From Selenomonadaceae bacterium (lineage in GTDB: Bacteria; Bacillota; Negativicutes; Selenomonadales; Selenomonadaceae): a stretch of 64,000 nucleotides of DNA. A model generated the notes under the pieces. It saw only the letters and a list, made by a program, of their open reading frames with translations, did no database searches and was not told the origin of the DNA. Within the stretch, counting starts at the first letter, position 1. The number at the start of each line of letters is the position of its first letter. The position numbers were made by a program, and so were the translations under genes. Location of the stretch: the NCBI GenBank assembly GCA_024698045.1, contig JAILRS010000039.1:1-64000 (forward strand), given 5' to 3'. Shown in pieces: positions 1 through 64,000 of this stretch.

Positions 1-216
1 TCCATCCTCTATGATGAACATACGATTCTGCCCTGCTCTGCTATGATGAACGGCGAATATGGTATCACCGACGTTGCTCTTTCGATGCCTCGTATGGTTT
101 GCGCCGACGGTCTTATGCGTGTATTCGAAGTTGCTCTTACCGACGAAGAACTCGGAAAAATGCATGCCGCTGCCAAATCTGTTCGTTCCGCTCTTGACGG
201 CGCAGGCATTAAATAA
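1..216 (+). CDS. ldh: L-lactate dehydrogenase, C-terminal fragment (5' end outside window)
   Basis: The frame is open from the first base and ends at TAA 214-216, giving the last 71 residues. The stretch ILPCSAMMNGEYGITDVALS resembles the conserved C-terminal part of NAD-dependent L-lactate dehydrogenase (usually ILPVSxLLxGEYGIxDVxLS), and the closing segment with LTDEELGKMHAAAKSV matches the last helix of that family. The enzyme interconverts pyruvate and L-lactate with NADH in the cytoplasm. Malate dehydrogenase of the same superfamily is the main alternative, but the GEYG segment favours LDH. The catalytic histidine and the NAD-binding fold lie outside the window. A strong terminator follows 30 bases after the stop. 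Confidence 0.8.
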   Translation, partial: SILYDEHTILPCSAMMNGEYGITDVALSMPRMVCADGLMRVFEVALTDEELGKMHAAAKSVRSALDGAGIK

Positions 217-245
217 TTCTGACGACAAATTTTTCTTGCAATCGG

Positions 246-276
246 AGCACTGTCTCAATTTGGGGCGGTGCTTTTT
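246..276 (+). terminator. Rho-independent terminator of ldh
   Basis: An 11-bp stem (246-256 with 262-272, three G-T pairs) closes a 5-base loop and is followed by a T-run at 272-276, 30 bases after the ldh stop codon. Confidence 0.8.
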
Positions 277-286
277 GATTCCGCAA

Positions 287-315
287 ATAAAAATCCCCCG
301 CGCGTCGCAGGGGAT
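287..315 (-). terminator. Rho-independent terminator facing the 379-1161 gene
   Basis: ATCCCC (293-298) pairs with GGGGAT (310-315). On the minus strand the stem is followed by a T-rich run, so it ends the transcript of the gene at 379-1161. On the plus strand it is also followed by TATTTTTT and may act in both directions. Confidence 0.7.
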
Positions 316-378
316 ATTTTTTATGCTACAGTGTTAATTTTTGTCGTGGAAATTTTTAATCGCCGTGTCGAAAAATTT

Positions 379-1161
379 TCAGATGTAAGCGGTCTCCTCT
401 TCGATGGAATTCCAATCGATACCCAAAATTTTTTCAAGCAATTCGTCGGCAGAATCCGCCTCGACATCTGCGCTCTTGAAAAGGATTTCCGTAAATTCCG
501 GCTCCTTTTCTTCTTCGCCTATCACTTTTTCTTTACTTTCGGCTGCCTTCTGTTCTTCGGCGCGTTTTTCTTTAGCGGCCTCGAAACGTTCTTTTTGTTC
601 GGCGGACATCTGTTCCAATTGCGCAAAGAGTTTCATATTTCCTTCGCTGTCAATCGAGGCTGACAGCTGAGAAAATTCGACGCCTTCGCCCAACGCTTTT
701 TCTTTGAGTCCGTTGAGTGTATCGACCGCGTTGCCGACATTGCCCATGACTTTTTCGGCGTACTCATCATCTTCCGCCATCTTTTCGATTTCTTCGGGCG
801 TGAGGATAACTGAAATTTCTTTCGTCGCGCCTATGGTATCCGCGGCATCGGGATTAGACGAGACAACGAAATCATAGTCGCCGTATTTTTCGCGCAGACT
901 TTGTAAATAACTTTGTGCTTTGGCGGACAATTTACTTTCATCCGTCGCCGCGGCAGCTCCTCCGCCGTAAGCGTCTATCGAATCCGTTTGCGATTGCGTC
1001 AACGCATTCAAGCCGGCATTTGACAGCTCGACAGTATCATCGGAAACCTGCGCAGATTCCGAACCTTTAGCATCCGTCTTTGATGCCGTAGTCGAATTTT
1101 TTCCGTAAGCGTTCAGGTTTTTGAACTGCGGAAAATAATTTGTGTTAATAAAGTTAGCCAT
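379..1161 (-). CDS. Hypothetical acidic protein, DUF6033-like
   Basis: A 260-residue protein without signal peptide or membrane segment. The start was set at MANFINTNYF because GGGAGGG lies 7 bases upstream; the frame is open for 24 more codons but these have no ribosome site. The middle part has LSAKAQSYLQSLREKYGDYD followed by an LTPEEIEKMAEDDEYAEKV stretch, an arrangement I associate, from memory and without a search, with DUF6033 proteins of Firmicutes, whose function is not known. Residues about 185-225 are rich in Glu, Lys and Ala and probably form a long charged helix. The N-terminal 80 residues are Ser/Thr-rich and look disordered. It stands alone, with its own promoter and terminator. 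Confidence 0.7.
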   Translation of the reverse strand: MANFINTNYFPQFKNLNAYGKNSTTASKTDAKGSESAQVSDDTVELSNAGLNALTQSQTDSIDAYGGGAAAATDESKLSAKAQSYLQSLREKYGDYDFVVSSNPDAADTIGATKEISVILTPEEIEKMAEDDEYAEKVMGNVGNAVDTLNGLKEKALGEGVEFSQLSASIDSEGNMKLFAQLEQMSAEQKERFEAAKEKRAEEQKAAESKEKVIGEEEKEPEFTEILFKSADVEADSADELLEKILGIDWNSIEEETAYI

Positions 1162-1209
1162 GATTGTGCCCTCCCTAACAAAATCGATCAATCCGTTGTA
1201 CCTTGAAAG

Positions 1210-1237
1210 ATTATAACATATTTTGCGGAACACTCAA
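1210..1237 (-). promoter_or_regulatory. Sigma-70-type promoter for the 379-1161 gene
   Basis: On the minus strand TTGAGT (1237-1232), 16 bases, TATAAT (1215-1210), about 50 bases upstream of the chosen start codon. Confidence 0.65.
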
Positions 1238-1272
1238 GCAAAATTTACAAAACGGGCGCGGCAAAATATAGC

Positions 1273-1301
1273 TTGATATCTTCAGTTAATTTTAATAAAA
1301 T
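1273..1301 (+). promoter_or_regulatory. Sigma-70-type promoter for the hybrid kinase
   Basis: TTGATA (1273-1278), 17 bases, TAAAAT (1296-1301), 20 bases upstream of the first ATG of the kinase gene. Confidence 0.6.
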
Positions 1302-1321
1302 TGTTCCCGTTAGATTAGGAT

Positions 1322-4300
1322 ATGAATAAAATACCAAATTGCGAGGCCGTAAACGAAATGGATGACAAAAATTTAACACAGGATAACAATAACCGTCGAA
1401 CAATATCGGCGGCTATAATAGGCGGTGCAATCATAGCTTTACTTTTGATCGCCTCTACGCTTTGGATAAACAGAACCGACGAAGAAAGTACCGCTCAAAC
1501 TGTTCATTCGGTAAGCGAATTGTATTTGCGTGAATTGATTGCGCGACGCGAACAGATTATCACTTCGCGTATAGATGCTCGTACGAAAAATTTAAACAAC
1601 GCTCTACGAGTTTTATCGTCAAATGATTTGAGCGACGTAAATGCCTTGCAATCGTATCTTGAAAGAATGCGTATCACCTACGCCGTAGACCAGTTTGGAT
1701 TCATAGATACCACGGGCAATATTTATACTCCACAGGGCATGAACAAAGATACCGCGGAATATTTTTTTGCCGACGAAGAAATAACCGATACAAAAATTTT
1801 TACCGAAATAACTTCCGCGACAGATAAAAATATAACTTTGGCAGTTCCCGTCGAAAATGTTTCCTTTGGCGGTACACCGATAAAGGCCGTCTTTCTTCAG
1901 TTGACCATATCCAAATTTTTTGAAGGAGTCATGATGCATACAACAAACAGCGAAATGACTTTCTTCAATCTGTACTACACGAACGGCGAATCACTGACAA
2001 GCGCAGTACTCGGCGAATTCAAAAACGGTACGAATATCGTTGAGGCTCTGGACGGAGCAACTTTCAGTGACGGCTACAGCAAAAATAAAATCATAGAGGA
2101 CTTTGCCGCAGAACGCGAAGGAGTTTCCGTCTTCACTTATCACGGCGTGAAAGAAATGTTGTATTATCGTCCTCTCACAAAAGCCGGTTGGATTCTTACC
2201 TACATGATTCGCGAAAATCAAGTTGCCGAGAGAATCAGCGAAGTAAGTACCGAAATGCGGCACCGTTCCATGTTTCAGATTGTCTTGACGATTTTATCAA
2301 TGCTTATCGTCTTTGCCTTGATAATTCTCCAGGCGCGGAAAAATGCCGATTTACTTCATCAGAAAAGTTTAACGGAAGCGGAAAGCCGAATCAAAAGTGA
2401 AGAGATGGAAGAAAAACTTCGCTTGCAAACACAATTACTGACAGAAGAACGTCGCCGCCGTCGTCAAAGTGAAATGATTCAAGCTTTAACAGTAGACTAT
2501 CGGCTTGTCTATCATTTGATTCTTGATACCGATGAGGCCGTTTGTTATCGTGCTACGCCCGAAATTACCGCCAAACTCAATCGCAAACAAAGTGACATAG
2601 TTAAATTCCAAGAGGCTATGAAAAATTATATCGATAACTACGTCGCCTCTACAGATCGCAAAGAGTTACTTGAGTTTATCAAGCCGGAAAATATTCGCGC
2701 AAGACTTGCCAAAGAGGAAATGATTTCTCAACGCTATTTAACTCACTACAACGGCGAAGAATATTTCATGATGCTCAGGATAGCAAAGATAGACGACGAA
2801 ATGCATGCGGTAGGTGTCGGCTTCGCAAACGTCGACGAACAAACGCGCGCATCCTTCGCACGAAATCAGGAACTTGCCGACGCTCTTGCGCAGGCTCAAC
2901 ATGCCAACGTTTCCAAGACTGTTTTCCTGTCGAATATGAGCCATGATATCCGAACGCCAATGAACGCGATTATCGGATTTACAAATTTGGCATTGCGTCA
3001 TTTCGATAACCGTACGCAAGTTAAAGACTCACTTGAAAAAGTTTTGTCGTCAAGTAATCATCTGCTCGGTTTGATTAACGATATTTTGGATATGAGCCGA
3101 ATCGAAAGCGGACGCATTGAAGTCAACGAACAAGAATGTAATTTATCCGATTTGATTCACAGTCTTATACATTTGATTCAGCCGCAAATCACCGCAAAGC
3201 AACAGCAATTCCATATCGACGCCTTCAAAGTAAAAGATGAAGATGTTTACGCGGATCAACTCAAAGTTAATCAGGTGCTGATAAATATTTTGAGTAACGC
3301 CGTCAAATATACTCCTGCGACGGGCTCGATTTTCTTCCGCATATCTCAATACGAATCCGATAAACCCGGTTGCGCCCGTTACGAATTCCGTGTCAAAGAC
3401 AACGGGCTTGGCATGTCAAAAGAATTTTTGAAACATGTATTTGATGCCTTTGAGCGTGAAGAAACTTCCACGAAGAGCGGCATACAAGGTACCGGTTTGG
3501 GCATGAGTATAACCAAAAAAATGGTTGAGCTTATGGGCGGCACAATCGACGTAGAGAGCGAAAAGGATAAGGGTAGTGAATTTACCGTCACGCTTGATTT
3601 TCGTATTCAAAAAGATGTTATTCCCGTGCAAGTGCCCGAGCTTAAAAATATGCGCGTCCTGATTGTCGATGACGACTTTAACAATTGCGAATCGGTCAAT
3701 GAAATGTTAAAACAAGTCGGCATGCGTTCGGAGTGGACAACTTCGCCGCGTGAGGCAGTCTTCCGCGCAGGTCGTGCACTCGATGAAGATCCTTTTGATT
3801 TGTATATCATAGATTGGTTGATGCCGGGACAAAACGGTACCGAAACAGTCAGACAAATCCGCCGCGTTGTCGGTGATAGTGTCCCGATAATTATTCTTAC
3901 GGCTTACGATTATTCCGACGTCGAATCCGAAGGCAAAGCCGCGGGCGTTACTACTTTCTGCACAAAACCGCTGTTCATGTCCGATTTGAAAAGTGCATTC
4001 AAACGAGCATTGTGCGAAAACGAAGAAACAGATAATCAGCAGGACGAAATAGCTTTAACGGATTTCGGCGGCAAACGCGTCTTGTTGGTTGAAGATATCG
4101 AAGTCAATAGGGAAATAGCAAAAGCAGTTTTGGAGGAAATCGGATTTGAAGTGGAAGATGCCGACGACGGTACTGTTGCCGTTGATATGGTCAAAAATGC
4201 TCCGCTCAATCATTACGATATAATTTTAATGGACGTGCAGATGCCGAAGATGAACGGTTACGACGCAACACGTGCAATTCGTGCTTTAAACCGTCAAGAC

Positions 4301-4447
4301 GCAAAGACAGTGCCGATTGTGGCGATGACAGCCAATGCATTTGAGGAAGACAAGGCGAACGCGATAAATGCAGGTATGAACGATCATCTTGCCAAACCGC
4401 TCGATATTTCCAAATTAATTGCGACGCTGAACAAATATTTGTCTTGA
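1322..4447 (+). CDS. Hybrid sensor histidine kinase with two receiver domains
   Basis: A 1041-aa inner-membrane signalling protein. Two membrane segments (about residues 28-48 and 318-340) bracket a roughly 270-residue extracytoplasmic region that fits a Cache-type sensor. A short coiled coil and a PAS-like region (about 390-515) follow. The HisKA box SNMSHDIRTPMNAIIGF carries the phospho-acceptor His541. The ATPase domain has the N box (NILSNAVKYT), G1 (DNGLGM) and G2 (GTGLGMSITKKM). Two receiver domains follow: RVLIVDDDFNN with acceptor IIDWLMPG, and RVLLVEDIEVN with acceptor ILMDVQMPKMNG. No Hpt domain is present, so the phosphorelay must use another protein (compare the stand-alone Hpt at 50089). 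M13 (1358) behind GAGG is an alternative start. The input signal cannot be read from the sequence. Confidence 0.93.
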   Translation: MNKIPNCEAVNEMDDKNLTQDNNNRRTISAAIIGGAIIALLLIASTLWINRTDEESTAQTVHSVSELYLRELIARREQIITSRIDARTKNLNNALRVLSSNDLSDVNALQSYLERMRITYAVDQFGFIDTTGNIYTPQGMNKDTAEYFFADEEITDTKIFTEITSATDKNITLAVPVENVSFGGTPIKAVFLQLTISKFFEGVMMHTTNSEMTFFNLYYTNGESLTSAVLGEFKNGTNIVEALDGATFSDGYSKNKIIEDFAAEREGVSVFTYHGVKEMLYYRPLTKAGWILTYMIRENQVAERISEVSTEMRHRSMFQIVLTILSMLIVFALIILQARKNADLLHQKSLTEAESRIKSEEMEEKLRLQTQLLTEERRRRRQSEMIQALTVDYRLVYHLILDTDEAVCYRATPEITAKLNRKQSDIVKFQEAMKNYIDNYVASTDRKELLEFIKPENIRARLAKEEMISQRYLTHYNGEEYFMMLRIAKIDDEMHAVGVGFANVDEQTRASFARNQELADALAQAQHANVSKTVFLSNMSHDIRTPMNAIIGFTNLALRHFDNRTQVKDSLEKVLSSSNHLLGLINDILDMSRIESGRIEVNEQECNLSDLIHSLIHLIQPQITAKQQQFHIDAFKVKDEDVYADQLKVNQVLINILSNAVKYTPATGSIFFRISQYESDKPGCARYEFRVKDNGLGMSKEFLKHVFDAFEREETSTKSGIQGTGLGMSITKKMVELMGGTIDVESEKDKGSEFTVTLDFRIQKDVIPVQVPELKNMRVLIVDDDFNNCESVNEMLKQVGMRSEWTTSPREAVFRAGRALDEDPFDLYIIDWLMPGQNGTETVRQIRRVVGDSVPIIILTAYDYSDVESEGKAAGVTTFCTKPLFMSDLKSAFKRALCENEETDNQQDEIALTDFGGKRVLLVEDIEVNREIAKAVLEEIGFEVEDADDGTVAVDMVKNAPLNHYDIILMDVQMPKMNGYDATRAIRALNRQDAKTVPIVAMTANAFEEDKANAINAGMNDHLAKPLDISKLIATLNKYLS

Positions 4448-4484
4448 TGGACGCGTCTGCTCAATTTAATTCAGAGGTGATTTG

Positions 4485-5639
4485 ATGGCAGAAATAAATA
4501 AAACACGACCGTCAGAACGCGACGGAAAAAGATTTTGGACAAGCGACGTGGAAGCTATTATCGCGATAATGGTTGTGTTGCTTATCCTCGGTATGATTAA
4601 TGTTTTCAGTGCCAGTTTTATTTTCGCCGAAGCGGAATTTGATTCGCCTTACTTTTTTCTGCAACGGCATTTGATTAATGTCTTTGTCGGTGCAATTGCT
4701 TTCGGCGTAACGTTTTACTTTGACTATCATATTTGGCGCAAATGGATTGCCATTATTTTGATTTTTACTATTATCTCATTGATTGCGGTGCTGATTATCG
4801 GCCCCGTCGTTAACGGTGCGCGTCGTTGGTTACCGCTGGTAATATTTCAATTTCAACCTGCGGAATTTGCTAAACTGGTGTCGATAATGATTGCCGCGTC
4901 TTATATTTCGTTAAAGGTAAAGAAAGCGCAGGAGTTGGATTTTTTCACTGTGCAGATGGTTATAATCCTCATAATAGCGGCTTTGACGGAACTTGAGCCG
5001 GATTTGGGTACAGCCTCGATTATTTTGGGCATACCGATTTTGATGTTAATTGTTTCGGGGCTTGATAAAAATAAAATATTAAGGTTGATGGGCTTCGGAT
5101 TTGTCGGGGTTGTGCTGATGATTTTACGTGCGCCCTATCGATTGGAACGACTGAAAATCACATACGATCCGTGGTCGGATGCGCAGAATTACGGATATCA
5201 AACGGTGCAATCGTTATCGGCAATCGGTTCGGGAGAATTGACGGGCATGGGCTTGGGCGTCGGCGTCAGCAAATACGATTATCTGCCCGAAGCTCATACA
5301 GATTTTGCGTTCGCCATTTTCTGTCAGGAGAACGGATTTTTAGGCGCGATATTTGTGTTTATGTTGTTCTCCGCCTTTGCGTTTTACGCTGCGCGAATAG
5401 CCAATAGAGCCAAAGACGAATACGGACAGTCATTGGCGATGGGGATAATGCTTTTGATTGTCGGTCAAGCAATTGCGAATATGTTAATGGTTGGCGGCAT
5501 GACACCCGTTGTCGGTATTCCGTTACCGTTTATCAGCTACGGCGGTACTTCACTAATCGTGACTATGGCCTCTATCGGCATTTTGGTTAATGTAGCCAAA
5601 CACGGCGAACATAAACCGGAAAAACAACAGCAAACTTAG
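4485..5639 (+). CDS. SEDS-family peptidoglycan glycosyltransferase (FtsW/RodA/SpoVE)
   Basis: A 384-aa polytopic membrane protein with about ten hydrophobic segments. Family motifs are clear: FSASFIF in the first helix, GARRWL, QPAEFAKL, LEPDLGTA, LPEAHTDFAFAI and PFISYGGTS. SEDS proteins polymerise lipid II glycan strands together with a class B penicillin-binding protein in the divisome (FtsW) or elongasome (RodA). The KYDYLPEAHTDF segment and the C-terminal PFISYGGTSL suit FtsW/SpoVE slightly better than RodA, but no partner PBP lies nearby, so no symbol is given. ATG 4485 follows AGAGGTGA by four bases; a TTG one codon earlier is less likely. The gene starts 37 bases after the kinase stop and may share its transcript. 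Confidence 0.9.
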   Translation: MAEINKTRPSERDGKRFWTSDVEAIIAIMVVLLILGMINVFSASFIFAEAEFDSPYFFLQRHLINVFVGAIAFGVTFYFDYHIWRKWIAIILIFTIISLIAVLIIGPVVNGARRWLPLVIFQFQPAEFAKLVSIMIAASYISLKVKKAQELDFFTVQMVIILIIAALTELEPDLGTASIILGIPILMLIVSGLDKNKILRLMGFGFVGVVLMILRAPYRLERLKITYDPWSDAQNYGYQTVQSLSAIGSGELTGMGLGVGVSKYDYLPEAHTDFAFAIFCQENGFLGAIFVFMLFSAFAFYAARIANRAKDEYGQSLAMGIMLLIVGQAIANMLMVGGMTPVVGIPLPFISYGGTSLIVTMASIGILVNVAKHGEHKPEKQQQT

Positions 5640-5730
5640 TCGGCAATAAATTTATTTTTCAAAGGTACAAAAATACATCTGAATTCGGAATAAAATTTGT
5701 TGCGACATTGCAAAAAAATTTTTATAATGA

Positions 5731-5771
5731 AAAGCAACGTGATGACCTTAATCGGCGTCTCGTTGCTTTTT
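5731..5771 (+). terminator. Rho-independent terminator after the SEDS gene
   Basis: AAAGCAACG (5731-5739) pairs perfectly with CGTTGCTTT (5761-5769) and a T-run reaches 5771. The loop of about 21 bases is long. Confidence 0.7.
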
Positions 5772-5868
5772 GTCGTGTATAGTGATTATAAGAATTTTAT
5801 TTGAGTGTTACAAAAACATTCCAAAGTATGGAAGTAAAATTATTTACTCAGATAATATTACCAACAAT

Positions 5869-5892
5869 CCCCTGTAAGTTCAGGGGCTTTTT
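5869..5892 (+). terminator. Terminator-like hairpin in the leader of the 5906 gene
   Basis: CCCCTG (5869-5874), a six-base loop, CAGGGG (5881-5886), then CTTTTT. It ends only 13 bases before the start codon at 5906 and just ahead of the ribosome site. It is therefore either the end of a short upstream transcript or an attenuator in the mRNA leader of the next gene. Confidence 0.6.
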
Positions 5893-5905
5893 GGGAAGGG
5901 TGTGG

Positions 5906-6832
5906 ATGATGAAGGAGTTAAAGGCAAGCGACTTGGTCGAGATAGACGGAAAAGTCGGGATGACGGAAGAAACGGCGGCATATCTGTTGGATGTAACGGC
6001 GGAAGAAGTGCATGCGGCAACGGAAGAGCTTGGCTTAACAAAAGCAAAACACGGAGTCCACGAACGCGACGGGCAATATATATACACGGATACCGAAACC
6101 CTTTTCAAATTGCGTCCACAAGTAAAGTCGACAGCGGATTTATCACGGCAGAAGTTGGCGTCGGCGATGATAACGGCCAAAGAAAGATTATTCCCCGAAC
6201 AGGCGGCAAAAGAAAACAAAAAGTGGGGCTTTGGTTGTGGGACGGTAATATTATTATTGTTGGTGGGTTCGTGCTTCGGCGGTTCGTCGGATAAACCACG
6301 GCAGGAGCCGCCACCGGTCAAACAAGAAACACAAGTGCAAAAGCCTGCACCACAACCGAAAGTAGTCGAAAGCAGATGGACGGGAATACCGGAAAAGATA
6401 AACGGCTTGGCAAGTATCGGGTCGACACGCGCGGCCTTCGATAAAGATTATGGAAAGAGTACGGGCGAAGCGGGCGGCGTGGTGTCGTATAAGAACGGCG
6501 AATTAAAAGTAATGTTCGCGGATGAGGACGGGCAACAGATAGCAAGTCCGACGGCACGAGCGGCGGCGTTGATATGGACGAACACAACAAATACACCGTT
6601 TACTAAGGAAGAATTCGCGAACATGTTTGAACAATGGTTGCCACTGGATCACGGACTGTCAACGCAGGACGCCCCTCAACAAGTAGGGGAAAAAGTGAAG
6701 TCAACGGCGTACAGTACAAGCGCGACAATCGGCAAGATATTCCCGTTGACGGAAGGAAAGTACTCGGTAATAATGCAAGCGTCGGCGCGTACGGGATTAT
6801 GCGAATCAATGATAGTAAGAATCGGGCAATGA
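5906..6832 (+). CDS. Membrane-anchored protein of unknown function (paralogue of the next gene)
   Basis: I do not recognise this 308-aa protein. Residues 1-110 are soluble and charged (DLVEIDGKVGMTEETAAYLL suggests a small helical domain, and a segment with TAKERLFPEQAAKE follows). A single hydrophobic segment (about 118-135, WGFGCGTVILLLLVGSCFGG) comes next, then a Pro/Gln/Lys-rich linker and a C-terminal domain of about 150 residues. That C-terminal domain is similar to the whole mature part of the next protein: a shared GIGxxRxxFxKxYG pattern, TAR-A in the middle and a closing VRIG. The topology is probably N-in, with the C-terminal domain outside the membrane. The start was set at 5906 because GGGAAGGG precedes it; the frame is open 35 codons further upstream, through the leader hairpin. 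Confidence 0.65.
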   Translation: MMKELKASDLVEIDGKVGMTEETAAYLLDVTAEEVHAATEELGLTKAKHGVHERDGQYIYTDTETLFKLRPQVKSTADLSRQKLASAMITAKERLFPEQAAKENKKWGFGCGTVILLLLVGSCFGGSSDKPRQEPPPVKQETQVQKPAPQPKVVESRWTGIPEKINGLASIGSTRAAFDKDYGKSTGEAGGVVSYKNGELKVMFADEDGQQIASPTARAAALIWTNTTNTPFTKEEFANMFEQWLPLDHGLSTQDAPQQVGEKVKSTAYSTSATIGKIFPLTEGKYSVIMQASARTGLCESMIVRIGQ

Positions 6833-6846
6833 AAGGAGCATGCGAA

Positions 6847-7440
6847 ATGTGGAAGGAAATCGGAGCAATAATCTTAACAACGGTACTCGTGACAGGATGC
6901 AGTAGCGATAAGCCGCAACAACATCCGCAACAACAGCAACCGATAAAACAAGAAGTGAAAGTAGAAAAACCAAAGCAAGACGATTGGGCACTGTTACCTG
7001 CAAGCTTGAATGATATCCCGGGCATAGGAGCGTCGCGCGTGGAGTTCGCGAAGAACTACGGCAATGTGGACTCAATGGCGAAAGGAATAGTCGTGTATAA
7101 CGGCGGAGTAATGGGAGTGACGTTCGTCGACGAACAAGGTTACTCGAGCGATAACACAACGGCACGGGCTACAACGGTGACAATGACAAATTTATCGGGA
7201 CAACAAATGGATATGCTGACAGTGTCTTCGGCAATGTATGCATTACTACCTTCAGACCATACCGAGTTACAGGTAGACGAGGATTATAACGACGAGCAAT
7301 TCACGCGCGCGACACTGCACGGTACAAGCGCGATGCTGGCGAAAGTATTCCCAATGTCGGGCGGCAATTTCACAATAACGTCGCAGTGGTTAAAGCCAAG
7401 TCAAACATTCAATTCATTTACGGTGCGAATCGGAAAATGA
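6847..7440 (+). CDS. Putative lipoprotein of unknown function
   Basis: A 197-aa protein with a lipoprotein signal: residues 1-17 are hydrophobic and end in LVTGC, making Cys18 the likely lipidated residue after cleavage by signal peptidase II. A Gln/Pro/Lys-rich linker (residues 23-45) leads to a domain of about 150 residues similar to the C-terminal domain of the preceding gene. The two genes are therefore tandem paralogues with different membrane anchors. AAAGGAG lies 9 bases before ATG 6847; an ATG at 6829 overlaps the upstream stop but has no ribosome site of its own. The next reading frame (XRE stub, 7437) overlaps its stop codon. The function is unknown. Confidence 0.7.
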   Translation: MWKEIGAIILTTVLVTGCSSDKPQQHPQQQQPIKQEVKVEKPKQDDWALLPASLNDIPGIGASRVEFAKNYGNVDSMAKGIVVYNGGVMGVTFVDEQGYSSDNTTARATTVTMTNLSGQQMDMLTVSSAMYALLPSDHTELQVDEDYNDEQFTRATLHGTSAMLAKVFPMSGGNFTITSQWLKPSQTFNSFTVRIGK

Positions 7441-7511
7441 CGGTCGGCGAACGAATAAAGGAAGTGCGACGCAAAATCGGATTTACGCAACGGAATTTTG
7501 ACGCCGCTTGA
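7437..7511 (+). pseudogene. 5' stub of an XRE-family (lambda-repressor-like) regulator
   Basis: ATG 7437 overlaps the upstream stop (ATGA). The first 21 residues, MTVGERIKEVRRKIGFTQRNF, split here as MTVGERIKEVRRKIG and FTQRNF, look like helix 1 and the beginning of helix 2 of a Cro/C1-type HTH domain. After that the sequence runs straight into DUF262 coding sequence in another frame, and the stub ends at TGA 7509-7511. The rest of the regulator is missing. The simplest reading is a deletion that joined the start of an operon-borne repressor gene to the middle of a DUF262 gene at about 7490-7505. Confidence 0.6.
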
Positions 7512-9476
7512 CGGGCAACAACGATTGACTACATTATTTCTCCTCCACTGGTATGCCGCCAAAAAAGAAAAGATTGCGCCCGATAAAGTTGGATTTCTCA
7601 ATAAATTTTCTTACGACACGCGCCCCGATTCTCGGGAATTCTGCAAATTGCTTGTCGGTTGCGAAGTAAATTTCGACACGGAAAATTTATCCGCCGAAAT
7701 AGAAAATCTGAAAGCCTTTCCGTTGGGTTGGAAGAAAGATCCCACGGTAAGTTCAATGCTCGTCATGATTGACGCCATACATCAAAAATTTCACGCCGTC
7801 GAAAATCTATGGACTAAGCTTGCTGACGGTGCAATTTCTTTCTACTTCCTGCCCGTCGAAAAAATGGGCGTTACCGATGAAATTTATGTCACTATGAATT
7901 CACGCGGTAAACCGTTGACGGATTTTGAACACTTCAAGGCGGAATTTAAAAGACGGCTTGACGAAATCGACAGAGAAATTTCCGACAGAATAATTTTAAA
8001 ATCGATACCAAATGGACGGATTTACTTTGGGATTATCGCGACAAAAATAATTTGGTCGATAACGGTTTTCTTGCCTGCTTTTGGTTTCTGTGCGATATAA
8101 TCCTTTACCATAATGCGGATACGCCACAGTGAAAAAGTCGCGAGCCTTTCGATTTACTCGAAGAATTTTTCAACGGCGATATCAAAGAAAATATTGACTT
8201 CATGGAAAAAAGTTTTGATTGTTGGTGCGATTTTTCCGACGAACTTGCTCAGACCAACGAAACTATTTCAAAATTTTTTCGCGACAGAGTTTCGATAGGA
8301 AGCAGAAACGATAAAACCGTAAATAAGCATGTAAAAGGCAAGATTATAACTTACTTTGATGAAGCTGATTTTTTCGGTGACTGCTTAAAATCTCACGGTA
8401 AAGGTTTGTCGCTCGGCAAAACGATTATGCTTTACGCCTTTTTGGTCTACGTTCTCAATCGCAACAGTATTTCCGACGCAGATTTTCGGCGGCGCATTCG
8501 TATCGTAAATAATTTGGTCATAAATTCGGGCAATGCCGAACTGAGTAACAGTGAAGCGCGCAATAACGGTAACCGTATTCCCGCAATGCTTGAACAGGTT
8601 GATAACATCATTATCGATGAAAAAATTTTGAATAACGACGAAATAAAAACTCGCAACAAATACAACTTTAACGAAAATCAATTGCAAGAGGAACGCGAAA
8701 AACTTCAGTGGACAAAAATTAATCAAGACAGAGCAGAAGAACTTTTTGAATTGGAAGATCATTATCTTTTGTACGGACAAATTTCAATCGTCGGCTTGGA
8801 ACATCCCGAATATTTCAAGCGGTTTATTTCCTTGTTTGACTGCGATTACGATAAAATTAATTGTGCACTTTTGGCTTTGGGCGATTATCGACAGACAGAT
8901 AAATACGGGCAAATTTACCAACTTGGCGCGAGAAAACCGGTAGCGTGGCAAAATTTATTCCATAAAACTTTAACAAACAGAAGATTTGACGACACCAAAA
9001 ATATTTTAGAAAAGCTTTTAACCACTGCCTGCATTTTCACCGATAATCACTTGCAAAAAATCATCAACGATTATCTTGGCGATTGTGAAAGTAAATCCGA
9101 ATTTCAATGGATGTATTACTACATTAAATATGAAGATTTTCGCCCGCAAGATTGTTACGGCAGATACAGATGGGAATGTTTTACAGAGAAACCATATTCT
9201 TTCCTGTCGTTATCCGCAGAAAGAAGACGTTCTACAAGATCTTATCAACCATTTTTAAAAGCGGCAAAGACAAAGGGAACACTTTCAGTCGATGACTTTG
9301 GTATGCGGCTCATCTTTGAAAAGTATTATGTCGAAGCTACAAACTTTGGTTACGTTTGCAAAGATATTGATACCAATAAAAAAATAGACGAACTGTCCAT
9401 AAGCCAACAAAACGGCATTGATACCGAAGACCGGATAAAAGCATTTGAAACATTTATTAAATCTCTGCCGTATTGA
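7498..9476 (+). pseudogene. Decayed DUF262 / GmrSD-type gene (5' truncated, frameshift, in-frame stop)
   Basis: The reading frame opens directly at PLDGQQRLTTLFLLHWY, the conserved DGQQR motif of the DUF262 (ParB-like nuclease) domain of GmrSD-type modification-dependent restriction proteins. The domain's usual N-terminal part is missing. Near 7985-8000 the coding sequence changes frame: DRIILKS would continue as KIDTKWTDLLWDYRDKNN in the other frame. At 8130-8132 that second frame has an in-frame TGA, after which it continues (KSREPFDLLEEFFNGD) to the TGA at 9474-9476. The last 420 codons are intact and still look protein-like. With three separate defects it is not expected to give a working product. 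It is probably a defence-gene remnant joined to the XRE stub. Confidence 0.75.
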
Positions 9477-9495
9477 TTTCCAAAACCGAAATTAA

Positions 9496-9524
9496 ATGAC
9501 CGCGGATAAAATTAGTGTTATAAT
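9496..9524 (+). promoter_or_regulatory. Sigma-70-type promoter for gatB
   Basis: ATGACC (9496-9501), 17 bases, TATAAT (9519-9524), 19 bases upstream of the TTG start. Confidence 0.55.
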
Positions 9525-9543
9525 GCTCCCGAGGTGATTAATT

Positions 9544-10986
9544 TTGGATTATGAAGCAGTAATCGGATTGGAAATTCACAGCGAATTAAAAACCGCTACG
9601 AAAATTTTTTGCGGATGTGCCACGACTTTCGGCGCGGATCAAAATACGCACGTCTGCCCCGTATGTTTGGGATTGCCCGGCGTTTTGCCCACAATCAATC
9701 GCCGCGTAGTTGAGTTCGCAATTAAAGCCGGTCTTGCCACGAATTGCAAAATCAATAAGTACAGCAAGTTTGACAGGAAAAATTATTATTATCCCGACCT
9801 GCCCAAAAATTGGCAGACTTCGCAATATGATTTGCCGATTGCCTACGAAGGTCATGTAGAAATTGATGTGGACGGCGAACGCAAAACAGTACGCTTGACG
9901 CGAATTCATATGGAAGAAGATGCCGGCAAACTCGTTCACTCGGGCACGACGATTAAGGATTCGGCAAGCTCCAATGTCGATTATAACCGTACGGGCGTCC
10001 CGTTGATTGAAATTGTTTCGGAACCCGATATGCATTCCGCCGCCGAAGCTCGTGCCTACATGGAGAAAATCAAATCGATTCTGGAATACATCGACGTATC
10101 AAATTGCCGCATGGAAGAGGGCAATCTCCGCGCAGATATCAACGTTTCATTGCGTCCCGTCGGCTCCGATAAATTGGGTACGCGTACCGAAATGAAAAAT
10201 ATCAATTCCTTTAAGGCATTGGAGGACGCGATTAATTACGAGATTGAACGACAGGCGGAAGTATTGGATGACGGCGGAAAAATTGTGCAGGAAACGCGCA
10301 CATGGAATCCCGAAAAGGGAATCACGCAATCAATGCGCTCAAAGGAAGACGCGCACGATTATCGTTACATGCCCGAACCCGATTTGCCGCCGATTGTCAC
10401 GACCGACGAGGAAATCGAGGAGTTCCGCAAATCTCTGCCCGAATTGCCCGATGCTCGTCGCGAACGTCTGATTAAAACTTTCGGGCTCAGCGAATACGAC
10501 GCAGGTATTATCACAAGTTCGCGCGCTATGGCAGAATACTTTGACGCGGTAATAAACGACGGAGCGGATGCAAAAACCGCCGCCAATTGGATTATGGGCG
10601 ACTTATCGAAAAATCTTAACGCAGATGGTTTGACGATTGAGCAATCGCCCGTTGATGCCAAACGTCTTGCCGAAATGATTCGGCTTATCGCGAACGGAAC
10701 GATTAGCGGCAAGATTGCAAAGACGGTTTTCGCGGAGATGTGGAAATCGCCCGATGCTCCCGAAAAAATTGTTAAGGATAAGGGTCTTGTTCAAATTACC
10801 GACACGGGCGCGATTGAAAGTGCAGTCGACGAAGTTATCGCGAAAAATCCCAAAGCGGTTGAAGAATATCGCGGCGGTAAGAAAAAAGCTATCGGCGCGT
10901 TGGTCGGTCAAGTCATGAAGCTCACACGCGGTAAGGCTAATCCCCAACTCGTCAATCAACTCCTTGCGAAAAAATTAGACGCTTAA
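9544..10986 (+). CDS. gatB: Asp-tRNA(Asn)/Glu-tRNA(Gln) amidotransferase subunit B
   Basis: A 480-aa protein of full family length. GatB binds misacylated Glu-tRNA(Gln) or Asp-tRNA(Asn), phosphorylates the side chain and, with GatA-supplied ammonia, makes Gln-tRNA or Asn-tRNA. The N-terminal cradle has [18 protein letters not shown] and a zinc site (Cys23, Cys25, Cys38, Cys41 in CGC...CPVCLGLPG). [17 protein letters not shown] is the GatB signature. The C-terminal helical/YqeY tail ([19 protein letters not shown]) binds the tRNA. The start is TTG 9544, placed by GAGGTGA six bases upstream. gatC and gatA are not adjacent, so here gatB appears to be a single-gene unit with its own promoter and terminator. 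Confidence 0.96.
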
Positions 10987-11008
10987 ATTTTAACCGGTAA
11001 CAATAAAA

Positions 11009-11039
11009 ATCCCCGTCACTCGAAAAGAGCGATGGGGAT
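11009..11039. terminator. Bidirectional terminator between gatB and the flavodoxin gene
   Basis: A 12-pair stem (11009-11021 with 11027-11039, one mismatch, one G-T pair) closes the loop GAAAA. The A-run on the left and the T-run on the right serve both converging genes. Confidence 0.8.
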
Positions 11040-11061
11040 AAATTTTTTCTGCGCAGATTTT

Positions 11062-11544
11062 TCAAAGAGCAAGAGTTTTAATCCAATCGTTCAGAGAATT
11101 TTTATCGACACGTCCGCGGAAGACTTTGCCCTCAATCCAATTGACGGACGAGGCGCAGGACGGTTTTAACTCGTTTACGGTATTGCCGAAAGAAGAACCG
11201 CCGGAAGTAGCGAACACTACGACAGTTTTACCGCCGAAATCGTAGCTCTCAAGGAAAGTGTTAACGATATGCGGAGCGACGTACCACCAAATCGGGAAAC
11301 CTAAAAATATTGTGTCGTAAGCGTTGACGTTTGCATTTTTATCGGCAAGTTCGGGACGTGAATTTTTATCCGCCATTTCCAACGACGAACGCGATTGTTT
11401 ATCGTTCCAATTCAAATCTTTGCCCGTATAAGTCACAGCCGGTTTTATTTCGTATTTATCCGCGCCGATTGTTTCCGCCAATGTGTTTGCAAGTTTGCGC
11501 GTGGTACCGGTCGCCGAAAAATATGCTACCAAATTTTTACTCAT
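11062..11544 (-). CDS. Flavodoxin
   Basis: A 160-aa protein with the flavodoxin fold signature: NLVAYFSATGTTRKLAN forms beta-1 and the FMN phosphate loop (SATGTT), YDTIFLGFPIWWYVAP carries the aromatic flavin-stacking residues, and VVVFATSGGSSFGN forms the other side of the FMN site. It fits the flavodoxin_4 type found in anaerobes, an FMN electron carrier or small quinone/nitro reductase. The start follows GGAGGTTTTGAA and overlaps the stop of the 62-aa upstream gene by ATGA, so the two are probably translationally coupled. It is the last gene of an aldo/keto reductase - small protein - flavodoxin operon, which suggests a shared redox role. Confidence 0.9.
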   Translation of the reverse strand: MSKNLVAYFSATGTTRKLANTLAETIGADKYEIKPAVTYTGKDLNWNDKQSRSSLEMADKNSRPELADKNANVNAYDTIFLGFPIWWYVAPHIVNTFLESYDFGGKTVVVFATSGGSSFGNTVNELKPSCASSVNWIEGKVFRGRVDKNSLNDWIKTLAL

Positions 11545-11729
11545 TTCAAAACCTCCATAGATTTTGCAAAATCAAATCTGATTGTGTCGTCACCGATTGA
11601 CCGACGTGATTCGTAGCGAATCGCAGTATCGGGCACATCGGATTTTTTTTTATCGTCCTCATTTCTTTTCGGTTTAGGTTGCTTGAGGACATTCATGATG
11701 TCATCTAATTTGGCATCGTCTTCAAACAT
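11541..11729 (-). CDS. Small hypothetical protein, 62 aa
   Basis: A short, very hydrophilic protein (MFEDDAKLDDIMNVLKQP at the start, then a Lys/Asp-rich run). AAAGGAG stands 8 bases ahead of ATG 11729; the frame is open 9 codons further upstream without a ribosome site. It has no signal peptide or cysteines. It lies 28 bases after the aldo/keto reductase stop and overlaps the flavodoxin start by four bases, so it is very likely a real member of the operon. I do not recognise the family. Confidence 0.6.
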   Translation of the reverse strand: MFEDDAKLDDIMNVLKQPKPKRNEDDKKKSDVPDTAIRYESRRSIGDDTIRFDFAKSMEVLK

Positions 11730-11757
11730 GACAATCACTCCTTTGACAACACGCAAT

Positions 11758-12906
11758 TTAATATCCGAAAATTTTCGCCGCCTTAATCATGTTATCGCGA
11801 ATCGCAACGCCGAACGGGCAACGAGTTTCGCAGATGCCGCATTGAATACATTCTCCTGCATGATGTTCCAATGCCGCGTAATGTTCGCGAACCGTTTCGG
11901 GGATTGTCTCCTGCGCAGTAGCCAAATGTAAAAATTTCGTCACATAAGCTATATCGATTTTCTTCACGCAGGGAGCGCAATGACTACAGTAAACGCAATG
12001 ACCTTGCCAACTGATTTTCGGGAAGCTCGCGAAAGTCAACGCATAATCTTTTTCTTCGGCGGTTGCGTTTTCGTAGGCAATACTTTGTTTGAGCTGTTCG
12101 ACGGAATGAGCACCTGCCAATACCACCGCGACGGCAGGACGACTCAAAGCGTAATGAATACATTGATTTGGCGTCAAGGCTACTCCCGCGGGTGAAAGTT
12201 CAGCGTCAAGCAAATCGCCGCCGCCGAAACATTTCATCACCGTTATTCCGACGCCTAACCTTTGACATGTTTCGTAAAGCCGTTGACGATCCGAATCCAT
12301 GTTGATTAATTTTTCTTTGTAATTTTCTTCCGCCCAAAATTGTTCGACATCTTCCGAAGCCGGTAGCATATCATAGCACGGATTGACACTGAACATCAAC
12401 ACTTCAATCGCGCCGCTCTCCACCGCTCTTAATGCCACTTGAGGATTATGACTGCTCAGCCCGATATGCCTTATTACTCCCGATGCCTTCAATTCTTGCG
12501 CGTAATCCAAAATGCCGCCCGTCAAAATATTTTCCCAATCTTTGATCGCATCGCAGTAGTGAATCATGCCGACATCAATATAATCTGTTTGCAATTGCCT
12601 GAGTGATTCTTCAAAGCCGGCTTTTACTTCCGAAAGGTTGCGCGTGCGTTTATATTGTCCGTCCTTCCAAACAGAACAGATATGCGATTGCATGATGAAT
12701 TTTTCGCGCCGATTGCCAAGAGCATTGCCGACAGCCTTCCGCACATTCGGATTAGATGTGTACAAGTCAAAGTAATTGATTCCTGCATTTTCCGCCGTGT
12801 CAAAAAGTTTTTTGGTCATTGCGCAATTATCTTCGGCGAATCCTTCGCACCCCATACCGATTTCGCTGACCTTCAAGCCCGTCGCGCCCAATTCGCGGTA
12901 AATCAT
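11758..12906 (-). CDS. Aldo/keto reductase with C-terminal 4Fe-4S dicluster domain
   Basis: A 382-aa cytoplasmic oxidoreductase. Residues 1-270 form the AKR barrel: YRELGATGLKVSEIGMGCEG at the start, INYFDLYTSN with the Asp and Tyr of the active site, FIMQSHI in the usual lysine region and IDVGMIHYCDA with the histidine. The last 100 residues carry two iron-sulfur motifs, CVYCSHCAPC and CIQCGICETRCPF, as in ferredoxin-type AKRs of anaerobes. The usual lysine of the tetrad is not obvious in the FIMQ segment, so the chemistry may differ from classical AKRs. AAAGGAG precedes the start. The flavodoxin downstream is a plausible electron partner. The substrate is unknown. Confidence 0.9.
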   Translation of the reverse strand: MIYRELGATGLKVSEIGMGCEGFAEDNCAMTKKLFDTAENAGINYFDLYTSNPNVRKAVGNALGNRREKFIMQSHICSVWKDGQYKRTRNLSEVKAGFEESLRQLQTDYIDVGMIHYCDAIKDWENILTGGILDYAQELKASGVIRHIGLSSHNPQVALRAVESGAIEVLMFSVNPCYDMLPASEDVEQFWAEENYKEKLINMDSDRQRLYETCQRLGVGITVMKCFGGGDLLDAELSPAGVALTPNQCIHYALSRPAVAVVLAGAHSVEQLKQSIAYENATAEEKDYALTFASFPKISWQGHCVYCSHCAPCVKKIDIAYVTKFLHLATAQETIPETVREHYAALEHHAGECIQCGICETRCPFGVAIRDNMIKAAKIFGY

Positions 12907-13008
12907 TTAAATCACTCTCCTTTTATCACACATACGCGTAAAAGTTTAAACGGCGGCAAAAATTTTCCTTCCTGCAGTTATCTCCAAGGTTGACGAAAAA
13001 TTTTCCGC

Positions 13009-13034
13009 AAAAAAAAATCCCCTGCATGAGGGGA
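13009..13034 (-). terminator. Terminator of the small lipoprotein gene
   Basis: TCCCCT (13018-13023) pairs with AGGGGA (13029-13034) around GCATG. On the minus strand a run of nine T follows. Confidence 0.8.
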
Positions 13035-13043
13035 AAAGTTTTA

Positions 13044-13277
13044 TTAGTTATTGATACCGACTTGATGATGTACCTCAAAACTAATTACATTCTGAGTTCC
13101 GTTATCGGTGCCGGTATTATCTTCGTCGCAATCGCTTTCTTCGTCAACGCTGAAGTTTGCCGATTGATTGAAATGTACTTCGCTTTCAAACGATACACAA
13201 TCTTTGAGATTGTAACCGATACAACCCAAAATCAATGCACCGATTATGAATGCACCTGCGATAAATTTTTTACTCAT
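13044..13277 (-). CDS. Small putative lipoprotein, 77 aa
   Basis: The N-terminus MSKKFIAGAFIIGALILGC is a short signal with a lipobox-like LILGC, so Cys19 may be lipidated. The mature part is acidic (VDEESDCDEDN), Asn/Thr-rich and has two further cysteines. GGGAGG lies 8 bases before the ATG and a strong terminator follows 10 bases after the stop, so this is a complete single-gene unit. The family is not recognised. A plain membrane anchor instead of a lipoprotein signal is possible because the -2 and -3 residues are not typical. Confidence 0.6.
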   Translation of the reverse strand: MSKKFIAGAFIIGALILGCIGYNLKDCVSFESEVHFNQSANFSVDEESDCDEDNTGTDNGTQNVISFEVHHQVGINN

Positions 13278-13582
13278 TTAAATCGCCTCCCCAAAAATTT
13301 TTCGGTAGTTATACGTTGCCCAAAGAATTTCGTTACATTCGGCAATAAAAAAATCCCATGCGACTGCAAGAGATTTTTTTTATAAAATTAATCGGCATAT
13401 CAATTTCAAAATAACTTTCTGCATCTGTTTCATTGTATAAAGCTGCGTCGGATATCATTTTCGTTGGCAAGACTTATATGTCGAATAACTTCCGAAATTT
13501 TTTACCCGTCAATCTTCGTCTGTCACGTAAAAAATATTGTCTTATTTTTGGCGACAAAATATTTTTCGTTGTCGATACCGTT
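13278..13582. other. Intergenic stretch with one A/T-rich hairpin
   Basis: About 300 bases without a convincing gene. AAAAAAATC (13347-13355) pairs with GATTTTTTT (13372-13380), with two mismatches further in. It looks like a worn terminator usable in either direction. A 66-codon plus-strand frame across the right part has no ribosome site and was not accepted. Confidence 0.5.
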
Positions 13583-13657
13583 TTAAATTTTGTAGCTGGT
13601 GTAAGTCAAAATTACCATTCCCGCAAACATTAAACCGGCTATAATTTGATTAACCAT
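13583..13657 (-). CDS. 24-aa hydrophobic peptide (small membrane protein)
   Basis: On the minus strand GGGAGGAAATGAA stands directly before an ATG whose frame runs 24 codons: MVNQIIAGLMFAG, then MVILTYTSYKI and TAA. The peptide is one hydrophobic helix with a polar tail, typical of very short membrane proteins. The near-perfect ribosome site is the main argument that it is translated. I do not know a family for it. Confidence 0.5.
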   Translation of the reverse strand: MVNQIIAGLMFAGMVILTYTSYKI

Positions 13658-13793
13658 TTCATTTCCTCCCGAATTTTCTTCATTTAAATTGCATCTTTTT
13701 GTTAAGCTATACTACATATCGAGAAAAAATGTCGTGAGAATAAATGTTGTCTATATTTTTGTCGGTTAACTTTTGATTAGATAAAATTTTACG

Positions 13794-14528
13794 TCAAAGC
13801 AAGCTGATAAATTTATGTGTTTGCGGAATGATACGAACGTCACGAATACTGCGCAGGGCGATTGATTGCAGCGACAGAATTTTTTTCGGGGAGATTGCTT
13901 TGACGCCGTTGACGGGGGTGACGGGTTGCAATATCAACAAAATATTCGGATTGACTTTCGCGATTAAATTTATTGCGGATAAAAATTCTTCCCGAGTAGT
14001 TTCATCCGTCACGACGATTTTGACATACAAATCGGCAAATTGCGCGGCGCGAAGAAATTTTTCGTGCAGGTTGAAAACATTTTGCACGACGCTCGGCAAT
14101 TTTATATCCATACTGACGATATCAACGACGTCGGAAATTTTTTCAAACTCCTCGGCTAATGTTCCGTTCGTTTCCAAAAAAATTTTCAGCCCGAGATTTT
14201 TGACGGCAATCGCAACATCGCGGATAAATTCCCAATGCAAAAGAGGTTCGCCACCCGTGAAACTTATCGAATGTGTCGGCGCGGTCTCGCTGAAAGTTTT
14301 TATGACTTCGACAATCTGCGCAGTGCTTACGGGATTTTTTTCGGCGCGGAAAGTCATTGAGCCGGCGGAAGTTTCAATCAGACAATTTTCGGCGTGTTTA
14401 AAGTTCGTATCGCAATAACGACAGTGCAAATTACAATCGGCAAGCCTGACGAAAATTTGTCTGCAACCCAAATATTTTCCTTCGCCCTGCACCGAAGAAA
14501 ATATTTCTATGACATTGGCGTTACTCAT
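13794..14528 (-). CDS. queE: 7-carboxy-7-deazaguanine synthase (QueE)
   Basis: A 244-aa radical SAM enzyme that rearranges 6-carboxy-tetrahydropterin to 7-carboxy-7-deazaguanine, the second dedicated step toward preQ0 and queuosine. EIFSSVQGEGKYLGCRQIFVR, split as EIFSSVQGEG and GCRQIFVRL, is the QueE N-terminal signature. The [4Fe-4S] ligands are Cys32, Cys36 and Cys39 (CNLHCRYCDT), and SFTGGEPLLH is the SAM-binding GGE motif. The gene overlaps the end of queD by eight bases, so both are translated from one mRNA. queC and queF are not in the window. Confidence 0.94.
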   Translation of the reverse strand: MSNANVIEIFSSVQGEGKYLGCRQIFVRLADCNLHCRYCDTNFKHAENCLIETSAGSMTFRAEKNPVSTAQIVEVIKTFSETAPTHSISFTGGEPLLHWEFIRDVAIAVKNLGLKIFLETNGTLAEEFEKISDVVDIVSMDIKLPSVVQNVFNLHEKFLRAAQFADLYVKIVVTDETTREEFLSAINLIAKVNPNILLILQPVTPVNGVKAISPKKILSLQSIALRSIRDVRIIPQTHKFISLL

Positions 14529-14898
14529 CGGCGGTATATGTCACGCAAGAATTTTTTGTCTCGTAAATTTTTATGGCGTACAGTTTAGCCGCGCCGCCGA
14601 ATATTTCCGCCGCCGAAAGGTTATCGAAAATTTTCCGCGCGAGATTTTCCGCTGTGGGATTGTCTTTCGCGAAGGTTTCCAAATTGTTTAGGAATTGATG
14701 ATCGAATTCGGATAAGACTTTATTTAATTCGGCTCTTATGATTTTGAAGTCAATGAGCATATCCAATTTATCCAAAGTTTTTCCGCGCACAACCGCAACA
14801 ACTTCCCAATTATGACCGTGTAACCGCGCACATTTGCCCTCGTAACCGTTAATGAAATGCGCCGCCTCAAATGCCGAACGTACTGTCAATTCATACAA
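14521..14898 (-). CDS. queD: 6-carboxy-5,6,7,8-tetrahydropterin synthase (QueD)
   Basis: A 125-aa member of the PTPS/QueD family, which converts dihydroneopterin triphosphate to 6-carboxy-tetrahydropterin in queuosine precursor synthesis. Zinc ligands are His14, His27 and His29 (FEAAHF and LHGHN) and Cys23 is the catalytic cysteine. The closing IKIYETKNSCVTY carries the pterin-binding glutamate. The start was set at TTG 14898, because GGGG lies eight bases upstream and the protein then begins MYELTVRSAFEAAHF, the normal family N-terminus; a TTG seven codons upstream is the alternative. Promoter and leader hairpin are listed separately. It is translationally coupled to queE. Confidence 0.93.
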   Translation of the reverse strand: MYELTVRSAFEAAHFINGYEGKCARLHGHNWEVVAVVRGKTLDKLDMLIDFKIIRAELNKVLSEFDHQFLNNLETFAKDNPTAENLARKIFDNLSAAEIFGGAAKLYAIKIYETKNSCVTYTADE

Positions 14899-14920
14899 GT
14901 TATCATCCCCTTTGCTCAAA

Positions 14921-14951
14921 TAAAAAGCCTCTGCCCAAACACGGCGCAGAG
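14921..14951 (-). terminator. Terminator-like hairpin in the queD leader (possible attenuator)
   Basis: On the minus strand CTCTGC (14951-14946) pairs with GCAGAG (14934-14929) and GCTTTTTATTTG follows. It sits between the queD promoter and its ribosome site, so it would cut the queDE mRNA unless disrupted. Bases 14957-14961 just ahead of it can pair with 14938-14942 in its loop (AACAC with GTGTT). Confidence 0.55.
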
Positions 14952-14966
14952 CCTAAGTGTTGAGGA

Positions 14967-14995
14967 ATTTTAACACGCACGCGCCTCACTGTCAA
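14967..14995 (-). promoter_or_regulatory. Sigma-70-type promoter of queDE
   Basis: On the minus strand a consensus TTGACA (14995-14990), 17 bases and TAAAAT (14972-14967). The predicted start of transcription is near 14960, leaving a leader of about 60 bases. Confidence 0.75.
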
Positions 14996-15019
14996 CGAAT
15001 CGCGACGGGTACACACTTG

Positions 15020-15047
15020 CAAAAAAAAATCCTCAATGACGAGGATT
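15020..15047 (-). terminator. Terminator of the 3D-domain protein gene
   Basis: AATCCTC (15028-15034) and GAGGATT (15041-15047) form a 7-bp stem. On the minus strand a long T-run follows. Confidence 0.8.
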
Positions 15048-15069
15048 AATTTTATGTTTGACGGGGTAA

Positions 15070-16005
15070 TCAATCAACAAGATAAACTTTAATTTTTTTG
15101 CGTCCGAATTGACGGCATTCATCGATAGAATCAAAAGCAACGTCGATTTTACTGCCGCGAATGGCACTGCCGATATCGGCGGCAACCGCGTAACCGTAGC
15201 CGGGAATGAAAACTTTTGTACCGAGCGGAATAACTTTGGGATCCACTGCGATTACACCGCGACGGCAGGGAACGCCAGTGGAAGTGTAAGCACTGAGTCC
15301 GGGTTGTTTGCTACTGTAGGCTGTCGCTTCAACGTGAATAACTTTCGTATAATCGGGCAGCTCGGTTGAATCGTCGTAAACATTTAAATTAAGAGGCATA
15401 TCCTCAAGCGCGGAATAAGTTTTGCGTCCGCAAATTCCGTCGGATTTGATGCCGCGACTGCTTTGGAATTTTTTCAACGCATCAACCGTTCCGACATCAC
15501 ATATGCCGTCAATCTTGCCTTTATAAAATCCCAAATCTCTCAATTTCGTCTGAAGGTAGACAACACCTTCGCCCTTTGCACCCTGCTTTATGACGTCGCC
15601 CAAATTAGCGTAATTAACGGCTGTTTTGACGACTTCGGCAGTTTTAAGGATTGTTTTCGCAGTGGAAAGCGTCGGCGGTTCGGGAACGTAATCACCGGGC
15701 TTGTAAGTTGTTATATCGATTTTGTTGTAGGCAGCGGCATGTAAAATTTTGTAAGTTTCTTCGTCGCAAATGCCCGTAGCTTTCAAACCGATTGCCGATT
15801 GAAATGTTTGAATTGCTTTAACCGTGGCGGGACCGTAAACACCATCCGCCGCGGCAGACAAAAGACATTGAGCGATAAGGCAATCTTGAATTTCTCTGAC
15901 GACTTCGCCCTTGTCGCCCGATTTGTAAGACTCCGCCGCGCAAACATTTACGATACTTATGGCGTAAACCAAAACCAGTGTCCAGATAATCCTCGCAACC
16001 TGCAT
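15070..16005 (-). CDS. Secreted cell-wall protein: two peptidoglycan-binding domains and a 3D domain
   Basis: A 311-aa exported protein. A signal peptide covers residues 1-24 (VNVCAAES around the cut). Two PG_binding_1 repeats follow, at about 28-90 (GDKGEVVREIQ ... DGVYGPATVKAIQTFQ) and 135-205 (GAKGEGVVYLQTKL ... DGICDVGTVDALKKFQ). Residues 218-311 form a 3D (Asp-Asp-Asp) domain related to MltA/RlpA double-psi barrels: VEATAYSS, GVIAVDPKVIPLGT, VAADIGSAIRGSKIDVAFD. The three aspartates are the likely lytic transglycosylase site. It probably cleaves or remodels peptidoglycan in the periplasm. GGGGTGG precedes the ATG. It is transcribed away from the flagellar operon. Confidence 0.9.
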   Translation of the reverse strand: MQVARIIWTLVLVYAISIVNVCAAESYKSGDKGEVVREIQDCLIAQCLLSAAADGVYGPATVKAIQTFQSAIGLKATGICDEETYKILHAAAYNKIDITTYKPGDYVPEPPTLSTAKTILKTAEVVKTAVNYANLGDVIKQGAKGEGVVYLQTKLRDLGFYKGKIDGICDVGTVDALKKFQSSRGIKSDGICGRKTYSALEDMPLNLNVYDDSTELPDYTKVIHVEATAYSSKQPGLSAYTSTGVPCRRGVIAVDPKVIPLGTKVFIPGYGYAVAADIGSAIRGSKIDVAFDSIDECRQFGRKKIKVYLVD

Positions 16006-16042
16006 TTAAATCCACCCCGTTAATTCTCTTTTAATGTTTGGG

Positions 16043-16051
16043 ATTATATCA
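16043..16051 (-). promoter_or_regulatory. Extended -10 promoter for the 3D-domain protein gene
   Basis: On the minus strand TGATATAAT, an extended -10 element 37 bases upstream of the start codon. No good -35 box is seen. Confidence 0.45.
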
Positions 16052-16478
16052 GTTTTTCCTGAAAAGCACATGACAATATGAATTTTTTTTGCACTCGCTC
16101 GTAATAAATTTTGGAACACATTACCGAAGGCGGAGACAATAAATGTAAAATTGTCGTCTCGTTTGTGTCAATGGGGCGCGCCAGAATTAACTTTCAACCC
16201 AAAATTATTCGCGAATATCCTTCCGGCAAAACAAGAAACTAAAATGAAAAACTTGATTAACTTAGCCAAAATATCACGACGGATTTTCAAACGATTTTTT
16301 ACCGTGGCGCAGAAAAATTTTTTACGGCAATCGTTTAGCTCGGAATTTACGGGAGTATTTGAGTTTTTGCGGTTGCTTTGGGATTTAATTGATAGTAGAA
16401 TTATGACGATAAAGATTGTGAATTTTTATGTATCGCGACACTCAAGGTTTCACATTAAATTTGGGAGATGATATCATC
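16052..16478. other. Intergenic stretch ahead of the flagellar operon
   Basis: About 430 bases without an acceptable gene. A plus-strand frame from 16151 has no ribosome site and no family features. An imperfect hairpin lies at 16133-16160 (GAGACAAT with ATTGTCGTCTC). No sigma-28 consensus (TAAA-N15-GCCGATAA) was found; a sigma-70-like promoter at 16373-16401 is listed separately. Confidence 0.5.
16373..16401 (+). promoter_or_regulatory. Candidate promoter of the flgG operon
   Basis: TTGCTT (16373-16378), 17 bases, TAGAAT (16396-16401), 77 bases upstream of flgG. It is a moderate match only. Confidence 0.4.
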
Positions 16479-17270
16479 ATGATGAGATCGCTTTGGTCGG
16501 CGGCTTCGGGCATGAAGGCGCAACAGACAAATATGGACGTTGTTGCTCACAACATCGCCAACGTCAACACTTACGGCGGCAAAAAGATTCGCGCAGAATT
16601 TCAAGATTTATTGTATCAGACATTGCGCGACGCAGGTGGCACTTCCGGTAACGGCACTCAATATCCGCAGGGCTTGCAAGTCGGTTTGGGCGTACGTGTT
16701 TCCGCTACACACAGAGTTTTCACTCAGGGACCTTTGCAGACAACCGATAACCCCAGCGATGTAGGTATTCAAGGCGATGGCTTTTTCCAGATTCAATTAC
16801 CCGATGGCACTACTGCTTATACGCGCGACGGCTCTTTCAAATTGGATTCGGATCGCCGTTTAGTCACAAGTGACGGTTTCTTACTTGTCCCGAACATCAC
16901 GCTTGATGAAAATGCGCCGATTGACAGTTTGGTTATAAGTTCCGACGGACGTGTATCCGATACCCCCGCAGGTGGTCAGCAGACCGAAATCGGGCAGATA
17001 ACTCTTGTTCGTTTCGTCAATCCCGAAGGTCTTTACGCTTACGGCAAAAATCTTTTCTTGGAGACAGCTGCCTCGGGTGCTCCGATTGAAAGCGAACCCG
17101 GTGCGGATGGCGCAGGTGTTTTGTCGCAAAATACTCTTGAAATGTCCAGCGTTCAAATCGTCGAGGAAATGGTTAACATGATTGTCGCTCAACGCGCTTA
17201 CGAATCAAATTCCAAAGCCGTTACCACTTCCGATTCCATGCTCGAAATTGCCAACCAGTTGAAACGCTGA
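16479..17270 (+). CDS. flgG: Flagellar basal-body distal rod protein FlgG
   Basis: A 263-aa protein of family length. FlgG builds the distal rod that crosses the periplasm. The N-terminal SLWSAASGMKAQQTNMDVVA helix, VQGDGFFQI-like GIQGDGFFQIQLPDG and the C-terminal EMVNMIVAQRAYESNSKAV segment are diagnostic, and the total length separates it from FlgE. GGGAGATGATATCATC precedes two adjacent ATGs (16479 and 16482). The usual NVNTTGYKK after the first helix reads NVNTYGGKK here. flgF is not in front of it, unlike in many genomes. It heads the run flgG-A-H-I-J, all on the plus strand with small gaps. Confidence 0.95.
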   Translation: MMRSLWSAASGMKAQQTNMDVVAHNIANVNTYGGKKIRAEFQDLLYQTLRDAGGTSGNGTQYPQGLQVGLGVRVSATHRVFTQGPLQTTDNPSDVGIQGDGFFQIQLPDGTTAYTRDGSFKLDSDRRLVTSDGFLLVPNITLDENAPIDSLVISSDGRVSDTPAGGQQTEIGQITLVRFVNPEGLYAYGKNLFLETAASGAPIESEPGADGAGVLSQNTLEMSSVQIVEEMVNMIVAQRAYESNSKAVTTSDSMLEIANQLKR

Positions 17271-17274
17271 TAAC

Positions 17275-17988
17275 ATGAAAAAATTATTTTTCTTCGTGGC
17301 GTTATTCTTTATCTTGAGCCTGACGCCGCGAGTTTTTGCGTATACGTTATCGGGCGCGGAATTGCAGACGGCGGCGCGCAATGCAATAGAAAACGCATTA
17401 GCTGCGCAAGGAGAAAATCGCCGCCATGAAATTATATTCACTCAGAAAACATTCGACGTAAATTTACCCGAAGGAATTATAGATGTTTCTGCTCAAATGC
17501 CCTCGCAACTCAGTTATATAAGTTTAAATCCCGTACGCCTGATTGTTTCGGTTAACGGACGCATGGCACGAACAGTAAGTGTCACGGCAAAAGTTAACGT
17601 TTACGATACCGTTCTGATAGCCAATCACGATTTGCGAATTGAGGGCATAGTAAACGCAGGTGACTTTCGATTGGCGGAAATTGCGATAGACGGACGCGGT
17701 GATTACATAACAGATGTCGACAAAGTTATCGGGCTGGTTCCGCACAGATTTATTCGCGCAGGTTCGCCGATATCTTTAACTTATTTCAGACAGCCCGTTG
17801 TAGTCAATTCCGGTCAACTGGTTAATATCGTTGCCAATATAAACGGCGTCAAGGCAACCGCCAAGGGTATTGTCATGTCGCGCGGCAGAATCGGCGATTT
17901 GGTTAAAGTCAAAAACGAAATTACAAAAAGGATTTTAACGGCGAAAGTTATCGACGCTCAAACGGTAGAAATATCTTTCGCAAAGTGA
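17275..17988 (+). CDS. flgA: Flagellar P-ring assembly chaperone FlgA
   Basis: A 237-aa periplasmic chaperone that delivers FlgI subunits for P-ring assembly. A signal peptide covers residues 1-22 (LSLTPRVFAY). The C-terminal SAF-type domain includes LRIEGIVNAGDF, PHRFIRAGSPIS and SGQLVNIVANINGVKATAKG, the region conserved in FlgA. The start lies only four bases after the flgG stop and has no clear ribosome site, so it is probably translated by coupling. Its position next to flgH and flgI supports the call. Confidence 0.92.
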   Translation: MKKLFFFVALFFILSLTPRVFAYTLSGAELQTAARNAIENALAAQGENRRHEIIFTQKTFDVNLPEGIIDVSAQMPSQLSYISLNPVRLIVSVNGRMARTVSVTAKVNVYDTVLIANHDLRIEGIVNAGDFRLAEIAIDGRGDYITDVDKVIGLVPHRFIRAGSPISLTYFRQPVVVNSGQLVNIVANINGVKATAKGIVMSRGRIGDLVKVKNEITKRILTAKVIDAQTVEISFAK

Positions 17989-18017
17989 TATGTCATGTTG
18001 GGAGGTGTGCAGTTTAG

Positions 18018-18599
18018 ATGTTAAAAAAATTTTTCGCGGCTGTTCTTGTTGTAATGTTTGTGACGGTGGGCGGAGCGGTCGAGGCAAAATCACTTTGGGT
18101 CGACGGTAGCACAATGAGTTTGTATGCCGATAAAAAGGCGCGCAATGTCGGCGATATCTTGACTATCGTGATAAGCGAATCGACTACGCAAACCGCTACA
18201 AAATCAAGATCTAACGGCAAATCGGGTTCGGTCGATGTCGCCGCAGGTACGGGTATTTTCGATTTTATCAAAGCATTTTCGATAAGCGGATCCGATTCAT
18301 TCAAGGCGGACGGTTCCGCAACCGATACCAATAGATATTCGGGACAAGTAACCGTTACCGTGGTTGAAGTTTTGCCGAACGATAATATGATAATCGAGGG
18401 CACGCAATCCATTTGGCAAAATCGCGACGAACACAAAATTACTTTGCGCGGTGTTGTGCGCAGAGATGATGTCACAATGAATAACACGGTGCCTTCCTAC
18501 AAAGTAGCGGACGCCACACTCAAATTCGACGGCAAAGGCCCCTTGAACGCAAAACAACGTCAGGGCATTTTGACGCAGATTTTTAATTTCTTATTCTGA
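18018..18599 (+). CDS. flgH: Flagellar L-ring protein FlgH
   Basis: A 193-aa protein that forms the outer-membrane L-ring around the rod, evidence for a second membrane in this organism. The conserved core is present: SLWVDGSTMSLYADKKARNV, split as SLWVDGS and LYADKKARNVGDILTIVI, then SGQVTVTVVEVLPNDNMIIEG and KAKQRQGILTQIF-like NAKQRQGILTQIFNFLF at the end. Proteobacterial FlgH is a lipoprotein. Here the signal peptide ends in GGAVEAKS with no cysteine, so it should be cut by signal peptidase I and not lipidated. GGGAGGTG precedes the ATG. Confidence 0.94.
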   Translation: MLKKFFAAVLVVMFVTVGGAVEAKSLWVDGSTMSLYADKKARNVGDILTIVISESTTQTATKSRSNGKSGSVDVAAGTGIFDFIKAFSISGSDSFKADGSATDTNRYSGQVTVTVVEVLPNDNMIIEGTQSIWQNRDEHKITLRGVVRRDDVTMNNTVPSYKVADATLKFDGKGPLNAKQRQGILTQIFNFLF

Positions 18600-18685
18600 T
18601 TCAAAGTTGATAACTATAACAGAAAGTTGGTGAACGTCGCGGCTCGATTAAACTTTCCGAAGTTAAACGACACGCGCCATTTACG

Positions 18686-19798
18686 ATGAAAAAAATTTTC
18701 TTATCGGTACTGCTGATTTTCTGCGTTGCGCTTAGCGCGTCGACGGTTTTCGCGGAATCGGCGGTAACCAGAATAAAAGACATCGCCAAGGTGCAAGGCG
18801 TACGCAGTAACCAACTTATGGGCTACGGACTTGTCGTAGGTTTACCCGGCACAGGCGATTCCGATGATACAAAGCAAATGATTCAATCGACTGTCTCACT
18901 GCTCAGAAGTTTCGGTATAACCGTACAGGCGGCGGATTTGGATTCCGATAACGTTGCGGCGGTTATGGTTACCGCGACACTTCCGCCGTTTGTCCGTGAG
19001 GGCGATACAATTGATGTTGTCGTAAGCTCAATGGGCGACGCCGATAGTATTCAGGGCGGTATATTACTTCAAACTCCTCTGCGCGCTGCCAACGGTGATG
19101 TCTATGCTGTCGCACAAGGTTCGGTATCTACGGGCGGATTCGTCGCGGGACGCGGAAATAACCGTACACAAAAAAATTTCCCGACCGCCGGTAACATTCC
19201 CAACGGCGCAATCGTCGAGCGTTCTGTAGAAGATGAATTAGGTAAGAACGGACAAATTTCTTTGAGTCTTGCCAGTTCCGATTTCTCTACCGCCTCGAGG
19301 ATAACCAACACAATTAATTCTGCTTACGGGCAAAGAGTTGCGCATGCCGCCAATCCGGGACGCGTCGATATAAATATTCCTTCGCCCTACAGATCTAATG
19401 TCGTTGAGTTTGTCGCCGCGATTGAAGAATTGCATGTCATGCCCGATAACATTGCCAAAATCGTAGTGAACGAACGTACGGGAACTATAGTCATGGGCGG
19501 CAATGTTACCGTCAACGAATGCGCAATCACTCAGGGCGGTTTATCCATTCGTATCAAACGCGAGGAAATCGCAAGCCAAGCGGCTCCGTTTTCTTACGGT
19601 ACGTCTATGATTGTCAGCAACGTCGCGACAAAAACACGCGACGAGATGTCAAGTTCGGTCGTCCTGCCCTCCACAACCAATGTCAGTGATGTTGTCGGCG
19701 CATTGAATGCCGTTGGTGCCACGCCGCGCGATTGTATTTCCATTTTACGGGCAATGAAGGCGGCAGGTGCTATTAATGCCGTACTTGAAATTGTTTAA
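18686..19798 (+). CDS. flgI: Flagellar P-ring protein FlgI
   Basis: A 370-aa protein forming the periplasmic P-ring that acts as a bushing for the rod in the peptidoglycan layer. A signal peptide (residues 1-24, STVFAES) is followed by VTRIKDIAKVQGVRSNQLMG, split as RIKDIAKVQGVRSNQL and GYGLVVGLPGTGD, the FlgI signature. The C-terminal part has RTGTIVMGGNV and the closing LRAMKAAGAINAVLEIV-type segment. The start ATG 18686 has no convincing ribosome site, and the frame upstream is open to 18620 but lacks a usual start codon. FlgA, two genes upstream, is its chaperone. Confidence 0.95.
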   Translation: MKKIFLSVLLIFCVALSASTVFAESAVTRIKDIAKVQGVRSNQLMGYGLVVGLPGTGDSDDTKQMIQSTVSLLRSFGITVQAADLDSDNVAAVMVTATLPPFVREGDTIDVVVSSMGDADSIQGGILLQTPLRAANGDVYAVAQGSVSTGGFVAGRGNNRTQKNFPTAGNIPNGAIVERSVEDELGKNGQISLSLASSDFSTASRITNTINSAYGQRVAHAANPGRVDINIPSPYRSNVVEFVAAIEELHVMPDNIAKIVVNERTGTIVMGGNVTVNECAITQGGLSIRIKREEIASQAAPFSYGTSMIVSNVATKTRDEMSSSVVLPSTTNVSDVVGALNAVGATPRDCISILRAMKAAGAINAVLEIV

Positions 19799-19809
19799 GG
19801 AGTATTGTC

Positions 19810-20214
19810 ATGAATATAACAGGTTCGTATTTGATGCCGCAAATGAATTCGACAAACACGGGCGCAAAGGGTGCCAAAGTCTTAAACGAAGAGGCTTCCT
19901 TCCAAGAGCAATTGAAATCCGCGCAAACAAAACTTGAAACGTCTTCGGCGAAGAAAAAAGTCACGGGCGTAATGACCGACGCGGAAGTCGCTCAACGCAA
20001 CAAAGAATTGAGAGATGCATCCGTACAATTGGAAGCGATTATGTTAAAGATGATGTATAACGAAATGTATAAAACCGTACCCGAAAATAAATTATTCGGC
20101 GATAACAACGCGATGAGTATTTACCGCGATATGTATCACGAAGAATTGACGAAGAAAATGGCGGAGGCCGGCGGTATCGGTCTTGCGGATTTCATTTACA
20201 AACAGTTAGTCTAA
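19810..20214 (+). CDS. flgJ: Rod-binding protein, FlgJ N-terminal type
   Basis: A 134-aa protein corresponding only to the rod-capping N-terminal half of FlgJ; the muramidase half found in enterobacterial FlgJ is absent, as is common outside the gammaproteobacteria. The segment LEAIMLKMMYNEMYKTVPEN and the following YRDMYHEELTKKMAEAGGIG, with LADFIYKQL at the end, are the family core. It scaffolds rod assembly in the periplasm. The cell-wall hydrolase activity would have to come from another protein. TAAGGAG precedes the ATG, 11 bases after flgI. Confidence 0.9.
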   Translation: MNITGSYLMPQMNSTNTGAKGAKVLNEEASFQEQLKSAQTKLETSSAKKKVTGVMTDAEVAQRNKELRDASVQLEAIMLKMMYNEMYKTVPENKLFGDNNAMSIYRDMYHEELTKKMAEAGGIGLADFIYKQLV

Positions 20215-20244
20215 TCTTTCGGTCTGAAACTTAGACAAAATAAA

Positions 20245-20275
20245 AGCCGTAACACATAAGTGCTACGGTTTTTTT
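20245..20275. terminator. Terminator of the flgG-J operon, probably bidirectional
   Basis: AGCCGTA-CAC pairs with GTG-TACGGT (20245-20255 with 20260-20270, one mismatch) and seven or more T follow. The A-rich left flank can serve the converging MFS gene. Confidence 0.8.
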
Positions 20276-20328
20276 GTATGCAGATTTTATTGACGTCAAC
20301 AGCACTGCGCAGATTGTACGGAAATTTT

Positions 20329-21477
20329 TTAACCGTTGCCGCGCCGTTGACAAGCGTAAATCATACAGAGCATGCCGACGAAACAAATTACGGCTCCGAC
20401 AGTCAACAAAGTATCAATGCCGCTACCCTGCATTAAAAATCCGCCGAGTGTACTGCCTAAAACAATGCCGACAGTTTCGGTCGCCGTCATGTAAGCTTGC
20501 CCCGTTGCCTCGTATTTTTTGCCGACAGTTTCATCAACGTAATACACACGCGATGCCGCCATCAAACCGTAATCGAGTAGCTGAATGCATTGTATCAAAT
20601 AAATTTCCAAAATGCTTTGCGAGAATACCAACAGTGCCGCTCGCGTGAAAAAGGCAATGCCCGATACTGTCAGAAAAACTTTTGATGAAATATGTTCCTT
20701 CATACGCGTGTAGAGAAACAACACGGGAATTTCTATTATCGCGGCAATGCCGAGCGCGACGCCCATATTTGAACTGTCGCCGCCCACACGTTCAACCACA
20801 TGAATAAAATATGTCATTACCATATTGTGGAAGAGCATGATTAAACTTAAACCGATAAGCATCCACATAAACGCCGGAAATTTTCCGAGTTGGAGTGAAT
20901 TACTTGTCCTCGAACGACTTGTCACGCCGATAGCAGGCATTGTCATCGTCACGTAGTAAAATACTGCGCAGAATATCAGATAACTCAACGAGACGATTAA
21001 ACTTCCGAAATGTACGGTTAGGAAACCGATAACGACACTGGCGACAGCAAAACTCAACGAACCGAATCCGCGCGCAACACCGTAATTAACCGAAAGACCT
21101 TTGCTTTGATAGAAGAATGTGAAGGAATTCAATACGGGTTGCATCGCAAGAGTAAGACACGCCAGTAAACCAAAAATCAAAGCCTTAACAATACCCGAAT
21201 CGATAAACAATACGACTCCGGCAGCGATACTCATGACCGCGGCGATTATCAACAAAACTTTCTTACCGTCAGCAACTCCGTTATCAACCATGCGACCGAA
21301 AAGTTGTTGCAGGAAAATCGCAACCGTACAACTTATCGCAATGAGTAGCCCAATATTTTTATCGGAAATTTGCGCGTCAAGTAAGTAGTAAGTTATAAAG
21401 CTGAAGCCCGTACACATCATCATTGTATTCAGACTTACCAGCAAGGAGTATCGAATATTTTCGTTACGTTCGTTCAT
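20329..21477 (-). CDS. MFS transporter
   Basis: A 382-aa protein with about twelve hydrophobic segments, in the layout of the major facilitator superfamily. The cytoplasmic loop after the second helix, GRMVDNGVADGKKVLL, is a variant of the MFS loop 2-3 motif (GxLaDrxGrkxxL). The first helix region (SLLVSLNTMMMCTGFSFITYY, split as SLLVSLNTMMMC and GFSFITYY) and overall pattern recall the oligosaccharide:H+ symporter-like group (LacY/NupG-like). The start is one base after the HAD gene stop with only AGGT upstream, so coupling is likely. With the Gfo/Idh/MocA oxidoreductase and HAD phosphatase of the same operon it may import a sugar or sugar derivative. The substrate is unknown. Confidence 0.88.
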   Translation of the reverse strand: MNERNENIRYSLLVSLNTMMMCTGFSFITYYLLDAQISDKNIGLLIAISCTVAIFLQQLFGRMVDNGVADGKKVLLIIAAVMSIAAGVVLFIDSGIVKALIFGLLACLTLAMQPVLNSFTFFYQSKGLSVNYGVARGFGSLSFAVASVVIGFLTVHFGSLIVSLSYLIFCAVFYYVTMTMPAIGVTSRSRTSNSLQLGKFPAFMWMLIGLSLIMLFHNMVMTYFIHVVERVGGDSSNMGVALGIAAIIEIPVLFLYTRMKEHISSKVFLTVSGIAFFTRAALLVFSQSILEIYLIQCIQLLDYGLMAASRVYYVDETVGKKYEATGQAYMTATETVGIVLGSTLGGFLMQGSGIDTLLTVGAVICFVGMLCMIYACQRRGNG

Positions 21478-21478
21478 G

Positions 21479-22102
21479 TCAAGCGATACCTAAAACCTTC
21501 TTTAAATCTTCGTTGTTACCGCTCTTGAAACAATAACCGTTCATGCCGCATTTAATCGAGGCGTCTACATTTTCCTGTAAGTCGTCGATAAAGAAACAAT
21601 CTTCGGGCTTGAGATTAAATCTTTCAAAGAAAAATTGATAGATAATCGGCTGCGGTTTCAAGGCAAGTACTTCACCGGAAAAAAACGCGCCGTCATAAAG
21701 TTCGGGAGCCGGGACAACTTCCTTGTAAGTGTTCGTTAATCTGCGGCTGACGTTAGACAAAATGTAGACACGTTGTCCGCGCGCCTTGATTGCCTCGATA
21801 ATTTCCGCAACTCCTTCGCGAGCTACGTTATTGTATTCGTGCCAGTGCTCAAAAGTAACTTTGGCAATCTCACGGACTTTATCGCTCGAAAGTCTCGGTA
21901 AAATTCTCGAGATGGCTTTCTCGTCTGTCATTGAACCCATATCAAGAGCAAGCCATTCTTGCGAGTAAAACATTACATTATGAATTTCGCGGATAATTTG
22001 TTCGTCGTCGGTAAAGTGACGAGTAGCATTATCGGCGGTGTAGTCGACGAGCACGCCACCCATATCAAATACGATATTTTTGTAGTCTGTGATATTTTTC
22101 AT
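21479..22102 (-). CDS. HAD-superfamily (YihX-like) phosphatase
   Basis: A 207-aa cytoplasmic HAD-IA hydrolase. Motif I is NIVFDMGGVLVDY (the nucleophile is the Asp before MGGV), motif II is VYILSNVSRR, the lysine motif lies near ALKPQPIIYQ, and motif III is CFFIDDLQENVDAS. The MGGV form and length are those of alpha-glucose-1-phosphate phosphatase YihX and its relatives. It overlaps the upstream oxidoreductase by ATGA. It probably removes phosphate from a sugar phosphate in the same pathway. The substrate cannot be fixed from sequence. Confidence 0.88.
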   Translation of the reverse strand: MKNITDYKNIVFDMGGVLVDYTADNATRHFTDDEQIIREIHNVMFYSQEWLALDMGSMTDEKAISRILPRLSSDKVREIAKVTFEHWHEYNNVAREGVAEIIEAIKARGQRVYILSNVSRRLTNTYKEVVPAPELYDGAFFSGEVLALKPQPIIYQFFFERFNLKPEDCFFIDDLQENVDASIKCGMNGYCFKSGNNEDLKKVLGIA

Positions 22103-23103
22103 TCCGACATCTCCTTTGCAAGATCCGAATCATTCTTAAAGAAAATTTTTTCTCCCCAACGAGCTTCCTCCATGATTGCGGCGACAGTAACGCTCAGCGA
22201 TAACATTTTTTCCGCCGAATCATAATCGCGTTCGTCAATCATGCGGATAAATTCCTTGAACTCGTAATAGAGACGATGATAATCTTCGTCGAAATCGTAC
22301 TCGATGATATCGCCTTCGTTCGGCACAATTCTAAAACTTGTCGCCTTATTCATGGTCTGTGTCGATTCAATATAACCTTTGTCGCCCTGAATCATGACGG
22401 ACGACGGAGCTTTACAATCCTTCGCCGCGATACACGACGCTTTAAACTTTCCGTAATCCATGACAAGTACGCCGCTTGTGTCGATTCCCTTTTCGACATT
22501 GGCGAAGTAATTTACTTTAACCGGTTTGCCGAAAAGACCAACGACAAAATTAATGTTGTATACGTTTAAATCCATGAGCGCGCCGCCTGCTTTTTTAGGG
22601 TCGAATACGGGCAGAATTTCGCCGTTCATGAATTTATCGTAGCGCGAAGAGTATTGCGAAAAATTCATTGAAACTATATGCACATTTCCGATTGTGTCCA
22701 GTTTATTTTTAATCTCTTTGACGACCGGAAAATAATTTACCGTCGACGCCTCCAAAAGGAAGAGATTATTTTTCGCGGCTAAATCTTTCAGCTCCAATAA
22801 CTCATAAAGATTCGCCGTGCAAGGTTTTTCCAAAATGACATTTTTACCTGCCGATAAGGCGCGTTTGCCGAAAGAGTAGTGTAAGAAATTCGGTAAGGCT
22901 ACGTAAATCGTATCAACCTCGCTTTTCAATAGTTCATCGTAGTCGTAAAAACTTTTGTCGAGTTGGTATTTTGTTTTAAGAGTTTCGGTTTCTTCCTTGG
23001 TTTCCGCTGTGCCCAATATGAAAACACTTTCAAACGGCAAATCATGAATGCCCGTCAGCATATCTTTGACAATCATGCCCGTGCCCAAAATTCCCAATCG
23101 CAT
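22099..23103 (-). CDS. Gfo/Idh/MocA-family oxidoreductase
   Basis: A 334-aa NAD(P)-dependent dehydrogenase. The Rossmann start is MRLGILGTGMIVKDML, and GKNVILEKPCTANLYEL contains the EKP motif with the catalytic lysine. DLNVYNINFVVGLFG belongs to the C-terminal substrate-binding half. Family members oxidise or reduce sugars, inositols and dihydrodiols; this one resembles the short, Gfo-like type without a signal peptide. AAAGGAGG precedes the ATG by seven bases. It is the first gene of the oxidoreductase-phosphatase-transporter operon. Confidence 0.9.
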   Translation of the reverse strand: MRLGILGTGMIVKDMLTGIHDLPFESVFILGTAETKEETETLKTKYQLDKSFYDYDELLKSEVDTIYVALPNFLHYSFGKRALSAGKNVILEKPCTANLYELLELKDLAAKNNLFLLEASTVNYFPVVKEIKNKLDTIGNVHIVSMNFSQYSSRYDKFMNGEILPVFDPKKAGGALMDLNVYNINFVVGLFGKPVKVNYFANVEKGIDTSGVLVMDYGKFKASCIAAKDCKAPSSVMIQGDKGYIESTQTMNKATSFRIVPNEGDIIEYDFDEDYHRLYYEFKEFIRMIDERDYDSAEKMLSLSVTVAAIMEEARWGEKIFFKNDSDLAKEMSE

Positions 23104-23228
23104 AACTACTTCCTCCTTTCGATTTTAAAATACACGTCTAAATTCTTATACTACAAAATTTTTCCTGCGTTACATGGGCACAAAAAATTTCTTCGGCACA
23201 TATTATTTCAAGCGTGGTTGTTTTTGTT

Positions 23229-23363
23229 ATGGATAACTACATAGGCAGTGACAGTCAAAATACTTTCTTCTATTGCAAGGGAACGATGAATATCACTTAT
23301 CAACTGGCCGACGGCTCCCAATATTCGGCGAACTGCTCAACAGGTGAATGGCAAGTCAAATAA
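23229..23363 (+). pseudogene. Relic of a giant-family C-terminal module
   Basis: A 44-codon frame made of three pieces that are separate in the intact gene at 23627-27208. DNYIGS matches codons near 26701, NTFFYC near 26955, and TYQLADGSQYSAN-STGEWQ-K near 27134. The pieces keep their order but the 240 and 160 bases between them are gone. The pieces are almost identical at DNA level. It ends in TAA at the same point as the intact gene and is followed by a similar terminator. There is no ribosome site at its ATG. It is a deletion remnant of a former tandem copy. Confidence 0.8.
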
Positions 23364-23411
23364 TTTTCAACCTAAAATAAATCAAGTTAAATAAATCCAG
23401 ATAAAAAAATT

Positions 23412-23447
23412 ATCCCCGACGGAATTTAAAATCGTTGGGGATTTTTT
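23412..23447 (+). terminator. Terminator behind the relic
   Basis: ATCCCCGACG (23412-23421) pairs with CGTTGGGGAT (about 23433-23442) and six T follow. It corresponds to the terminator at 27234-27262 behind the intact relative. Confidence 0.8.
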
Positions 23448-23480
23448 CTTGCTATTTGCAATTTTAGGAGTAACAAAATA

Positions 23481-23509
23481 TTGAAAATTGTAAACGGTTT
23501 TTGTATAAT
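23481..23509 (+). promoter_or_regulatory. Promoter of the 1193-aa repetitive protein
   Basis: TTGAAA (23481-23486), 17 bases, TATAAT (23504-23509). The leader to ATG 23627 is about 110 bases. Confidence 0.7.
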
Positions 23510-23626
23510 AATGTTCAGAAAAATTTATCTTCTGTCAGCATGAAATACTAAAGTTAGTTTTACAACAATGTAATGCTTGCAAAAGATAATAGCACTTAAA
23601 TTTTAATGTGGGAGGATTTGATTTTT

Positions 23627-26600
23627 ATGGCAAACACATGGAAAGTAGAAAAAGGTAAAGCAACTTATCAGTCAGGGGGCGGCAACATTGTATTAAACGG
23701 CGTATCTTCGGGTGTCAAATCGAGTGGCGATAATCTCGTTGCCGAAGGCGGCAGCGGCGGCGTGCCCGAAGGCGCAATCCATATCACTGCCGATAATATC
23801 AGCCAATACTTCAACATAGATTTCTTTGATAATTGTACTTACAATCTCACGAGCGGCAATTATTATATCGACAGCGCAATTAATCTCGGGGAATATAGCG
23901 TTAGGGTCAACGAAGATGCCACACTCTATGTCCTCGACGGCGCAAATATCACTTCCGATGACACTGCTCTGTCTAACAGCGGCACGGTAAATATCACGGG
24001 CGGGTCTTTCTCTACAAACGATGGTATTGCTCTGTCTAACTTCGGTACGGTAAATATCACGGGCGGGTCTTTCTCTACAAACGATGGCATTGCTCTGGCT
24101 AACTCCGGCGAGGCAGTAGCAAATATCTCGGGCGGCTCCTTCTCCGGCATAACTGCTCTGAATAACATTGGCACGGCAAATATCTCGGGCGGCACTTTCA
24201 CTTCCACAAGCGTATTCTGCCATGCTCTGGAGAATGCAGGCACGGCAAATATCGTGGGCGGCACTTTCTCCGGCGACACCGCTCTATTTAACTGGCGTGG
24301 CACGGCAAATATCTCGGGCGGCGAATTCACTGCCAAATATAATGCTTTGTATAACGAAGAAAAATACACGGCAAATGTTTACAGCACCACCAACGACAAC
24401 ACGGGCACATATGCTAAATTTAACGGCATTGTCAATAACAAAGGCACAATCAACTACGCCACGACTTTCGACGACATGAACGTTGAGCAATTCAATGCAT
24501 ATATATCAAGCCAAATGCCTACGTCGGAAAGTAAAACAGTTGCAGGAATAAGCGGCAAAGTTCTCAACGTCTACGACAATGCTATATTCGGCTCCAAAGG
24601 CGCAATCACAGTCAGCGGTAACGAAGGCGAATACACATTCAATATCGGCGAAAAATACACGGGCAAATTCTATGGCACGAGCGGCGCAGATACAATTTCC
24701 GTCAAAGGCGCGGCATACATAAACGGCTTGAACGGCAACGATGTCATTTATAACAATAGCAAAAATAAAAAAGTGACAATAGCTGGCGGCAAAGGTGATG
24801 ATTTTATTTCCGCAGGCAAAGGCGATTTGATTCTGTACAACAGCGGCGACGGCAATGATGTCATCGAGTCATTTAATTCCAATTCGTCACTTAGCATAGC
24901 GGGCGGCACTTATACAACAGTTGTCGGCGGTGATGATGTCATCGTAACGGTAGGCGACGGAAAAGTTACACTCGTCAACGCAAAAGAATATGACTTGAAT
25001 ATAATCGGAACGTACGGCGGTGACACAACACCTGCAGATACAACTCCTGCTGATACAACTCCTGCTGATACAACTCCTGCAGACACAACGCCTGCAGACA
25101 CAACACCTGCGGACACAACTCCTGCTGATACAACACCTGCTGATACAACTCCTGCAGACACAACACCTGCAGATACAACTCCTGCAGACACAACACCTGC
25201 AGATACAACACCTGCAGATACAACACCTGCTGATACAACACCTGCGGACACAACTCCTGCGGATACAACTCCTGCTGATACAACTCCTGCGGATACAACT
25301 CCTGCGGATACAACTCCTGCGGACACAACTCCTGCGGATACAACTCCTGCGGACACAACTCCTGCGGACACAATTCCTGCGGATACAGTGCCGCCCAATG
25401 TTTTTGTTATCGAAGGAGATACAAAAACCTCTATTGACATGTCAAATTCCGGATATGATTCAATCGTTGCATCTTCCGGCAAAGTTATTTTGGAGAATTA
25501 CAATTCGGATTCCGAGGCGGGAATAGTCACCCCCAATGTCAGCGATATCGCGAAGGGAATCAAAGACAAATCAATAGTGCTCAGCGGTGACGAGATAGAA
25601 GTAAATTCCTCGGCGACGGTCAAAGTCAGCGGCTCCGAAGATTTCACGACGGCGAACTTAATATCTTCGGAAGGTAAGACCCAAAAAGTAGCATTCACCG
25701 GCAAAAACGGCGGAGATCTGGATATCAGAGGCAAGAGCGGCAAATTTATTCTTCAAGGCAATTACGTCGGAAAAAATTCTAAAGGCACGAACATAATAGG
25801 TAACAGTAACAACGATATAATTTTCGCCGGATCAAAAGACACAATCAATGGCGGCGGCGGTCAAAATACTCTTTACTTGACTAATCCCAAACTTCGCAAG
25901 AACGAAGACGGCGCGACAATCGTCCTCGGTGACAAAAGTCAAAATACGGTCAGCGGATTCGGCAGTAATGATGTGGTTCAAGTTGAGGATTTGGATGACT
26001 TCACATATTCGTTCAAAAATAAAAATTTAGTCCTCAGTTCCGATAAAGGTAAATTGAAATTTGACGACGTAATGACGGAGGGAATAACAATCAGCGACGG
26101 AAGCGATGAGATTAAAGCGGTATTTGCGGATTCTGGCGAGAGTATATCGGTTGACGGTGATAACCTGCCGACTAAATTCTTAGGGAAAAAATCGGGCTTG
26201 GATTTCTCGGCAGTCGACGAAAAGACTTACGTAAATCTGAGCGAGGGAATCGGCACCGTTAACAGAAAATCCTTCGGCATGAGCGGCATAAACAAAGTGC
26301 AGGCAGGCGACGGGAATTCAACGGTTATCGGTTCCGACAGTGGAGATACTTTGACTGCAGGCGACGGCAGTACAAATCTCAGCGGCGGTAAGGGCGCTGA
26401 TTTATTAATCGGGCGCAGTGATTCGGATAACAAGACCGGCAGGACGACTTTCCAATTTGAAGCGGGCGACGGTCATGATGTTATCAAGAACTTTGAATTC
26501 ATGACGGGTGACAATAGCAAAACTGCCGATAGCATATCGGTTGACGGCGATGTTAACAGTGCTCATCTTTCGGGCGATGATGTTATTGTCGTGCTTGATG

Positions 26601-27208
26601 GCGGTGCTCAAATCAAAGTAAAAGATGCGGCCGATAAAGTGATATCGATAAACGGTTTGGCAGCGAAGGTCGGGAGAAAACTTTCCTACGACGGAGTAGC
26701 TGATAACTACATAGGCAGCGGCACAAGTTCGTTAAGTGTCGATTCGAGTGTAGGCAGTGCGGAGATTTGGCTCGACAATTCACAAGATACGAAATTCTAC
26801 GGCGATATAAGAACGCTCGACGCCTCGGAAGTCAAAGGAAGTACAAAACTAGTCGGCAACGATAGTGACAATGTAATTTATGCAGGACAAGGCGACGCAA
26901 GTCTCTGGGGCGGCGCTTCGGCTAGCAACGACGAATTAATCGGCGGCGGCGGTAAAAATACTTTCTTCTATTGCAACGGCAACGGCAATGACGTTATCAA
27001 AAGCAACGGCGTTAATGATACCGTTATCCTCGCCGATGTTATGGCCGAGAATTTGGCAAGCGGCAATATTACAGCTAATTCGGTTACCATAAATCTCACG
27101 GACGGCGGCTCACTCACTGTCAACGGTACGACGGATGTCACTTATCAACTGGCCGACGGCTCTCAATATTCGGCGAATCGTTCAACAGGTGAATGGCAAG
27201 CAAAATAA
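23627..27208 (+). CDS. Repetitive surface/secreted-type protein with PADTT repeats and giant-family C-terminal module
   Basis: A 1193-aa protein without a classical signal peptide; GGGAGGATTTGATTTTT precedes ATG 23627. Residues about 110-240 hold repeats of some 21 aa (NITGGSFSTNDGIALSN), typical of a right-handed beta-helix. Residues 330-460 hold loosely RTX-like Gly/Asp motifs (GTSGADTIS, GLNGNDVIY, GGKGDDFIS, SGDGNDVIE). A linker of 24 PADT[T/I/V] units follows (about 469-588). Residues about 622-1193 are a module also found at the end of the 6278-aa protein: shared ILENYNSDS, TQKVAF, GGGQNTLYL, GGKGADLLIGRSDSD, and a closing YQLADGSQYSANRSTGEW. The degenerate RTX motifs suggest calcium binding and possibly type I export, but no secretion genes lie nearby. 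An adhesin or surface-layer role is inference. Confidence 0.8.
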   Translation: MANTWKVEKGKATYQSGGGNIVLNGVSSGVKSSGDNLVAEGGSGGVPEGAIHITADNISQYFNIDFFDNCTYNLTSGNYYIDSAINLGEYSVRVNEDATLYVLDGANITSDDTALSNSGTVNITGGSFSTNDGIALSNFGTVNITGGSFSTNDGIALANSGEAVANISGGSFSGITALNNIGTANISGGTFTSTSVFCHALENAGTANIVGGTFSGDTALFNWRGTANISGGEFTAKYNALYNEEKYTANVYSTTNDNTGTYAKFNGIVNNKGTINYATTFDDMNVEQFNAYISSQMPTSESKTVAGISGKVLNVYDNAIFGSKGAITVSGNEGEYTFNIGEKYTGKFYGTSGADTISVKGAAYINGLNGNDVIYNNSKNKKVTIAGGKGDDFISAGKGDLILYNSGDGNDVIESFNSNSSLSIAGGTYTTVVGGDDVIVTVGDGKVTLVNAKEYDLNIIGTYGGDTTPADTTPADTTPADTTPADTTPADTTPADTTPADTTPADTTPADTTPADTTPADTTPADTTPADTTPADTTPADTTPADTTPADTTPADTTPADTTPADTTPADTTPADTTPADTIPADTVPPNVFVIEGDTKTSIDMSNSGYDSIVASSGKVILENYNSDSEAGIVTPNVSDIAKGIKDKSIVLSGDEIEVNSSATVKVSGSEDFTTANLISSEGKTQKVAFTGKNGGDLDIRGKSGKFILQGNYVGKNSKGTNIIGNSNNDIIFAGSKDTINGGGGQNTLYLTNPKLRKNEDGATIVLGDKSQNTVSGFGSNDVVQVEDLDDFTYSFKNKNLVLSSDKGKLKFDDVMTEGITISDGSDEIKAVFADSGESISVDGDNLPTKFLGKKSGLDFSAVDEKTYVNLSEGIGTVNRKSFGMSGINKVQAGDGNSTVIGSDSGDTLTAGDGSTNLSGGKGADLLIGRSDSDNKTGRTTFQFEAGDGHDVIKNFEFMTGDNSKTADSISVDGDVNSAHLSGDDVIVVLDGGAQIKVKDAADKVISINGLAAKVGRKLSYDGVADNYIGSGTSSLSVDSSVGSAEIWLDNSQDTKFYGDIRTLDASEVKGSTKLVGNDSDNVIYAGQGDASLWGGASASNDELIGGGGKNTFFYCNGNGNDVIKSNGVNDTVILADVMAENLASGNITANSVTINLTDGGSLTVNGTTDVTYQLADGSQYSANRSTGEWQAK
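23981..24340 (+). repeat. 63-base in-gene repeats encoding beta-helix rungs
   Basis: About six units encode the pattern GTxNIxGGxFxxxxxALxNxG. The first two are nearly identical and are spaced 63 bases (23981 and 24044); later ones vary in length and sequence. Confidence 0.65.
25031..25390 (+). repeat. 24 tandem 15-base units encoding PADTT
   Basis: Uninterrupted 15-base units CCT-GCN-GAY-ACA-ACW encode PADTT 22 times, then PADTI and PADTV. Third codon positions vary between units (GCA/GCT/GCG, GAT/GAC, ACT/ACA) while the peptide does not. It is an extended Pro/Thr linker between the two halves of the protein. Confidence 0.95.
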
Positions 27209-27233
27209 ATTTTTCCTGATTGACTAAAAAATT

Positions 27234-27262
27234 ATCCTCGACTTCGGTTGGGGATTTTTTTT
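27234..27262 (+). terminator. Terminator of the 1193-aa protein gene
   Basis: ATCCTCGAC (27234-27242) pairs with GTTGGGGAT (27247-27255) around a TTCG tetraloop and eight T follow. Confidence 0.9.
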
Positions 27263-27320
27263 GCTTCTGCGCAGATTATCAAAGTTTAATTTTAGGGGCG
27301 ACATTTTTAACGTCTATCCA

Positions 27321-27348
27321 ATGACAAAAATTTTTCGCGTGCTATAAT
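27321..27348 (+). promoter_or_regulatory. Promoter of the small proline-rich protein gene
   Basis: ATGACA (27321-27326), 16 bases, TATAAT (27343-27348), 31 bases before ATG 27380. Confidence 0.6.
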
Positions 27349-27379
27349 CGCAACCAAATTCAAGGAGATGATATTAACA

Positions 27380-27703
27380 ATGAAGAAAATTTTAACCGCG
27401 TTGATGATTGGCGCCTTCGTATTCGGTATCGGCGTGAGCAACGTTGACGCAGCCTCACATGATAACAATCAACATGCTTACTCGGATAACAACGGCAAAC
27501 ACATGCAACCGCCTACGGACAGTAACGGCAATCCCCCACAGCCGCCTACCGATAACAACGGCAACCCTTTGCCGCCTCCCACGGACAGCAACGGTAAACA
27601 CATGCAACCGCCTACGGACAGTAACGGAAATCCCTTACCTCCGCCCAATGACGACAACGGCAATCACAATCAACATCAGAAAAACCATAGCCAGTTCAAA
27701 TAA
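27380..27703 (+). CDS. Small secreted Pro/Asn-rich repeat protein
   Basis: A 107-aa protein with a clear signal peptide (MKKILTALMIGAFVFGIG, cut probably after VDAA). The mature part is five 11-residue units of the type PPTDSNGNPLP, then a His/Gln/Asn-rich tail. It has no cysteine and no predicted fold; it is probably an extended, disordered secreted or periplasmic peptide. AAGGAG 12 bases ahead points to ATG 27380; an ATG at 27368 directly abuts the ribosome site and is unlikely. It has its own promoter and terminator. I do not recognise the family. Confidence 0.7.
   Translation: MKKILTALMIGAFVFGIGVSNVDAASHDNNQHAYSDNNGKHMQPPTDSNGNPPQPPTDNNGNPLPPPTDSNGKHMQPPTDSNGNPLPPPNDDNGNHNQHQKNHSQFK
27509..27673 (+). 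repeat. Five 33-base units encoding PPTDSNGNxxx
   Basis: Five consecutive 33-base units; units 1 and 4 are almost identical in their first 24 bases. The unit peptide is PP[TN]D[SND]NG[NK] plus three variable residues. Confidence 0.85.
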
Positions 27704-27724
27704 ATTTTGATTGACACAAAAATA

Positions 27725-27757
27725 AAAGCGACCGCCCGATAAAGGTAGTCGCTTTTT
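27725..27757. terminator. Bidirectional terminator between the small protein gene and korC
   Basis: AAAGCGAC (27725-27732) pairs with GTCGCTTT (27748-27755). T-runs follow on both strands. Confidence 0.8.
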
Positions 27758-27777
27758 GTTTTAGTTTATGAGAGTTT

Positions 27778-28299
27778 TTAAATTGCGTCGAAGCCCAACT
27801 GTAATGCCTTCATATTCTGATCCACGGTGTGCGGCGGTACTCTCGTCGCCACAGATTTTTTTATCGTTTCGAAGTCTACAAGCTTCGTGACTTTGACTAA
27901 GACACCCAATGCCACTATGTTTGCGAAAAGTGCCTTGCCTAAATTTTCCACCGCCAATTTCGTTATCGGCACGCGAATTATATTTTTGAAGTCGGGCGAA
28001 GTCGGGACTAAATCATCATCCAAAATCAAAGTGCCTTCCGGATTCAAATCGACAAAATATTTATCCGCCGCCTTCTGTGTCATCGCTAAAACGAAATCGG
28101 GATTCTTTACGTGCGGATGATAAATTTTTTCGTCGTCGATTATGACTTCTGATTTAGATGCGCCGCCGCGAGCCTCGGGGCCGTAACTTTGCGATTGAAC
28201 TGCTTGTTTACCTTCGGATACAGCAGCCTCCGCCAAAATGATTGCAGCCGTTATGACTCCTTGACCGCCCGAGCCCGATAATCTTAATTGCTTTCTCAC
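27778..28299 (-). CDS. korC: 2-oxoacid:ferredoxin oxidoreductase, gamma subunit
   Basis: A 173-aa subunit with the gamma-domain signature LSGSGGQGVITAAIILAEAA and QSYGPEARGGASKSEV. In the KorDABC enzyme the complex oxidatively decarboxylates a 2-oxoacid (most often 2-oxoglutarate to succinyl-CoA) with CoA, reducing ferredoxin; in anaerobes it may also run in the reductive direction. The start overlaps the korB stop by ATGA. It is last in the operon. Substrate preference (2-oxoglutarate versus branched-chain 2-oxoacids) cannot be settled by eye. Confidence 0.9.
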   Translation of the reverse strand: MRKQLRLSGSGGQGVITAAIILAEAAVSEGKQAVQSQSYGPEARGGASKSEVIIDDEKIYHPHVKNPDFVLAMTQKAADKYFVDLNPEGTLILDDDLVPTSPDFKNIIRVPITKLAVENLGKALFANIVALGVLVKVTKLVDFETIKKSVATRVPPHTVDQNMKALQLGFDAI

Positions 28300-29126
28300 T
28301 GCGCAGCACCTCCCGCGATTTCGATAACGTGATGATATGCCGCGTCGTAAGGTTGCGCCTCAGCTTTATAGAACACGCCTATCGGGAATTTTTCCTCAGA
28401 CTTCTTTTCGTCGGGCAATTTATCCCATGCCGTTTTCATGACCGCATTATCGCGCATCCACTCCATCATTTTAGCAGGGTCGCCCATTTTATTGCGACGT
28501 CCGTACGCTGTCGGGCATTGTACTAAAGCCTCTATGAATGAAAAGCCGTGATTGTCTAATGCTTCGTCAATGGTCTTCACAAGGTGTTGAACGTGAAACG
28601 CCGTGGAACGTGCAACGAATGTCGCGCCTGCCGCCTCCGCCAATTTGCAAGAATCAAATGTCCTGTCTACACTGCCGTAGGGTGCAGTTGTCGCTTTCTT
28701 ACCTAACGGAGTTGTCGGCGAGGCTTGTCCGCCCGTCATACCGTAAATGTTGTTGTTAAACATGATAACCGTTAAGTCTACGTTGCGGCGACAGCCGTGG
28801 ATAAAGTGATTGCCGCCGATTGCCGTACAATCTCCGTCGCCCGTGATTACTATTACATTCAATTCGGGACGCGCCAATTTTATTCCCGTAGCAAAGGGAA
28901 TCGCGCGACCGTGAGCGGTGTGGAGCGTATCAAAATCCATGTAGCCCGATGCACGCGACGAACAACCTATGCCGCTGACGATAACCGTATTGTCCTGCGT
29001 ATATCCTTCATGCTTTTCTATTGCCTGCACTATCGCTTTCATTACTATGCCGTTGCCGCAACCCGGACACCATAAATGCGGCAGGCGGTTTTGTCTGAAA
29101 AATTTTTCGTAACTGCGTTCCGTCAT
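28296..29126 (-). CDS. korB: 2-oxoacid:ferredoxin oxidoreductase, beta subunit (TPP-binding)
   Basis: A 276-aa subunit. LPHLWCPGCGNGIVMKAI is the start of the beta domain, and the thiamine diphosphate/Mg site is GDGDCTAIGGNHFIHGCRRN followed by the NNNIYGMTGGQ motif, with the GDGD...NN spacing of TPP enzymes. PTTPLGKKATTAPYG is the usual loop near the active site. The start codon shares one base with the korA stop (TAATG). Together with korA it forms the catalytic core. Confidence 0.94.
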   Translation of the reverse strand: MTERSYEKFFRQNRLPHLWCPGCGNGIVMKAIVQAIEKHEGYTQDNTVIVSGIGCSSRASGYMDFDTLHTAHGRAIPFATGIKLARPELNVIVITGDGDCTAIGGNHFIHGCRRNVDLTVIMFNNNIYGMTGGQASPTTPLGKKATTAPYGSVDRTFDSCKLAEAAGATFVARSTAFHVQHLVKTIDEALDNHGFSFIEALVQCPTAYGRRNKMGDPAKMMEWMRDNAVMKTAWDKLPDEKKSEEKFPIGVFYKAEAQPYDAAYHHVIEIAGGAAQ

Positions 29127-30265
29127 TATTTCCCAACCTCCGCAATCATTTCATCTATCGCCGTCTCTATTTCTTCCGGCTCGAATATTGTCATGTCGTA
29201 TTTCGCGCAAAGATTTACGGGGCATTGTCCCCCTACTGCGCGTTCTACTTCGTTCACGAGTTGTCCGTAATTCAATTCCGCTACAATCAAGCCGCGCAGT
29301 TTCGATGACAACTCACGAATTATTTTATTTGCGAACGGGAAAATCGTAACCAAACGGATAAAGCCGACTTTGATTCCGCGTTTGCGTGCGCTCAATACTG
29401 CTTCATATGCCGTGCGCGCCGTGCCGCCGTAAGCCAACACTGCAAATTCCGCGTCCTCCATCATTTCCGTCTGCACGTCGATTATTTCGTCCGCCGCGTT
29501 GTCTATTTTGTCATGCATACGTTTTATTGCTTCGCGTGTCACTTTCGGGCTGCCTACGGGGAATCCCGTTTCATCGTGTATCAAACCCGTCACGTGAATG
29601 TGATAGCCGTCGCCGAAGTTCGCAACATTCGGTACTAAATCTTCGTCGGGCGTATACGGTTGATAACCTTCCGCACGTGTTATCTTCGGTGCACGACGCG
29701 GATATATTTCAACCGTCTCGGGTAACTCTACATTTTCGCGTAAGTGCCCGACTATCTCATCTGTCAACAATATTACGGGCGTGCGAAATCTTTCGGCATA
29801 ATTCACCGCCCGAACCGCTATATCAAATGCCTCGTGTACACTCCACGGACTCAATACAATTATCGAATGATCTCCGTGCGTGCCCCAACGCGCTTGCATG
29901 ACATCACCTTGACTCGGCGCCGTCGGTTGTCCCGTCGACGGTCCCACACGCTGAACGTTCACTATCACTACGGGTATTTCCGCAGCCGAAGCATATCCGA
30001 TTAATTCCTGTTTCAAGCTGATGCCGGGACCCGATGACGCCGTCAATACTTTTTTGCCCGCCAATGACGCGCCCAATACTACGCCCATGCTCGCTATTTC
30101 GTCTTCCATCTGTACAAACGTTCCGCCAACTTTCGGCAACATCTTCGCCATGCCTTCCGCTATTTCCGTTGAAGGAGTTATCGGATAGCCGCCGAAAAAT
30201 CTTACGCCTGCTCTCAATGCCCCTTCGGCTATCGCCTCGTTGCCTTGCATTAATCTTGCGCTCAT
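29126..30265 (-). CDS. korA: 2-oxoacid:ferredoxin oxidoreductase, alpha subunit
   Basis: A 379-aa subunit. GNEAIAEGALRAGVRFFGGY and PITPSTEIAE form the conserved N-terminal part (GYPITPS motif), QMEDEIASMGVVLGASLAG carries the conserved glutamate region contacting the cofactor, and TASSGPGISLKQELIGYA and STGQPTAPSQGD follow. There is no fused gamma domain, consistent with the separate korC. The start overlaps korD by ATGA. Confidence 0.94.
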   Translation of the reverse strand: MSARLMQGNEAIAEGALRAGVRFFGGYPITPSTEIAEGMAKMLPKVGGTFVQMEDEIASMGVVLGASLAGKKVLTASSGPGISLKQELIGYASAAEIPVVIVNVQRVGPSTGQPTAPSQGDVMQARWGTHGDHSIIVLSPWSVHEAFDIAVRAVNYAERFRTPVILLTDEIVGHLRENVELPETVEIYPRRAPKITRAEGYQPYTPDEDLVPNVANFGDGYHIHVTGLIHDETGFPVGSPKVTREAIKRMHDKIDNAADEIIDVQTEMMEDAEFAVLAYGGTARTAYEAVLSARKRGIKVGFIRLVTIFPFANKIIRELSSKLRGLIVAELNYGQLVNEVERAVGGQCPVNLCAKYDMTIFEPEEIETAIDEMIAEVGK

Positions 30266-30471
30266 TTCGTCGCCCCCTCTTTTATCTTGTCAACGAAAAT
30301 CGCATAGTCCGGGCAACGCAATTCGCACTGTCCGCATCCTATGCACGCTTCGGGATTCGTCACGGTGACTTTGCCTAGCTTATCTATCTCCAAAACTTTT
30401 TTCGGGCAAAAGTTTACGCAGATCCCGCAACCTTTGCACCGCTCAAGCTTTAAACTTATTTCTGCCTTCAT
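30262..30471 (-). CDS. korD: 2-oxoacid:ferredoxin oxidoreductase, delta (ferredoxin) subunit
   Basis: A 69-aa protein with two 4Fe-4S motifs, CKGCGICVNFCPKKVL and CIGCGQCELRCPDYAI, each CxxCxxCxxxCP. It passes electrons from the catalytic core to free ferredoxin. It is the first gene of korDABC, all four with overlapping ends, so the subunits are made in step. The ribosome site is weak. Confidence 0.93.
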   Translation of the reverse strand: MKAEISLKLERCKGCGICVNFCPKKVLEIDKLGKVTVTNPEACIGCGQCELRCPDYAIFVDKIKEGATK

Positions 30472-30545
30472 TTATACGGCGCGATGATGTCAACGGCGGT
30501 ATTAACATCCCTACGCGCCTTCTCTCCCTTCTTTTTAATCCGAAT

Positions 30546-30575
30546 ATTATAGCCCATGATTCGAACCTTAGTCAA
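30546..30575 (-). promoter_or_regulatory. Promoter of korDABC
   Basis: On the minus strand TTGACT (30575-30570), 18 bases, TATAAT (30551-30546). The leader to korD is about 70 bases. Confidence 0.7.
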
Positions 30576-30682
30576 AACTTAAATTTTCATTAAATTTTAT
30601 GGTCTTTATTCTTCCCGTTCCTTGTTATTCCTGCGTTGCATACTAGTAGTATTTTGTATTCATTAGAATATCCATATGTAGG

Positions 30683-30710
30683 TTGTCAAGATATTTTTTT
30701 TTGGTATAAT
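30683..30710 (+). promoter_or_regulatory. Promoter of the giant gene
   Basis: TTGTCA (30683-30688), 16 bases with a run of nine or more T, TATAAT (30705-30710). The predicted start is near 30717, about 365 bases before the giant ORF. Confidence 0.7.
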
Positions 30711-30717
30711 CCTACAG

Positions 30718-31081
30718 TGTAGTCGACTGCTTTATTTTCCCGAGCAGTACAAATTTTAAATCCTAAAGCTCGAATTCCTTTATCCTCCCCTCCCTGACAC
30801 GGTTCGCCCAAATTCTAAAGCAACCGTGGCGATTCCGCGCAGGTAATCAACCGTCGTGGGATTCGCCAAAATCAATCCCACACACAAGGTTTTAGTCGAT
30901 AATCGCTGTACGCTCTAAACGAAATCGCCACACAGATTTGAAATTACATGTTTGCCAAAGCGAAATCGACACGCTTTTCTAGGGAGGATAAAAAACAAAG
31001 AAAGGAGTTGCATATATGGTTAAAATTGTTCATGGTTTTATCATATCGAAAAATCTATTGTAGAAAGGAGATTAGTAATGT
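30718..31081 (+). promoter_or_regulatory. Long structured leader of the giant gene
   Basis: Two perfect hairpins are visible: CACGGTT/AACCGTG (30798-30804 with 30822-30828) and GTGGGATT/AATCCCAC (30856-30863 with 30874-30881). Neither has a T-run, so they are not terminators. GGGAGG at 30982-30987 has no start codon at useful distance. A 15-codon ORF and the ribosome site of the giant gene end the leader. I do not recognise a known riboswitch. The rest of the gap back to korD (30472-30680) holds only the kor promoter and A/T-rich sequence. Confidence 0.5.
31016..31063 (+). CDS. 15-aa upstream ORF (leader peptide candidate)
   Basis: AAAGGAG lies eight bases before ATG 31016. The frame reads MVKIVHGFIISKNLL and ends in TAG 31061-31063, whose last base touches the AAAGGAG of the giant gene. 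Translation of this peptide would bring a terminating ribosome exactly onto the next ribosome site. No run of rare or regulatory codons stands out. Confidence 0.45.
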   Translation: MVKIVHGFIISKNLL

Positions 31082-34000
31082 ATGGTCGATTTTATTTTTG
31101 ATTTGCAACGTTTTGCCACTACTAGTGCTACTACATGGGATAAGTTTAAAGAAGCATTAGCTGATCCTACCGTAACTGTGATTGAATACATACCTAACGA
31201 AGACACAGCTACCGAAAGTCTTACAATCGACGACACCAAAACAGTTACCATTTCTACTACTGGTACCTTGGATATGGGAGCGTATAGCATTGAATCTGCC
31301 GGTACGTTAAAAATCAGTTCATCCACAATCACCGGAACAGAAGGCACTACGTTTCTTAACATCACCGGCGGTACCACAGATATTACAGGCACTGCCGTTC
31401 TCACCGGTAATATTGAGGTTAGTGGTGGTGGAGAGTTTACTGTTAGTACAGGTACTTTAAAACTCAGCGGTAATATCAGTGTCGTTACCGGTGATTTAAC
31501 TGTCCGGAAAGATACGACTGTCACGGGTGATGTTACTCTTAACAGTCCTGCCAATTCCGGCGTTACAATATCCGGAGCAACCCTTACAGTTACCGGTACT
31601 TATAGTTCAAAAAACACAACCCTACAAAACTCAGGAAAACTTGTTGTCAATCTTTCAATAAGCGACTTTTATTTGTATGACAGCACTTCCGACACAATCA
31701 CAAACAAAAACTCCGCCACTCCAATCACTGTCACACGAGAAGGCACCGATACCACTATATCCGGTCTTGTAACAGGTGCTACTTTCACGATTAATGATGT
31801 TGTGTACACAGTTGTCAGCGATAACCTTATCACTGCTACTGATGAAAACGACACGACGAAAATATATGAAGGTAGCATAGCAGCCGGCGTAACCGAAGCC
31901 GCTATTTCGTTCACCGGATCAGAAAGTGAACTGAAGCCCGCTATTATGGTTGATGCCACCAAAGCTCTGACTTTAGACGACACAGCTATAAGTTCATTAA
32001 CTGAAGACGGAACAAAAATTTACAGCACTGACTTCCAAACAACTTACGGCACAATATCCAAAGACAGCAGCGGCGTTATCTCCATCACAAAAATTGATGC
32101 TACAGACGCCGGTTCGTTAACGGCACTTAATGTTATTGATGGTAAAACTGTCAGCTTGTCGAAAAATTTTACCGATGTCGTTATTACTATCATTGACGGT
32201 ACTTCATTTAAAGCCACCGCCACGGGTGATTATACCGTTACCGGCAGCGATAAAATCGCAACTCTTGCCGGCGCAGTTGCGGCAAGTGTTGGTACGGCGG
32301 GCAGTCTTCTTACGGCAGCAAGCACGACAACTCTCATCAGCAACGACGGCACTTATTCCGTAACGGGCTACACGGATTCCACGGGCGGCAATGATGGTGT
32401 TCTTCTCACCGGTAAGGAGCTCAGTGATATTGATGTCGGCGAATCCTTCACCGTTGGCACCCAAGGCTACACAATGACTTCTGCCGGTATTATGTCATCC
32501 GATTTAAATTCCATTTATTCGGGTGCTACCCTTAAAGGCTACGGCAACGGCGTGGGCGTAGATCTTGCAAGTTTGACTGCCGCTAACATGGCGCAGATTA
32601 TCACACCCAGCAGCAAGGTTCTCACTATCGGCGGCACAAATTCCGTATCGGGTGTAGTCTTCAACGAAGCCAAAACCGCAAATTTATATGCCACCCTCAC
32701 GGCATCGAGTGGTTATACTCTCGACAGCCTCACAGGTTTTACCACAAATACATTCACCGGTGCGGTTTCCACGATTTCCGTTGCAAAAGGTGCTAAAGCT
32801 TCGATTGGTGCTGCGTTTGCTGACAGTACCGGTGCAATAACTTATGTCAACGAAAGAACCAGCACAACATTCAAAGTCACTGCGATAAAATCCGGAGCAT
32901 CATATTTTGTTATTGATGGTACTACTGATAAAAGAAGTGTAACAAATGCAACGGAAATCACTTTGCTCAGCGGCAGTCTTTACGTCAACAACACGCAGAC
33001 AATTACTCTCGGCAGCACGGGCACGACTTTCAAACTGGACGACGGTGCTAATATTGTTCAAATTGTCTACGACGAAACCGCAGGCACTTACTCCGTTGAA
33101 GCTGCGGCAGGCATTACATTTACTTTCACTGATAGCACAAGTACCGCAACAACATATGAAATCACTGCAACGGGCACTGATGGCGTAGTTACTTTCTCGG
33201 TTGATTCAACCGGCGCGGTAACGTTTAGCGACCTTGACAGCGGCGACATATTCACTGCCGGAACTACAACTTACACCGTAACAAGCAGTGCTTTGGTTAA
33301 AACCGAAACCGAAAGCGAATCGGTATCTGTCTGGAATGTAGACGGCGAACACACTGTCACGGGCGGCACTGTCACCGCGGCAAGTCTTGATTCTGACACC
33401 AACTGGAGCGGCGTTGCCTTAGTAGATGATGATAAGAATTTAAATCTCAGCACACTGACGCCCAATGACACTTACACCGCTATTAACAACACTTACGACA
33501 CAATTTACGGCGGTGTCACTGTTTCGAGCGGTGCATACACGGTAGCCGCAGATGCTACGAACACATTGACGAGCGTATCACTCGGCAGCGACGCGACCTT
33601 TGTCGGCGCAAGTCTCGAGAGTGTTGCAGTCAATTCGGAGGCCGCTACTCTCACTGTTATCGATGACGGAACCGACAGTGCATTCACGGTTGTAACGACA
33701 GCCGATAACGCAAGTGTTTCCACGGGCGAAACAGTTACCTTGTCGGGCGGCACACTTGCATTCTCCGCCGATACTTCCGTCAATGTCAGCGACAACAATA
33801 TCGAGGCAGCGGAAGGCGATTTTGTCGTTGATACAACCAATTTGACTTTGACGAGCGGCAAAAAATTCAGCCTCGATAGTTCCGCCGAATTTAGAAACAC
33901 CGATATCGGTCTGGTCAATTCAACCGACACTTTGTATGTCCTCGGCTCTCAAGACAGCATTACCGGATTAGCCAGCTTGACTGCAAGTACAATCGCCATG

Positions 34001-37000
34001 GCGAACGCAAATGCTTTGACGATATCGGCGGACACCAAAGATGCTTTAATCGTCGACGACGTAACCGTTCCCGCTACTGCCTATGCTGTGTACGATTCCA
34101 CAACAGGTGTTCTCGGCGCAACCAATGCCGAATCTCTGCCGACACTTACTGCTTGGGATTCTGTCAATAACGTTTACATTGACAGCACTACAGTTTCACT
34201 CGACGGCGCAGTTACTCTTGCTCCCGTTGTCGGTCTTGCCTCGAGCGCGTCGGTTAAAGTTACATCACTTGCGGCGGATAATACGGGCTTCAACTTTACG
34301 GACACAGGTACGGGCGCAACCACTAATGCCGCAACATTCGATCAGTACGCAGGTCTTGTCTCACTCACTTCCGACACTACGCAGACAGTTATAGCAGGAA
34401 CCGGCACACCGCACTCTATCAGCGCGGTACAAGATGTCACCAACGGCATTACGGTTACAATCAGCGGCACCGAAGAAATTATCGGCGGTCTCGAGGAAAA
34501 AGAAGTCGTTAACATTGACGGCACGAACTACACCGTAACCGCGGCAGGTTTTGTCTCCGATGACAGTATTCTTGTCAGCGATAACATCGCAACACTTTCC
34601 GCCGACAATCTTACCGGTGCACAAGGATATGTCACAATCAGCGGCGGCGCAATCACACTTCCTACGGATACCGTTCCCGCTATCGTTCTCAGCGACGATT
34701 TACAAACTGTTTACGGCAATGTAGCCACAATCAGCGGCGGATATTCCTTGGATACGATTAACGCAACCGGCGATTATTATTCTTCCGTAACCGCAGACAC
34801 AGCTGTTAGCGCGGTTGCTTTCGGCGAAGGTTTCGACAGTGTCACCATTACCGCGGCAAAATCCGAGGCAGTATTCTTTGTCAAGGAAGACAGTGCATTT
34901 ACGCTCAACAATAATACTGCGGCATCTCTTACGGGCGACAGTCTCACTATCTATCAGTCCGCAGGTGCTATAGAGCTGGCCAACACCACACAGACAATTA
35001 ACGCAAATGGATCTGTTATCGCCGTTGCAGGTACTACCGACGTAACTATCAACGTAGACGACACGGAGGCAACAATCGGTGGCCTCGATAATTCAAACGA
35101 ACAAATTATCGTTGGCGATACAGCTTACACCGTAAAAGGTGACCACCTCATTAGAGAGGGTAGCAAATTATTAATCATCGGAGATGACGACGCTGTTGCC
35201 GTTTCCGAATTAGGAGGTAACAAGTGGATGAGTTATGTTACTCTAAGTGCTGTTAACGGCACCGTTTCAATTCCGCCTTCGACTGAATCAAGCCCGTGGA
35301 TTGTAACCGACCAGAATGTTGAAAGTCATTACGCTACAATACAAAGTGCGGATGGCGATAAGTACAACGTAAGCTTGGAGTCTACTGCTGCCGGACAAAT
35401 TAATATTTATGGTAAAAACTCGGGCGCGACATTCACAACAGACGACCAAGACTTCACAGTAGAAGACAAAGCTACCGGCGCAGTTATCAGCAACATTGAT
35501 AATGTTGTCAGCTTGACGGCAGGTCAGGTCAATCTTACGACGATCAACAAACCCACCATTCATGCCGGCACTAATGACATGTATTATGTCAGCGGTAACA
35601 ACGGTATTAAGGTTTCCGTTGACACCGACAACAACATTACATTCAGCGGTCTCGACGAAGACGAAGTCTTTAGCTATGCCGACACGAACTACACCGTAAC
35701 CGCGGCAGGTCTTGTCTCCGACACCAAAATTTTGACCGGTGTAACTGCTTCCGTTGGTTCTGTTGCTGCCGCAAGTCTCGGTAAAGGCGACAAGTATACA
35801 ACAATAACCGGTGGCATTGTCACAATCAACGGTAGCGAAGGCGTTGTTGTTGAATCCGATTTCACTGCCAGCTATGCTTCTCTTACCGCTAACGGTGTCA
35901 ATTCCCTTGAAAATGCAACAGCCACTCCCACGGGCATTTACGTCGCTATTACTGAAGAGGCTGCAATTAAAAACATGGCCAATGTGTCTGTTACGGCAGC
36001 TTCTTCCGGCGCAAAATTCACGACAGATGACGACGATTACAGCGTAACCGATGCAGCCACGGGCGCGCATATCGCCGATGCAACAGAAGTCAGCTTGAAG
36101 ACAGGTGTTCTCAGCCTCGAAGGCGGAGACAGCCAGACTGTTACCGCAGGTACTTATTCGGTAAGCGCAGTGGGTACTTCCACCAAAGTAACTCTTTCCG
36201 TAAGCGGCAGTGATGCCACTGTCGGCGGTCTCGATACCCCCGACGAAGTCATTTACGTCAACGGCTCAAATTACACCGTCAAAGGCATCGGCTTGATGAA
36301 CGAAACCAGCCTCCTCACAGCCGACGAAATCAAAGAGGACGCTGCTGTCGATTTGGCTAAAGTTACTGATACTACAACAGGTTGGGCGGCTGTCGATACC
36401 GTTAACAACACTAATTCCAATTATGTAACCTTGGGCAATGCCGAATTGATTGCTGATTCTGCTTACAGTGCCCTTTTGGCAACAATCAGCACGTCATCAG
36501 ATTCTGCATATGAAGTAACCGCAGAGGATTCCGCTGAGTTCGGCTACTATGCTACCCAATCGGGCGCGAAATTCACTACCGATGATAAAGAATTCAAAGT
36601 AACCGACGCATCAGACGGCGCAACCTTCACCGATCTTGATAAGGCTATCAGCTTGACTGCAGGTGTTGTCTCAATCAGCGGCGGCGCAACAGTTAACGTA
36701 GGCGGCACAGATATCATCAGCAGCAGTGATATTGTCATCGACGCAACCAACACAACAATCGGCGATTTGGACGACGGCGAAATCTTCAGCTACAACGGCA
36801 TTAACTACACCGTAACCGCGGCAGGTCTTGTCGGCGGCGATAAAATCTTGCGTGACGTTGCAACCAGCAAAACAGTTGCAATTACAGACCTGGGCACCGC
36901 CGGCGACGACTATATCACCGTTGACAGCGCAAATGCGGTTGTCACAATCGACGGGTCTAAATCGGGCGTCATCATTGACGGCACCAAATTTGCTACACTT

Positions 37001-40000
37001 TACGGCAGTCTTTCAGCCGACGCCATTAACACCATTGCCAACGGAACAGGCACCCTTGCAGGTATTTATGTTTCTAATTCTGTCAAGAATGCTTTTGGCA
37101 TCAACAACATGGCAAGCGCAGAGGTTACGCTCCAAACTTCGGGCGCAGTATTCAAAACAACCGATACAGCTTACACGGTAACCGACAATGCTAACGGCGC
37201 TTATGTTAAAGATGCAGACGCAATCACTTTGAGCGCGGGTGTTGTCTCGGTTGACAGCTCGACCAAAATCGTCAACGCGGCAAGCAATAACATCGCGATG
37301 ACCGAAGGCAACGCAACCATTTCCGCAAGCACCACAGACGCAACAATCGGCGGTCTCTCCACAGGTGAAATCGTCAACATTGCAAGTGCTGACTACAGCG
37401 TCAAAGGTATCGGCTTGATGAAAGACGAAAGCCTTCTCACAGCAGACGCACTCGACGACAACGCAGTTGCGGTTTCCAAGGTTACGTTAACTACGTCAGG
37501 TTGGGCGAAGGTCGATACGGTTGCTTCCGATTCCGCAGACAAATACGTAACTTTGTCCTCCGATTACACTCGTATTGCCGATTCCGCTTATAGTACTCTC
37601 TATGCAACAGTCAGCACAAACGGCGATGCTTACACGATAATCGAAGACACAAATCATGCTTACGGCTATGCAGCGACGAACTCGAGCGTGCAGTTCTCCA
37701 CGGACGACACCAGCTTCACAGTAACCGACAATGCAGACGGCGCAACCTTTGAAGAAGTGGACGAAGGCGCTGTCAGCTTGGCAAGCGGCAAAGTTTCACT
37801 CGGCAACAATGACAAAACAACACTTAGCCTTGAGAATGGAGAAATCACATACGGCACTAAAGGTACCGACGGCATTGTTGTTGAAGCTACGGCAAAAGGT
37901 AAGAAGGCCACAATCAGCGGTCTCGGCGAAATCGGCGAAACCTTCACCTATGGCGACACAACTTACACCGTAACCGCGGCAGGTCTTGTCGGCGGCGATA
38001 AAATCTTGCTCGACGTTGCAACCAGCCAGACAGTTGATGTGGAAAGTTTGGGCAGCGGTGCCAGCCTTGTAACAGTTGGAACTGACGAGGTTGTCACAAT
38101 CGACGGATCTACCACGGGCGTCATCATTGACGGCACCAAATTTGCTACACTCTACGGCACTCTTTCAGCCAACGCCATTGACACCATTGCCAACGGAACA
38201 GGCAGCCTCAAAGGCATTTATGTTTCTGCCGATACTGCTAGCATCAACAACATGGCTAATGTGGCAGTCACGGCGGACAAATCCGATGCAAAATTCACAA
38301 CAGACGATACAGCTTACACGGTAACCGACGCAGATACAGGCGCTTATATCGCCGGTGCAGAAAATGTCAGCTTGACGGCCGGCACGGTCTCGCTCAACAG
38401 CGACAATGCGCAGACAATTTCTTCGGGCGATTACAAAGTCGACATTTTGGAGAAAGCAACCAGCGGTAGATCCGAAGCAACTCTTACCACCGACGGCAAT
38501 GCTGTTACTATCGGCGGCATTGATACCGGCGAAGTATTCCATGCAGCTGATATCAACAATAATCTCGACGGCACTTACACTCTCAAAGGCGTTGGCTTGA
38601 TGGACGGCACCAGCCTCCTCACTTCCGGCGGTTTCAGTAACGGTGCAGTTGCTGTAGCTGATTTGTTCGGTGATAACTGGTCGGCCACCGACACCATCGA
38701 CAATTTAAGCACGAGCTATTTGACTTTGGCCGGCGCTAAAGAAGGCGAAGCGCCTACTCTTATCGTTGATACCAAGTATGCTTCTGTTCTGGCTACTGTC
38801 GGTGCAACCGCCAACGATGCTTACGGCGTAACCATAGGCGGTGATGCTAAATTCAACGGCTACCATGCAACTTTGTCAGGCGCAAAATTCACTACCGATG
38901 ATAAAGCATTCGGCGTGACTGACAGTGTAGACGGCGCAACCTTCACCGATATGGACGAAGGCGTTGTCAGCTTGGAGAGCGGTAATGTTTCACTCGGCGG
39001 CACAGATACCATCACCACCATTCACGCAAACGAAAAAGATCTCGTCAATGTCAGCGGCAACGGTATCAGCCTCACAGCGGAGGGCAGCAAGGTTACTATC
39101 GGAGCTTTGGACGGAAATGATGTCTTCAACTTCGGCGGCGTTAGCTACACCGTAACCGCGGCAGGTCTTGTCTCCTCCGATAAGATTCTTCTTGGCGTTG
39201 AATCCGTCAGCGGCACAGTAGACGCGGCAAGCCTCGGCAGCGGCTATAACTACATCACCGTTGACAGCGCAGCTGCAGCATTAACTATCGCAGGCACCGC
39301 CACAACTAAGGGTGATTCTCCGTGGGTTGTTGTCTCTTCCGACTTCAAGACCACTTACGGCACTTTGGCAGCCGACGGAAGCGGTTACGTATTCGACACA
39401 ATCGCTGCGGATAATGCTTCTCTTACAACTGTTCTTATCGATGATAAAGGTTCGCCCGTAACTCTCAACAACGTTGCTGCGGCAGGAATCAGCGCGACAC
39501 TTTCCGGCGCAACATTTACCCTTATCGATGATGCAGACGGCAAAGTTGTTGTCACCGACAATGCAAACGGCGCATACATCACCGAGACCAGTCAAATCAG
39601 TTTGACTGCAGGCACAGTTTCGCTCAACAACACTAATGCTCAGACGATTACCGCGGCGAACAACAATAAAATCGCAATGACCGACGGCGACGCAACTCTC
39701 TATGCCGAAGGCAAAGACGCAACAATCGGCGCACTCGAAACCGATGATATGTTCAATGTTGCAGGCATTAGCTACACCGTTGAAAAAATCGGCTTGATGA
39801 ACAAAGACAGCTTGTTAATCTTCGATAATCTCCAAGACAGTGCAGTTGCTGTTTCCACAATCGTTGCTACCGATGGTTGGGTACTCACCGATACAGTCGG
39901 TACTGACAACAAAGTAACTCTCAGCGCGGCCGAACGCCTTGTAAACGCAGGTTATTCCGCTATTCTCGCTACGGTTGCTTCCGACGGCACTGCTTACACG

Positions 40001-43000
40001 GTAACCGCAAATACCGACTTGACTTACAATGTAACCAACTCGGGCGCACAATTCACAACCGGTTCACTTTCCTTCACTGTCAACGACGTTGCAGAAGGTG
40101 CATCAATCAGCGCGACCAACGTAACTTTGACTGCAGGTATCGAGACACTCTCTTATGACAATCCGCAGACAGTTTATGCAGGAACCGCCGAAGGCGAAAA
40201 CGTACAACACTCTATCAGCGCAGTCAACGGCGGAGTTGCTGTTACAATCAGCGGCACCGAAGAAATTATTCAAGGTCTCGAGGAAAAAGAAGTCGTTAAC
40301 GTTGACGGCACGAACTACACCGTAACCGCGGCAGGTTTTGTCTCTGATAAAACTGTTCTTATCAGCAAGGAAACCGCAACACTTTCCGCTGATAGCCTCG
40401 GCAGCGCAAGTAGCTACATCACAATTACCGACGGCGCAATCACACTTCCTTCGTCTATCGTTCCTGCTGTTGTCCTCAGCAACGATTTGGCGACGATTTA
40501 CGGCAATGTGAACACAATCAGCGGCGGATATTCCTTGGATACGCTTAACGCAACCGGCGGTTTCAGTGCAGTAACCGCAGCAGGCATTTCTGCTGTTGCT
40601 TTCGGCGCAGGTTTCGACAGTGTCACCATTACCGCGGCAAAATCCGAGGCAGTATTCTATGTCGGAGAAAGCGCAGCATTCACGCTCAACAATAACGACG
40701 CGGCGTCTCTCACGGGCGAAAATCTCACTATCTATCAGTCCGCAGGTGCTATAGAGCTGGCCAACACCACACAGACAATCAGCGCAAATGAATCTGTTAT
40801 CGCCGTTGCAGGTACTAACCCTGACGTAACTGTCAACGTAGACGGCACGGAAGCAACTATCGGCGGTCTCGACAATTCAGACGAACAAATTATCGTTAAC
40901 GACACAACTTACACCGTAAAAGGTAATAATCTCATTAAAGATGATAACAAATTATTAATTATCGGAGATGACAACGCTGTTGCCGTTTCCGAATTAGGAG
41001 GTAACAAGTGGATGAGTATGATTACGCTTAGTTCCGAGACAAGCAACGTAACTATTCCGCCTAGTGATGGCACAACTCCGTGGGTTGTAACCGACAGCAC
41101 CGGAGAAATAAACTACGGCACGATTAAGGGCGACGACACTAGTGGCTACAACGTATCCGTAGCTGACGGCGGTAAATTCGGCATTTATGCTACGGCCTCG
41201 GGCGCACAATTCACAACAGACGACAAAGACTTCACAGTGAAAGACGCAGAAGGCGGCGCAGTTATCACTGGCATTGAGAGTGATGTTGTCACCTTGACGG
41301 GCGGCAAAGTCAGTCTCGCTTCCGCTACACCCACCATTTATGCAGCGCAAAATAACATCAACTTCGTTTCAGGTGATGGCGTTGTCGTCGAGGCAAGTGG
41401 CAATAAGGCAACAATCGGCGCTTTGGATTCTACCGAGAAAGATGTCTTCAGCTATGGCGGCACGAACTACACCATAACCGCGGCAGGTCTTGTCTCCGAT
41501 TCCTTAATTTGGACTACTGTAGCTTCCGCAGACGGAACAATCACTTCGACAGACCTCAAGGCAGGCGACAAGTATACAACCATAAGCAGTGGCATTGTCA
41601 CAATCGACGGTAGTGAAGGCGTTGTTGTTGGCTCCGACTTCAAAGCTAAATATGCTACTCTTACCGCTAACAGCGTTGACACCATTGCTAACGGAACTAC
41701 TCCCACGGGCATTTACGTCTCCATTGATGGAGCGGCTGCCATTAACGGCATGTCCGGTGTGTCTGTCACGGCGGACAAATCGGGCGCGGTATTCACAGTA
41801 AACTACGACGCGTACAGCGTAACCGACGCAAACACAGGCGCATATATCGCCGATGCAACAGAAGTCAACTTGACGGCAGGTGTTCTCAGCCTCCAAGGCG
41901 TAGACAATCAGACAATTGCTGCAGGTAAAATTTACACGGTAAGCGCAGTGGGTGCTACCACCGAAGTAACTCTTTCCGTGGACAATAATAAAGTAACTGT
42001 CGGCGATCTCGACAAAAAAGGCGAAAGCTTTAACGTAACCACCTCCGACGGCACTACCACCTACACAATTTTCGGCGACAAGCTCTTTGTCATGGACGAA
42101 GACGGAAAAGCTGAAGCTCAGGTAACAAACTTCTCTGAAAGTGCTCTCACCTTGGGCGATGACGAATTAACCTCTATCATCGCTCCCACCGACGACGCAC
42201 TACTTGACTTGTCGACACTTGCGGCAAACACTTATTTGGTCTATAGCGACGCAAGCAGCCCGACCGACAATCTCGGCTCTGTAACCATCAGCAGCACAGC
42301 AGTAACATTCGACGCCGAAGATACTGTGAAAGCTGCAGACGCTATCGCTTCCATCTCTTTGGCATCTAAGGTCTCTAACGCTTCAATCGACTTCGTAACC
42401 GATGTCATGACCAATTCCCTCAAGGAAATCAAGATTAACGGCGAAGACTACACCGCAGCTACCGCAGGCATCACCGTTACTTCCGACGGCACTGCTTCCA
42501 AACTCAAGGACGGCACCGTTGTTTTGGCAGCGACCAAAGACGTTGTAATCGACGCAACCGTTACAGCTGTTACGGGCGATATCACTGTCTCTGCTGCCGA
42601 CAGCAAATTTGCTTCCGTATCCGGTGTCGACGCAGGCGAAGCCTTCAAGGTTGACACAACCGAATATCAGAATAGCAATATCGGTCTGGTTAAAGGCGGC
42701 GCGTCCATCCTCCTTGGTGAGGCTACCGAATTCACTGCCGCAACTCTCACAGGCGACGACTTTACAACAATCGTTACCGTAACGAGCGGCGCACTCACAA
42801 TCGACGGTACTGCCGCAGGCGTTGTCGCTGATATTTCCAACCTCAAAGATGCGAAGAACTACGGTTCACTCGCTTCCGACGTATTCACTGCAGGCACCGA
42901 TACTCTTACCTCTATTACCGTTGACGGCGTTGTCGCTACTTTGCCGGCAAATGACGCAACCTTGAGCGCAGACGGCGCAACCTTCACCGTTACCGACACC

Positions 43001-46000
43001 GATACTTTCGCGGTTGACGCTTCCTCCGAGGTCGCTACCGTTAAATCGGCCGATACTGTGAACTTGACTGACGGCGCACTCTTCAGCGACGGAACAATCG
43101 TTGCAGGCGGATACTCCATAGTCGGTGCTGACGTTGCCGTTAGTGTGAACGGCACTGCAGTTTCCGTAACCGATATCGCAAACGGCGAATCCTTCACTGT
43201 TGACGCCACCACTTACAAGATGATTAACGGCAATCTCTTCGTCATGGAAGACGACAAGGCTATCGCTCAGGTTGGCGATTCCTTCTCGGAAGGCACTCTC
43301 ACTTTGGGCGAAGACGACACAACCGATATCATCGCTCCCACCGAAGGCGCACTTGACTTGTCGACACTTGCGGCAGACACTTACCTGGTCTATAGCGACG
43401 CAAGCAGCCCGACCGGCAATCTCGGTTCTGTAACCATCGACAGCGCAGCAGTAACATTCACAACCGCAACTGGTGCAACACCTGCAACAGATATCGCTAC
43501 CATCTCTTTGGCAGATACCGTCACGAATGCTTCAATCGACTTCGAAACCTTTGTCACGACCGATTCCACCGAGGCAATCACTGTTAACACTCAAGACTAC
43601 GACGCAACAGAAAAAGGCCTCACCGTCAAGACGACGGCAGAAAGCTCCACGCTCTATAACGGCACCGTTGCTTTGGCAGCGACCAAAGACGTTGTAATCT
43701 CCGATGCCACCATTGCAGCTACCACGGGCACTATCAATGCTGCCGCAGCTAACGGCTCATTATCCGCGGTATCCGATGTCGACGCAGGCGAAGTCTTCAA
43801 GGTTGACACAACCGAATATCAGAAGAGCAATATCGGTCTGGTCAAAGGCGGCGCGTCCATCCTCCTTGGCAGTGCAAGCACATTCACTGCCGCAACTCTC
43901 GCAGGCGACGACTTTACAACAATCGTTACCGTAACGAGCGGCGCACTCACAATCGACACCACCACTGCCGACGGCGTTGTCGCTGATATTTCCAACCTCA
44001 AAGATGCGAAGAACTACGGCACAATCGCTTCCGACGTATTCACTGCAAGCGAAAACGCTACTCTTACCTCCGTTACCGTTGCCGGAACTGCCGCAACAAT
44101 TTCCGGAACAATAGATCCTACCTTCAGCGCAGTAGATGCAACCTTCACCGTAACCGAAGATAATAACAAATCATTCGCAGTTGACGCAAACGGCACAATC
44201 GCTTCCGTCACGGCTGCTGATGAGATTTCCTTGACTGACGGCGCACTCTTCAGCGACGGAACAATTGTTGCAGGTAGCTACACTATAGTCGGTGAATCTG
44301 TTGCCGTTGATGTGGACGGCTCCGCGGTTTCCGTAACCGATATCGACAACGGCGAATCCTTCACTATTGGCAGCGATGTTTACACACGTAGCGGTGATTA
44401 TCTGATTAACACAACCGATGGCACGCAAGTTGTTAAAGGTTATGCCGACGGCGTCCTCACGTTGGATGACAAGGCAGAAAACGCAATCCTCGCTCCGAGC
44501 GCAGGCGTTCTCGATTTGGATCAGGATGACGCCACTTATGCGGTATTCGACAGCGTAAGCAAGCCGACCACCAAACTTGCTGAAGTAACGATTGCAAAAG
44601 GCGTAATCGGTTTGTCGAGTGTCGAGGGTGCAAGCGCAATTACGACCGTTGAAGTAAACACAAAGACAACCGAATTGACTACCGACTTTGCTACCAACAT
44701 CGTTACCGAAGCCGACGCAGTTACAGTCAACTCCGTTGCATTTGCTCCTTCGGGCGCAGTCACTATCGCAGCAGATGAAGAAAGTGCAGCGCTCTTCGCA
44801 GGCAATGTCGTACTCGAAGGCGGCGCAAGCGTAATCGGCAGCGAAAGCGGCACAGTCATTGCGGGCGAAAGCTCCGATATGGTTGTTACCGCTGTTGACG
44901 GCACCTTGACTGTCGTTGACGGACTTGAGGCCGGCGAATCCTTCACTTACAACGGCGAAACCTACACGCAATCCGACTTCGGTCTCATGAACAGCGCAGG
45001 CGAAGTTGATACTGTGTTTGCAGGTGCAAGCAGCATCACTCTCAGCAAGTTGGATGATTTCGCAGGCGTCGAATATGTCGCACCTGAAGACGGCATTCTC
45101 GACCTCACGGGCATCACCGGCACTTCGGTTATCGTCCTCGACGACAAGACCACACCCAAGCAGCAAATCGCAACCGTAACCGTAACCGACGGTGCAATCA
45201 AGCTCGCAACCTATAACGCTTTCACCGGCGAAATCAGCGAGTACATCACCAATGTCAACGTTAGCGAAGACGCAACGATAACCACAGACTTTGCTACCAA
45301 AGTTACGGGCGCAGGCGAACTCACCGTTAACACTGTCGCTTACAATGCAGCAGATGAAGTTGTTATCAGTGCGGCGGAAGACGGCAAGACCAGCACGCTT
45401 TACAACGGCGCAGTCACTTTGGACGGCGAAACCTACACGACGGTCACCGACAGTAGCGAAAACGCCAACACCGTATCCGTAACCACTGCCTCAAAAGGTA
45501 TTGTAGTCACGGCTGCAGACGGTACCATAACGACCTTGTCCGGCGTAGCGACAGAAGATGTCTTCACCTACAACGACACCGAATACACCCAGAGCGATTG
45601 TGGCTTGACGACCGAAGAAGACGGAAAGAATTACATCTATACCGAATTCAAGAGCACGATTACTGTTGCTGATTTGGCGGAAGCCGAAGGCACACTGTAT
45701 ATCGCACCTACCGACGGCGTTATCGCAGCAGCCGACGTAACCGAAAATGTTGCAGTCTATGACGCATTGACAGTGCCCACCACACAACGCGGTAACATCA
45801 CTGTTGACGGCTCTGATTATACCGTTGACTTTGCAATCGACTTGACAGTGGAAAGCGGCAAAACCGTAACCATCAATGACACCGTATATGAGGCAACGAG
45901 CGACATCACAGTATCCACCACAGCGGATGCAAGCACCTTGACACTCGGTTCGGTCACCGTAAGCGAAGGCAACACCGTAACGACAACGAATGACGATGTG

Positions 46001-49000
46001 GTAACCACCACCACCGGCACGATTACTTTGACCGTAGACGAAGATGGTGCAGCTACAATCAGCGAAATCGCAGAAGAGGGCGACACATTCACCGTTAACG
46101 GCGTAGAATACACCATGACGGCAATCGGCTTGCGTCGTGGAAGCGATAACTATCTCTGGAACACCAGTTACGAAGACGGCATTGCGGTCAGCGATTTGAC
46201 GGTAGTCGATTACTGGACAGCAACGTTGGTTGGCGGCACAAGCATTCTCGGTATCAGCAGCGGCACTTTGGAACCCGGCACAGATTGCGCTTTGGTTGAT
46301 GATAAAGACAATCCGACGGTTATCTACGGCAGACTCTCCAGAGACTCTGCAGGCGTTTACACCATTGACGCAGAAAACGAATCCGTTTCCAAACCTGCCG
46401 GAATAAGCTTGACGGATGCCGATATCAAACTTGCGAGTGACTACGCCGAATTGCCGTTGCAAGTAACCGCAGGCGACGAAACCGCAACTTTGACCGTAAC
46501 CGCCGACAGCGACTACACAGTCAATGCAAGCGGCTCGGCTGCAATCGGACTTGAAGGTGTGGCTTCGGTTGGCGTTGAAGGCACTGCACCGATATCCATC
46601 GGCGAAGAAACAGTAACAGTCACGGGCGACACCAGCTACGGCATCGACGTAACCGACGATGATATCACTTCACTCAACGAAATCAGCAACGCGACAATCG
46701 CAGGCTTGGTCAACGGAACAATCAACACCGACGAAGAAGGCACGGTCACGGTTGACAAGACCTACACAGCAAATGTCGGCACAGCCTACACCGTTGAAGA
46801 CAGCACAATCGTTGCGGCCAGCGGCGTTGAAACAATCAGCGGCGACTTCAGTGACGGTCTGAACGTCAACGGCGATGACTACACAGTAGACGGCGGCGAA
46901 GTAACAATCGACGACGAAGGCAACATTGCGGCAGCAGCAGGCGACTACACGGTTAACGGCGCAGAAATCGGAACGACAGCCGATATGACGGTAGCGACAG
47001 CCGACGGCGAAATTGCCGGAATCTCGACAGCGGGCGAAGCCACAATTACTTTGGGTCAATCCGCTACCGCGCTTGACATCAACGGCGACACCATCACCAC
47101 CGACAATGCAATCGAATTGGGAGTGGACGAAAACGGCGTCAGCGAAGTCAACGGCCTCAGCGGCATGATCAGCGGTCTGGACGACGCAGTAGTAAACGAT
47201 GTCAGCGAAGGCACAATCAACGGCAGCGCAATCTCAATCCTTGGCGACGAGGACGGAGTCGATGTAGTAGTAGCAGGTACATCGGCAATAAGCGCAAGCG
47301 GTTTGAGTAACGGCGCGACGGTAGTATCGGCCGAAGGCATGAGCTTGGCTACGGACGGCGATGGCGTGTTCACATTCGGCGATGAAGTTTACTCCATTGA
47401 CAGTGCTGATGATACGGGCGCAACCTTCACAACCGACGACAGCAGCGACGTAGATAATATTTCGATGAGCGGCACGGTAGAGACAACCGACGACGATATC
47501 GCGCTGAACGGCAAAGAAGTAGAGATGAGCAATCCCGACGGCATGGCGATAACCACCGACGGCGAAGAAATCACTGCGATAAGCGGCTTGTCGGCAAATC
47601 AGAGCGTAGGCGGCGACATCGAAAATGCAACAGTTGAATTGCCCGAGGGTACGGCAACGGTTGACGGCGTAGAATACACGCTGAGCGAAGACGGCGCAAG
47701 CTTGGTAGGCGAAAACAATCTGGTAATGCCGGAAGATGCAATGGTAACAATCGGCACGGCAGACGACTACACGATCAACGGCGAAGCGGTCACGGCAGAA
47801 GAAGATAATCAAGTATTCGCAATCAACGAAGACGGCGTCTACACGCCGGACGGCAACGACATGCCGATAAGAGAAACCACACCGGCAGCACAAATCTTCG
47901 GCGATGAGACAAATACAGTGCATTCTACCGAAGATGGCGAAGAAATTGTCTTGGAAGGCAATAAAGCGCTTGCGTTGATAGAGGGTGATGCGGCGGTCAC
48001 GAACGGCGGCGGCCTGGGCGACAGTGTAGTAGTGAGAAACGACGCAGATGTCACACTCGATGTAGCCAACGGCACGACAACTGTAGTACCTGTAAGCGGC
48101 ACGGTCGAACTCGAAAACTACGATGACGACACAACGGCAATCAAGACCTACAAGTACAACGACATAGCCAACGCAGTCAAGAACGACAAAATCAAGTTCG
48201 GCGACGGTAATATGACGTTGAGCGACGGCGGCGCAGAAGTAACATTCGACGCAGACGCAACCGAAGAAGGCTTCACTGTAGCGACGTTGATAGATGCGGA
48301 AGGCGACAAACAGAAAGTCGGATTCACGCACACCGACGGCGGCATGATAGACGTCAGCGCTGAAGATGAAGATTATGTCTTGAAAGGCAATTACGCCGAA
48401 ACGACGAACGACACGCAGAAGAGCAGCGGCAGCACGTTGACGGGCGGCAGCGGCAATGATACGTTGTTAATCGGCGAAGGCGACGTAGCAGAAGCAGGCG
48501 GCGGTACGAACGAAGTTTACATCACGCCTGAAGCATTGCGCGACGAAGCAGCCACGGTAGTAGCAGGCACAACCGAAGGCGTCACCGAAGTTCACAACTT
48601 CAGCACCGGCTACGATAAAGAAAATGATGTTGTTGAATTAAGCAATGTCAATTCGCTTGAGTTTACGGCGGGTGCGTCGGGCGTATCGATGGGCACGGGC
48701 GATGCAAGCGTAGTATTCGCGGGTATCGAGCCCACCGATGCGGTAATCAACAGCAGCAATCCGCTGAACGCAGACGGCGGCTACGAATTGAAACTGTCCT
48801 ACGGCGATGAGACTTACAAAGCAGCAGTAGCGCAAGCGGGCAAAGGCTTGGCGGTCACCGACGAAAATGAAGCAGATGCCTTCTTCGCAGAAGCGCTCTC
48901 CTTCATCGAATACACGGATGATGTAGTAGTCGACTTGAACAACAACGCGGCGAATATAGGTGGCAATGATGCGTACTTGTCCGGTGTGACGGCAGTCGAA

Positions 49001-49918
49001 GGCGGCGCAGTCAGCTCCACTCTTATCGGTGCCGATGACGTTGAGAACACGTTAATCGCAGGTAGCGGCGGCGGATTGATTATGTCCGGCAAGGGCAATG
49101 ATGTCTTGGTCGGTAACACGGATTCGGATAAAACAGCAGGCACGGCGTTCTACCATGCGGCAGGCTACGGCAAAGACACAATCAGCAACTTTGACTTCAT
49201 GACCTCTTCCGGCGACGACATCAGCGACAGCATAGTGATATCGCCTTCGAACTCGGTAACGAGCGTAACGATAAAGGACAACGACGTATTGATTGGCTTC
49301 AACAACAGTGCGGCGGATGTTCTTACAGTCGAAGATGCGGTTGGCGAACACATGGCAGTAAACGGTGTCATAGCTCAAGTCGCCAAAGAACTCGAATACG
49401 ACGGTTACACGACCTGCTATGTTGGTAACGGCAAGAACAGCACGGTCAACGTCGGCAGCGACATGGGCGATGTCTTCATCAATATGGGTGCAGAAGAAGG
49501 CACGACGTACATCAATGGCATCGTAGCGTTGGATGCTAGCGAAGCGAACGGCAACAACACATTGGTAGGTAACGAGAATGACAACTTGATAATCGGCGGT
49601 ACGGGCTCCAACAGCTTGTTCGGCGGTTACGGCAACACCAATGATACGTTGACGGGCGGCGAAGGCTACAATGCATTCTTCTTCGACGTACAGAACGGTA
49701 CAGACCGCATCACCGATTTGAACGACGGCGACGACATCAACATCATGGTAGGTCTGGATCAAATTTCGACCACGAACATCACGAGCAGCGGCGTAACGAT
49801 AGAGTTGACGGACGGCTCGAAACTGAATGTGAGCGGCGACGAAGATGTCACGTACAACCTGAACGACGGCACGAGCTACAAGGCGAACCACGAGACCAAG
49901 GAATGGGACCAACAGTAA
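31082..49918 (+). CDS. Giant repetitive protein (6278 aa), putative surface/secreted adhesin
   Basis: One uninterrupted frame of 18.8 kb. There is no signal peptide; the N-terminus is MVDFIFDLQRFATT. Residues about 45-200 look like a beta-helix (Thr/Gly/Ser rungs). From about residue 235 to 5025 the protein consists of some 25 diverged copies of a roughly 200-aa domain marked by G-E-x-F-x-V-x-G-x-x-Y-T-V...G-L-M/V, e.g. GEIFSYNGINYTVTAAGLV and DEVIYVNGSNYTVKGIGLM. Residues about 5025-5670 are shorter, more acidic repeats. Residues about 5675-6278 match the C-terminal module of the 1193-aa protein (ELENYDDDT, GGSGNDTLLIGEGD, GGEGYNAFFFD, end YNLNDGTSYKANHETKEW). The composition is acidic, Thr/Ala/Asp/Gly-rich, with only three cysteines seen. 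The mass is roughly 0.64 MDa. Type I-like export and adhesion are inference. Confidence 0.85.
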   Translation: MVDFIFDLQRFATTSATTWDKFKEALADPTVTVIEYIPNEDTATESLTIDDTKTVTISTTGTLDMGAYSIESAGTLKISSSTITGTEGTTFLNITGGTTDITGTAVLTGNIEVSGGGEFTVSTGTLKLSGNISVVTGDLTVRKDTTVTGDVTLNSPANSGVTISGATLTVTGTYSSKNTTLQNSGKLVVNLSISDFYLYDSTSDTITNKNSATPITVTREGTDTTISGLVTGATFTINDVVYTVVSDNLITATDENDTTKIYEGSIAAGVTEAAISFTGSESELKPAIMVDATKALTLDDTAISSLTEDGTKIYSTDFQTTYGTISKDSSGVISITKIDATDAGSLTALNVIDGKTVSLSKNFTDVVITIIDGTSFKATATGDYTVTGSDKIATLAGAVAASVGTAGSLLTAASTTTLISNDGTYSVTGYTDSTGGNDGVLLTGKELSDIDVGESFTVGTQGYTMTSAGIMSSDLNSIYSGATLKGYGNGVGVDLASLTAANMAQIITPSSKVLTIGGTNSVSGVVFNEAKTANLYATLTASSGYTLDSLTGFTTNTFTGAVSTISVAKGAKASIGAAFADSTGAITYVNERTSTTFKVTAIKSGASYFVIDGTTDKRSVTNATEITLLSGSLYVNNTQTITLGSTGTTFKLDDGANIVQIVYDETAGTYSVEAAAGITFTFTDSTSTATTYEITATGTDGVVTFSVDSTGAVTFSDLDSGDIFTAGTTTYTVTSSALVKTETESESVSVWNVDGEHTVTGGTVTAASLDSDTNWSGVALVDDDKNLNLSTLTPNDTYTAINNTYDTIYGGVTVSSGAYTVAADATNTLTSVSLGSDATFVGASLESVAVNSEAATLTVIDDGTDSAFTVVTTADNASVSTGETVTLSGGTLAFSADTSVNVSDNNIEAAEGDFVVDTTNLTLTSGKKFSLDSSAEFRNTDIGLVNSTDTLYVLGSQDSITGLASLTASTIAMANANALTISADTKDALIVDDVTVPATAYAVYDSTTGVLGATNAESLPTLTAWDSVNNVYIDSTTVSLDGAVTLAPVVGLASSASVKVTSLAADNTGFNFTDTGTGATTNAATFDQYAGLVSLTSDTTQTVIAGTGTPHSISAVQDVTNGITVTISGTEEIIGGLEEKEVVNIDGTNYTVTAAGFVSDDSILVSDNIATLSADNLTGAQGYVTISGGAITLPTDTVPAIVLSDDLQTVYGNVATISGGYSLDTINATGDYYSSVTADTAVSAVAFGEGFDSVTITAAKSEAVFFVKEDSAFTLNNNTAASLTGDSLTIYQSAGAIELANTTQTINANGSVIAVAGTTDVTINVDDTEATIGGLDNSNEQIIVGDTAYTVKGDHLIREGSKLLIIGDDDAVAVSELGGNKWMSYVTLSAVNGTVSIPPSTESSPWIVTDQNVESHYATIQSADGDKYNVSLESTAAGQINIYGKNSGATFTTDDQDFTVEDKATGAVISNIDNVVSLTAGQVNLTTINKPTIHAGTNDMYYVSGNNGIKVSVDTDNNITFSGLDEDEVFSYADTNYTVTAAGLVSDTKILTGVTASVGSVAAASLGKGDKYTTITGGIVTINGSEGVVVESDFTASYASLTANGVNSLENATATPTGIYVAITEEAAIKNMANVSVTAASSGAKFTTDDDDYSVTDAATGAHIADATEVSLKTGVLSLEGGDSQTVTAGTYSVSAVGTSTKVTLSVSGSDATVGGLDTPDEVIYVNGSNYTVKGIGLMNETSLLTADEIKEDAAVDLAKVTDTTTGWAAVDTVNNTNSNYVTLGNAELIADSAYSALLATISTSSDSAYEVTAEDSAEFGYYATQSGAKFTTDDKEFKVTDASDGATFTDLDKAISLTAGVVSISGGATVNVGGTDIISSSDIVIDATNTTIGDLDDGEIFSYNGINYTVTAAGLVGGDKILRDVATSKTVAITDLGTAGDDYITVDSANAVVTIDGSKSGVIIDGTKFATLYGSLSADAINTIANGTGTLAGIYVSNSVKNAFGINNMASAEVTLQTSGAVFKTTDTAYTVTDNANGAYVKDADAITLSAGVVSVDSSTKIVNAASNNIAMTEGNATISASTTDATIGGLSTGEIVNIASADYSVKGIGLMKDESLLTADALDDNAVAVSKVTLTTSGWAKVDTVASDSADKYVTLSSDYTRIADSAYSTLYATVSTNGDAYTIIEDTNHAYGYAATNSSVQFSTDDTSFTVTDNADGATFEEVDEGAVSLASGKVSLGNNDKTTLSLENGEITYGTKGTDGIVVEATAKGKKATISGLGEIGETFTYGDTTYTVTAAGLVGGDKILLDVATSQTVDVESLGSGASLVTVGTDEVVTIDGSTTGVIIDGTKFATLYGTLSANAIDTIANGTGSLKGIYVSADTASINNMANVAVTADKSDAKFTTDDTAYTVTDADTGAYIAGAENVSLTAGTVSLNSDNAQTISSGDYKVDILEKATSGRSEATLTTDGNAVTIGGIDTGEVFHAADINNNLDGTYTLKGVGLMDGTSLLTSGGFSNGAVAVADLFGDNWSATDTIDNLSTSYLTLAGAKEGEAPTLIVDTKYASVLATVGATANDAYGVTIGGDAKFNGYHATLSGAKFTTDDKAFGVTDSVDGATFTDMDEGVVSLESGNVSLGGTDTITTIHANEKDLVNVSGNGISLTAEGSKVTIGALDGNDVFNFGGVSYTVTAAGLVSSDKILLGVESVSGTVDAASLGSGYNYITVDSAAAALTIAGTATTKGDSPWVVVSSDFKTTYGTLAADGSGYVFDTIAADNASLTTVLIDDKGSPVTLNNVAAAGISATLSGATFTLIDDADGKVVVTDNANGAYITETSQISLTAGTVSLNNTNAQTITAANNNKIAMTDGDATLYAEGKDATIGALETDDMFNVAGISYTVEKIGLMNKDSLLIFDNLQDSAVAVSTIVATDGWVLTDTVGTDNKVTLSAAERLVNAGYSAILATVASDGTAYTVTANTDLTYNVTNSGAQFTTGSLSFTVNDVAEGASISATNVTLTAGIETLSYDNPQTVYAGTAEGENVQHSISAVNGGVAVTISGTEEIIQGLEEKEVVNVDGTNYTVTAAGFVSDKTVLISKETATLSADSLGSASSYITITDGAITLPSSIVPAVVLSNDLATIYGNVNTISGGYSLDTLNATGGFSAVTAAGISAVAFGAGFDSVTITAAKSEAVFYVGESAAFTLNNNDAASLTGENLTIYQSAGAIELANTTQTISANESVIAVAGTNPDVTVNVDGTEATIGGLDNSDEQIIVNDTTYTVKGNNLIKDDNKLLIIGDDNAVAVSELGGNKWMSMITLSSETSNVTIPPSDGTTPWVVTDSTGEINYGTIKGDDTSGYNVSVADGGKFGIYATASGAQFTTDDKDFTVKDAEGGAVITGIESDVVTLTGGKVSLASATPTIYAAQNNINFVSGDGVVVEASGNKATIGALDSTEKDVFSYGGTNYTITAAGLVSDSLIWTTVASADGTITSTDLKAGDKYTTISSGIVTIDGSEGVVVGSDFKAKYATLTANSVDTIANGTTPTGIYVSIDGAAAINGMSGVSVTADKSGAVFTVNYDAYSVTDANTGAYIADATEVNLTAGVLSLQGVDNQTIAAGKIYTVSAVGATTEVTLSVDNNKVTVGDLDKKGESFNVTTSDGTTTYTIFGDKLFVMDEDGKAEAQVTNFSESALTLGDDELTSIIAPTDDALLDLSTLAANTYLVYSDASSPTDNLGSVTISSTAVTFDAEDTVKAADAIASISLASKVSNASIDFVTDVMTNSLKEIKINGEDYTAATAGITVTSDGTASKLKDGTVVLAATKDVVIDATVTAVTGDITVSAADSKFASVSGVDAGEAFKVDTTEYQNSNIGLVKGGASILLGEATEFTAATLTGDDFTTIVTVTSGALTIDGTAAGVVADISNLKDAKNYGSLASDVFTAGTDTLTSITVDGVVATLPANDATLSADGATFTVTDTDTFAVDASSEVATVKSADTVNLTDGALFSDGTIVAGGYSIVGADVAVSVNGTAVSVTDIANGESFTVDATTYKMINGNLFVMEDDKAIAQVGDSFSEGTLTLGEDDTTDIIAPTEGALDLSTLAADTYLVYSDASSPTGNLGSVTIDSAAVTFTTATGATPATDIATISLADTVTNASIDFETFVTTDSTEAITVNTQDYDATEKGLTVKTTAESSTLYNGTVALAATKDVVISDATIAATTGTINAAAANGSLSAVSDVDAGEVFKVDTTEYQKSNIGLVKGGASILLGSASTFTAATLAGDDFTTIVTVTSGALTIDTTTADGVVADISNLKDAKNYGTIASDVFTASENATLTSVTVAGTAATISGTIDPTFSAVDATFTVTEDNNKSFAVDANGTIASVTAADEISLTDGALFSDGTIVAGSYTIVGESVAVDVDGSAVSVTDIDNGESFTIGSDVYTRSGDYLINTTDGTQVVKGYADGVLTLDDKAENAILAPSAGVLDLDQDDATYAVFDSVSKPTTKLAEVTIAKGVIGLSSVEGASAITTVEVNTKTTELTTDFATNIVTEADAVTVNSVAFAPSGAVTIAADEESAALFAGNVVLEGGASVIGSESGTVIAGESSDMVVTAVDGTLTVVDGLEAGESFTYNGETYTQSDFGLMNSAGEVDTVFAGASSITLSKLDDFAGVEYVAPEDGILDLTGITGTSVIVLDDKTTPKQQIATVTVTDGAIKLATYNAFTGEISEYITNVNVSEDATITTDFATKVTGAGELTVNTVAYNAADEVVISAAEDGKTSTLYNGAVTLDGETYTTVTDSSENANTVSVTTASKGIVVTAADGTITTLSGVATEDVFTYNDTEYTQSDCGLTTEEDGKNYIYTEFKSTITVADLAEAEGTLYIAPTDGVIAAADVTENVAVYDALTVPTTQRGNITVDGSDYTVDFAIDLTVESGKTVTINDTVYEATSDITVSTTADASTLTLGSVTVSEGNTVTTTNDDVVTTTTGTITLTVDEDGAATISEIAEEGDTFTVNGVEYTMTAIGLRRGSDNYLWNTSYEDGIAVSDLTVVDYWTATLVGGTSILGISSGTLEPGTDCALVDDKDNPTVIYGRLSRDSAGVYTIDAENESVSKPAGISLTDADIKLASDYAELPLQVTAGDETATLTVTADSDYTVNASGSAAIGLEGVASVGVEGTAPISIGEETVTVTGDTSYGIDVTDDDITSLNEISNATIAGLVNGTINTDEEGTVTVDKTYTANVGTAYTVEDSTIVAASGVETISGDFSDGLNVNGDDYTVDGGEVTIDDEGNIAAAAGDYTVNGAEIGTTADMTVATADGEIAGISTAGEATITLGQSATALDINGDTITTDNAIELGVDENGVSEVNGLSGMISGLDDAVVNDVSEGTINGSAISILGDEDGVDVVVAGTSAISASGLSNGATVVSAEGMSLATDGDGVFTFGDEVYSIDSADDTGATFTTDDSSDVDNISMSGTVETTDDDIALNGKEVEMSNPDGMAITTDGEEITAISGLSANQSVGGDIENATVELPEGTATVDGVEYTLSEDGASLVGENNLVMPEDAMVTIGTADDYTINGEAVTAEEDNQVFAINEDGVYTPDGNDMPIRETTPAAQIFGDETNTVHSTEDGEEIVLEGNKALALIEGDAAVTNGGGLGDSVVVRNDADVTLDVANGTTTVVPVSGTVELENYDDDTTAIKTYKYNDIANAVKNDKIKFGDGNMTLSDGGAEVTFDADATEEGFTVATLIDAEGDKQKVGFTHTDGGMIDVSAEDEDYVLKGNYAETTNDTQKSSGSTLTGGSGNDTLLIGEGDVAEAGGGTNEVYITPEALRDEAATVVAGTTEGVTEVHNFSTGYDKENDVVELSNVNSLEFTAGASGVSMGTGDASVVFAGIEPTDAVINSSNPLNADGGYELKLSYGDETYKAAVAQAGKGLAVTDENEADAFFAEALSFIEYTDDVVVDLNNNAANIGGNDAYLSGVTAVEGGAVSSTLIGADDVENTLIAGSGGGLIMSGKGNDVLVGNTDSDKTAGTAFYHAAGYGKDTISNFDFMTSSGDDISDSIVISPSNSVTSVTIKDNDVLIGFNNSAADVLTVEDAVGEHMAVNGVIAQVAKELEYDGYTTCYVGNGKNSTVNVGSDMGDVFINMGAEEGTTYINGIVALDASEANGNNTLVGNENDNLIIGGTGSNSLFGGYGNTNDTLTGGEGYNAFFFDVQNGTDRITDLNDGDDINIMVGLDQISTTNITSSGVTIELTDGSKLNVSGDEDVTYNLNDGTSYKANHETKEWDQQ
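34529..41488 (+). repeat. Seven long super-repeats (372-394 codons) in the giant gene
   Basis: The nearly constant DNA string for YTVTAAG starts at 34529, 35690, 36806, 37964, 39146, 40316 and 41468, so the period is 1116-1182 bases. Between these marks a second copy type reads YTVKGIGLM or similar, so each super-repeat is two domains of about 190 aa (type A then type B). Other shared blocks are SGAKFTTDD, VSLTAG and ATIGGLD. Confidence 0.9.
42086..46150 (+). repeat. Second, diverged set of the same domain in the giant gene
   Basis: LFVM(D/E)(E/D)D marks recur at 42086 and 43238 (1152 bases), with the aligned LINTTDG at 44405. The blocks VYSDASSPT, EYQ-SNIGLVKGGASILLG and NLKDAKNYG occur twice 1.15 kb apart. 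Shorter units follow with GESFTYNGETYTQSDFGLM, EDVFTYNDTEYTQSDCGL and GDTFTVNGVEYTMTAIGL. Confidence 0.8.
48105..49918 (+). other. C-terminal module shared with the 1193-aa protein
   Basis: About 604 codons that align end to end with codons 622-1193 of the gene at 23627. Matched pairs include YNDIANAVKNDKI with VSDIAKGIKDKSI, DKQKVGF with KTQKVAF, GGGTNEVYIT with GGGQNTLYLT, and FDFMT with FEFMT. The module has scattered Gly/Asp turns like RTX repeats but few perfect nonapeptides. Confidence 0.8.
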
Positions 49919-49966
49919 GTCGATAGCTCTTGCGAACACGGAAATAAAAGCTTAGCTTAACAAATA

Positions 49967-50025
49967 GGGCTGAAAAGCCCGGATAAAAACTTTGAGACCT
50001 CGAATAAATCGGGGTCTCTTTTTTT
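49967..50025 (+). terminator. Terminator of the giant gene (with a preceding small hairpin)
   Basis: GAGACCTCGA (49994-50003) pairs with TCGGGGTCTC (50009-50018) and eight T follow. Just upstream GGGCT-GAAA-AGCCC (49967-49980) forms a second stem with a GNRA loop. Confidence 0.88.
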
Positions 50026-50035
50026 GTATCAAATA

Positions 50036-50064
50036 TTGTGTTGAGGAAAGAAAAGTAGTATAAT
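50036..50064 (+). promoter_or_regulatory. Promoter of the Hpt gene
   Basis: TTGTGT (50036-50041), 17 bases, TATAAT (50059-50064), 24 bases before the start codon. Confidence 0.6.
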
Positions 50065-50088
50065 GGCGGAGGAATGGAGGGCGAAAAA

Positions 50089-50427
50089 ATGTTAACGATA
50101 GAGAAATTAGAAGAGTACGGAGTGAATACCAAAGAGGGACTCGGTCGATGCATGAACAACGAAAAATTTTACATGCGAATGATAGGCATGGGCTTAAAGA
50201 ATGCGTCATTCGATAAACTGGCGGATAAATTAGCGACGGGAGATTTTGAGGGAGCATTCGAGGAGGCACACGCACTCAAGGGTGTAGTTGGAAATTTAGC
50301 GTTGACACCGCTGTATAAGCCGCTGGCGGAAATGACCGAGAAATTACGGCACAAAGAAGCAGGCGATTATATGAGTGAATATGAACCTGTGAAAGCATTA
50401 CGCGATAAAATGTTATCCGAATTATAA
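50089..50427 (+). CDS. Stand-alone histidine phosphotransfer (Hpt) protein
   Basis: A 112-aa all-helical protein. AFEEAHALKGVVGNL is the Hpt box, with the His of AHALKG as phospho-acceptor, and LADKLATGDFEGAF is the preceding helix. Hpt proteins shuttle phosphate between the receiver domain of a hybrid kinase and a final response regulator. The start was set at ATG 50089 behind GGAGGG. The kinase at 1322-4447 lacks an Hpt domain and would need such a protein, but nothing in the window proves they pair. It has its own promoter and terminator. Confidence 0.88.
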   Translation: MLTIEKLEEYGVNTKEGLGRCMNNEKFYMRMIGMGLKNASFDKLADKLATGDFEGAFEEAHALKGVVGNLALTPLYKPLAEMTEKLRHKEAGDYMSEYEPVKALRDKMLSEL

Positions 50428-50435
50428 AGAGTAAT

Positions 50436-50460
50436 ATCCGACCATTGAGTCGGATTTTTT
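50436..50460 (+). terminator. Terminator of the Hpt gene
   Basis: ATCCGAC (50436-50442) pairs with GTCGGAT (50449-50455) and seven T follow. Confidence 0.88.
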
Positions 50461-50512
50461 TATCAAGGCAGGAACGAGAAATAAAAGGTAGAATAAAAGG
50501 GAGCGAAAGGCA

Positions 50513-52198
50513 ATGGCGTACGATATGGCGGAAAAAGTATTGGAGCAGGCGGATATCTACGCGGTAATATCGGGCTATATAAGTCTGACGCAAAAGAGTA
50601 ACAGATATTGGGGCGTATGTCCGTTCCACAAAGAAAAGACGGCGTCATTGTGCGTAAGTGCCGATAAAGGATTTTTTTATTGCTTTGGTTGCGGAGCAGG
50701 CGGGAACGTCATAAAGTTCGTGTCGCTGATAGAGGGGATAAGTTACGGCGAAGCGATAAATGTATTGGCGGAACGTCTGGGAATAAAGAGGGAAGGAAGT
50801 AAAAAGGAAAATAATTTACTGAAGGCGAACGAGTCGGCGCAGGAATATTATCAGAAATGTTTACTGACAACGAAGCAAGGATATGAATGCAGGAAATATT
50901 TAGAGGGCAGAGGACTCGGGGCTGAAGAAATCAAAGAATACGGATTAGGTTACGCGCCCGAAGAATGGGAAGGATTGCAAAAGGAGTTAAAAGACTACAG
51001 CGGCGAAGAATTGACGCGTGCGGGCTTGGTGATAAAGAGAAAGAGCGGCACGGGTTACTACGACGTCTTCCGCGGCAGATTGATGATACCGATAAGAGAT
51101 GAGTACGGACAAGTTTTAGGATTCGGCGGCAGAGTAATAGGGGAAGGCGAACCGAAGTATCTGAATACGGCGGAGACGGAAATATTCAATAAGAGAAGAA
51201 CACTGTACGGATTGGATAAAGCCAAGAATGCGATAAGGAAATCGGGCGCGGCGATAATGGTAGAAGGATACATGGACGCGATAAGTCTGCAGAGTAAAGG
51301 GATAAAAAATGTAGTGGCAACATTGGGTACGGCCTTGACGAGCGATCATGCGCAGCAGTTGAGGAAGTACACGGATAAAATAATAATATGCTACGACAGT
51401 GACGGCGCGGGACAAAAGGCGACGGAGCGCGCGATACCGATAATGCGGAAAAGCGGAGCGGAAGTGTATGTGAGCAGTGTGCCGGAGGGTAAAGATCCCG
51501 ATGAATATATTCGCAAAGAGGGCGCGGAAAAATTTCGGCAATTGATGAGCAGAGCTCAGAGCGTATTGGATTATAATTTGAAGAAGGTAAGGGAACGAGC
51601 GGATATAACAACGCGACAAGGAAAACTCAGAGCACTAAACGAAATAATGTCGATGACGGAAAAAATAGATGATGCGATAACGCGTAATGAGTATGAACAG
51701 AAAATATCGGCGGCGTTGACATTGGATGAGGAAACAGTCCGCCGGGAATGGAATCGATACGAGCGAACGGGCAGAAAAGCGATAAAGGTACGTGCCGAAG
51801 AAAGTAAAACGGAAATGGCGAAAATGACGGTACTGCAAGTGATGATATCGGATAGGGAAGTAATAGAGTACGTGAAAATGATGGTACCGTCGGAAATGTT
51901 TACATCGGAAGAACAGGAAATAATAGAGTGGTTAGAGAAAAATAAAAGTCGCGATGTGAACAGTGAAGAATTGAGCGAAGGTGCACGCAGTAAAATAGCA
52001 CGAGCAATGATAAATAACGAATGCGAAGTAAAAGAGTTTAAGGATTCATTAGATACGCTAAGATGTATATGGTTAAAAGGAAGATATGAAAGTTTAATGC
52101 AAAAGGCAAAGGAAAAACCCGAAGACATGAGTTATATAAAAGAGTCGTTGCAAATAAAAAAAGAAATGGATAGGTTAAAAAGCGAAGGGGGGCAATAA
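50513..52198 (+). CDS. dnaG: DNA primase
   Basis: A 561-aa primase that makes RNA primers at the replication fork. The zinc-binding CHC2 domain has Cys36, His39, Cys57 and Cys60 (CPFH and CFGC). The RNA polymerase core follows, with the TOPRIM site at Glu251 ([10 protein letters not shown]) and Asp295/Asp297 ([11 protein letters not shown]). The basal subdomain reads [20 protein letters not shown]. The C-terminal 130 residues form the DnaB-binding helical part. It heads dnaG-rpoD, the classic macromolecular synthesis operon order; here rpsU is absent from the front. A GGGAG site 12 bases upstream and a second weak GG site precede the ATG. Confidence 0.96.
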
Positions 52199-52199
52199 A

Positions 52200-53603
52200 A
52201 TGGCGACAGATGAAAACAAGAAAACAGTAAGAATGTTGAAAATGCTGTTGGATAAAGGTCGCAAGGAAGGAGAAATCTATCAAAGCGAAATAGAGAAAAT
52301 CCCGAATGTAACGGCGGAACAAATAAAAGAGATAAAATCTATCTTAACCAATGAAGGAATAAGTATAATTGAAGTAAAAGGTAAGAAAGAATCAAAACCG
52401 CTAAAAGCAACAACTCCAATAAAAACAACCAACCCGATGACGGCAAAAGTTGTAAACGCGATAGTGGAACTTAGCAAGACCAAGGGCGGGCGTTTAACCT
52501 GGAGTGATTTGGAGCGAATAAGTCAACATCTGGGCGTAGCCAATGATGCCGAAGAAATAGAAGAGATATTGAGTATTTGCGAAAGCAAAGACATAAAGAT
52601 AGTAGACGAAGAAGATAACGGGCAGGAATATGAAGAAGTAAGAGTAGGCGGCAATAGGATATACGCAAGCGGAATGGAAGTAGACGACAGCGGCAATGAC
52701 GAGGGCTTGACGGATGATGACGGAAAGACTTCAGAAATAGATATCTCGTCTGACGGTGTAGTGTCGATAGACGATCCGGTGCGTATGTACCTGAAGGAAA
52801 TCGGACGAGTACCCTTGTTGACGGCCGAACAGGAAAAAGAATTGGCAATGCGCATGGAATCGCCGAAAGAATCGGAACATGCCGAGGCACAACAACAATT
52901 GGCGGAAGCAAATTTGCGTCTTGTGGTATCGATAGCCAAAAGATATGTCGGGCGCGGAATGTTGTTTCTCGATTTGATACAAGAAGGCAATTTGGGTTTG
53001 ATAAAGGCGGTTGAAAAATTCGACTACCGTAAAGGCTATAAATTTTCGACGTATGCGACATGGTGGATAAGACAGGCGATAACAAGAGCGATAGCAGATC
53101 AGGCGCGGACGATAAGAATTCCGGTGCATATGGTGGAGACGATAAACAAGTTAATCAGAGTATCGCGTAATCTGTTGCAGAAAAACGGACGTGAACCGAC
53201 GGACGAAGAGATAGCGGCAGAAATGGAAATACCTGCGGAAAAAGTTCGCGAGATTCGCAAGATAGCTCAAGAGCCCGTATCATTAGAGACGCCCGTAGGC
53301 GAAGAAGACGATTCACATTTAGGCGATTTCATAGAAGACCAAGATGCCCCGGCTCCTGCAGATGCAGCGTCATTCATGCTGTTGAAAGAACAATTGGAAG
53401 AAGTATTGGGAACATTGACGCAGCGCGAAAAAAATGTACTGCGGTTGCGATTCGGTTTGGAGGACGGTAGAGCGAGGACGCTCGAGGAAGTAGGCAAAAG
53501 TTTCAACGTGACGCGCGAAAGAATAAGACAAATAGAGGCAAAGGCATTGAGGAAGTTGCGCCACCCTGCGCGGTCGAAGAAACTGAAAGACTTCCTTGAT
53601 TAA
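52200..53603 (+). CDS. rpoD: RNA polymerase primary sigma factor (sigma-70)
   Basis: A 467-aa housekeeping sigma factor. Region 1.2 is [17 protein letters not shown], region 2 includes [20 protein letters not shown] (20 residues of the core-binding and -10 helices) and [12 protein letters not shown], region 3 is [12 protein letters not shown], and region 4 is the -35-binding helix-turn-helix [20 protein letters not shown]. The N-terminus is unusually long: two region-1.1-like winged-helix segments seem to be present (about residues 11-60 and 81-138), followed by an acidic linker. GGGGGG lies seven bases upstream and only one base separates it from dnaG. Confidence 0.97.
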
Positions 53604-53654
53604 AGATTATTGCCAAGAGTAGGGGAAAATGATAAAATAGCAGAGGTAAAAACA

Positions 53655-54545
53655 TTGGGATATAAAACAGGATTCGCGGCGGTGATAGGGCGTCCGAACG
53701 TAGGGAAATCGACACTGGTCAATAAAATAATCGGGCAGAAAATAGCAATCATGTCGGATAAACCGCAGACGACACGTAGCCGAATAAGATGCATATTCAC
53801 GGACGAAGAAGCGCAAATAATATTTCTTGATACGCCCGGAATACACAAACCTAAATATAAATTGGGTGAGTATATGTTAGAGGCGGCGGAAGGTACGTTA
53901 AAGGAAGTCGACGTGATAGTCTTCGTGACGGACGCGACGGAAAAATTCGGTGGCGGCGAACGCTATATTTTGGAACGGTTGAAGGCAACGACGGTGCCCG
54001 TGATACTGGCGTTAAACAAAGTCGATATGCTCGAGCGCGAAAAACTGTTGCCGATAATCGAAGAATATTCGAGACGACGGGAATTTGCGGCGATAGTACC
54101 GATAAGCGCGCGTGAAGGCGATAACGTCGAGGAACTGATAAGCGAAATAAAAAAACACCTGCCCGAAGGTATGGCGTATTATCCCGAAGATATGATAACG
54201 GATCAGCCGGAACGCTTGATAACGGCGGAACTGATACGTGAAAAAATATTGCAGTCTACGCAAGAAGAAATTCCGCATTCGGTGGCGGTCGACGTCGACG
54301 AATTTGCGCAGAGGGAAAAGGGAAAAGTATATATCCGCGCGACAATATATGTGGAACGCGAATCGCAAAAGGGCATAATAATCGGGAAGAACGGCGCGAT
54401 GTTGAGGTCAATAGGGACAGCGGCACGCCCCGATATAGAAATGATGTTGGGCGAAAAAGTTTTTCTCGACTTATGGGTAAAAGTAAAAAGAGATTGGCGG
54501 AATTCCGCAAGCATGCTGAATCAATTAGGCATGAGAAATGATTAA
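53655..54545 (+). CDS. era: GTPase Era
   Basis: A 296-aa ribosome-assembly GTPase that binds the 3' end of 16S rRNA. G1 is GRPNVGKST (residues 12-20), the switch region includes PQTTRSRIRCI, G3 is DTPGIHKPK, G4 is NKVD, and G5 is near PISAREGDNV. The C-terminal KH domain has GIIIGKNGAMLRSIG. The start was set at TTG 53655, behind AGAGG, because the protein then begins GYKTGFAAVIGRPNVG like other Era proteins; a TTG at 53610 lacks a ribosome site. It is in line with dnaG-rpoD without a visible terminator between. Confidence 0.95.
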   Translation: MGYKTGFAAVIGRPNVGKSTLVNKIIGQKIAIMSDKPQTTRSRIRCIFTDEEAQIIFLDTPGIHKPKYKLGEYMLEAAEGTLKEVDVIVFVTDATEKFGGGERYILERLKATTVPVILALNKVDMLEREKLLPIIEEYSRRREFAAIVPISAREGDNVEELISEIKKHLPEGMAYYPEDMITDQPERLITAELIREKILQSTQEEIPHSVAVDVDEFAQREKGKVYIRATIYVERESQKGIIIGKNGAMLRSIGTAARPDIEMMLGEKVFLDLWVKVKRDWRNSASMLNQLGMRND

Positions 54546-54563
54546 CGGGAAGGATGAATCAAA

Positions 54564-55745
54564 TTGTTTTTTGGCAGTAAGAAAATGAAGGCAATCGCGT
54601 TGATGATGGGAACGTTGATGGCAGGAGCGGTAATGACAGGTTGCGGCGGCGAAAGCGGTAATAAACCCGCAGGCGATGAAATTGTTGTCGGTGCAAACTT
54701 TGAATTGACGGGCAATCATGCACAGTACGGTTCCAATGCAAGTAACGGATTGAAGTTGGCGATAAAGGAAGTCAACGAGGCAGGCGGCATCAACGGTAAG
54801 AAAATCAAAATCGTCGAGGCAGATGCGAAATCAGATGCTGCCGAATCGGTAAACGCGGCAACCAAATTAATTTCCGACGACAATATAATCGCAATGGTAG
54901 GCCCTGCGGTCACGGCGAATGTAATAGCCGAATCGCAAGTGGCAACCGATAACAAAATCCCCGTCATTGCTCCGGCGGCAACCAATCCCGATGTTACAGT
55001 CGAGAACGGTAATGTTAAACCCTATATCTTCCGCAGTTGCTTCATAGATCCTCAGCAAAGCGAAGTCATGGCGCAATTCGCTCTTAAAGATTTGAACGCA
55101 AAGACAGCAGTCCTCTATCTTGATTCCAGCTCCGATTATTCAAAGAGCCTCGGCAAAATCTTCAAAGAAAAATTTGAGGCAGGCGGCGGACAAGTTTTGA
55201 TGGAAGAAGCTTTCTTAGCGAAAGACCAAGACTTTAAAGCGGCGTTGACAAAATTGCAGACGGCGAACGCTGAAATTATCTTCGTCCCCGCGTATTACGA
55301 GGAAGTCGGCAAAATCGTCAAACAGGCGCGCGAATTGGGTATCAACTCCGTAATTCTCGGCACCGACGGTTGGGATGACACTAAGGTTGTCGATATAGCC
55401 GGCAAAGAAGCCCTCAATAATACTTTCTTCTGCACTCATTATTTTGAAGGCGATGCGGAAGTTCAGCCGTTCATCAACGCTTACAAAAAGGAATACAACA
55501 ACGAACCGAATGTCTTCGCGGCATTGGGCTATGATGCAGGAAAAATGTTAATCAACGCAATCGAGCGCGACGGTACCGATTCCGAAAAGATTCGTGCCAA
55601 TATCGAGAGCATAAAAGATTTACCGGTAGGCACGGGCGTTATCACAATGGACGCCGCTACTCACAACCCGATTAAGGGCATTGTCGTCCTCGAAACAAAA
55701 GACGGCGTTCGCTCACTCCGTGCGAAAATTGCGCCCGAAGGCTGA
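54564..55745 (+). CDS. livK: Branched-chain amino acid ABC transporter, substrate-binding lipoprotein
   Basis: A 393-aa periplasmic binding protein of the LivJ/LivK type. The signal ends in VMTGCGG, so the cysteine is lipidated. The mature part has the Peripla_BP_6 pattern: IVVGANFELTGNHAQYG, GLKLAIKEVNEAGGINGKKI (20 residues of the first lobe) and IAMVGPAVTANVIA. It captures branched-chain (or related) amino acids for the LivHMGF channel encoded downstream. TTG 54564 has GGAAGGA nine bases upstream; ATG 54585 has none. era ends 18 bases before. Two glycosyltransferase genes separate it from livH. Confidence 0.93.
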   Translation: MFFGSKKMKAIALMMGTLMAGAVMTGCGGESGNKPAGDEIVVGANFELTGNHAQYGSNASNGLKLAIKEVNEAGGINGKKIKIVEADAKSDAAESVNAATKLISDDNIIAMVGPAVTANVIAESQVATDNKIPVIAPAATNPDVTVENGNVKPYIFRSCFIDPQQSEVMAQFALKDLNAKTAVLYLDSSSDYSKSLGKIFKEKFEAGGGQVLMEEAFLAKDQDFKAALTKLQTANAEIIFVPAYYEEVGKIVKQARELGINSVILGTDGWDDTKVVDIAGKEALNNTFFCTHYFEGDAEVQPFINAYKKEYNNEPNVFAALGYDAGKMLINAIERDGTDSEKIRANIESIKDLPVGTGVITMDAATHNPIKGIVVLETKDGVRSLRAKIAPEG

Positions 55746-55754
55746 AAATAATCC

Positions 55755-55783
55755 GTGACATTATCACGAAAATAAATTAAAAT
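55755..55783 (+). promoter_or_regulatory. Promoter copy 1 (before the GT9 pair)
   Basis: GTGACA (55755-55760), 17 bases, TAAAAT (55778-55783). Same design and partly the same sequence as 57958-57986 before livH. Confidence 0.65.
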
Positions 55784-55813
55784 CTCCTTGATAACATTCA
55801 GGGAGGTTTTTTT
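55781..55813 (+). terminator. Terminator-like hairpin overlapping the GT9-1 ribosome site
   Basis: AATCTCCTTGA (55781-55791) pairs over 11 positions (two G-T) with TCAGGGAGGTT (55798-55808), then T to 55813 and ATG at 55816. The 3' arm holds the Shine-Dalgarno GGGAGG and the T-run is the spacer to the start codon. Confidence 0.75.
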
Positions 55814-55815
55814 GT

Positions 55816-56877
55816 ATGTCCGAAAAAAAATCGGCGTTCGAGTCGGATAAAATATCGATAGCCTTTTCGTTAACATCCGAATTGGATAACGCCGTAGTAG
55901 GAAAAAAAGTTTTCGATGCACTGATTAAATTGGCTCCGGACTGCATGATTGATATCTTTTGCCCAAACGAAAGAGCCAAAACATTTGCCAAAGCTGTTTA
56001 TTCCGACAGCGCAAATTTGAATTTGATTTCGATTAACGACGCTCAATATAAAGAGACAACCAAGAAATACGATTTGGCGATTCTGATTTACTCGACACAT
56101 TTTATTATTCTGCAAAATATTAATGAAGCCGCCTTGAAAAATAAATCGCCCAAACTTTTTAATGCAATAGTCGGCATTCATAATTACAATACGAAAAATG
56201 TTTACAATGTCGGCGCGGATAATCGTACCGCCTTCCGCAATATGATGATGGCGGGCATTTTGAAACAAAATTGTTTTGCCTTCCTTTCGTGTAACGGGGC
56301 ATTGCCTATTCATGACGACAAAGTAAACATCTCACTTTCGGCGGAATATAAATCAAAATTCGACGCGCTGAAGTTAGGCAAATACATTGCGATTTATTCA
56401 GATATGACGACCGGCGAAAAAACTCCAAAGGCAAAAACATGGCCGCTGCAATATCTGACGGAATATATATCGCGCATGAAAAAAATGTTGCCGCAGGTAG
56501 AAATAATTCAAATCGGCGGCGAAAAAGATGTCAAGATAGAAAATGTAAACCGTCATTTGTTGAGTGATGATTTGGAGCTGACAAAATATCTTTTGGCGAA
56601 TGCATTGTTGGTTGTCGGCGATAATTGCGGTTACGTTCATTTGGCGACGGCTTTGGGCACGAAATGTGTTGTCTTGTTCGGGCAGAGTAGCGCAGATTAT
56701 TTCGGTTACGACAGGAATATAAATATCGCGTCGGAAGTTTGCAGCCCATGCCGATTTTTTTTCCAAAATGAAAATATATGCATGCGTGAAGAAAAGGAAC
56801 CGTTATGCATGCTAGGTATCACGCCGAAACTTGTCAGCAAAATCACTTGTACTCATCTGAAACATATTTTGGATTGA
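55816..56877 (+). CDS. GT9-family (heptosyltransferase-like) glycosyltransferase 1
   Basis: A 353-aa soluble GT-B-type protein. The C-terminal nucleotide-sugar half has WPLQYLTEYISRMKK, EIIQIGGEKDV, LLSDDLELTKYLLANALLVV, GDNCGYVHLATALGTKCVVL and FGQSSADYFGY, the pattern of ADP-heptose:LPS heptosyltransferases (GT9). A cysteine cluster VCSPCRFFF near the C-terminus also fits the family. The N-terminal HDxxG-like LDNAVVGKK is weaker than in the second copy. It presumably adds a sugar to lipopolysaccharide, capsule or a protein. It lies between livK and livH and is a tandem paralogue of the next gene. Confidence 0.85.
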   Translation: MSEKKSAFESDKISIAFSLTSELDNAVVGKKVFDALIKLAPDCMIDIFCPNERAKTFAKAVYSDSANLNLISINDAQYKETTKKYDLAILIYSTHFIILQNINEAALKNKSPKLFNAIVGIHNYNTKNVYNVGADNRTAFRNMMMAGILKQNCFAFLSCNGALPIHDDKVNISLSAEYKSKFDALKLGKYIAIYSDMTTGEKTPKAKTWPLQYLTEYISRMKKMLPQVEIIQIGGEKDVKIENVNRHLLSDDLELTKYLLANALLVVGDNCGYVHLATALGTKCVVLFGQSSADYFGYDRNINIASEVCSPCRFFFQNENICMREEKEPLCMLGITPKLVSKITCTHLKHILD

Positions 56878-56890
56878 TGGGAGGATTCTT

Positions 56891-57955
56891 ATGAACGGAA
56901 AAAAATTTGCGTTTGAATCGCCCGAAATTTCCATAGCTTTTTCGATAATATACGGCTTGGGCGACGCAATAATGATAAAAAAAGTTTTTAATGCTCTGAT
57001 TGAGCTTGCGCCGGATTGTGTCATTGATATTTTTGGCGGTACGGAAAATCATATGGCTTTTGCAAAATCTTTTTACTGCGACAGCAAAAATTTAAACAAT
57101 ATTTATCTACGCAATCATAAATACAACGACGTTAAGAATAAATATGATTTGGCTTTGTTGGTTCATGGGAATCATTACATACTTTTCGATTACATAAACT
57201 CTGACCGATTAAAAATCATGTCACCCAATCTTTTTAAAGCTATTTTGAAAGTACAAAAATATAATCAAAAACATGTTTACTATAGCGGCGTTAATATCTA
57301 CACGGATTTTTATAACATGGTATCTTCACGAATTGTAAATAAGAAAAGTATAGAACTTCTTAGCTGTGACGGAGCATTGCCAATTTATGACGATAAAATT
57401 ACTCTTCCGCTCCTGCCCGAACATAAATCGAAATTCGACGCACTGAAATTAGACAAGTATATTGCAATTTATTCGGACTGCAATGTTAAAGAAAAAATTT
57501 TCAAAGCTAAGATTTGGCCTATAAAATATTTTGTTGAGTACGTGTCGATGATAAGGCGTCGATTCCCCGATGTCGAAATAATCCAAGTCGGCGGCGAAAG
57601 TGATATTAAAATAGAAAATGCAGATCGTCATTTGTTAAGTTATGATTTGGAGTTGACAAAATACCTTTTGGCAAATGCCTTATTGCTTGTCGGCTGTGAA
57701 AGCGGTTACGTTCATATGGCTACGGCATTGGAAACAAAATGTCTTGTCTTATTTGGTTTCAGCAATGTCGATTATTTTGGTTATGACAGGAATATAAACA
57801 TCGTGTCGGAAGTTTGCAGCCCGTGTATGTATGCAACAGGTTCCAGTTCATGTATGCGCGGTAAAAAACATCCGCCGTGCATGTACAGTATTACGCCCCA
57901 AAGAGTTTGTGAAGCCACTTGTAATTATCTCAATGAATGCGGCATTCAAAGTTAA
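56891..57955 (+). CDS. GT9-family (heptosyltransferase-like) glycosyltransferase 2
   Basis: A 354-aa tandem paralogue of the preceding gene, alike over the full length (shared FESxxISIAFS, ALIxLAPDCxIDIF, SCDGALPIYDDK, EHKSKFDALKLDKYIAIYSD split pattern, and HLLSYDLELTKYLLANALLL). The N-terminal YGLGDAIMIKK is the GT9 loop near the acceptor site. The C-terminal half has ESGYVHMATALETKCLVLFG and VCSPCMYATG. Divergence is moderate, so the duplication is not recent. GGGAGG lies six bases before the ATG and 13 bases separate the two genes. Confidence 0.85.
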   Translation: MNGKKFAFESPEISIAFSIIYGLGDAIMIKKVFNALIELAPDCVIDIFGGTENHMAFAKSFYCDSKNLNNIYLRNHKYNDVKNKYDLALLVHGNHYILFDYINSDRLKIMSPNLFKAILKVQKYNQKHVYYSGVNIYTDFYNMVSSRIVNKKSIELLSCDGALPIYDDKITLPLLPEHKSKFDALKLDKYIAIYSDCNVKEKIFKAKIWPIKYFVEYVSMIRRRFPDVEIIQVGGESDIKIENADRHLLSYDLELTKYLLANALLLVGCESGYVHMATALETKCLVLFGFSNVDYFGYDRNINIVSEVCSPCMYATGSSSCMRGKKHPPCMYSITPQRVCEATCNYLNECGIQS

Positions 57956-57957
57956 GC

Positions 57958-57986
57958 GTGACAATATTGCGCCGAAAAGTTATAAT
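57958..57986 (+). promoter_or_regulatory. Promoter copy 2 (before livH)
   Basis: GTGACA (57958-57963), 17 bases, TATAAT (57981-57986). Transcription would begin near 57993, inside the 5' arm of the following hairpin. Confidence 0.7.
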
Positions 57987-58019
57987 CTCCTTGATTAATA
58001 TATTCGAGGAGGTTTTTTT
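57984..58019 (+). terminator. Terminator-like hairpin overlapping the livH ribosome site
   Basis: AATCTCCTTGA (57984-57994) pairs over 11 positions with TCGAGGAGGTT (58004-58014), then T to 58019 and ATG at 58020. The 3' arm is the Shine-Dalgarno sequence GAGGAGG. The 5' arm is identical in sequence to that at 55781. Confidence 0.75.
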
Positions 58020-58907
58020 ATGGACTTTATGCATCAACTCGTTCAGCAGTTGATAAACGGTGTAAGTCTGGGCAGTATCTATGCCTTGATTGCCTTGGGC
58101 TACACAATGATTTACGGCATTATAAAATTAATCAATTTCGCACATGGTGACGTTTATATGGTCGGCGCGTATATCGGTTTCGCGGCTATCACAATCGGAA
58201 ATTTGCCGCTGTTGCCTGCGCTGTTACTGTCTATGGCGTTGACGGCTTTACTCGGCATATTGGTTGAACGTATTGCATATAAACCGTTACGACACGCGCC
58301 GAGAATTTCACTGCTCATTACTGCGATTGGCGTATCGTTTTTCCTTGAATATACCAGCATGTATTTCGTCAGCCCCACGCCGCGCACTTTTCCCGACACG
58401 AGTTTAAATTTTGCATTCAATATCGGCGGCTTCGTTATCAACGGACAACAATTGATGATTTTCGGGATAACGATAATTTTGATGGCGTTGCTGACTTACA
58501 TAGTACAAAAAACTAAATTAGGTAAGGCAATGCGTGCGGCAAGTTTCGACACCGAAACTGCGCAGCTAATGGGCGTCGATTCGGATAAAGTTATTTCGAT
58601 GACGTTCTGTATCGGTTCGGCATTGGCGGCGGCTGCCGGTGTACTCGTCGGCATTTACTACAACACAATAGATCCGTTAATGGGAATCATGCCCGGCCTC
58701 AAGGCATTTGTCGCGGCGGTTTTGGGCGGTATCGGAATTTTACCGGGCGCGGTTGTAGGCGGCATTGTCTTGGGTGTTGTCGAGGCTTTGGTATCGGGTT
58801 TTATTTCCTCCACCTTCCGCGATGCCGCTGCCTTCGCTATTTTGATTCTGGTGTTGTTGATTAAGCCGAGCGGATTATTCGGCAAAAATACTAACGAGAA
58901 AGTGTGA
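58020..58907 (+). CDS. livH: Branched-chain amino acid ABC transporter, permease LivH
   Basis: A 295-aa inner-membrane permease with about eight hydrophobic segments. LINGVSLGSIYALIALGYTM and GIIKLINFAHGDVYMVGAY are the LivH signature at the N-terminus, and GLKAFVAAVLGGIGILPGAV is the cytoplasmic coupling region near the C-terminus. It pairs with LivM to form the channel. The ATG directly follows the T-run of the leader hairpin, with GAGGAGG as ribosome site. Confidence 0.96.
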   Translation: MDFMHQLVQQLINGVSLGSIYALIALGYTMIYGIIKLINFAHGDVYMVGAYIGFAAITIGNLPLLPALLLSMALTALLGILVERIAYKPLRHAPRISLLITAIGVSFFLEYTSMYFVSPTPRTFPDTSLNFAFNIGGFVINGQQLMIFGITIILMALLTYIVQKTKLGKAMRAASFDTETAQLMGVDSDKVISMTFCIGSALAAAAGVLVGIYYNTIDPLMGIMPGLKAFVAAVLGGIGILPGAVVGGIVLGVVEALVSGFISSTFRDAAAFAILILVLLIKPSGLFGKNTNEKV

Positions 58908-58911
58908 GACG

Positions 58912-59877
58912 ATGAATTCGGCCAGAAAAAGAGATTTGATAATGCTTGTATTCGGGTTGATACTTTACGGCGTATTGCAGATGCTAATCAGCATGAAAGT
59001 TATCGGCTCGTTTTGGGAACTCAATATAATTCTAATTTGCGTCAACGTAATTCTTTCGGCAAGTTTGAATTTGATAAACGGTTACACGGGACAATTTTCC
59101 TTAGGTCATGCCGGATTCATGGCGGTCGGTGCATACGTCGGAGTTATCGCCACGGTTAAATTCGGTTTGCCGCTGATAGCCGCTTTGATATTGGGCGCGG
59201 TTGCTGCGGGATTTTTGGGATTTTTAATCGGCTTACCTACATTGCGTTTACGCGGTGACTACTTGGCTATCGCGACATTGGGCATGGGTGAAATTATTCG
59301 TATCGTCATAATGAACATTGACTATGTAGGCGGCGCGGCAGGTTTCAAAGGCATTCCGCACCTGACAAACTTTACATGGGTTTTCTTCGCAATGCTTATA
59401 ACTTTGTTCTTGATAAAAAATTTCGTAAACTCTTCGCACGGACGTGCATGTATAGCGATACGCGAAAACGAAATTGCGGCGGAAGCTATGGGCGTCAACA
59501 CTACCAAATATAAAGTCATGGCGTTTACTTTGGGCGCGGCTTTGGCAGGTGTTGCCGGCGGTCTCTTCGCTCATCAATTCTATTTAATCAGCCCCAACTC
59601 GTTTACTTTTATGGCTTCGTTCAATTACTTAATCATGGTTGTCATGGGCGGTTTGGGTTCAATCACGGGATCTATCGCGGGTGCGTTCGTCGTTACGTTT
59701 ATATCCGCGGCGTTGGCATCTTTCCCCGAAGTACGTATGATTATTTACGCATTGGCTTTGATTCTGATGATGTTCTATCGTCCGCAAGGTTTATTCGGTT
59801 ACATGGAAATTACCAATGTCAATCCGATAAAAAAATTCTTAGATAGAATGTCTGGCAGTAAGGAGGCAGCAACATGA
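58912..59877 (+). CDS. livM: Branched-chain amino acid ABC transporter, permease LivM
   Basis: A 321-aa inner-membrane permease. LINGYTGQFSLGHAGFMAVG is the LivM signature, GLPTLRLRGDYLAIATLGMG follows, and ENEIAAEAMGVNTTKYKVMA is the coupling loop that meets the LivG/LivF ATPases. The start is four bases after livH; its ribosome site is weak, so coupling is likely. The stop overlaps the start of the 68-aa gene. Confidence 0.96.
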   Translation: MNSARKRDLIMLVFGLILYGVLQMLISMKVIGSFWELNIILICVNVILSASLNLINGYTGQFSLGHAGFMAVGAYVGVIATVKFGLPLIAALILGAVAAGFLGFLIGLPTLRLRGDYLAIATLGMGEIIRIVIMNIDYVGGAAGFKGIPHLTNFTWVFFAMLITLFLIKNFVNSSHGRACIAIRENEIAAEAMGVNTTKYKVMAFTLGAALAGVAGGLFAHQFYLISPNSFTFMASFNYLIMVVMGGLGSITGSIAGAFVVTFISAALASFPEVRMIIYALALILMMFYRPQGLFGYMEITNVNPIKKFLDRMSGSKEAAT

Positions 59878-60080
59878 CGGAACTTAAACAAGAGGCTATC
59901 AAATTAATCGAAAGTATTCCCGACGAAAAGATTGCCGTCCTGAAAAATATCGTGCGATATCTGCGCGGTGTGACCGATAGCGAATCGCGGCAACACGATA
60001 AATTAATTTCCCGAGCCGAGGAGAAATTGGCACTCATGGAGGAAACAGAAAACTTAATCGGCGAAGACAAAGATAAATAA
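59874..60080 (+). CDS. Small hypothetical protein in the liv operon, 68 aa
   Basis: A hydrophilic helical protein; MTELKQEAIKLIESIPDEKI and VLKNIVRYLRGV recall small antitoxin-like or DUF2281-like proteins that begin with a helix-LP-helix pattern, but no toxin gene is beside it. AGGAGG lies 9 bases upstream, and ATGA overlaps the livM stop. The close packing and good ribosome site argue that it is translated with the transporter. The function is unknown. Confidence 0.65.
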   Translation: MTELKQEAIKLIESIPDEKIAVLKNIVRYLRGVTDSESRQHDKLISRAEEKLALMEETENLIGEDKDK

Positions 60081-60103
60081 TAACTCGGGAGAAAGGATTT
60101 ATT

Positions 60104-60886
60104 ATGGCTGATAAAAAACCGTTACTGGAGGCGGACAATGTTTCCGAAGTTTTCGGCGGACTCAAAGCCGTCTCGGATTTCAACATTTACATAAACAAAG
60201 GGGAGCTTATCGGTTTGATAGGTCCCAATGGAGCCGGCAAGACAACTGCATTTAATTTGATAACGGGCGTGTATGCGCCTACGACGGGCGATATAACTTT
60301 CGACGGCAAATCAATCGTAGGCATGAAACCATACGAGATAACCAAGCGCGGAATCGCTCGCACGTTCCAAAATATTCGGCTCTTCAGCGAACTGTCTGTT
60401 CTGGATAACGTCAAGATTGCCTATCACTGTCACGTCAAATATGGTTTGATTGAAAGTTTCTTGCGTATGGGCAGATATTTCGGCGAGGAAGAATCAATAG
60501 AACAAGAGTCATTAAAGTTGCTGAAGATATTCAAATTGGAAGAACATGCCTACGAGGTCGCGAAAAATCTTCCGTACGGCGCACAACGTCGATTAGAAAT
60601 AGCGCGCGCACTTGCCGCCAAACCGAAACTGTTATTGCTTGACGAACCTGCCGCGGGAATGAATCCGCAGGAAACACAGGAATTAATGGAAATGATTCGC
60701 TGGATTAGGAAACAATTCGGCTTGACAGTCCTTTTGATAGAACACGACATGAGTTTGGTTATGGGCATCTGCGAAAGGATTTACGTGCTTGAATACGGCA
60801 TGATTATCGCGGACGGTACGCCATCCGAAATACAAAACAATCCCGAAGTCATTCGGGCTTACTTGGGCGACGAGGCAATTAATTAA
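60104..60886 (+). CDS. livG: Branched-chain amino acid ABC transporter, ATPase LivG
   Basis: A 260-aa cytoplasmic ATPase. Walker A is GPNGAGKTT, the Q-loop region is GIARTFQNIRLF, the ABC signature appears as LPYGAQRRLEIARAL (YGAQRR in place of LSGGQ, usual for LivG), Walker B is LLLLDEPAAGMNP, and the switch histidine is in IEHDMSLVM. The EVIRAYLGDEA tail is typical. It powers uptake through LivHM together with LivF, which is separated from it here by an acyltransferase gene. Confidence 0.97.
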   Translation: MADKKPLLEADNVSEVFGGLKAVSDFNIYINKGELIGLIGPNGAGKTTAFNLITGVYAPTTGDITFDGKSIVGMKPYEITKRGIARTFQNIRLFSELSVLDNVKIAYHCHVKYGLIESFLRMGRYFGEEESIEQESLKLLKIFKLEEHAYEVAKNLPYGAQRRLEIARALAAKPKLLLLDEPAAGMNPQETQELMEMIRWIRKQFGLTVLLIEHDMSLVMGICERIYVLEYGMIIADGTPSEIQNNPEVIRAYLGDEAIN

Positions 60887-60898
60887 GGAGAAAATATC

Positions 60899-61843
60899 AT
60901 GGCGTTAGATACTTTGATTTTTGGCACGGATGATTTATACAACAGTTTGAAACCGTTTTATATTCAACAAGTTAAAGTAGGCAATTTGAATATCGTTGCA
61001 TACGCTACTTTCGAGAACGGAAGAATTATATTTCGGGATAAAGAAGGCAAGTCGTTTCCCGAGGGTGTCCCGTCTGTCTTCCATATAGCTGTAATTTCTT
61101 CTCGAAATAATTTTTACATGCGAAGTAAAATCTTGGAAAGTCAAGGCGTTCCGCGCAACAGAATAATCGACGGCAATGTATTTAAAATCCCAAATTTAGA
61201 TTTCGGTAAATTTCTTGATACCGGTGTCGCTTATGGGGTTTTAGATAACGCTAAGAGTTTTGTTGCCAGTACTTTTATCGGCAACAGACAAATTTATCGA
61301 TTCAAAAATAATCCCTCGCTTTTATCACTTGATGTAAAAAGTTATATTGATCAAGATAGCAGAATTGACGGGGGGGGGGGGGAGATTTCTGTCGGAAAAT
61401 TTTCTGGTTTATCTTGGAATTTATCTTTTTATATGGGAATAAACAACGATCATGATCACAGAAAAATTACTTCATATGATTTGCTGTGGTTCGATTGGGA
61501 AAGTCCCAAGGAGTTTTATTCCCAAAAAGGCATATGTAAAATTCTTATAGGCAACGATGTATGGGTAGGGCGCGGCTGTGCGTTTAAATCTCTTAATCCG
61601 AATAAACCGCTAACCATCGGCGACGGCGCAGTTATCGCTTCCGACAGCGTTGTAGTTAAAGATGTTCCGCCCTATGCAATCGTAGGCGGCAACCCGGCGC
61701 AGATTATCAAGTACAGATTCCCGAAAGAAATTATCGAATCCATGTTGCGAATCAAATGGTGGGATTGGGATATGGATAAAATTTACGAGAACTATAAATA
61801 CTTCAATGACATAGAAAAATTTGTATCTCTGCATGACAAATAA
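60899..61843 (+). CDS. Hexapeptide-repeat (left-handed beta-helix) acyltransferase, probably phase-variable
   Basis: A 314-aa protein. The C-terminal half is a CatB/WbbJ-like O-acetyltransferase: [34 protein letters not shown] and [17 protein letters not shown], the last being the usual end of the beta-helix. The N-terminal 130 residues ([20 protein letters not shown] and so on) are not recognised; they may be a sugar- or nucleotide-binding part. Codons 158-162 are a run of 13 G (61370-61382) giving Asp-Gly-Gly-Gly-Gly-Glu. Loss or gain of one G stops translation at 61440 or 61453, before the beta-helix is complete. It probably O- or N-acylates a surface sugar, in keeping with the GT9 genes upstream. 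It is inserted between livG and livF. Confidence 0.85.
61370..61382 (+). repeat. Poly-G tract of 13
   Basis: Thirteen consecutive G inside the acyltransferase coding sequence, in the in-frame (ON) length. It is by far the longest G run I saw in the window, in an A/T-leaning region. Confidence 0.9.
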
Positions 61844-61876
61844 AGTTTCACGCAAAAAATTTACGGTGGTGATTAT

Positions 61877-62587
61877 ATGGCAATGCTTGAAATCAAAGAT
61901 ATAAATGTCTACTACGGAGCAATACACGCGATAAAGGGCATAAGTCTTTCGGTAGAGGAAGGTGAAATAGTCACTCTAATCGGAGCGAACGGCGCAGGAA
62001 AATCGACGACACTGCGCACAATTTCAGGACTGTTGAAACCGAAGACGGGCACGATACAATTTCTGGGCAAAGATATCGCAGGAATGCCGGCGCACAAAAT
62101 CGTCAGGGAAGGAATATCGCAAGTGCCCGAAGGTCGCCGAATATTCGCGGAAATGACTGTGCAGGAAAATTTAGAGTTGGGCGCATTCATTCGCGATGAT
62201 ACCGACGAAATAAAAAAAGACTTTGAAATGGTCTTCCAAAGATTTCCGCGACTCCAAGAAAGACGATTGCAATTGGCAGGAACATTATCGGGCGGCGAAC
62301 AACAGATGTTGGCAATGGGTCGCGCGTTAATGAGTCGCCCGAAACTTTTGTTGCTCGATGAACCAAGTATGGGTCTGGCTCCTCTTTTGATTCGCGAAAT
62401 TTTTAATATCATAGTCGACATCAATAAGACGGGCACAACAATTTTACTCGTCGAACAAAATGCAAATATGGCGTTGTCGATTGCAAACCGCGCTTATGTT
62501 TTGGAGACGGGTAGGATAACAATTTCGGGCGAAGCAAAGAAATTGGCGGCAAGTGAAGATATCCGTAAAGCATATTTGGGCGGCTGA
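61877..62587 (+). CDS. livF: Branched-chain amino acid ABC transporter, ATPase LivF
   Basis: A 236-aa cytoplasmic ATPase, the second of the LivG/LivF pair. Walker A is GANGAGKST, the signature is LSGGEQQMLAMGRALMS, Walker B is LLLLDEPSMGLAP, the switch histidine is replaced by Gln in LLVEQNANMAL (normal for LivF), and the end reads IRKAYLGG. GGTGGTGAT precedes the ATG. It ends the transporter set. Confidence 0.97.
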   Translation: MAMLEIKDINVYYGAIHAIKGISLSVEEGEIVTLIGANGAGKSTTLRTISGLLKPKTGTIQFLGKDIAGMPAHKIVREGISQVPEGRRIFAEMTVQENLELGAFIRDDTDEIKKDFEMVFQRFPRLQERRLQLAGTLSGGEQQMLAMGRALMSRPKLLLLDEPSMGLAPLLIREIFNIIVDINKTGTTILLVEQNANMALSIANRAYVLETGRITISGEAKKLAASEDIRKAYLGG

Positions 62588-62605
62588 TTGTCGAGGAGAT
62601 TTGAT

Positions 62606-63499
62606 ATGATATACGAAAGTAAAATTCTCAACGTGACGATAAGACGCCCGAAAGTTCACTACCTCCCCGATATCGTTTACGCGCAAATTTCCGATTCCAA
62701 AAAGACGAATCAACTTTTGCAAGCCGATTTGTTAATACCGGTATCTGCGCAGAAATTGCCCACGGTAATTTTCATAACGGGTGGCGGATTTGTTTCGGCG
62801 AACCGCGCAAGATCTCCGCAATTGCGAATGCATTTGGCGGAAAATAATTTTGTCGTGGCAAGTATAAACTATCGTACGGCACCCAATGCAAGATTTCCCG
62901 AGCCCGTAGAAGATGTCAAGTCTGCGATTCGTTTCCTTCGGGCAAATGCCGAGCGTTTCGGTGTCGACACGGAAAAAATTTTTGTAATCGGCGACAGTGC
63001 GGGCGGTTACCTTGCGGCGATGGCAGCAGTCACTAGCGGCGCAAATCTTTTCAACAAGGGCGATAATCTCAACATGTCGGATAAAATTTCCGCAGCCGTC
63101 AGTTTGTACGGCGTATCGGATTTGACAAAGATTGCGGAAGATTTTCCCGAAGCCGTTCAGAAATTACACGCGTCCGCCGGTTCCGTCGAATCTCTTTTCG
63201 TAAACGGTGAGACTTCTTTCGGAGGTGATGACGGCGGAATTTCTGCGCATCCCGAAGCATTTGCGCGCGCCAATCCGATTAATTACATCAATAAGAATTC
63301 CGCGCCGATGTTGCTCATGCACGGCACCGCAGATAATATCGTATCTCCTGCGCAGAGTGATTTACTCTTTCAAGCGTTAAAAAATCATGGCGTTGAGGCT
63401 GAAAGATATCTCATTCCCGACGCGAATCACTCCGACGAATATTGGAATCAAACGGAAGTTTTCGATTTAATCACGGAATTTTTCAGACGTTACATTTGA
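62606..63499 (+). CDS. Alpha/beta-hydrolase, BD-FAE/HSL-like esterase
   Basis: A 297-aa cytoplasmic hydrolase without signal peptide. The oxyanion loop is FITGGGFVSANR, the nucleophile serine is in GDSAGGYLAAMA, the acid residue is probably in HGTADNIV and the histidine in DANHSDEYW, giving a full Ser-Asp-His triad. The INYRTAPNARFPEPVEDVKS segment is typical of the bacterial feruloyl-esterase-like/HSL group. The substrate may be an acyl or carbohydrate ester. ATG 62606 follows GAGGAGATTTGAT; a TTG directly after the livF stop is less likely. It is 18 bases from livF. Confidence 0.88.
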   Translation: MIYESKILNVTIRRPKVHYLPDIVYAQISDSKKTNQLLQADLLIPVSAQKLPTVIFITGGGFVSANRARSPQLRMHLAENNFVVASINYRTAPNARFPEPVEDVKSAIRFLRANAERFGVDTEKIFVIGDSAGGYLAAMAAVTSGANLFNKGDNLNMSDKISAAVSLYGVSDLTKIAEDFPEAVQKLHASAGSVESLFVNGETSFGGDDGGISAHPEAFARANPINYINKNSAPMLLMHGTADNIVSPAQSDLLFQALKNHGVEAERYLIPDANHSDEYWNQTEVFDLITEFFRRYI

Positions 63500-63518
63500 T
63501 TGACGGGAGGAATAAAAA

Positions 63519-64000
63519 ATGTTTGTGGCATCGAGAATGACAAAACATCCTGTATCGGTAACGAGTGACACGACAATCCAACAGGCAGATCGTTTGATGA
63601 AGAAAAATAAATTTCACAGAATGATAGTTGTAGACGACGGAAAACTTGTCGGCTACTTCAGCGATCGCGATATAATGCGCGTGGCGCCCAGTCCTGCGAC
63701 TACGTTATCCAAATTTGAAATTCGTTCGTTGCTTGATAAAATTTCCGTGCGCGATATCATGCACAGTAAAGTTATTACGGTCAACGAAGACGCGACGATT
63801 GAAGAAGCCGCGTTGATTATGTACAACAATAAAGTCGGCGGTCTGCCCGTAATTTCCGATGTCGGTACGGTTGTCGGCATTATTACCGCCACGGATATTT
63901 TGAAGACTTTCATTGAAGTTATGGGGCTGCCCGGCGGCAAAACGCGCTTGACTTTGGAAGTTGATAACAAGGTCGGTGTCATGGCTGATATCACTAAAAT
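63519..64000 (+). CDS. CBS-domain protein, AcuB-like (3' end outside window)
   Basis: The first 160 codons are present. Two CBS domains are visible: SRMTKHPVSVTSDTTIQQAD with KLVGYFSDRDIM, and VRDIMHSKVITVNEDATIEE with GLPVISDVGTVVGIITATDI. After TFIEVMGL an ACT-like segment begins (LTLEVDNKVGVMADITK), giving the CBS-CBS-ACT layout of AcuB-type proteins. CBS pairs sense adenine nucleotides; ACT domains often bind amino acids, which would suit a gene behind an amino-acid transporter. GGGAGG precedes ATG 63519. Confidence 0.85.
   Translation, partial: MFVASRMTKHPVSVTSDTTIQQADRLMKKNKFHRMIVVDDGKLVGYFSDRDIMRVAPSPATTLSKFEIRSLLDKISVRDIMHSKVITVNEDATIEEAALIMYNNKVGGLPVISDVGTVVGIITATDILKTFIEVMGLPGGKTRLTLEVDNKVGVMADITK

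Follow-up and report, generated by a model that had tools for sequence, protein, structure and literature searches.

Poly-G variability of the kind considered here has its best-known examples in pathogens, among them Neisseria and Campylobacter. Long runs of G or C make up the phasome of Campylobacter jejuni; most lie within genes, many of them genes for glycan modification, ON and OFF states are mixed, and each genome holds many tracts (PMC6321876, PMC8355987). Poly-G phase variation in Neisseria involves a promoter tract at PorA (PMC3639595) and coding tracts in HmbR and HpuA (PMC3786947). An earlier note on the present DNA had cited Campylobacter, Helicobacter, and Neisseria surface-glycan genes as precedent when it proposed slippage at a poly-G tract.

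The tract in question lies in a 64-kb stretch of an assembled genome, analyzed in full and referred to as the window, from a genus of uncultured Selenomonadaceae, one member of which came from water-buffalo reticulum. The genus resembles C. jejuni in tract type, glycan-gene hosts, mixed ON/OFF states, and the many tracts per genome; it differs in belonging to the Selenomonadaceae, a Gram-negative Firmicutes lineage, and in carrying MutS1 and MutL. Like Neisseria, it has coding tracts, some of them in genes for TonB receptors, as well as tracts located between promoter boxes, whereas the tract in the window is of the coding type only and belongs to an uncultured rumen organism with no known pathogenic role. 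A search of the open-access literature returned no report of poly-G phase variation in Negativicutes, Selenomonas, Quinella, or rumen bacteria, and the Quinella genome paper makes no mention of it. The mechanism is known; the lineage (uncultured rumen Selenomonadaceae) and the scale look new.

A G13 tract within a liv operon

Thirteen consecutive G residues occupy positions 61370-61382 of the + strand, inside a 314-codon open reading frame (60899-61843) encoding a hexapeptide acetyltransferase, where they form codons 158-161 (GGGG) and the first base of a GAG codon. All other G runs in the window have lengths of 1-6, with no second run of 7 or more, and the longest C run is 5; by a Markov estimate, ~1e-8 runs of at least 13 G would be expected per window. 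The 40 contigs of the source genome total 2.08 Mb and contain four G/C runs of at least 10 (G11, G12, C11, and the G13 of the window) vs 0.01 expected by the same type of estimate. Runs of 8 or 9 are absent, except for a C8 beside one of these tracts at a contig end.

The length of 13, which derives from the 40-contig assembly and is possibly one base wrong, keeps the frame open to 61843, exactly as the earlier note had described for an acyltransferase coding sequence in the ON state; the same arithmetic leaves it open at 10 and 16 G. Frame computation places a TAA stop at 61440-61442 (+ strand, after 180 codons) for 12 or 15 G and a TGA stop at 61453-61455 (+ strand, after 185 codons) for 11 or 14 G, confirming the stops given earlier for one G fewer and one G more. 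A one-G change therefore ends the acetyltransferase at 180-185 of 314 codons, before most of its β-helix, in keeping with the earlier expectation that the helix would be left incomplete.

We conclude that the tract is very probably a poly-G contingency (phase-variation) switch of this acetyltransferase, with reversible slippage in living cells inferred from sequence. Slipped-strand mispairing at replication would add or remove G residues, so that one length in three (10, 13, or 16) would yield the full acetyltransferase and the others a stop after ~180-185 codons, before or at the histidine His185, and no enzyme. Since the gene sits in the livHMGF operon, its expression presumably follows that of the operon, and a clonal population would mix ON and OFF cells differing in an acetylated product. 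The G13 would then be one of four such tracts in the genome and part of a genus-wide switch set. Loss of mismatch repair was considered as a cause of the tracts and rejected, because MutS1 and MutL are intact in the source genome; with these genes present, slippage need not be fast.

Alternatively, the run could be a sequencing or assembly artifact, with no true long G run at the site or with a poly-G error of two-color chemistry. The assembly is built of short contigs, one of the four source-genome tracts lies at base 15 of its contig (G000:C11:1-25), and in another genome of the genus, G003, tracts occur at contig ends above expectation (5 of 88 within ~100 bases). Real length mixtures would equally predict contig breaks at tracts, however, and both flanks of the G13 are unique coding sequence with the frame open across the run. 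Many assemblies also have tracts at homologous sites, and tracts are found repeatedly in particular classes of gene and in promoter spacers; an artifact is highly improbable. An exact search of IMG/VR with the downstream flank of the G13, for a conspecific copy of another length, returned no match.

The gene order around the tract is Era-like GTPase, livJ-like, two GT9, livH, livM, small ORF, livG, acetyltransferase, livF, and esterase-like. The livJ-like binding protein gene (54564-55745) is followed by two tandem GT9 (heptosyltransferase-family) genes on the + strand (55816-56877 and 56891-57955), which separate it from livH. A promoter-like GTGACA-17-TATAAT element (11/12 matches; 57958-57986, + strand) precedes livH, in a region that as a whole scores at chance level. 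The genes livH (58020-58907) and livM (58912-59877) belong to the same operon on the + strand, and livG (60104-60886, + strand) lies directly upstream of the acetyltransferase gene, whose ribosome-binding-like AAGGAG (60885-60890, + strand) overlaps the livG stop codon. Directly downstream, livF (61877-62587, + strand) has its own ribosome site (GGTGG, 61865-61869), as previously noted, in a start region 33 bases further on from the acetyltransferase. A promoter scan for livF gave only chance-level matches inside the acetyltransferase gene or before livF. With no better-than-chance promoter between the two genes, polarity on livF is possible, and lowered livF in OFF states is a candidate effect of the switch.

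In at least 12 species of the genus, the liv operon contains diverged copies of the acetyltransferase gene, numbering from one to three or more, in the same direction and placed in either the livG-livF or the livM-livG interval. An acetyltransferase inside this transporter operon is thus a trait of the genus. In one relative (G024), a C9 tract splits the GT9 gene upstream of livH (L186:10340-11394), putting its N- and C-terminal portions out of frame with each other; the liv locus thus has a second candidate switch gene. Elsewhere in the window, positions 31082-49915 form a single 18.8-kb open reading frame (~6278 codons) for a giant protein whose two halves both lack a Pfam match.

The host acetyltransferase and its relatives

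The protein combines an N-terminal domain with a left-handed β-helix of the hexapeptide type (60899-61843, + strand; ON at 13 G). Pfam gave no match over threshold, so its identity rests on NCBIfam scores under the cut-offs, on sequence matches in the PDB, and on fold. The nearest NCBIfam families are Vat, CatB, and ApmA, all scored far under their curated cut-offs (107.7 vs 300 for Vat and 91.7 vs 350 for CatB), and both PDB sequence matches and Foldseek agree that these are the nearest solved relatives. An AlphaFold2 model has a mean pLDDT of 77, with high values chiefly in the helix part. The left-handed β-helix with a conserved His that marks Vat/CatB-type enzymes is present, as are the C-terminal helices shared with Vat, CatB, and ApmA; the low scores, an extra N-terminal domain, the liv-operon location, and the G tract set the protein apart from all three. 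Assignment as a NeuD/PglD sugar acetyltransferase was rejected (TIGR03570 score of 26.8 vs a cut-off of 160.8), and a PglD_N identity for the N-terminal domain was unsupported, as this part has no Pfam match.

His185 (codon 61451-61453, + strand) is invariant in the family alignment and, by analogy with Vat and CatB, is presumably catalytic. Because the OFF products stop at 180-185 codons, every one of them lacks His185 and most of the helix. In the AlphaFold2 model, the GGGG encoded by the tract forms the turn linking strand 149-158 to strand 161-165, where the chain enters the helix. The corresponding turn of homologues is a short D/E-G-x-G, from which we infer that the ON protein should tolerate GGGG.

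The acetylated product is most likely a cell-surface glycan, judging by the neighboring genes and by the company of other tract genes. The switch could be real and yet act on a detoxifying (antibiotic) acetyltransferase, as the kinship with Vat, CatB, and ApmA might imply. We regard a drug-directed enzyme as unlikely: the scores fall far under all curated cut-offs (107.7 of 300 for Vat), the protein has an extra N-terminal domain, and the other coding tracts of the genome lie in genes for an FkbM methyltransferase and a glycosyltransferase. The presence of several diverged copies in an operon also suits glycan variation more than drug resistance.

Tract sites and ON/OFF states among homologues

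Many homologues of the acetyltransferase carry tracts of their own (G6-G11). Mapped onto the host protein, these fall near residues 50-57 in many genomes and at a second site, near residue 84, in two (G007 and G032); the site at codon 158 occurs in the source genome only among the homologues compared, and some homologues have no tract. All three sites (50-57, 84, and 158-161) are loops in the AlphaFold2 model. With regard to the earlier suggestion to count G length in related strains, homologous tracts vary in length and state elsewhere in the gene, and the tract at codon 158 is found here alone.

Among homologue copies with tracts of at least 9, nine are ON and six OFF, as called from assemblies, many of them metagenomic, in which single lengths or states may err by one base. 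In one copy counted as ON, that of G034, another stop lies in frame beyond the tract. ON and OFF states alternate on the tree, with three opposite-state sister pairs (G011/G026, G007/G032, and G034/G029a) that share the tract site within each pair. Eight OFF copies, including ones with tracts of 6-7 G, retain 234-267 downstream codons with a single stop overall (in G013), and their third-codon-position excess equals that of ON copies. To judge from these sequences, the OFF copies display the pattern of genes switched off, not lost. Among the tracts of the genus at large, paralogous pairs with similar flanks have unequal lengths in 13 cases out of 14, and in 11 the difference is not a multiple of three; all such differences in length and state are between species and paralogues rather than inside one strain.

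These data bear on two further explanations. If mutational bias simply expanded G runs, the tracts would be neutral and the OFF copies en route to loss. Tract presence and position do vary across the genus, and some copies are truly damaged, by an internal deletion in G019 and by the extra stop in G034. Such decay is nevertheless very unlikely as a general account, given that OFF copies remain open over long stretches past the tract and show substitutions in a coding pattern, that sisters alternate between ON and OFF, and that tracts are concentrated in surface, receptor, and restriction genes and lie in loops or between promoter boxes. Programmed slippage of RNA polymerase or the ribosome, by which each cell would mix full and truncated protein and the tract would tune dosage, would also account for intact downstream sequence in out-of-frame copies. 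It leaves unexplained both the tracts in promoter spacers and the length differences in 13 of the 14 paralogous pairs, and the best-known cases of transcriptional slippage in bacteria involve A/T runs rather than G runs; we give this explanation very little credence.

Slipped-strand phase variation, the core reading of the earlier note, is by comparison well supported at the sequence level: homologous tracts occur elsewhere in the family, ON and OFF states are mixed, OFF frames stay open, paralogues differ in tract length, and the genus holds a large set of tracts. The acetyltransferase genes share the features of a poly-G phase-variable gene, with a run beyond chance, a one-unit change that abolishes expression by frame prediction, length and state differences among related copies, and open OFF alleles.

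Poly-G tracts across the genus

Of 60 genomes of the genus, all but one (59) contain tracts of 10 or more. When the class was sampled, such tracts were present in 31 of the 32 genomes from this genus (median 8.5, maximum 86; counted by hand from a table) vs 137 of 269 genomes of other Negativicutes (median 1). The genome G003 alone holds 86 (88 with two runs of 9), with a modal length of 12. Of these 88, 46 lie in reading frames, 22 near gene starts, and 20 elsewhere, and a mechanical rule scores the in-frame tracts as 15 ON and 31 OFF. The flanks of G003 tracts (L153-L182, L203-L260) follow a consensus of approximately A-N-T-C/T-T-C[Gn]C-A, both in and outside genes, which could have been spread by gene conversion or could be a preferred seed sequence.

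Tract hosts include glycosyltransferases (GT2, GT8, GT11, and GT92), DUF4422 proteins, FkbM and other methyltransferases, WcbI, WbqC, and hexapeptide transferases, together with TonB-dependent receptors, flagellin, and restriction-modification genes. These are the classic phase-variable gene classes. As a rough control, the remaining genes of the window are flagellar, cell-cycle, oxidoreductase, and translation genes, with the two GT9 genes as the only glycosyltransferases. In the source genome, the tract hosts are the liv acetyltransferase, a GT8 glycosyltransferase, and an FkbM methyltransferase, the fourth tract being at a contig end. The GT8 gene adjoins a glgC-like gene, and the FkbM gene lies between gidA and a biotin-carrier/carboxylase pair (neighbors named from translation); the coding tracts of this genome are thus in single modifying genes amid housekeeping genes. 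Within the GT8 gene (L009:6689-7916, G000:C6), the G11 is near the C-terminus and ends the protein 13-16 codons later, and another frame past the tract stays open for ~90 codons. This G11 may switch a C-terminal tail rather than the whole enzyme.

Some non-genic tracts lie between TTGACA-like and TATAAT-like boxes, with spacers of 17 (L058 and L153) or 19 (L059). Box pairs flank 11 of 29 tracts from different genomes vs 3.4 (maximum 8) in shuffled flanks, and 19 of 82 tracts in G003 vs 9.1 (maximum 18). Impossible spacers (10-14 or 29-32) among the matches mean that not all box pairs are promoters, and the proposition that every boxed G-tract flank is one was ruled out. Judged on these sequences, the genus probably uses both frameshift and promoter-spacer switching.

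It is likely that an uncultured, apparently non-pathogenic rumen genus has a poly-G phasome as large as those of classic pathogens, combining frameshift with promoter-spacer tracts, keeping its mismatch repair genes, placing switchable surface-modifying genes singly in housekeeping operons such as liv, and using three tract sites in one family. The significance of the finding rests on this genus-wide set rather than on the single G13 tract. Phages, protozoa, or rumen crowding are possible drivers in a genus whose surface, receptor, and restriction genes would carry tracts by the dozen, and genes called frameshifted in such assembled genomes may be switched off, not broken.

Two further sequence features were observed. 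Three genomes of the genus share a promoter-like element, CTTGACAATGGGGCATT[G10-11]ATAA, in which the tract lengths are 11, 11, and 10 (L044, L047, and L061). In a different genus of the same family (g26), a region of ~1 kb (G238:C9:3589-4606) contains 13 or more G tracts with lengths of at least 10; it has the look of a G-rich repeat array and differs from the scattered tracts of the genus studied here.
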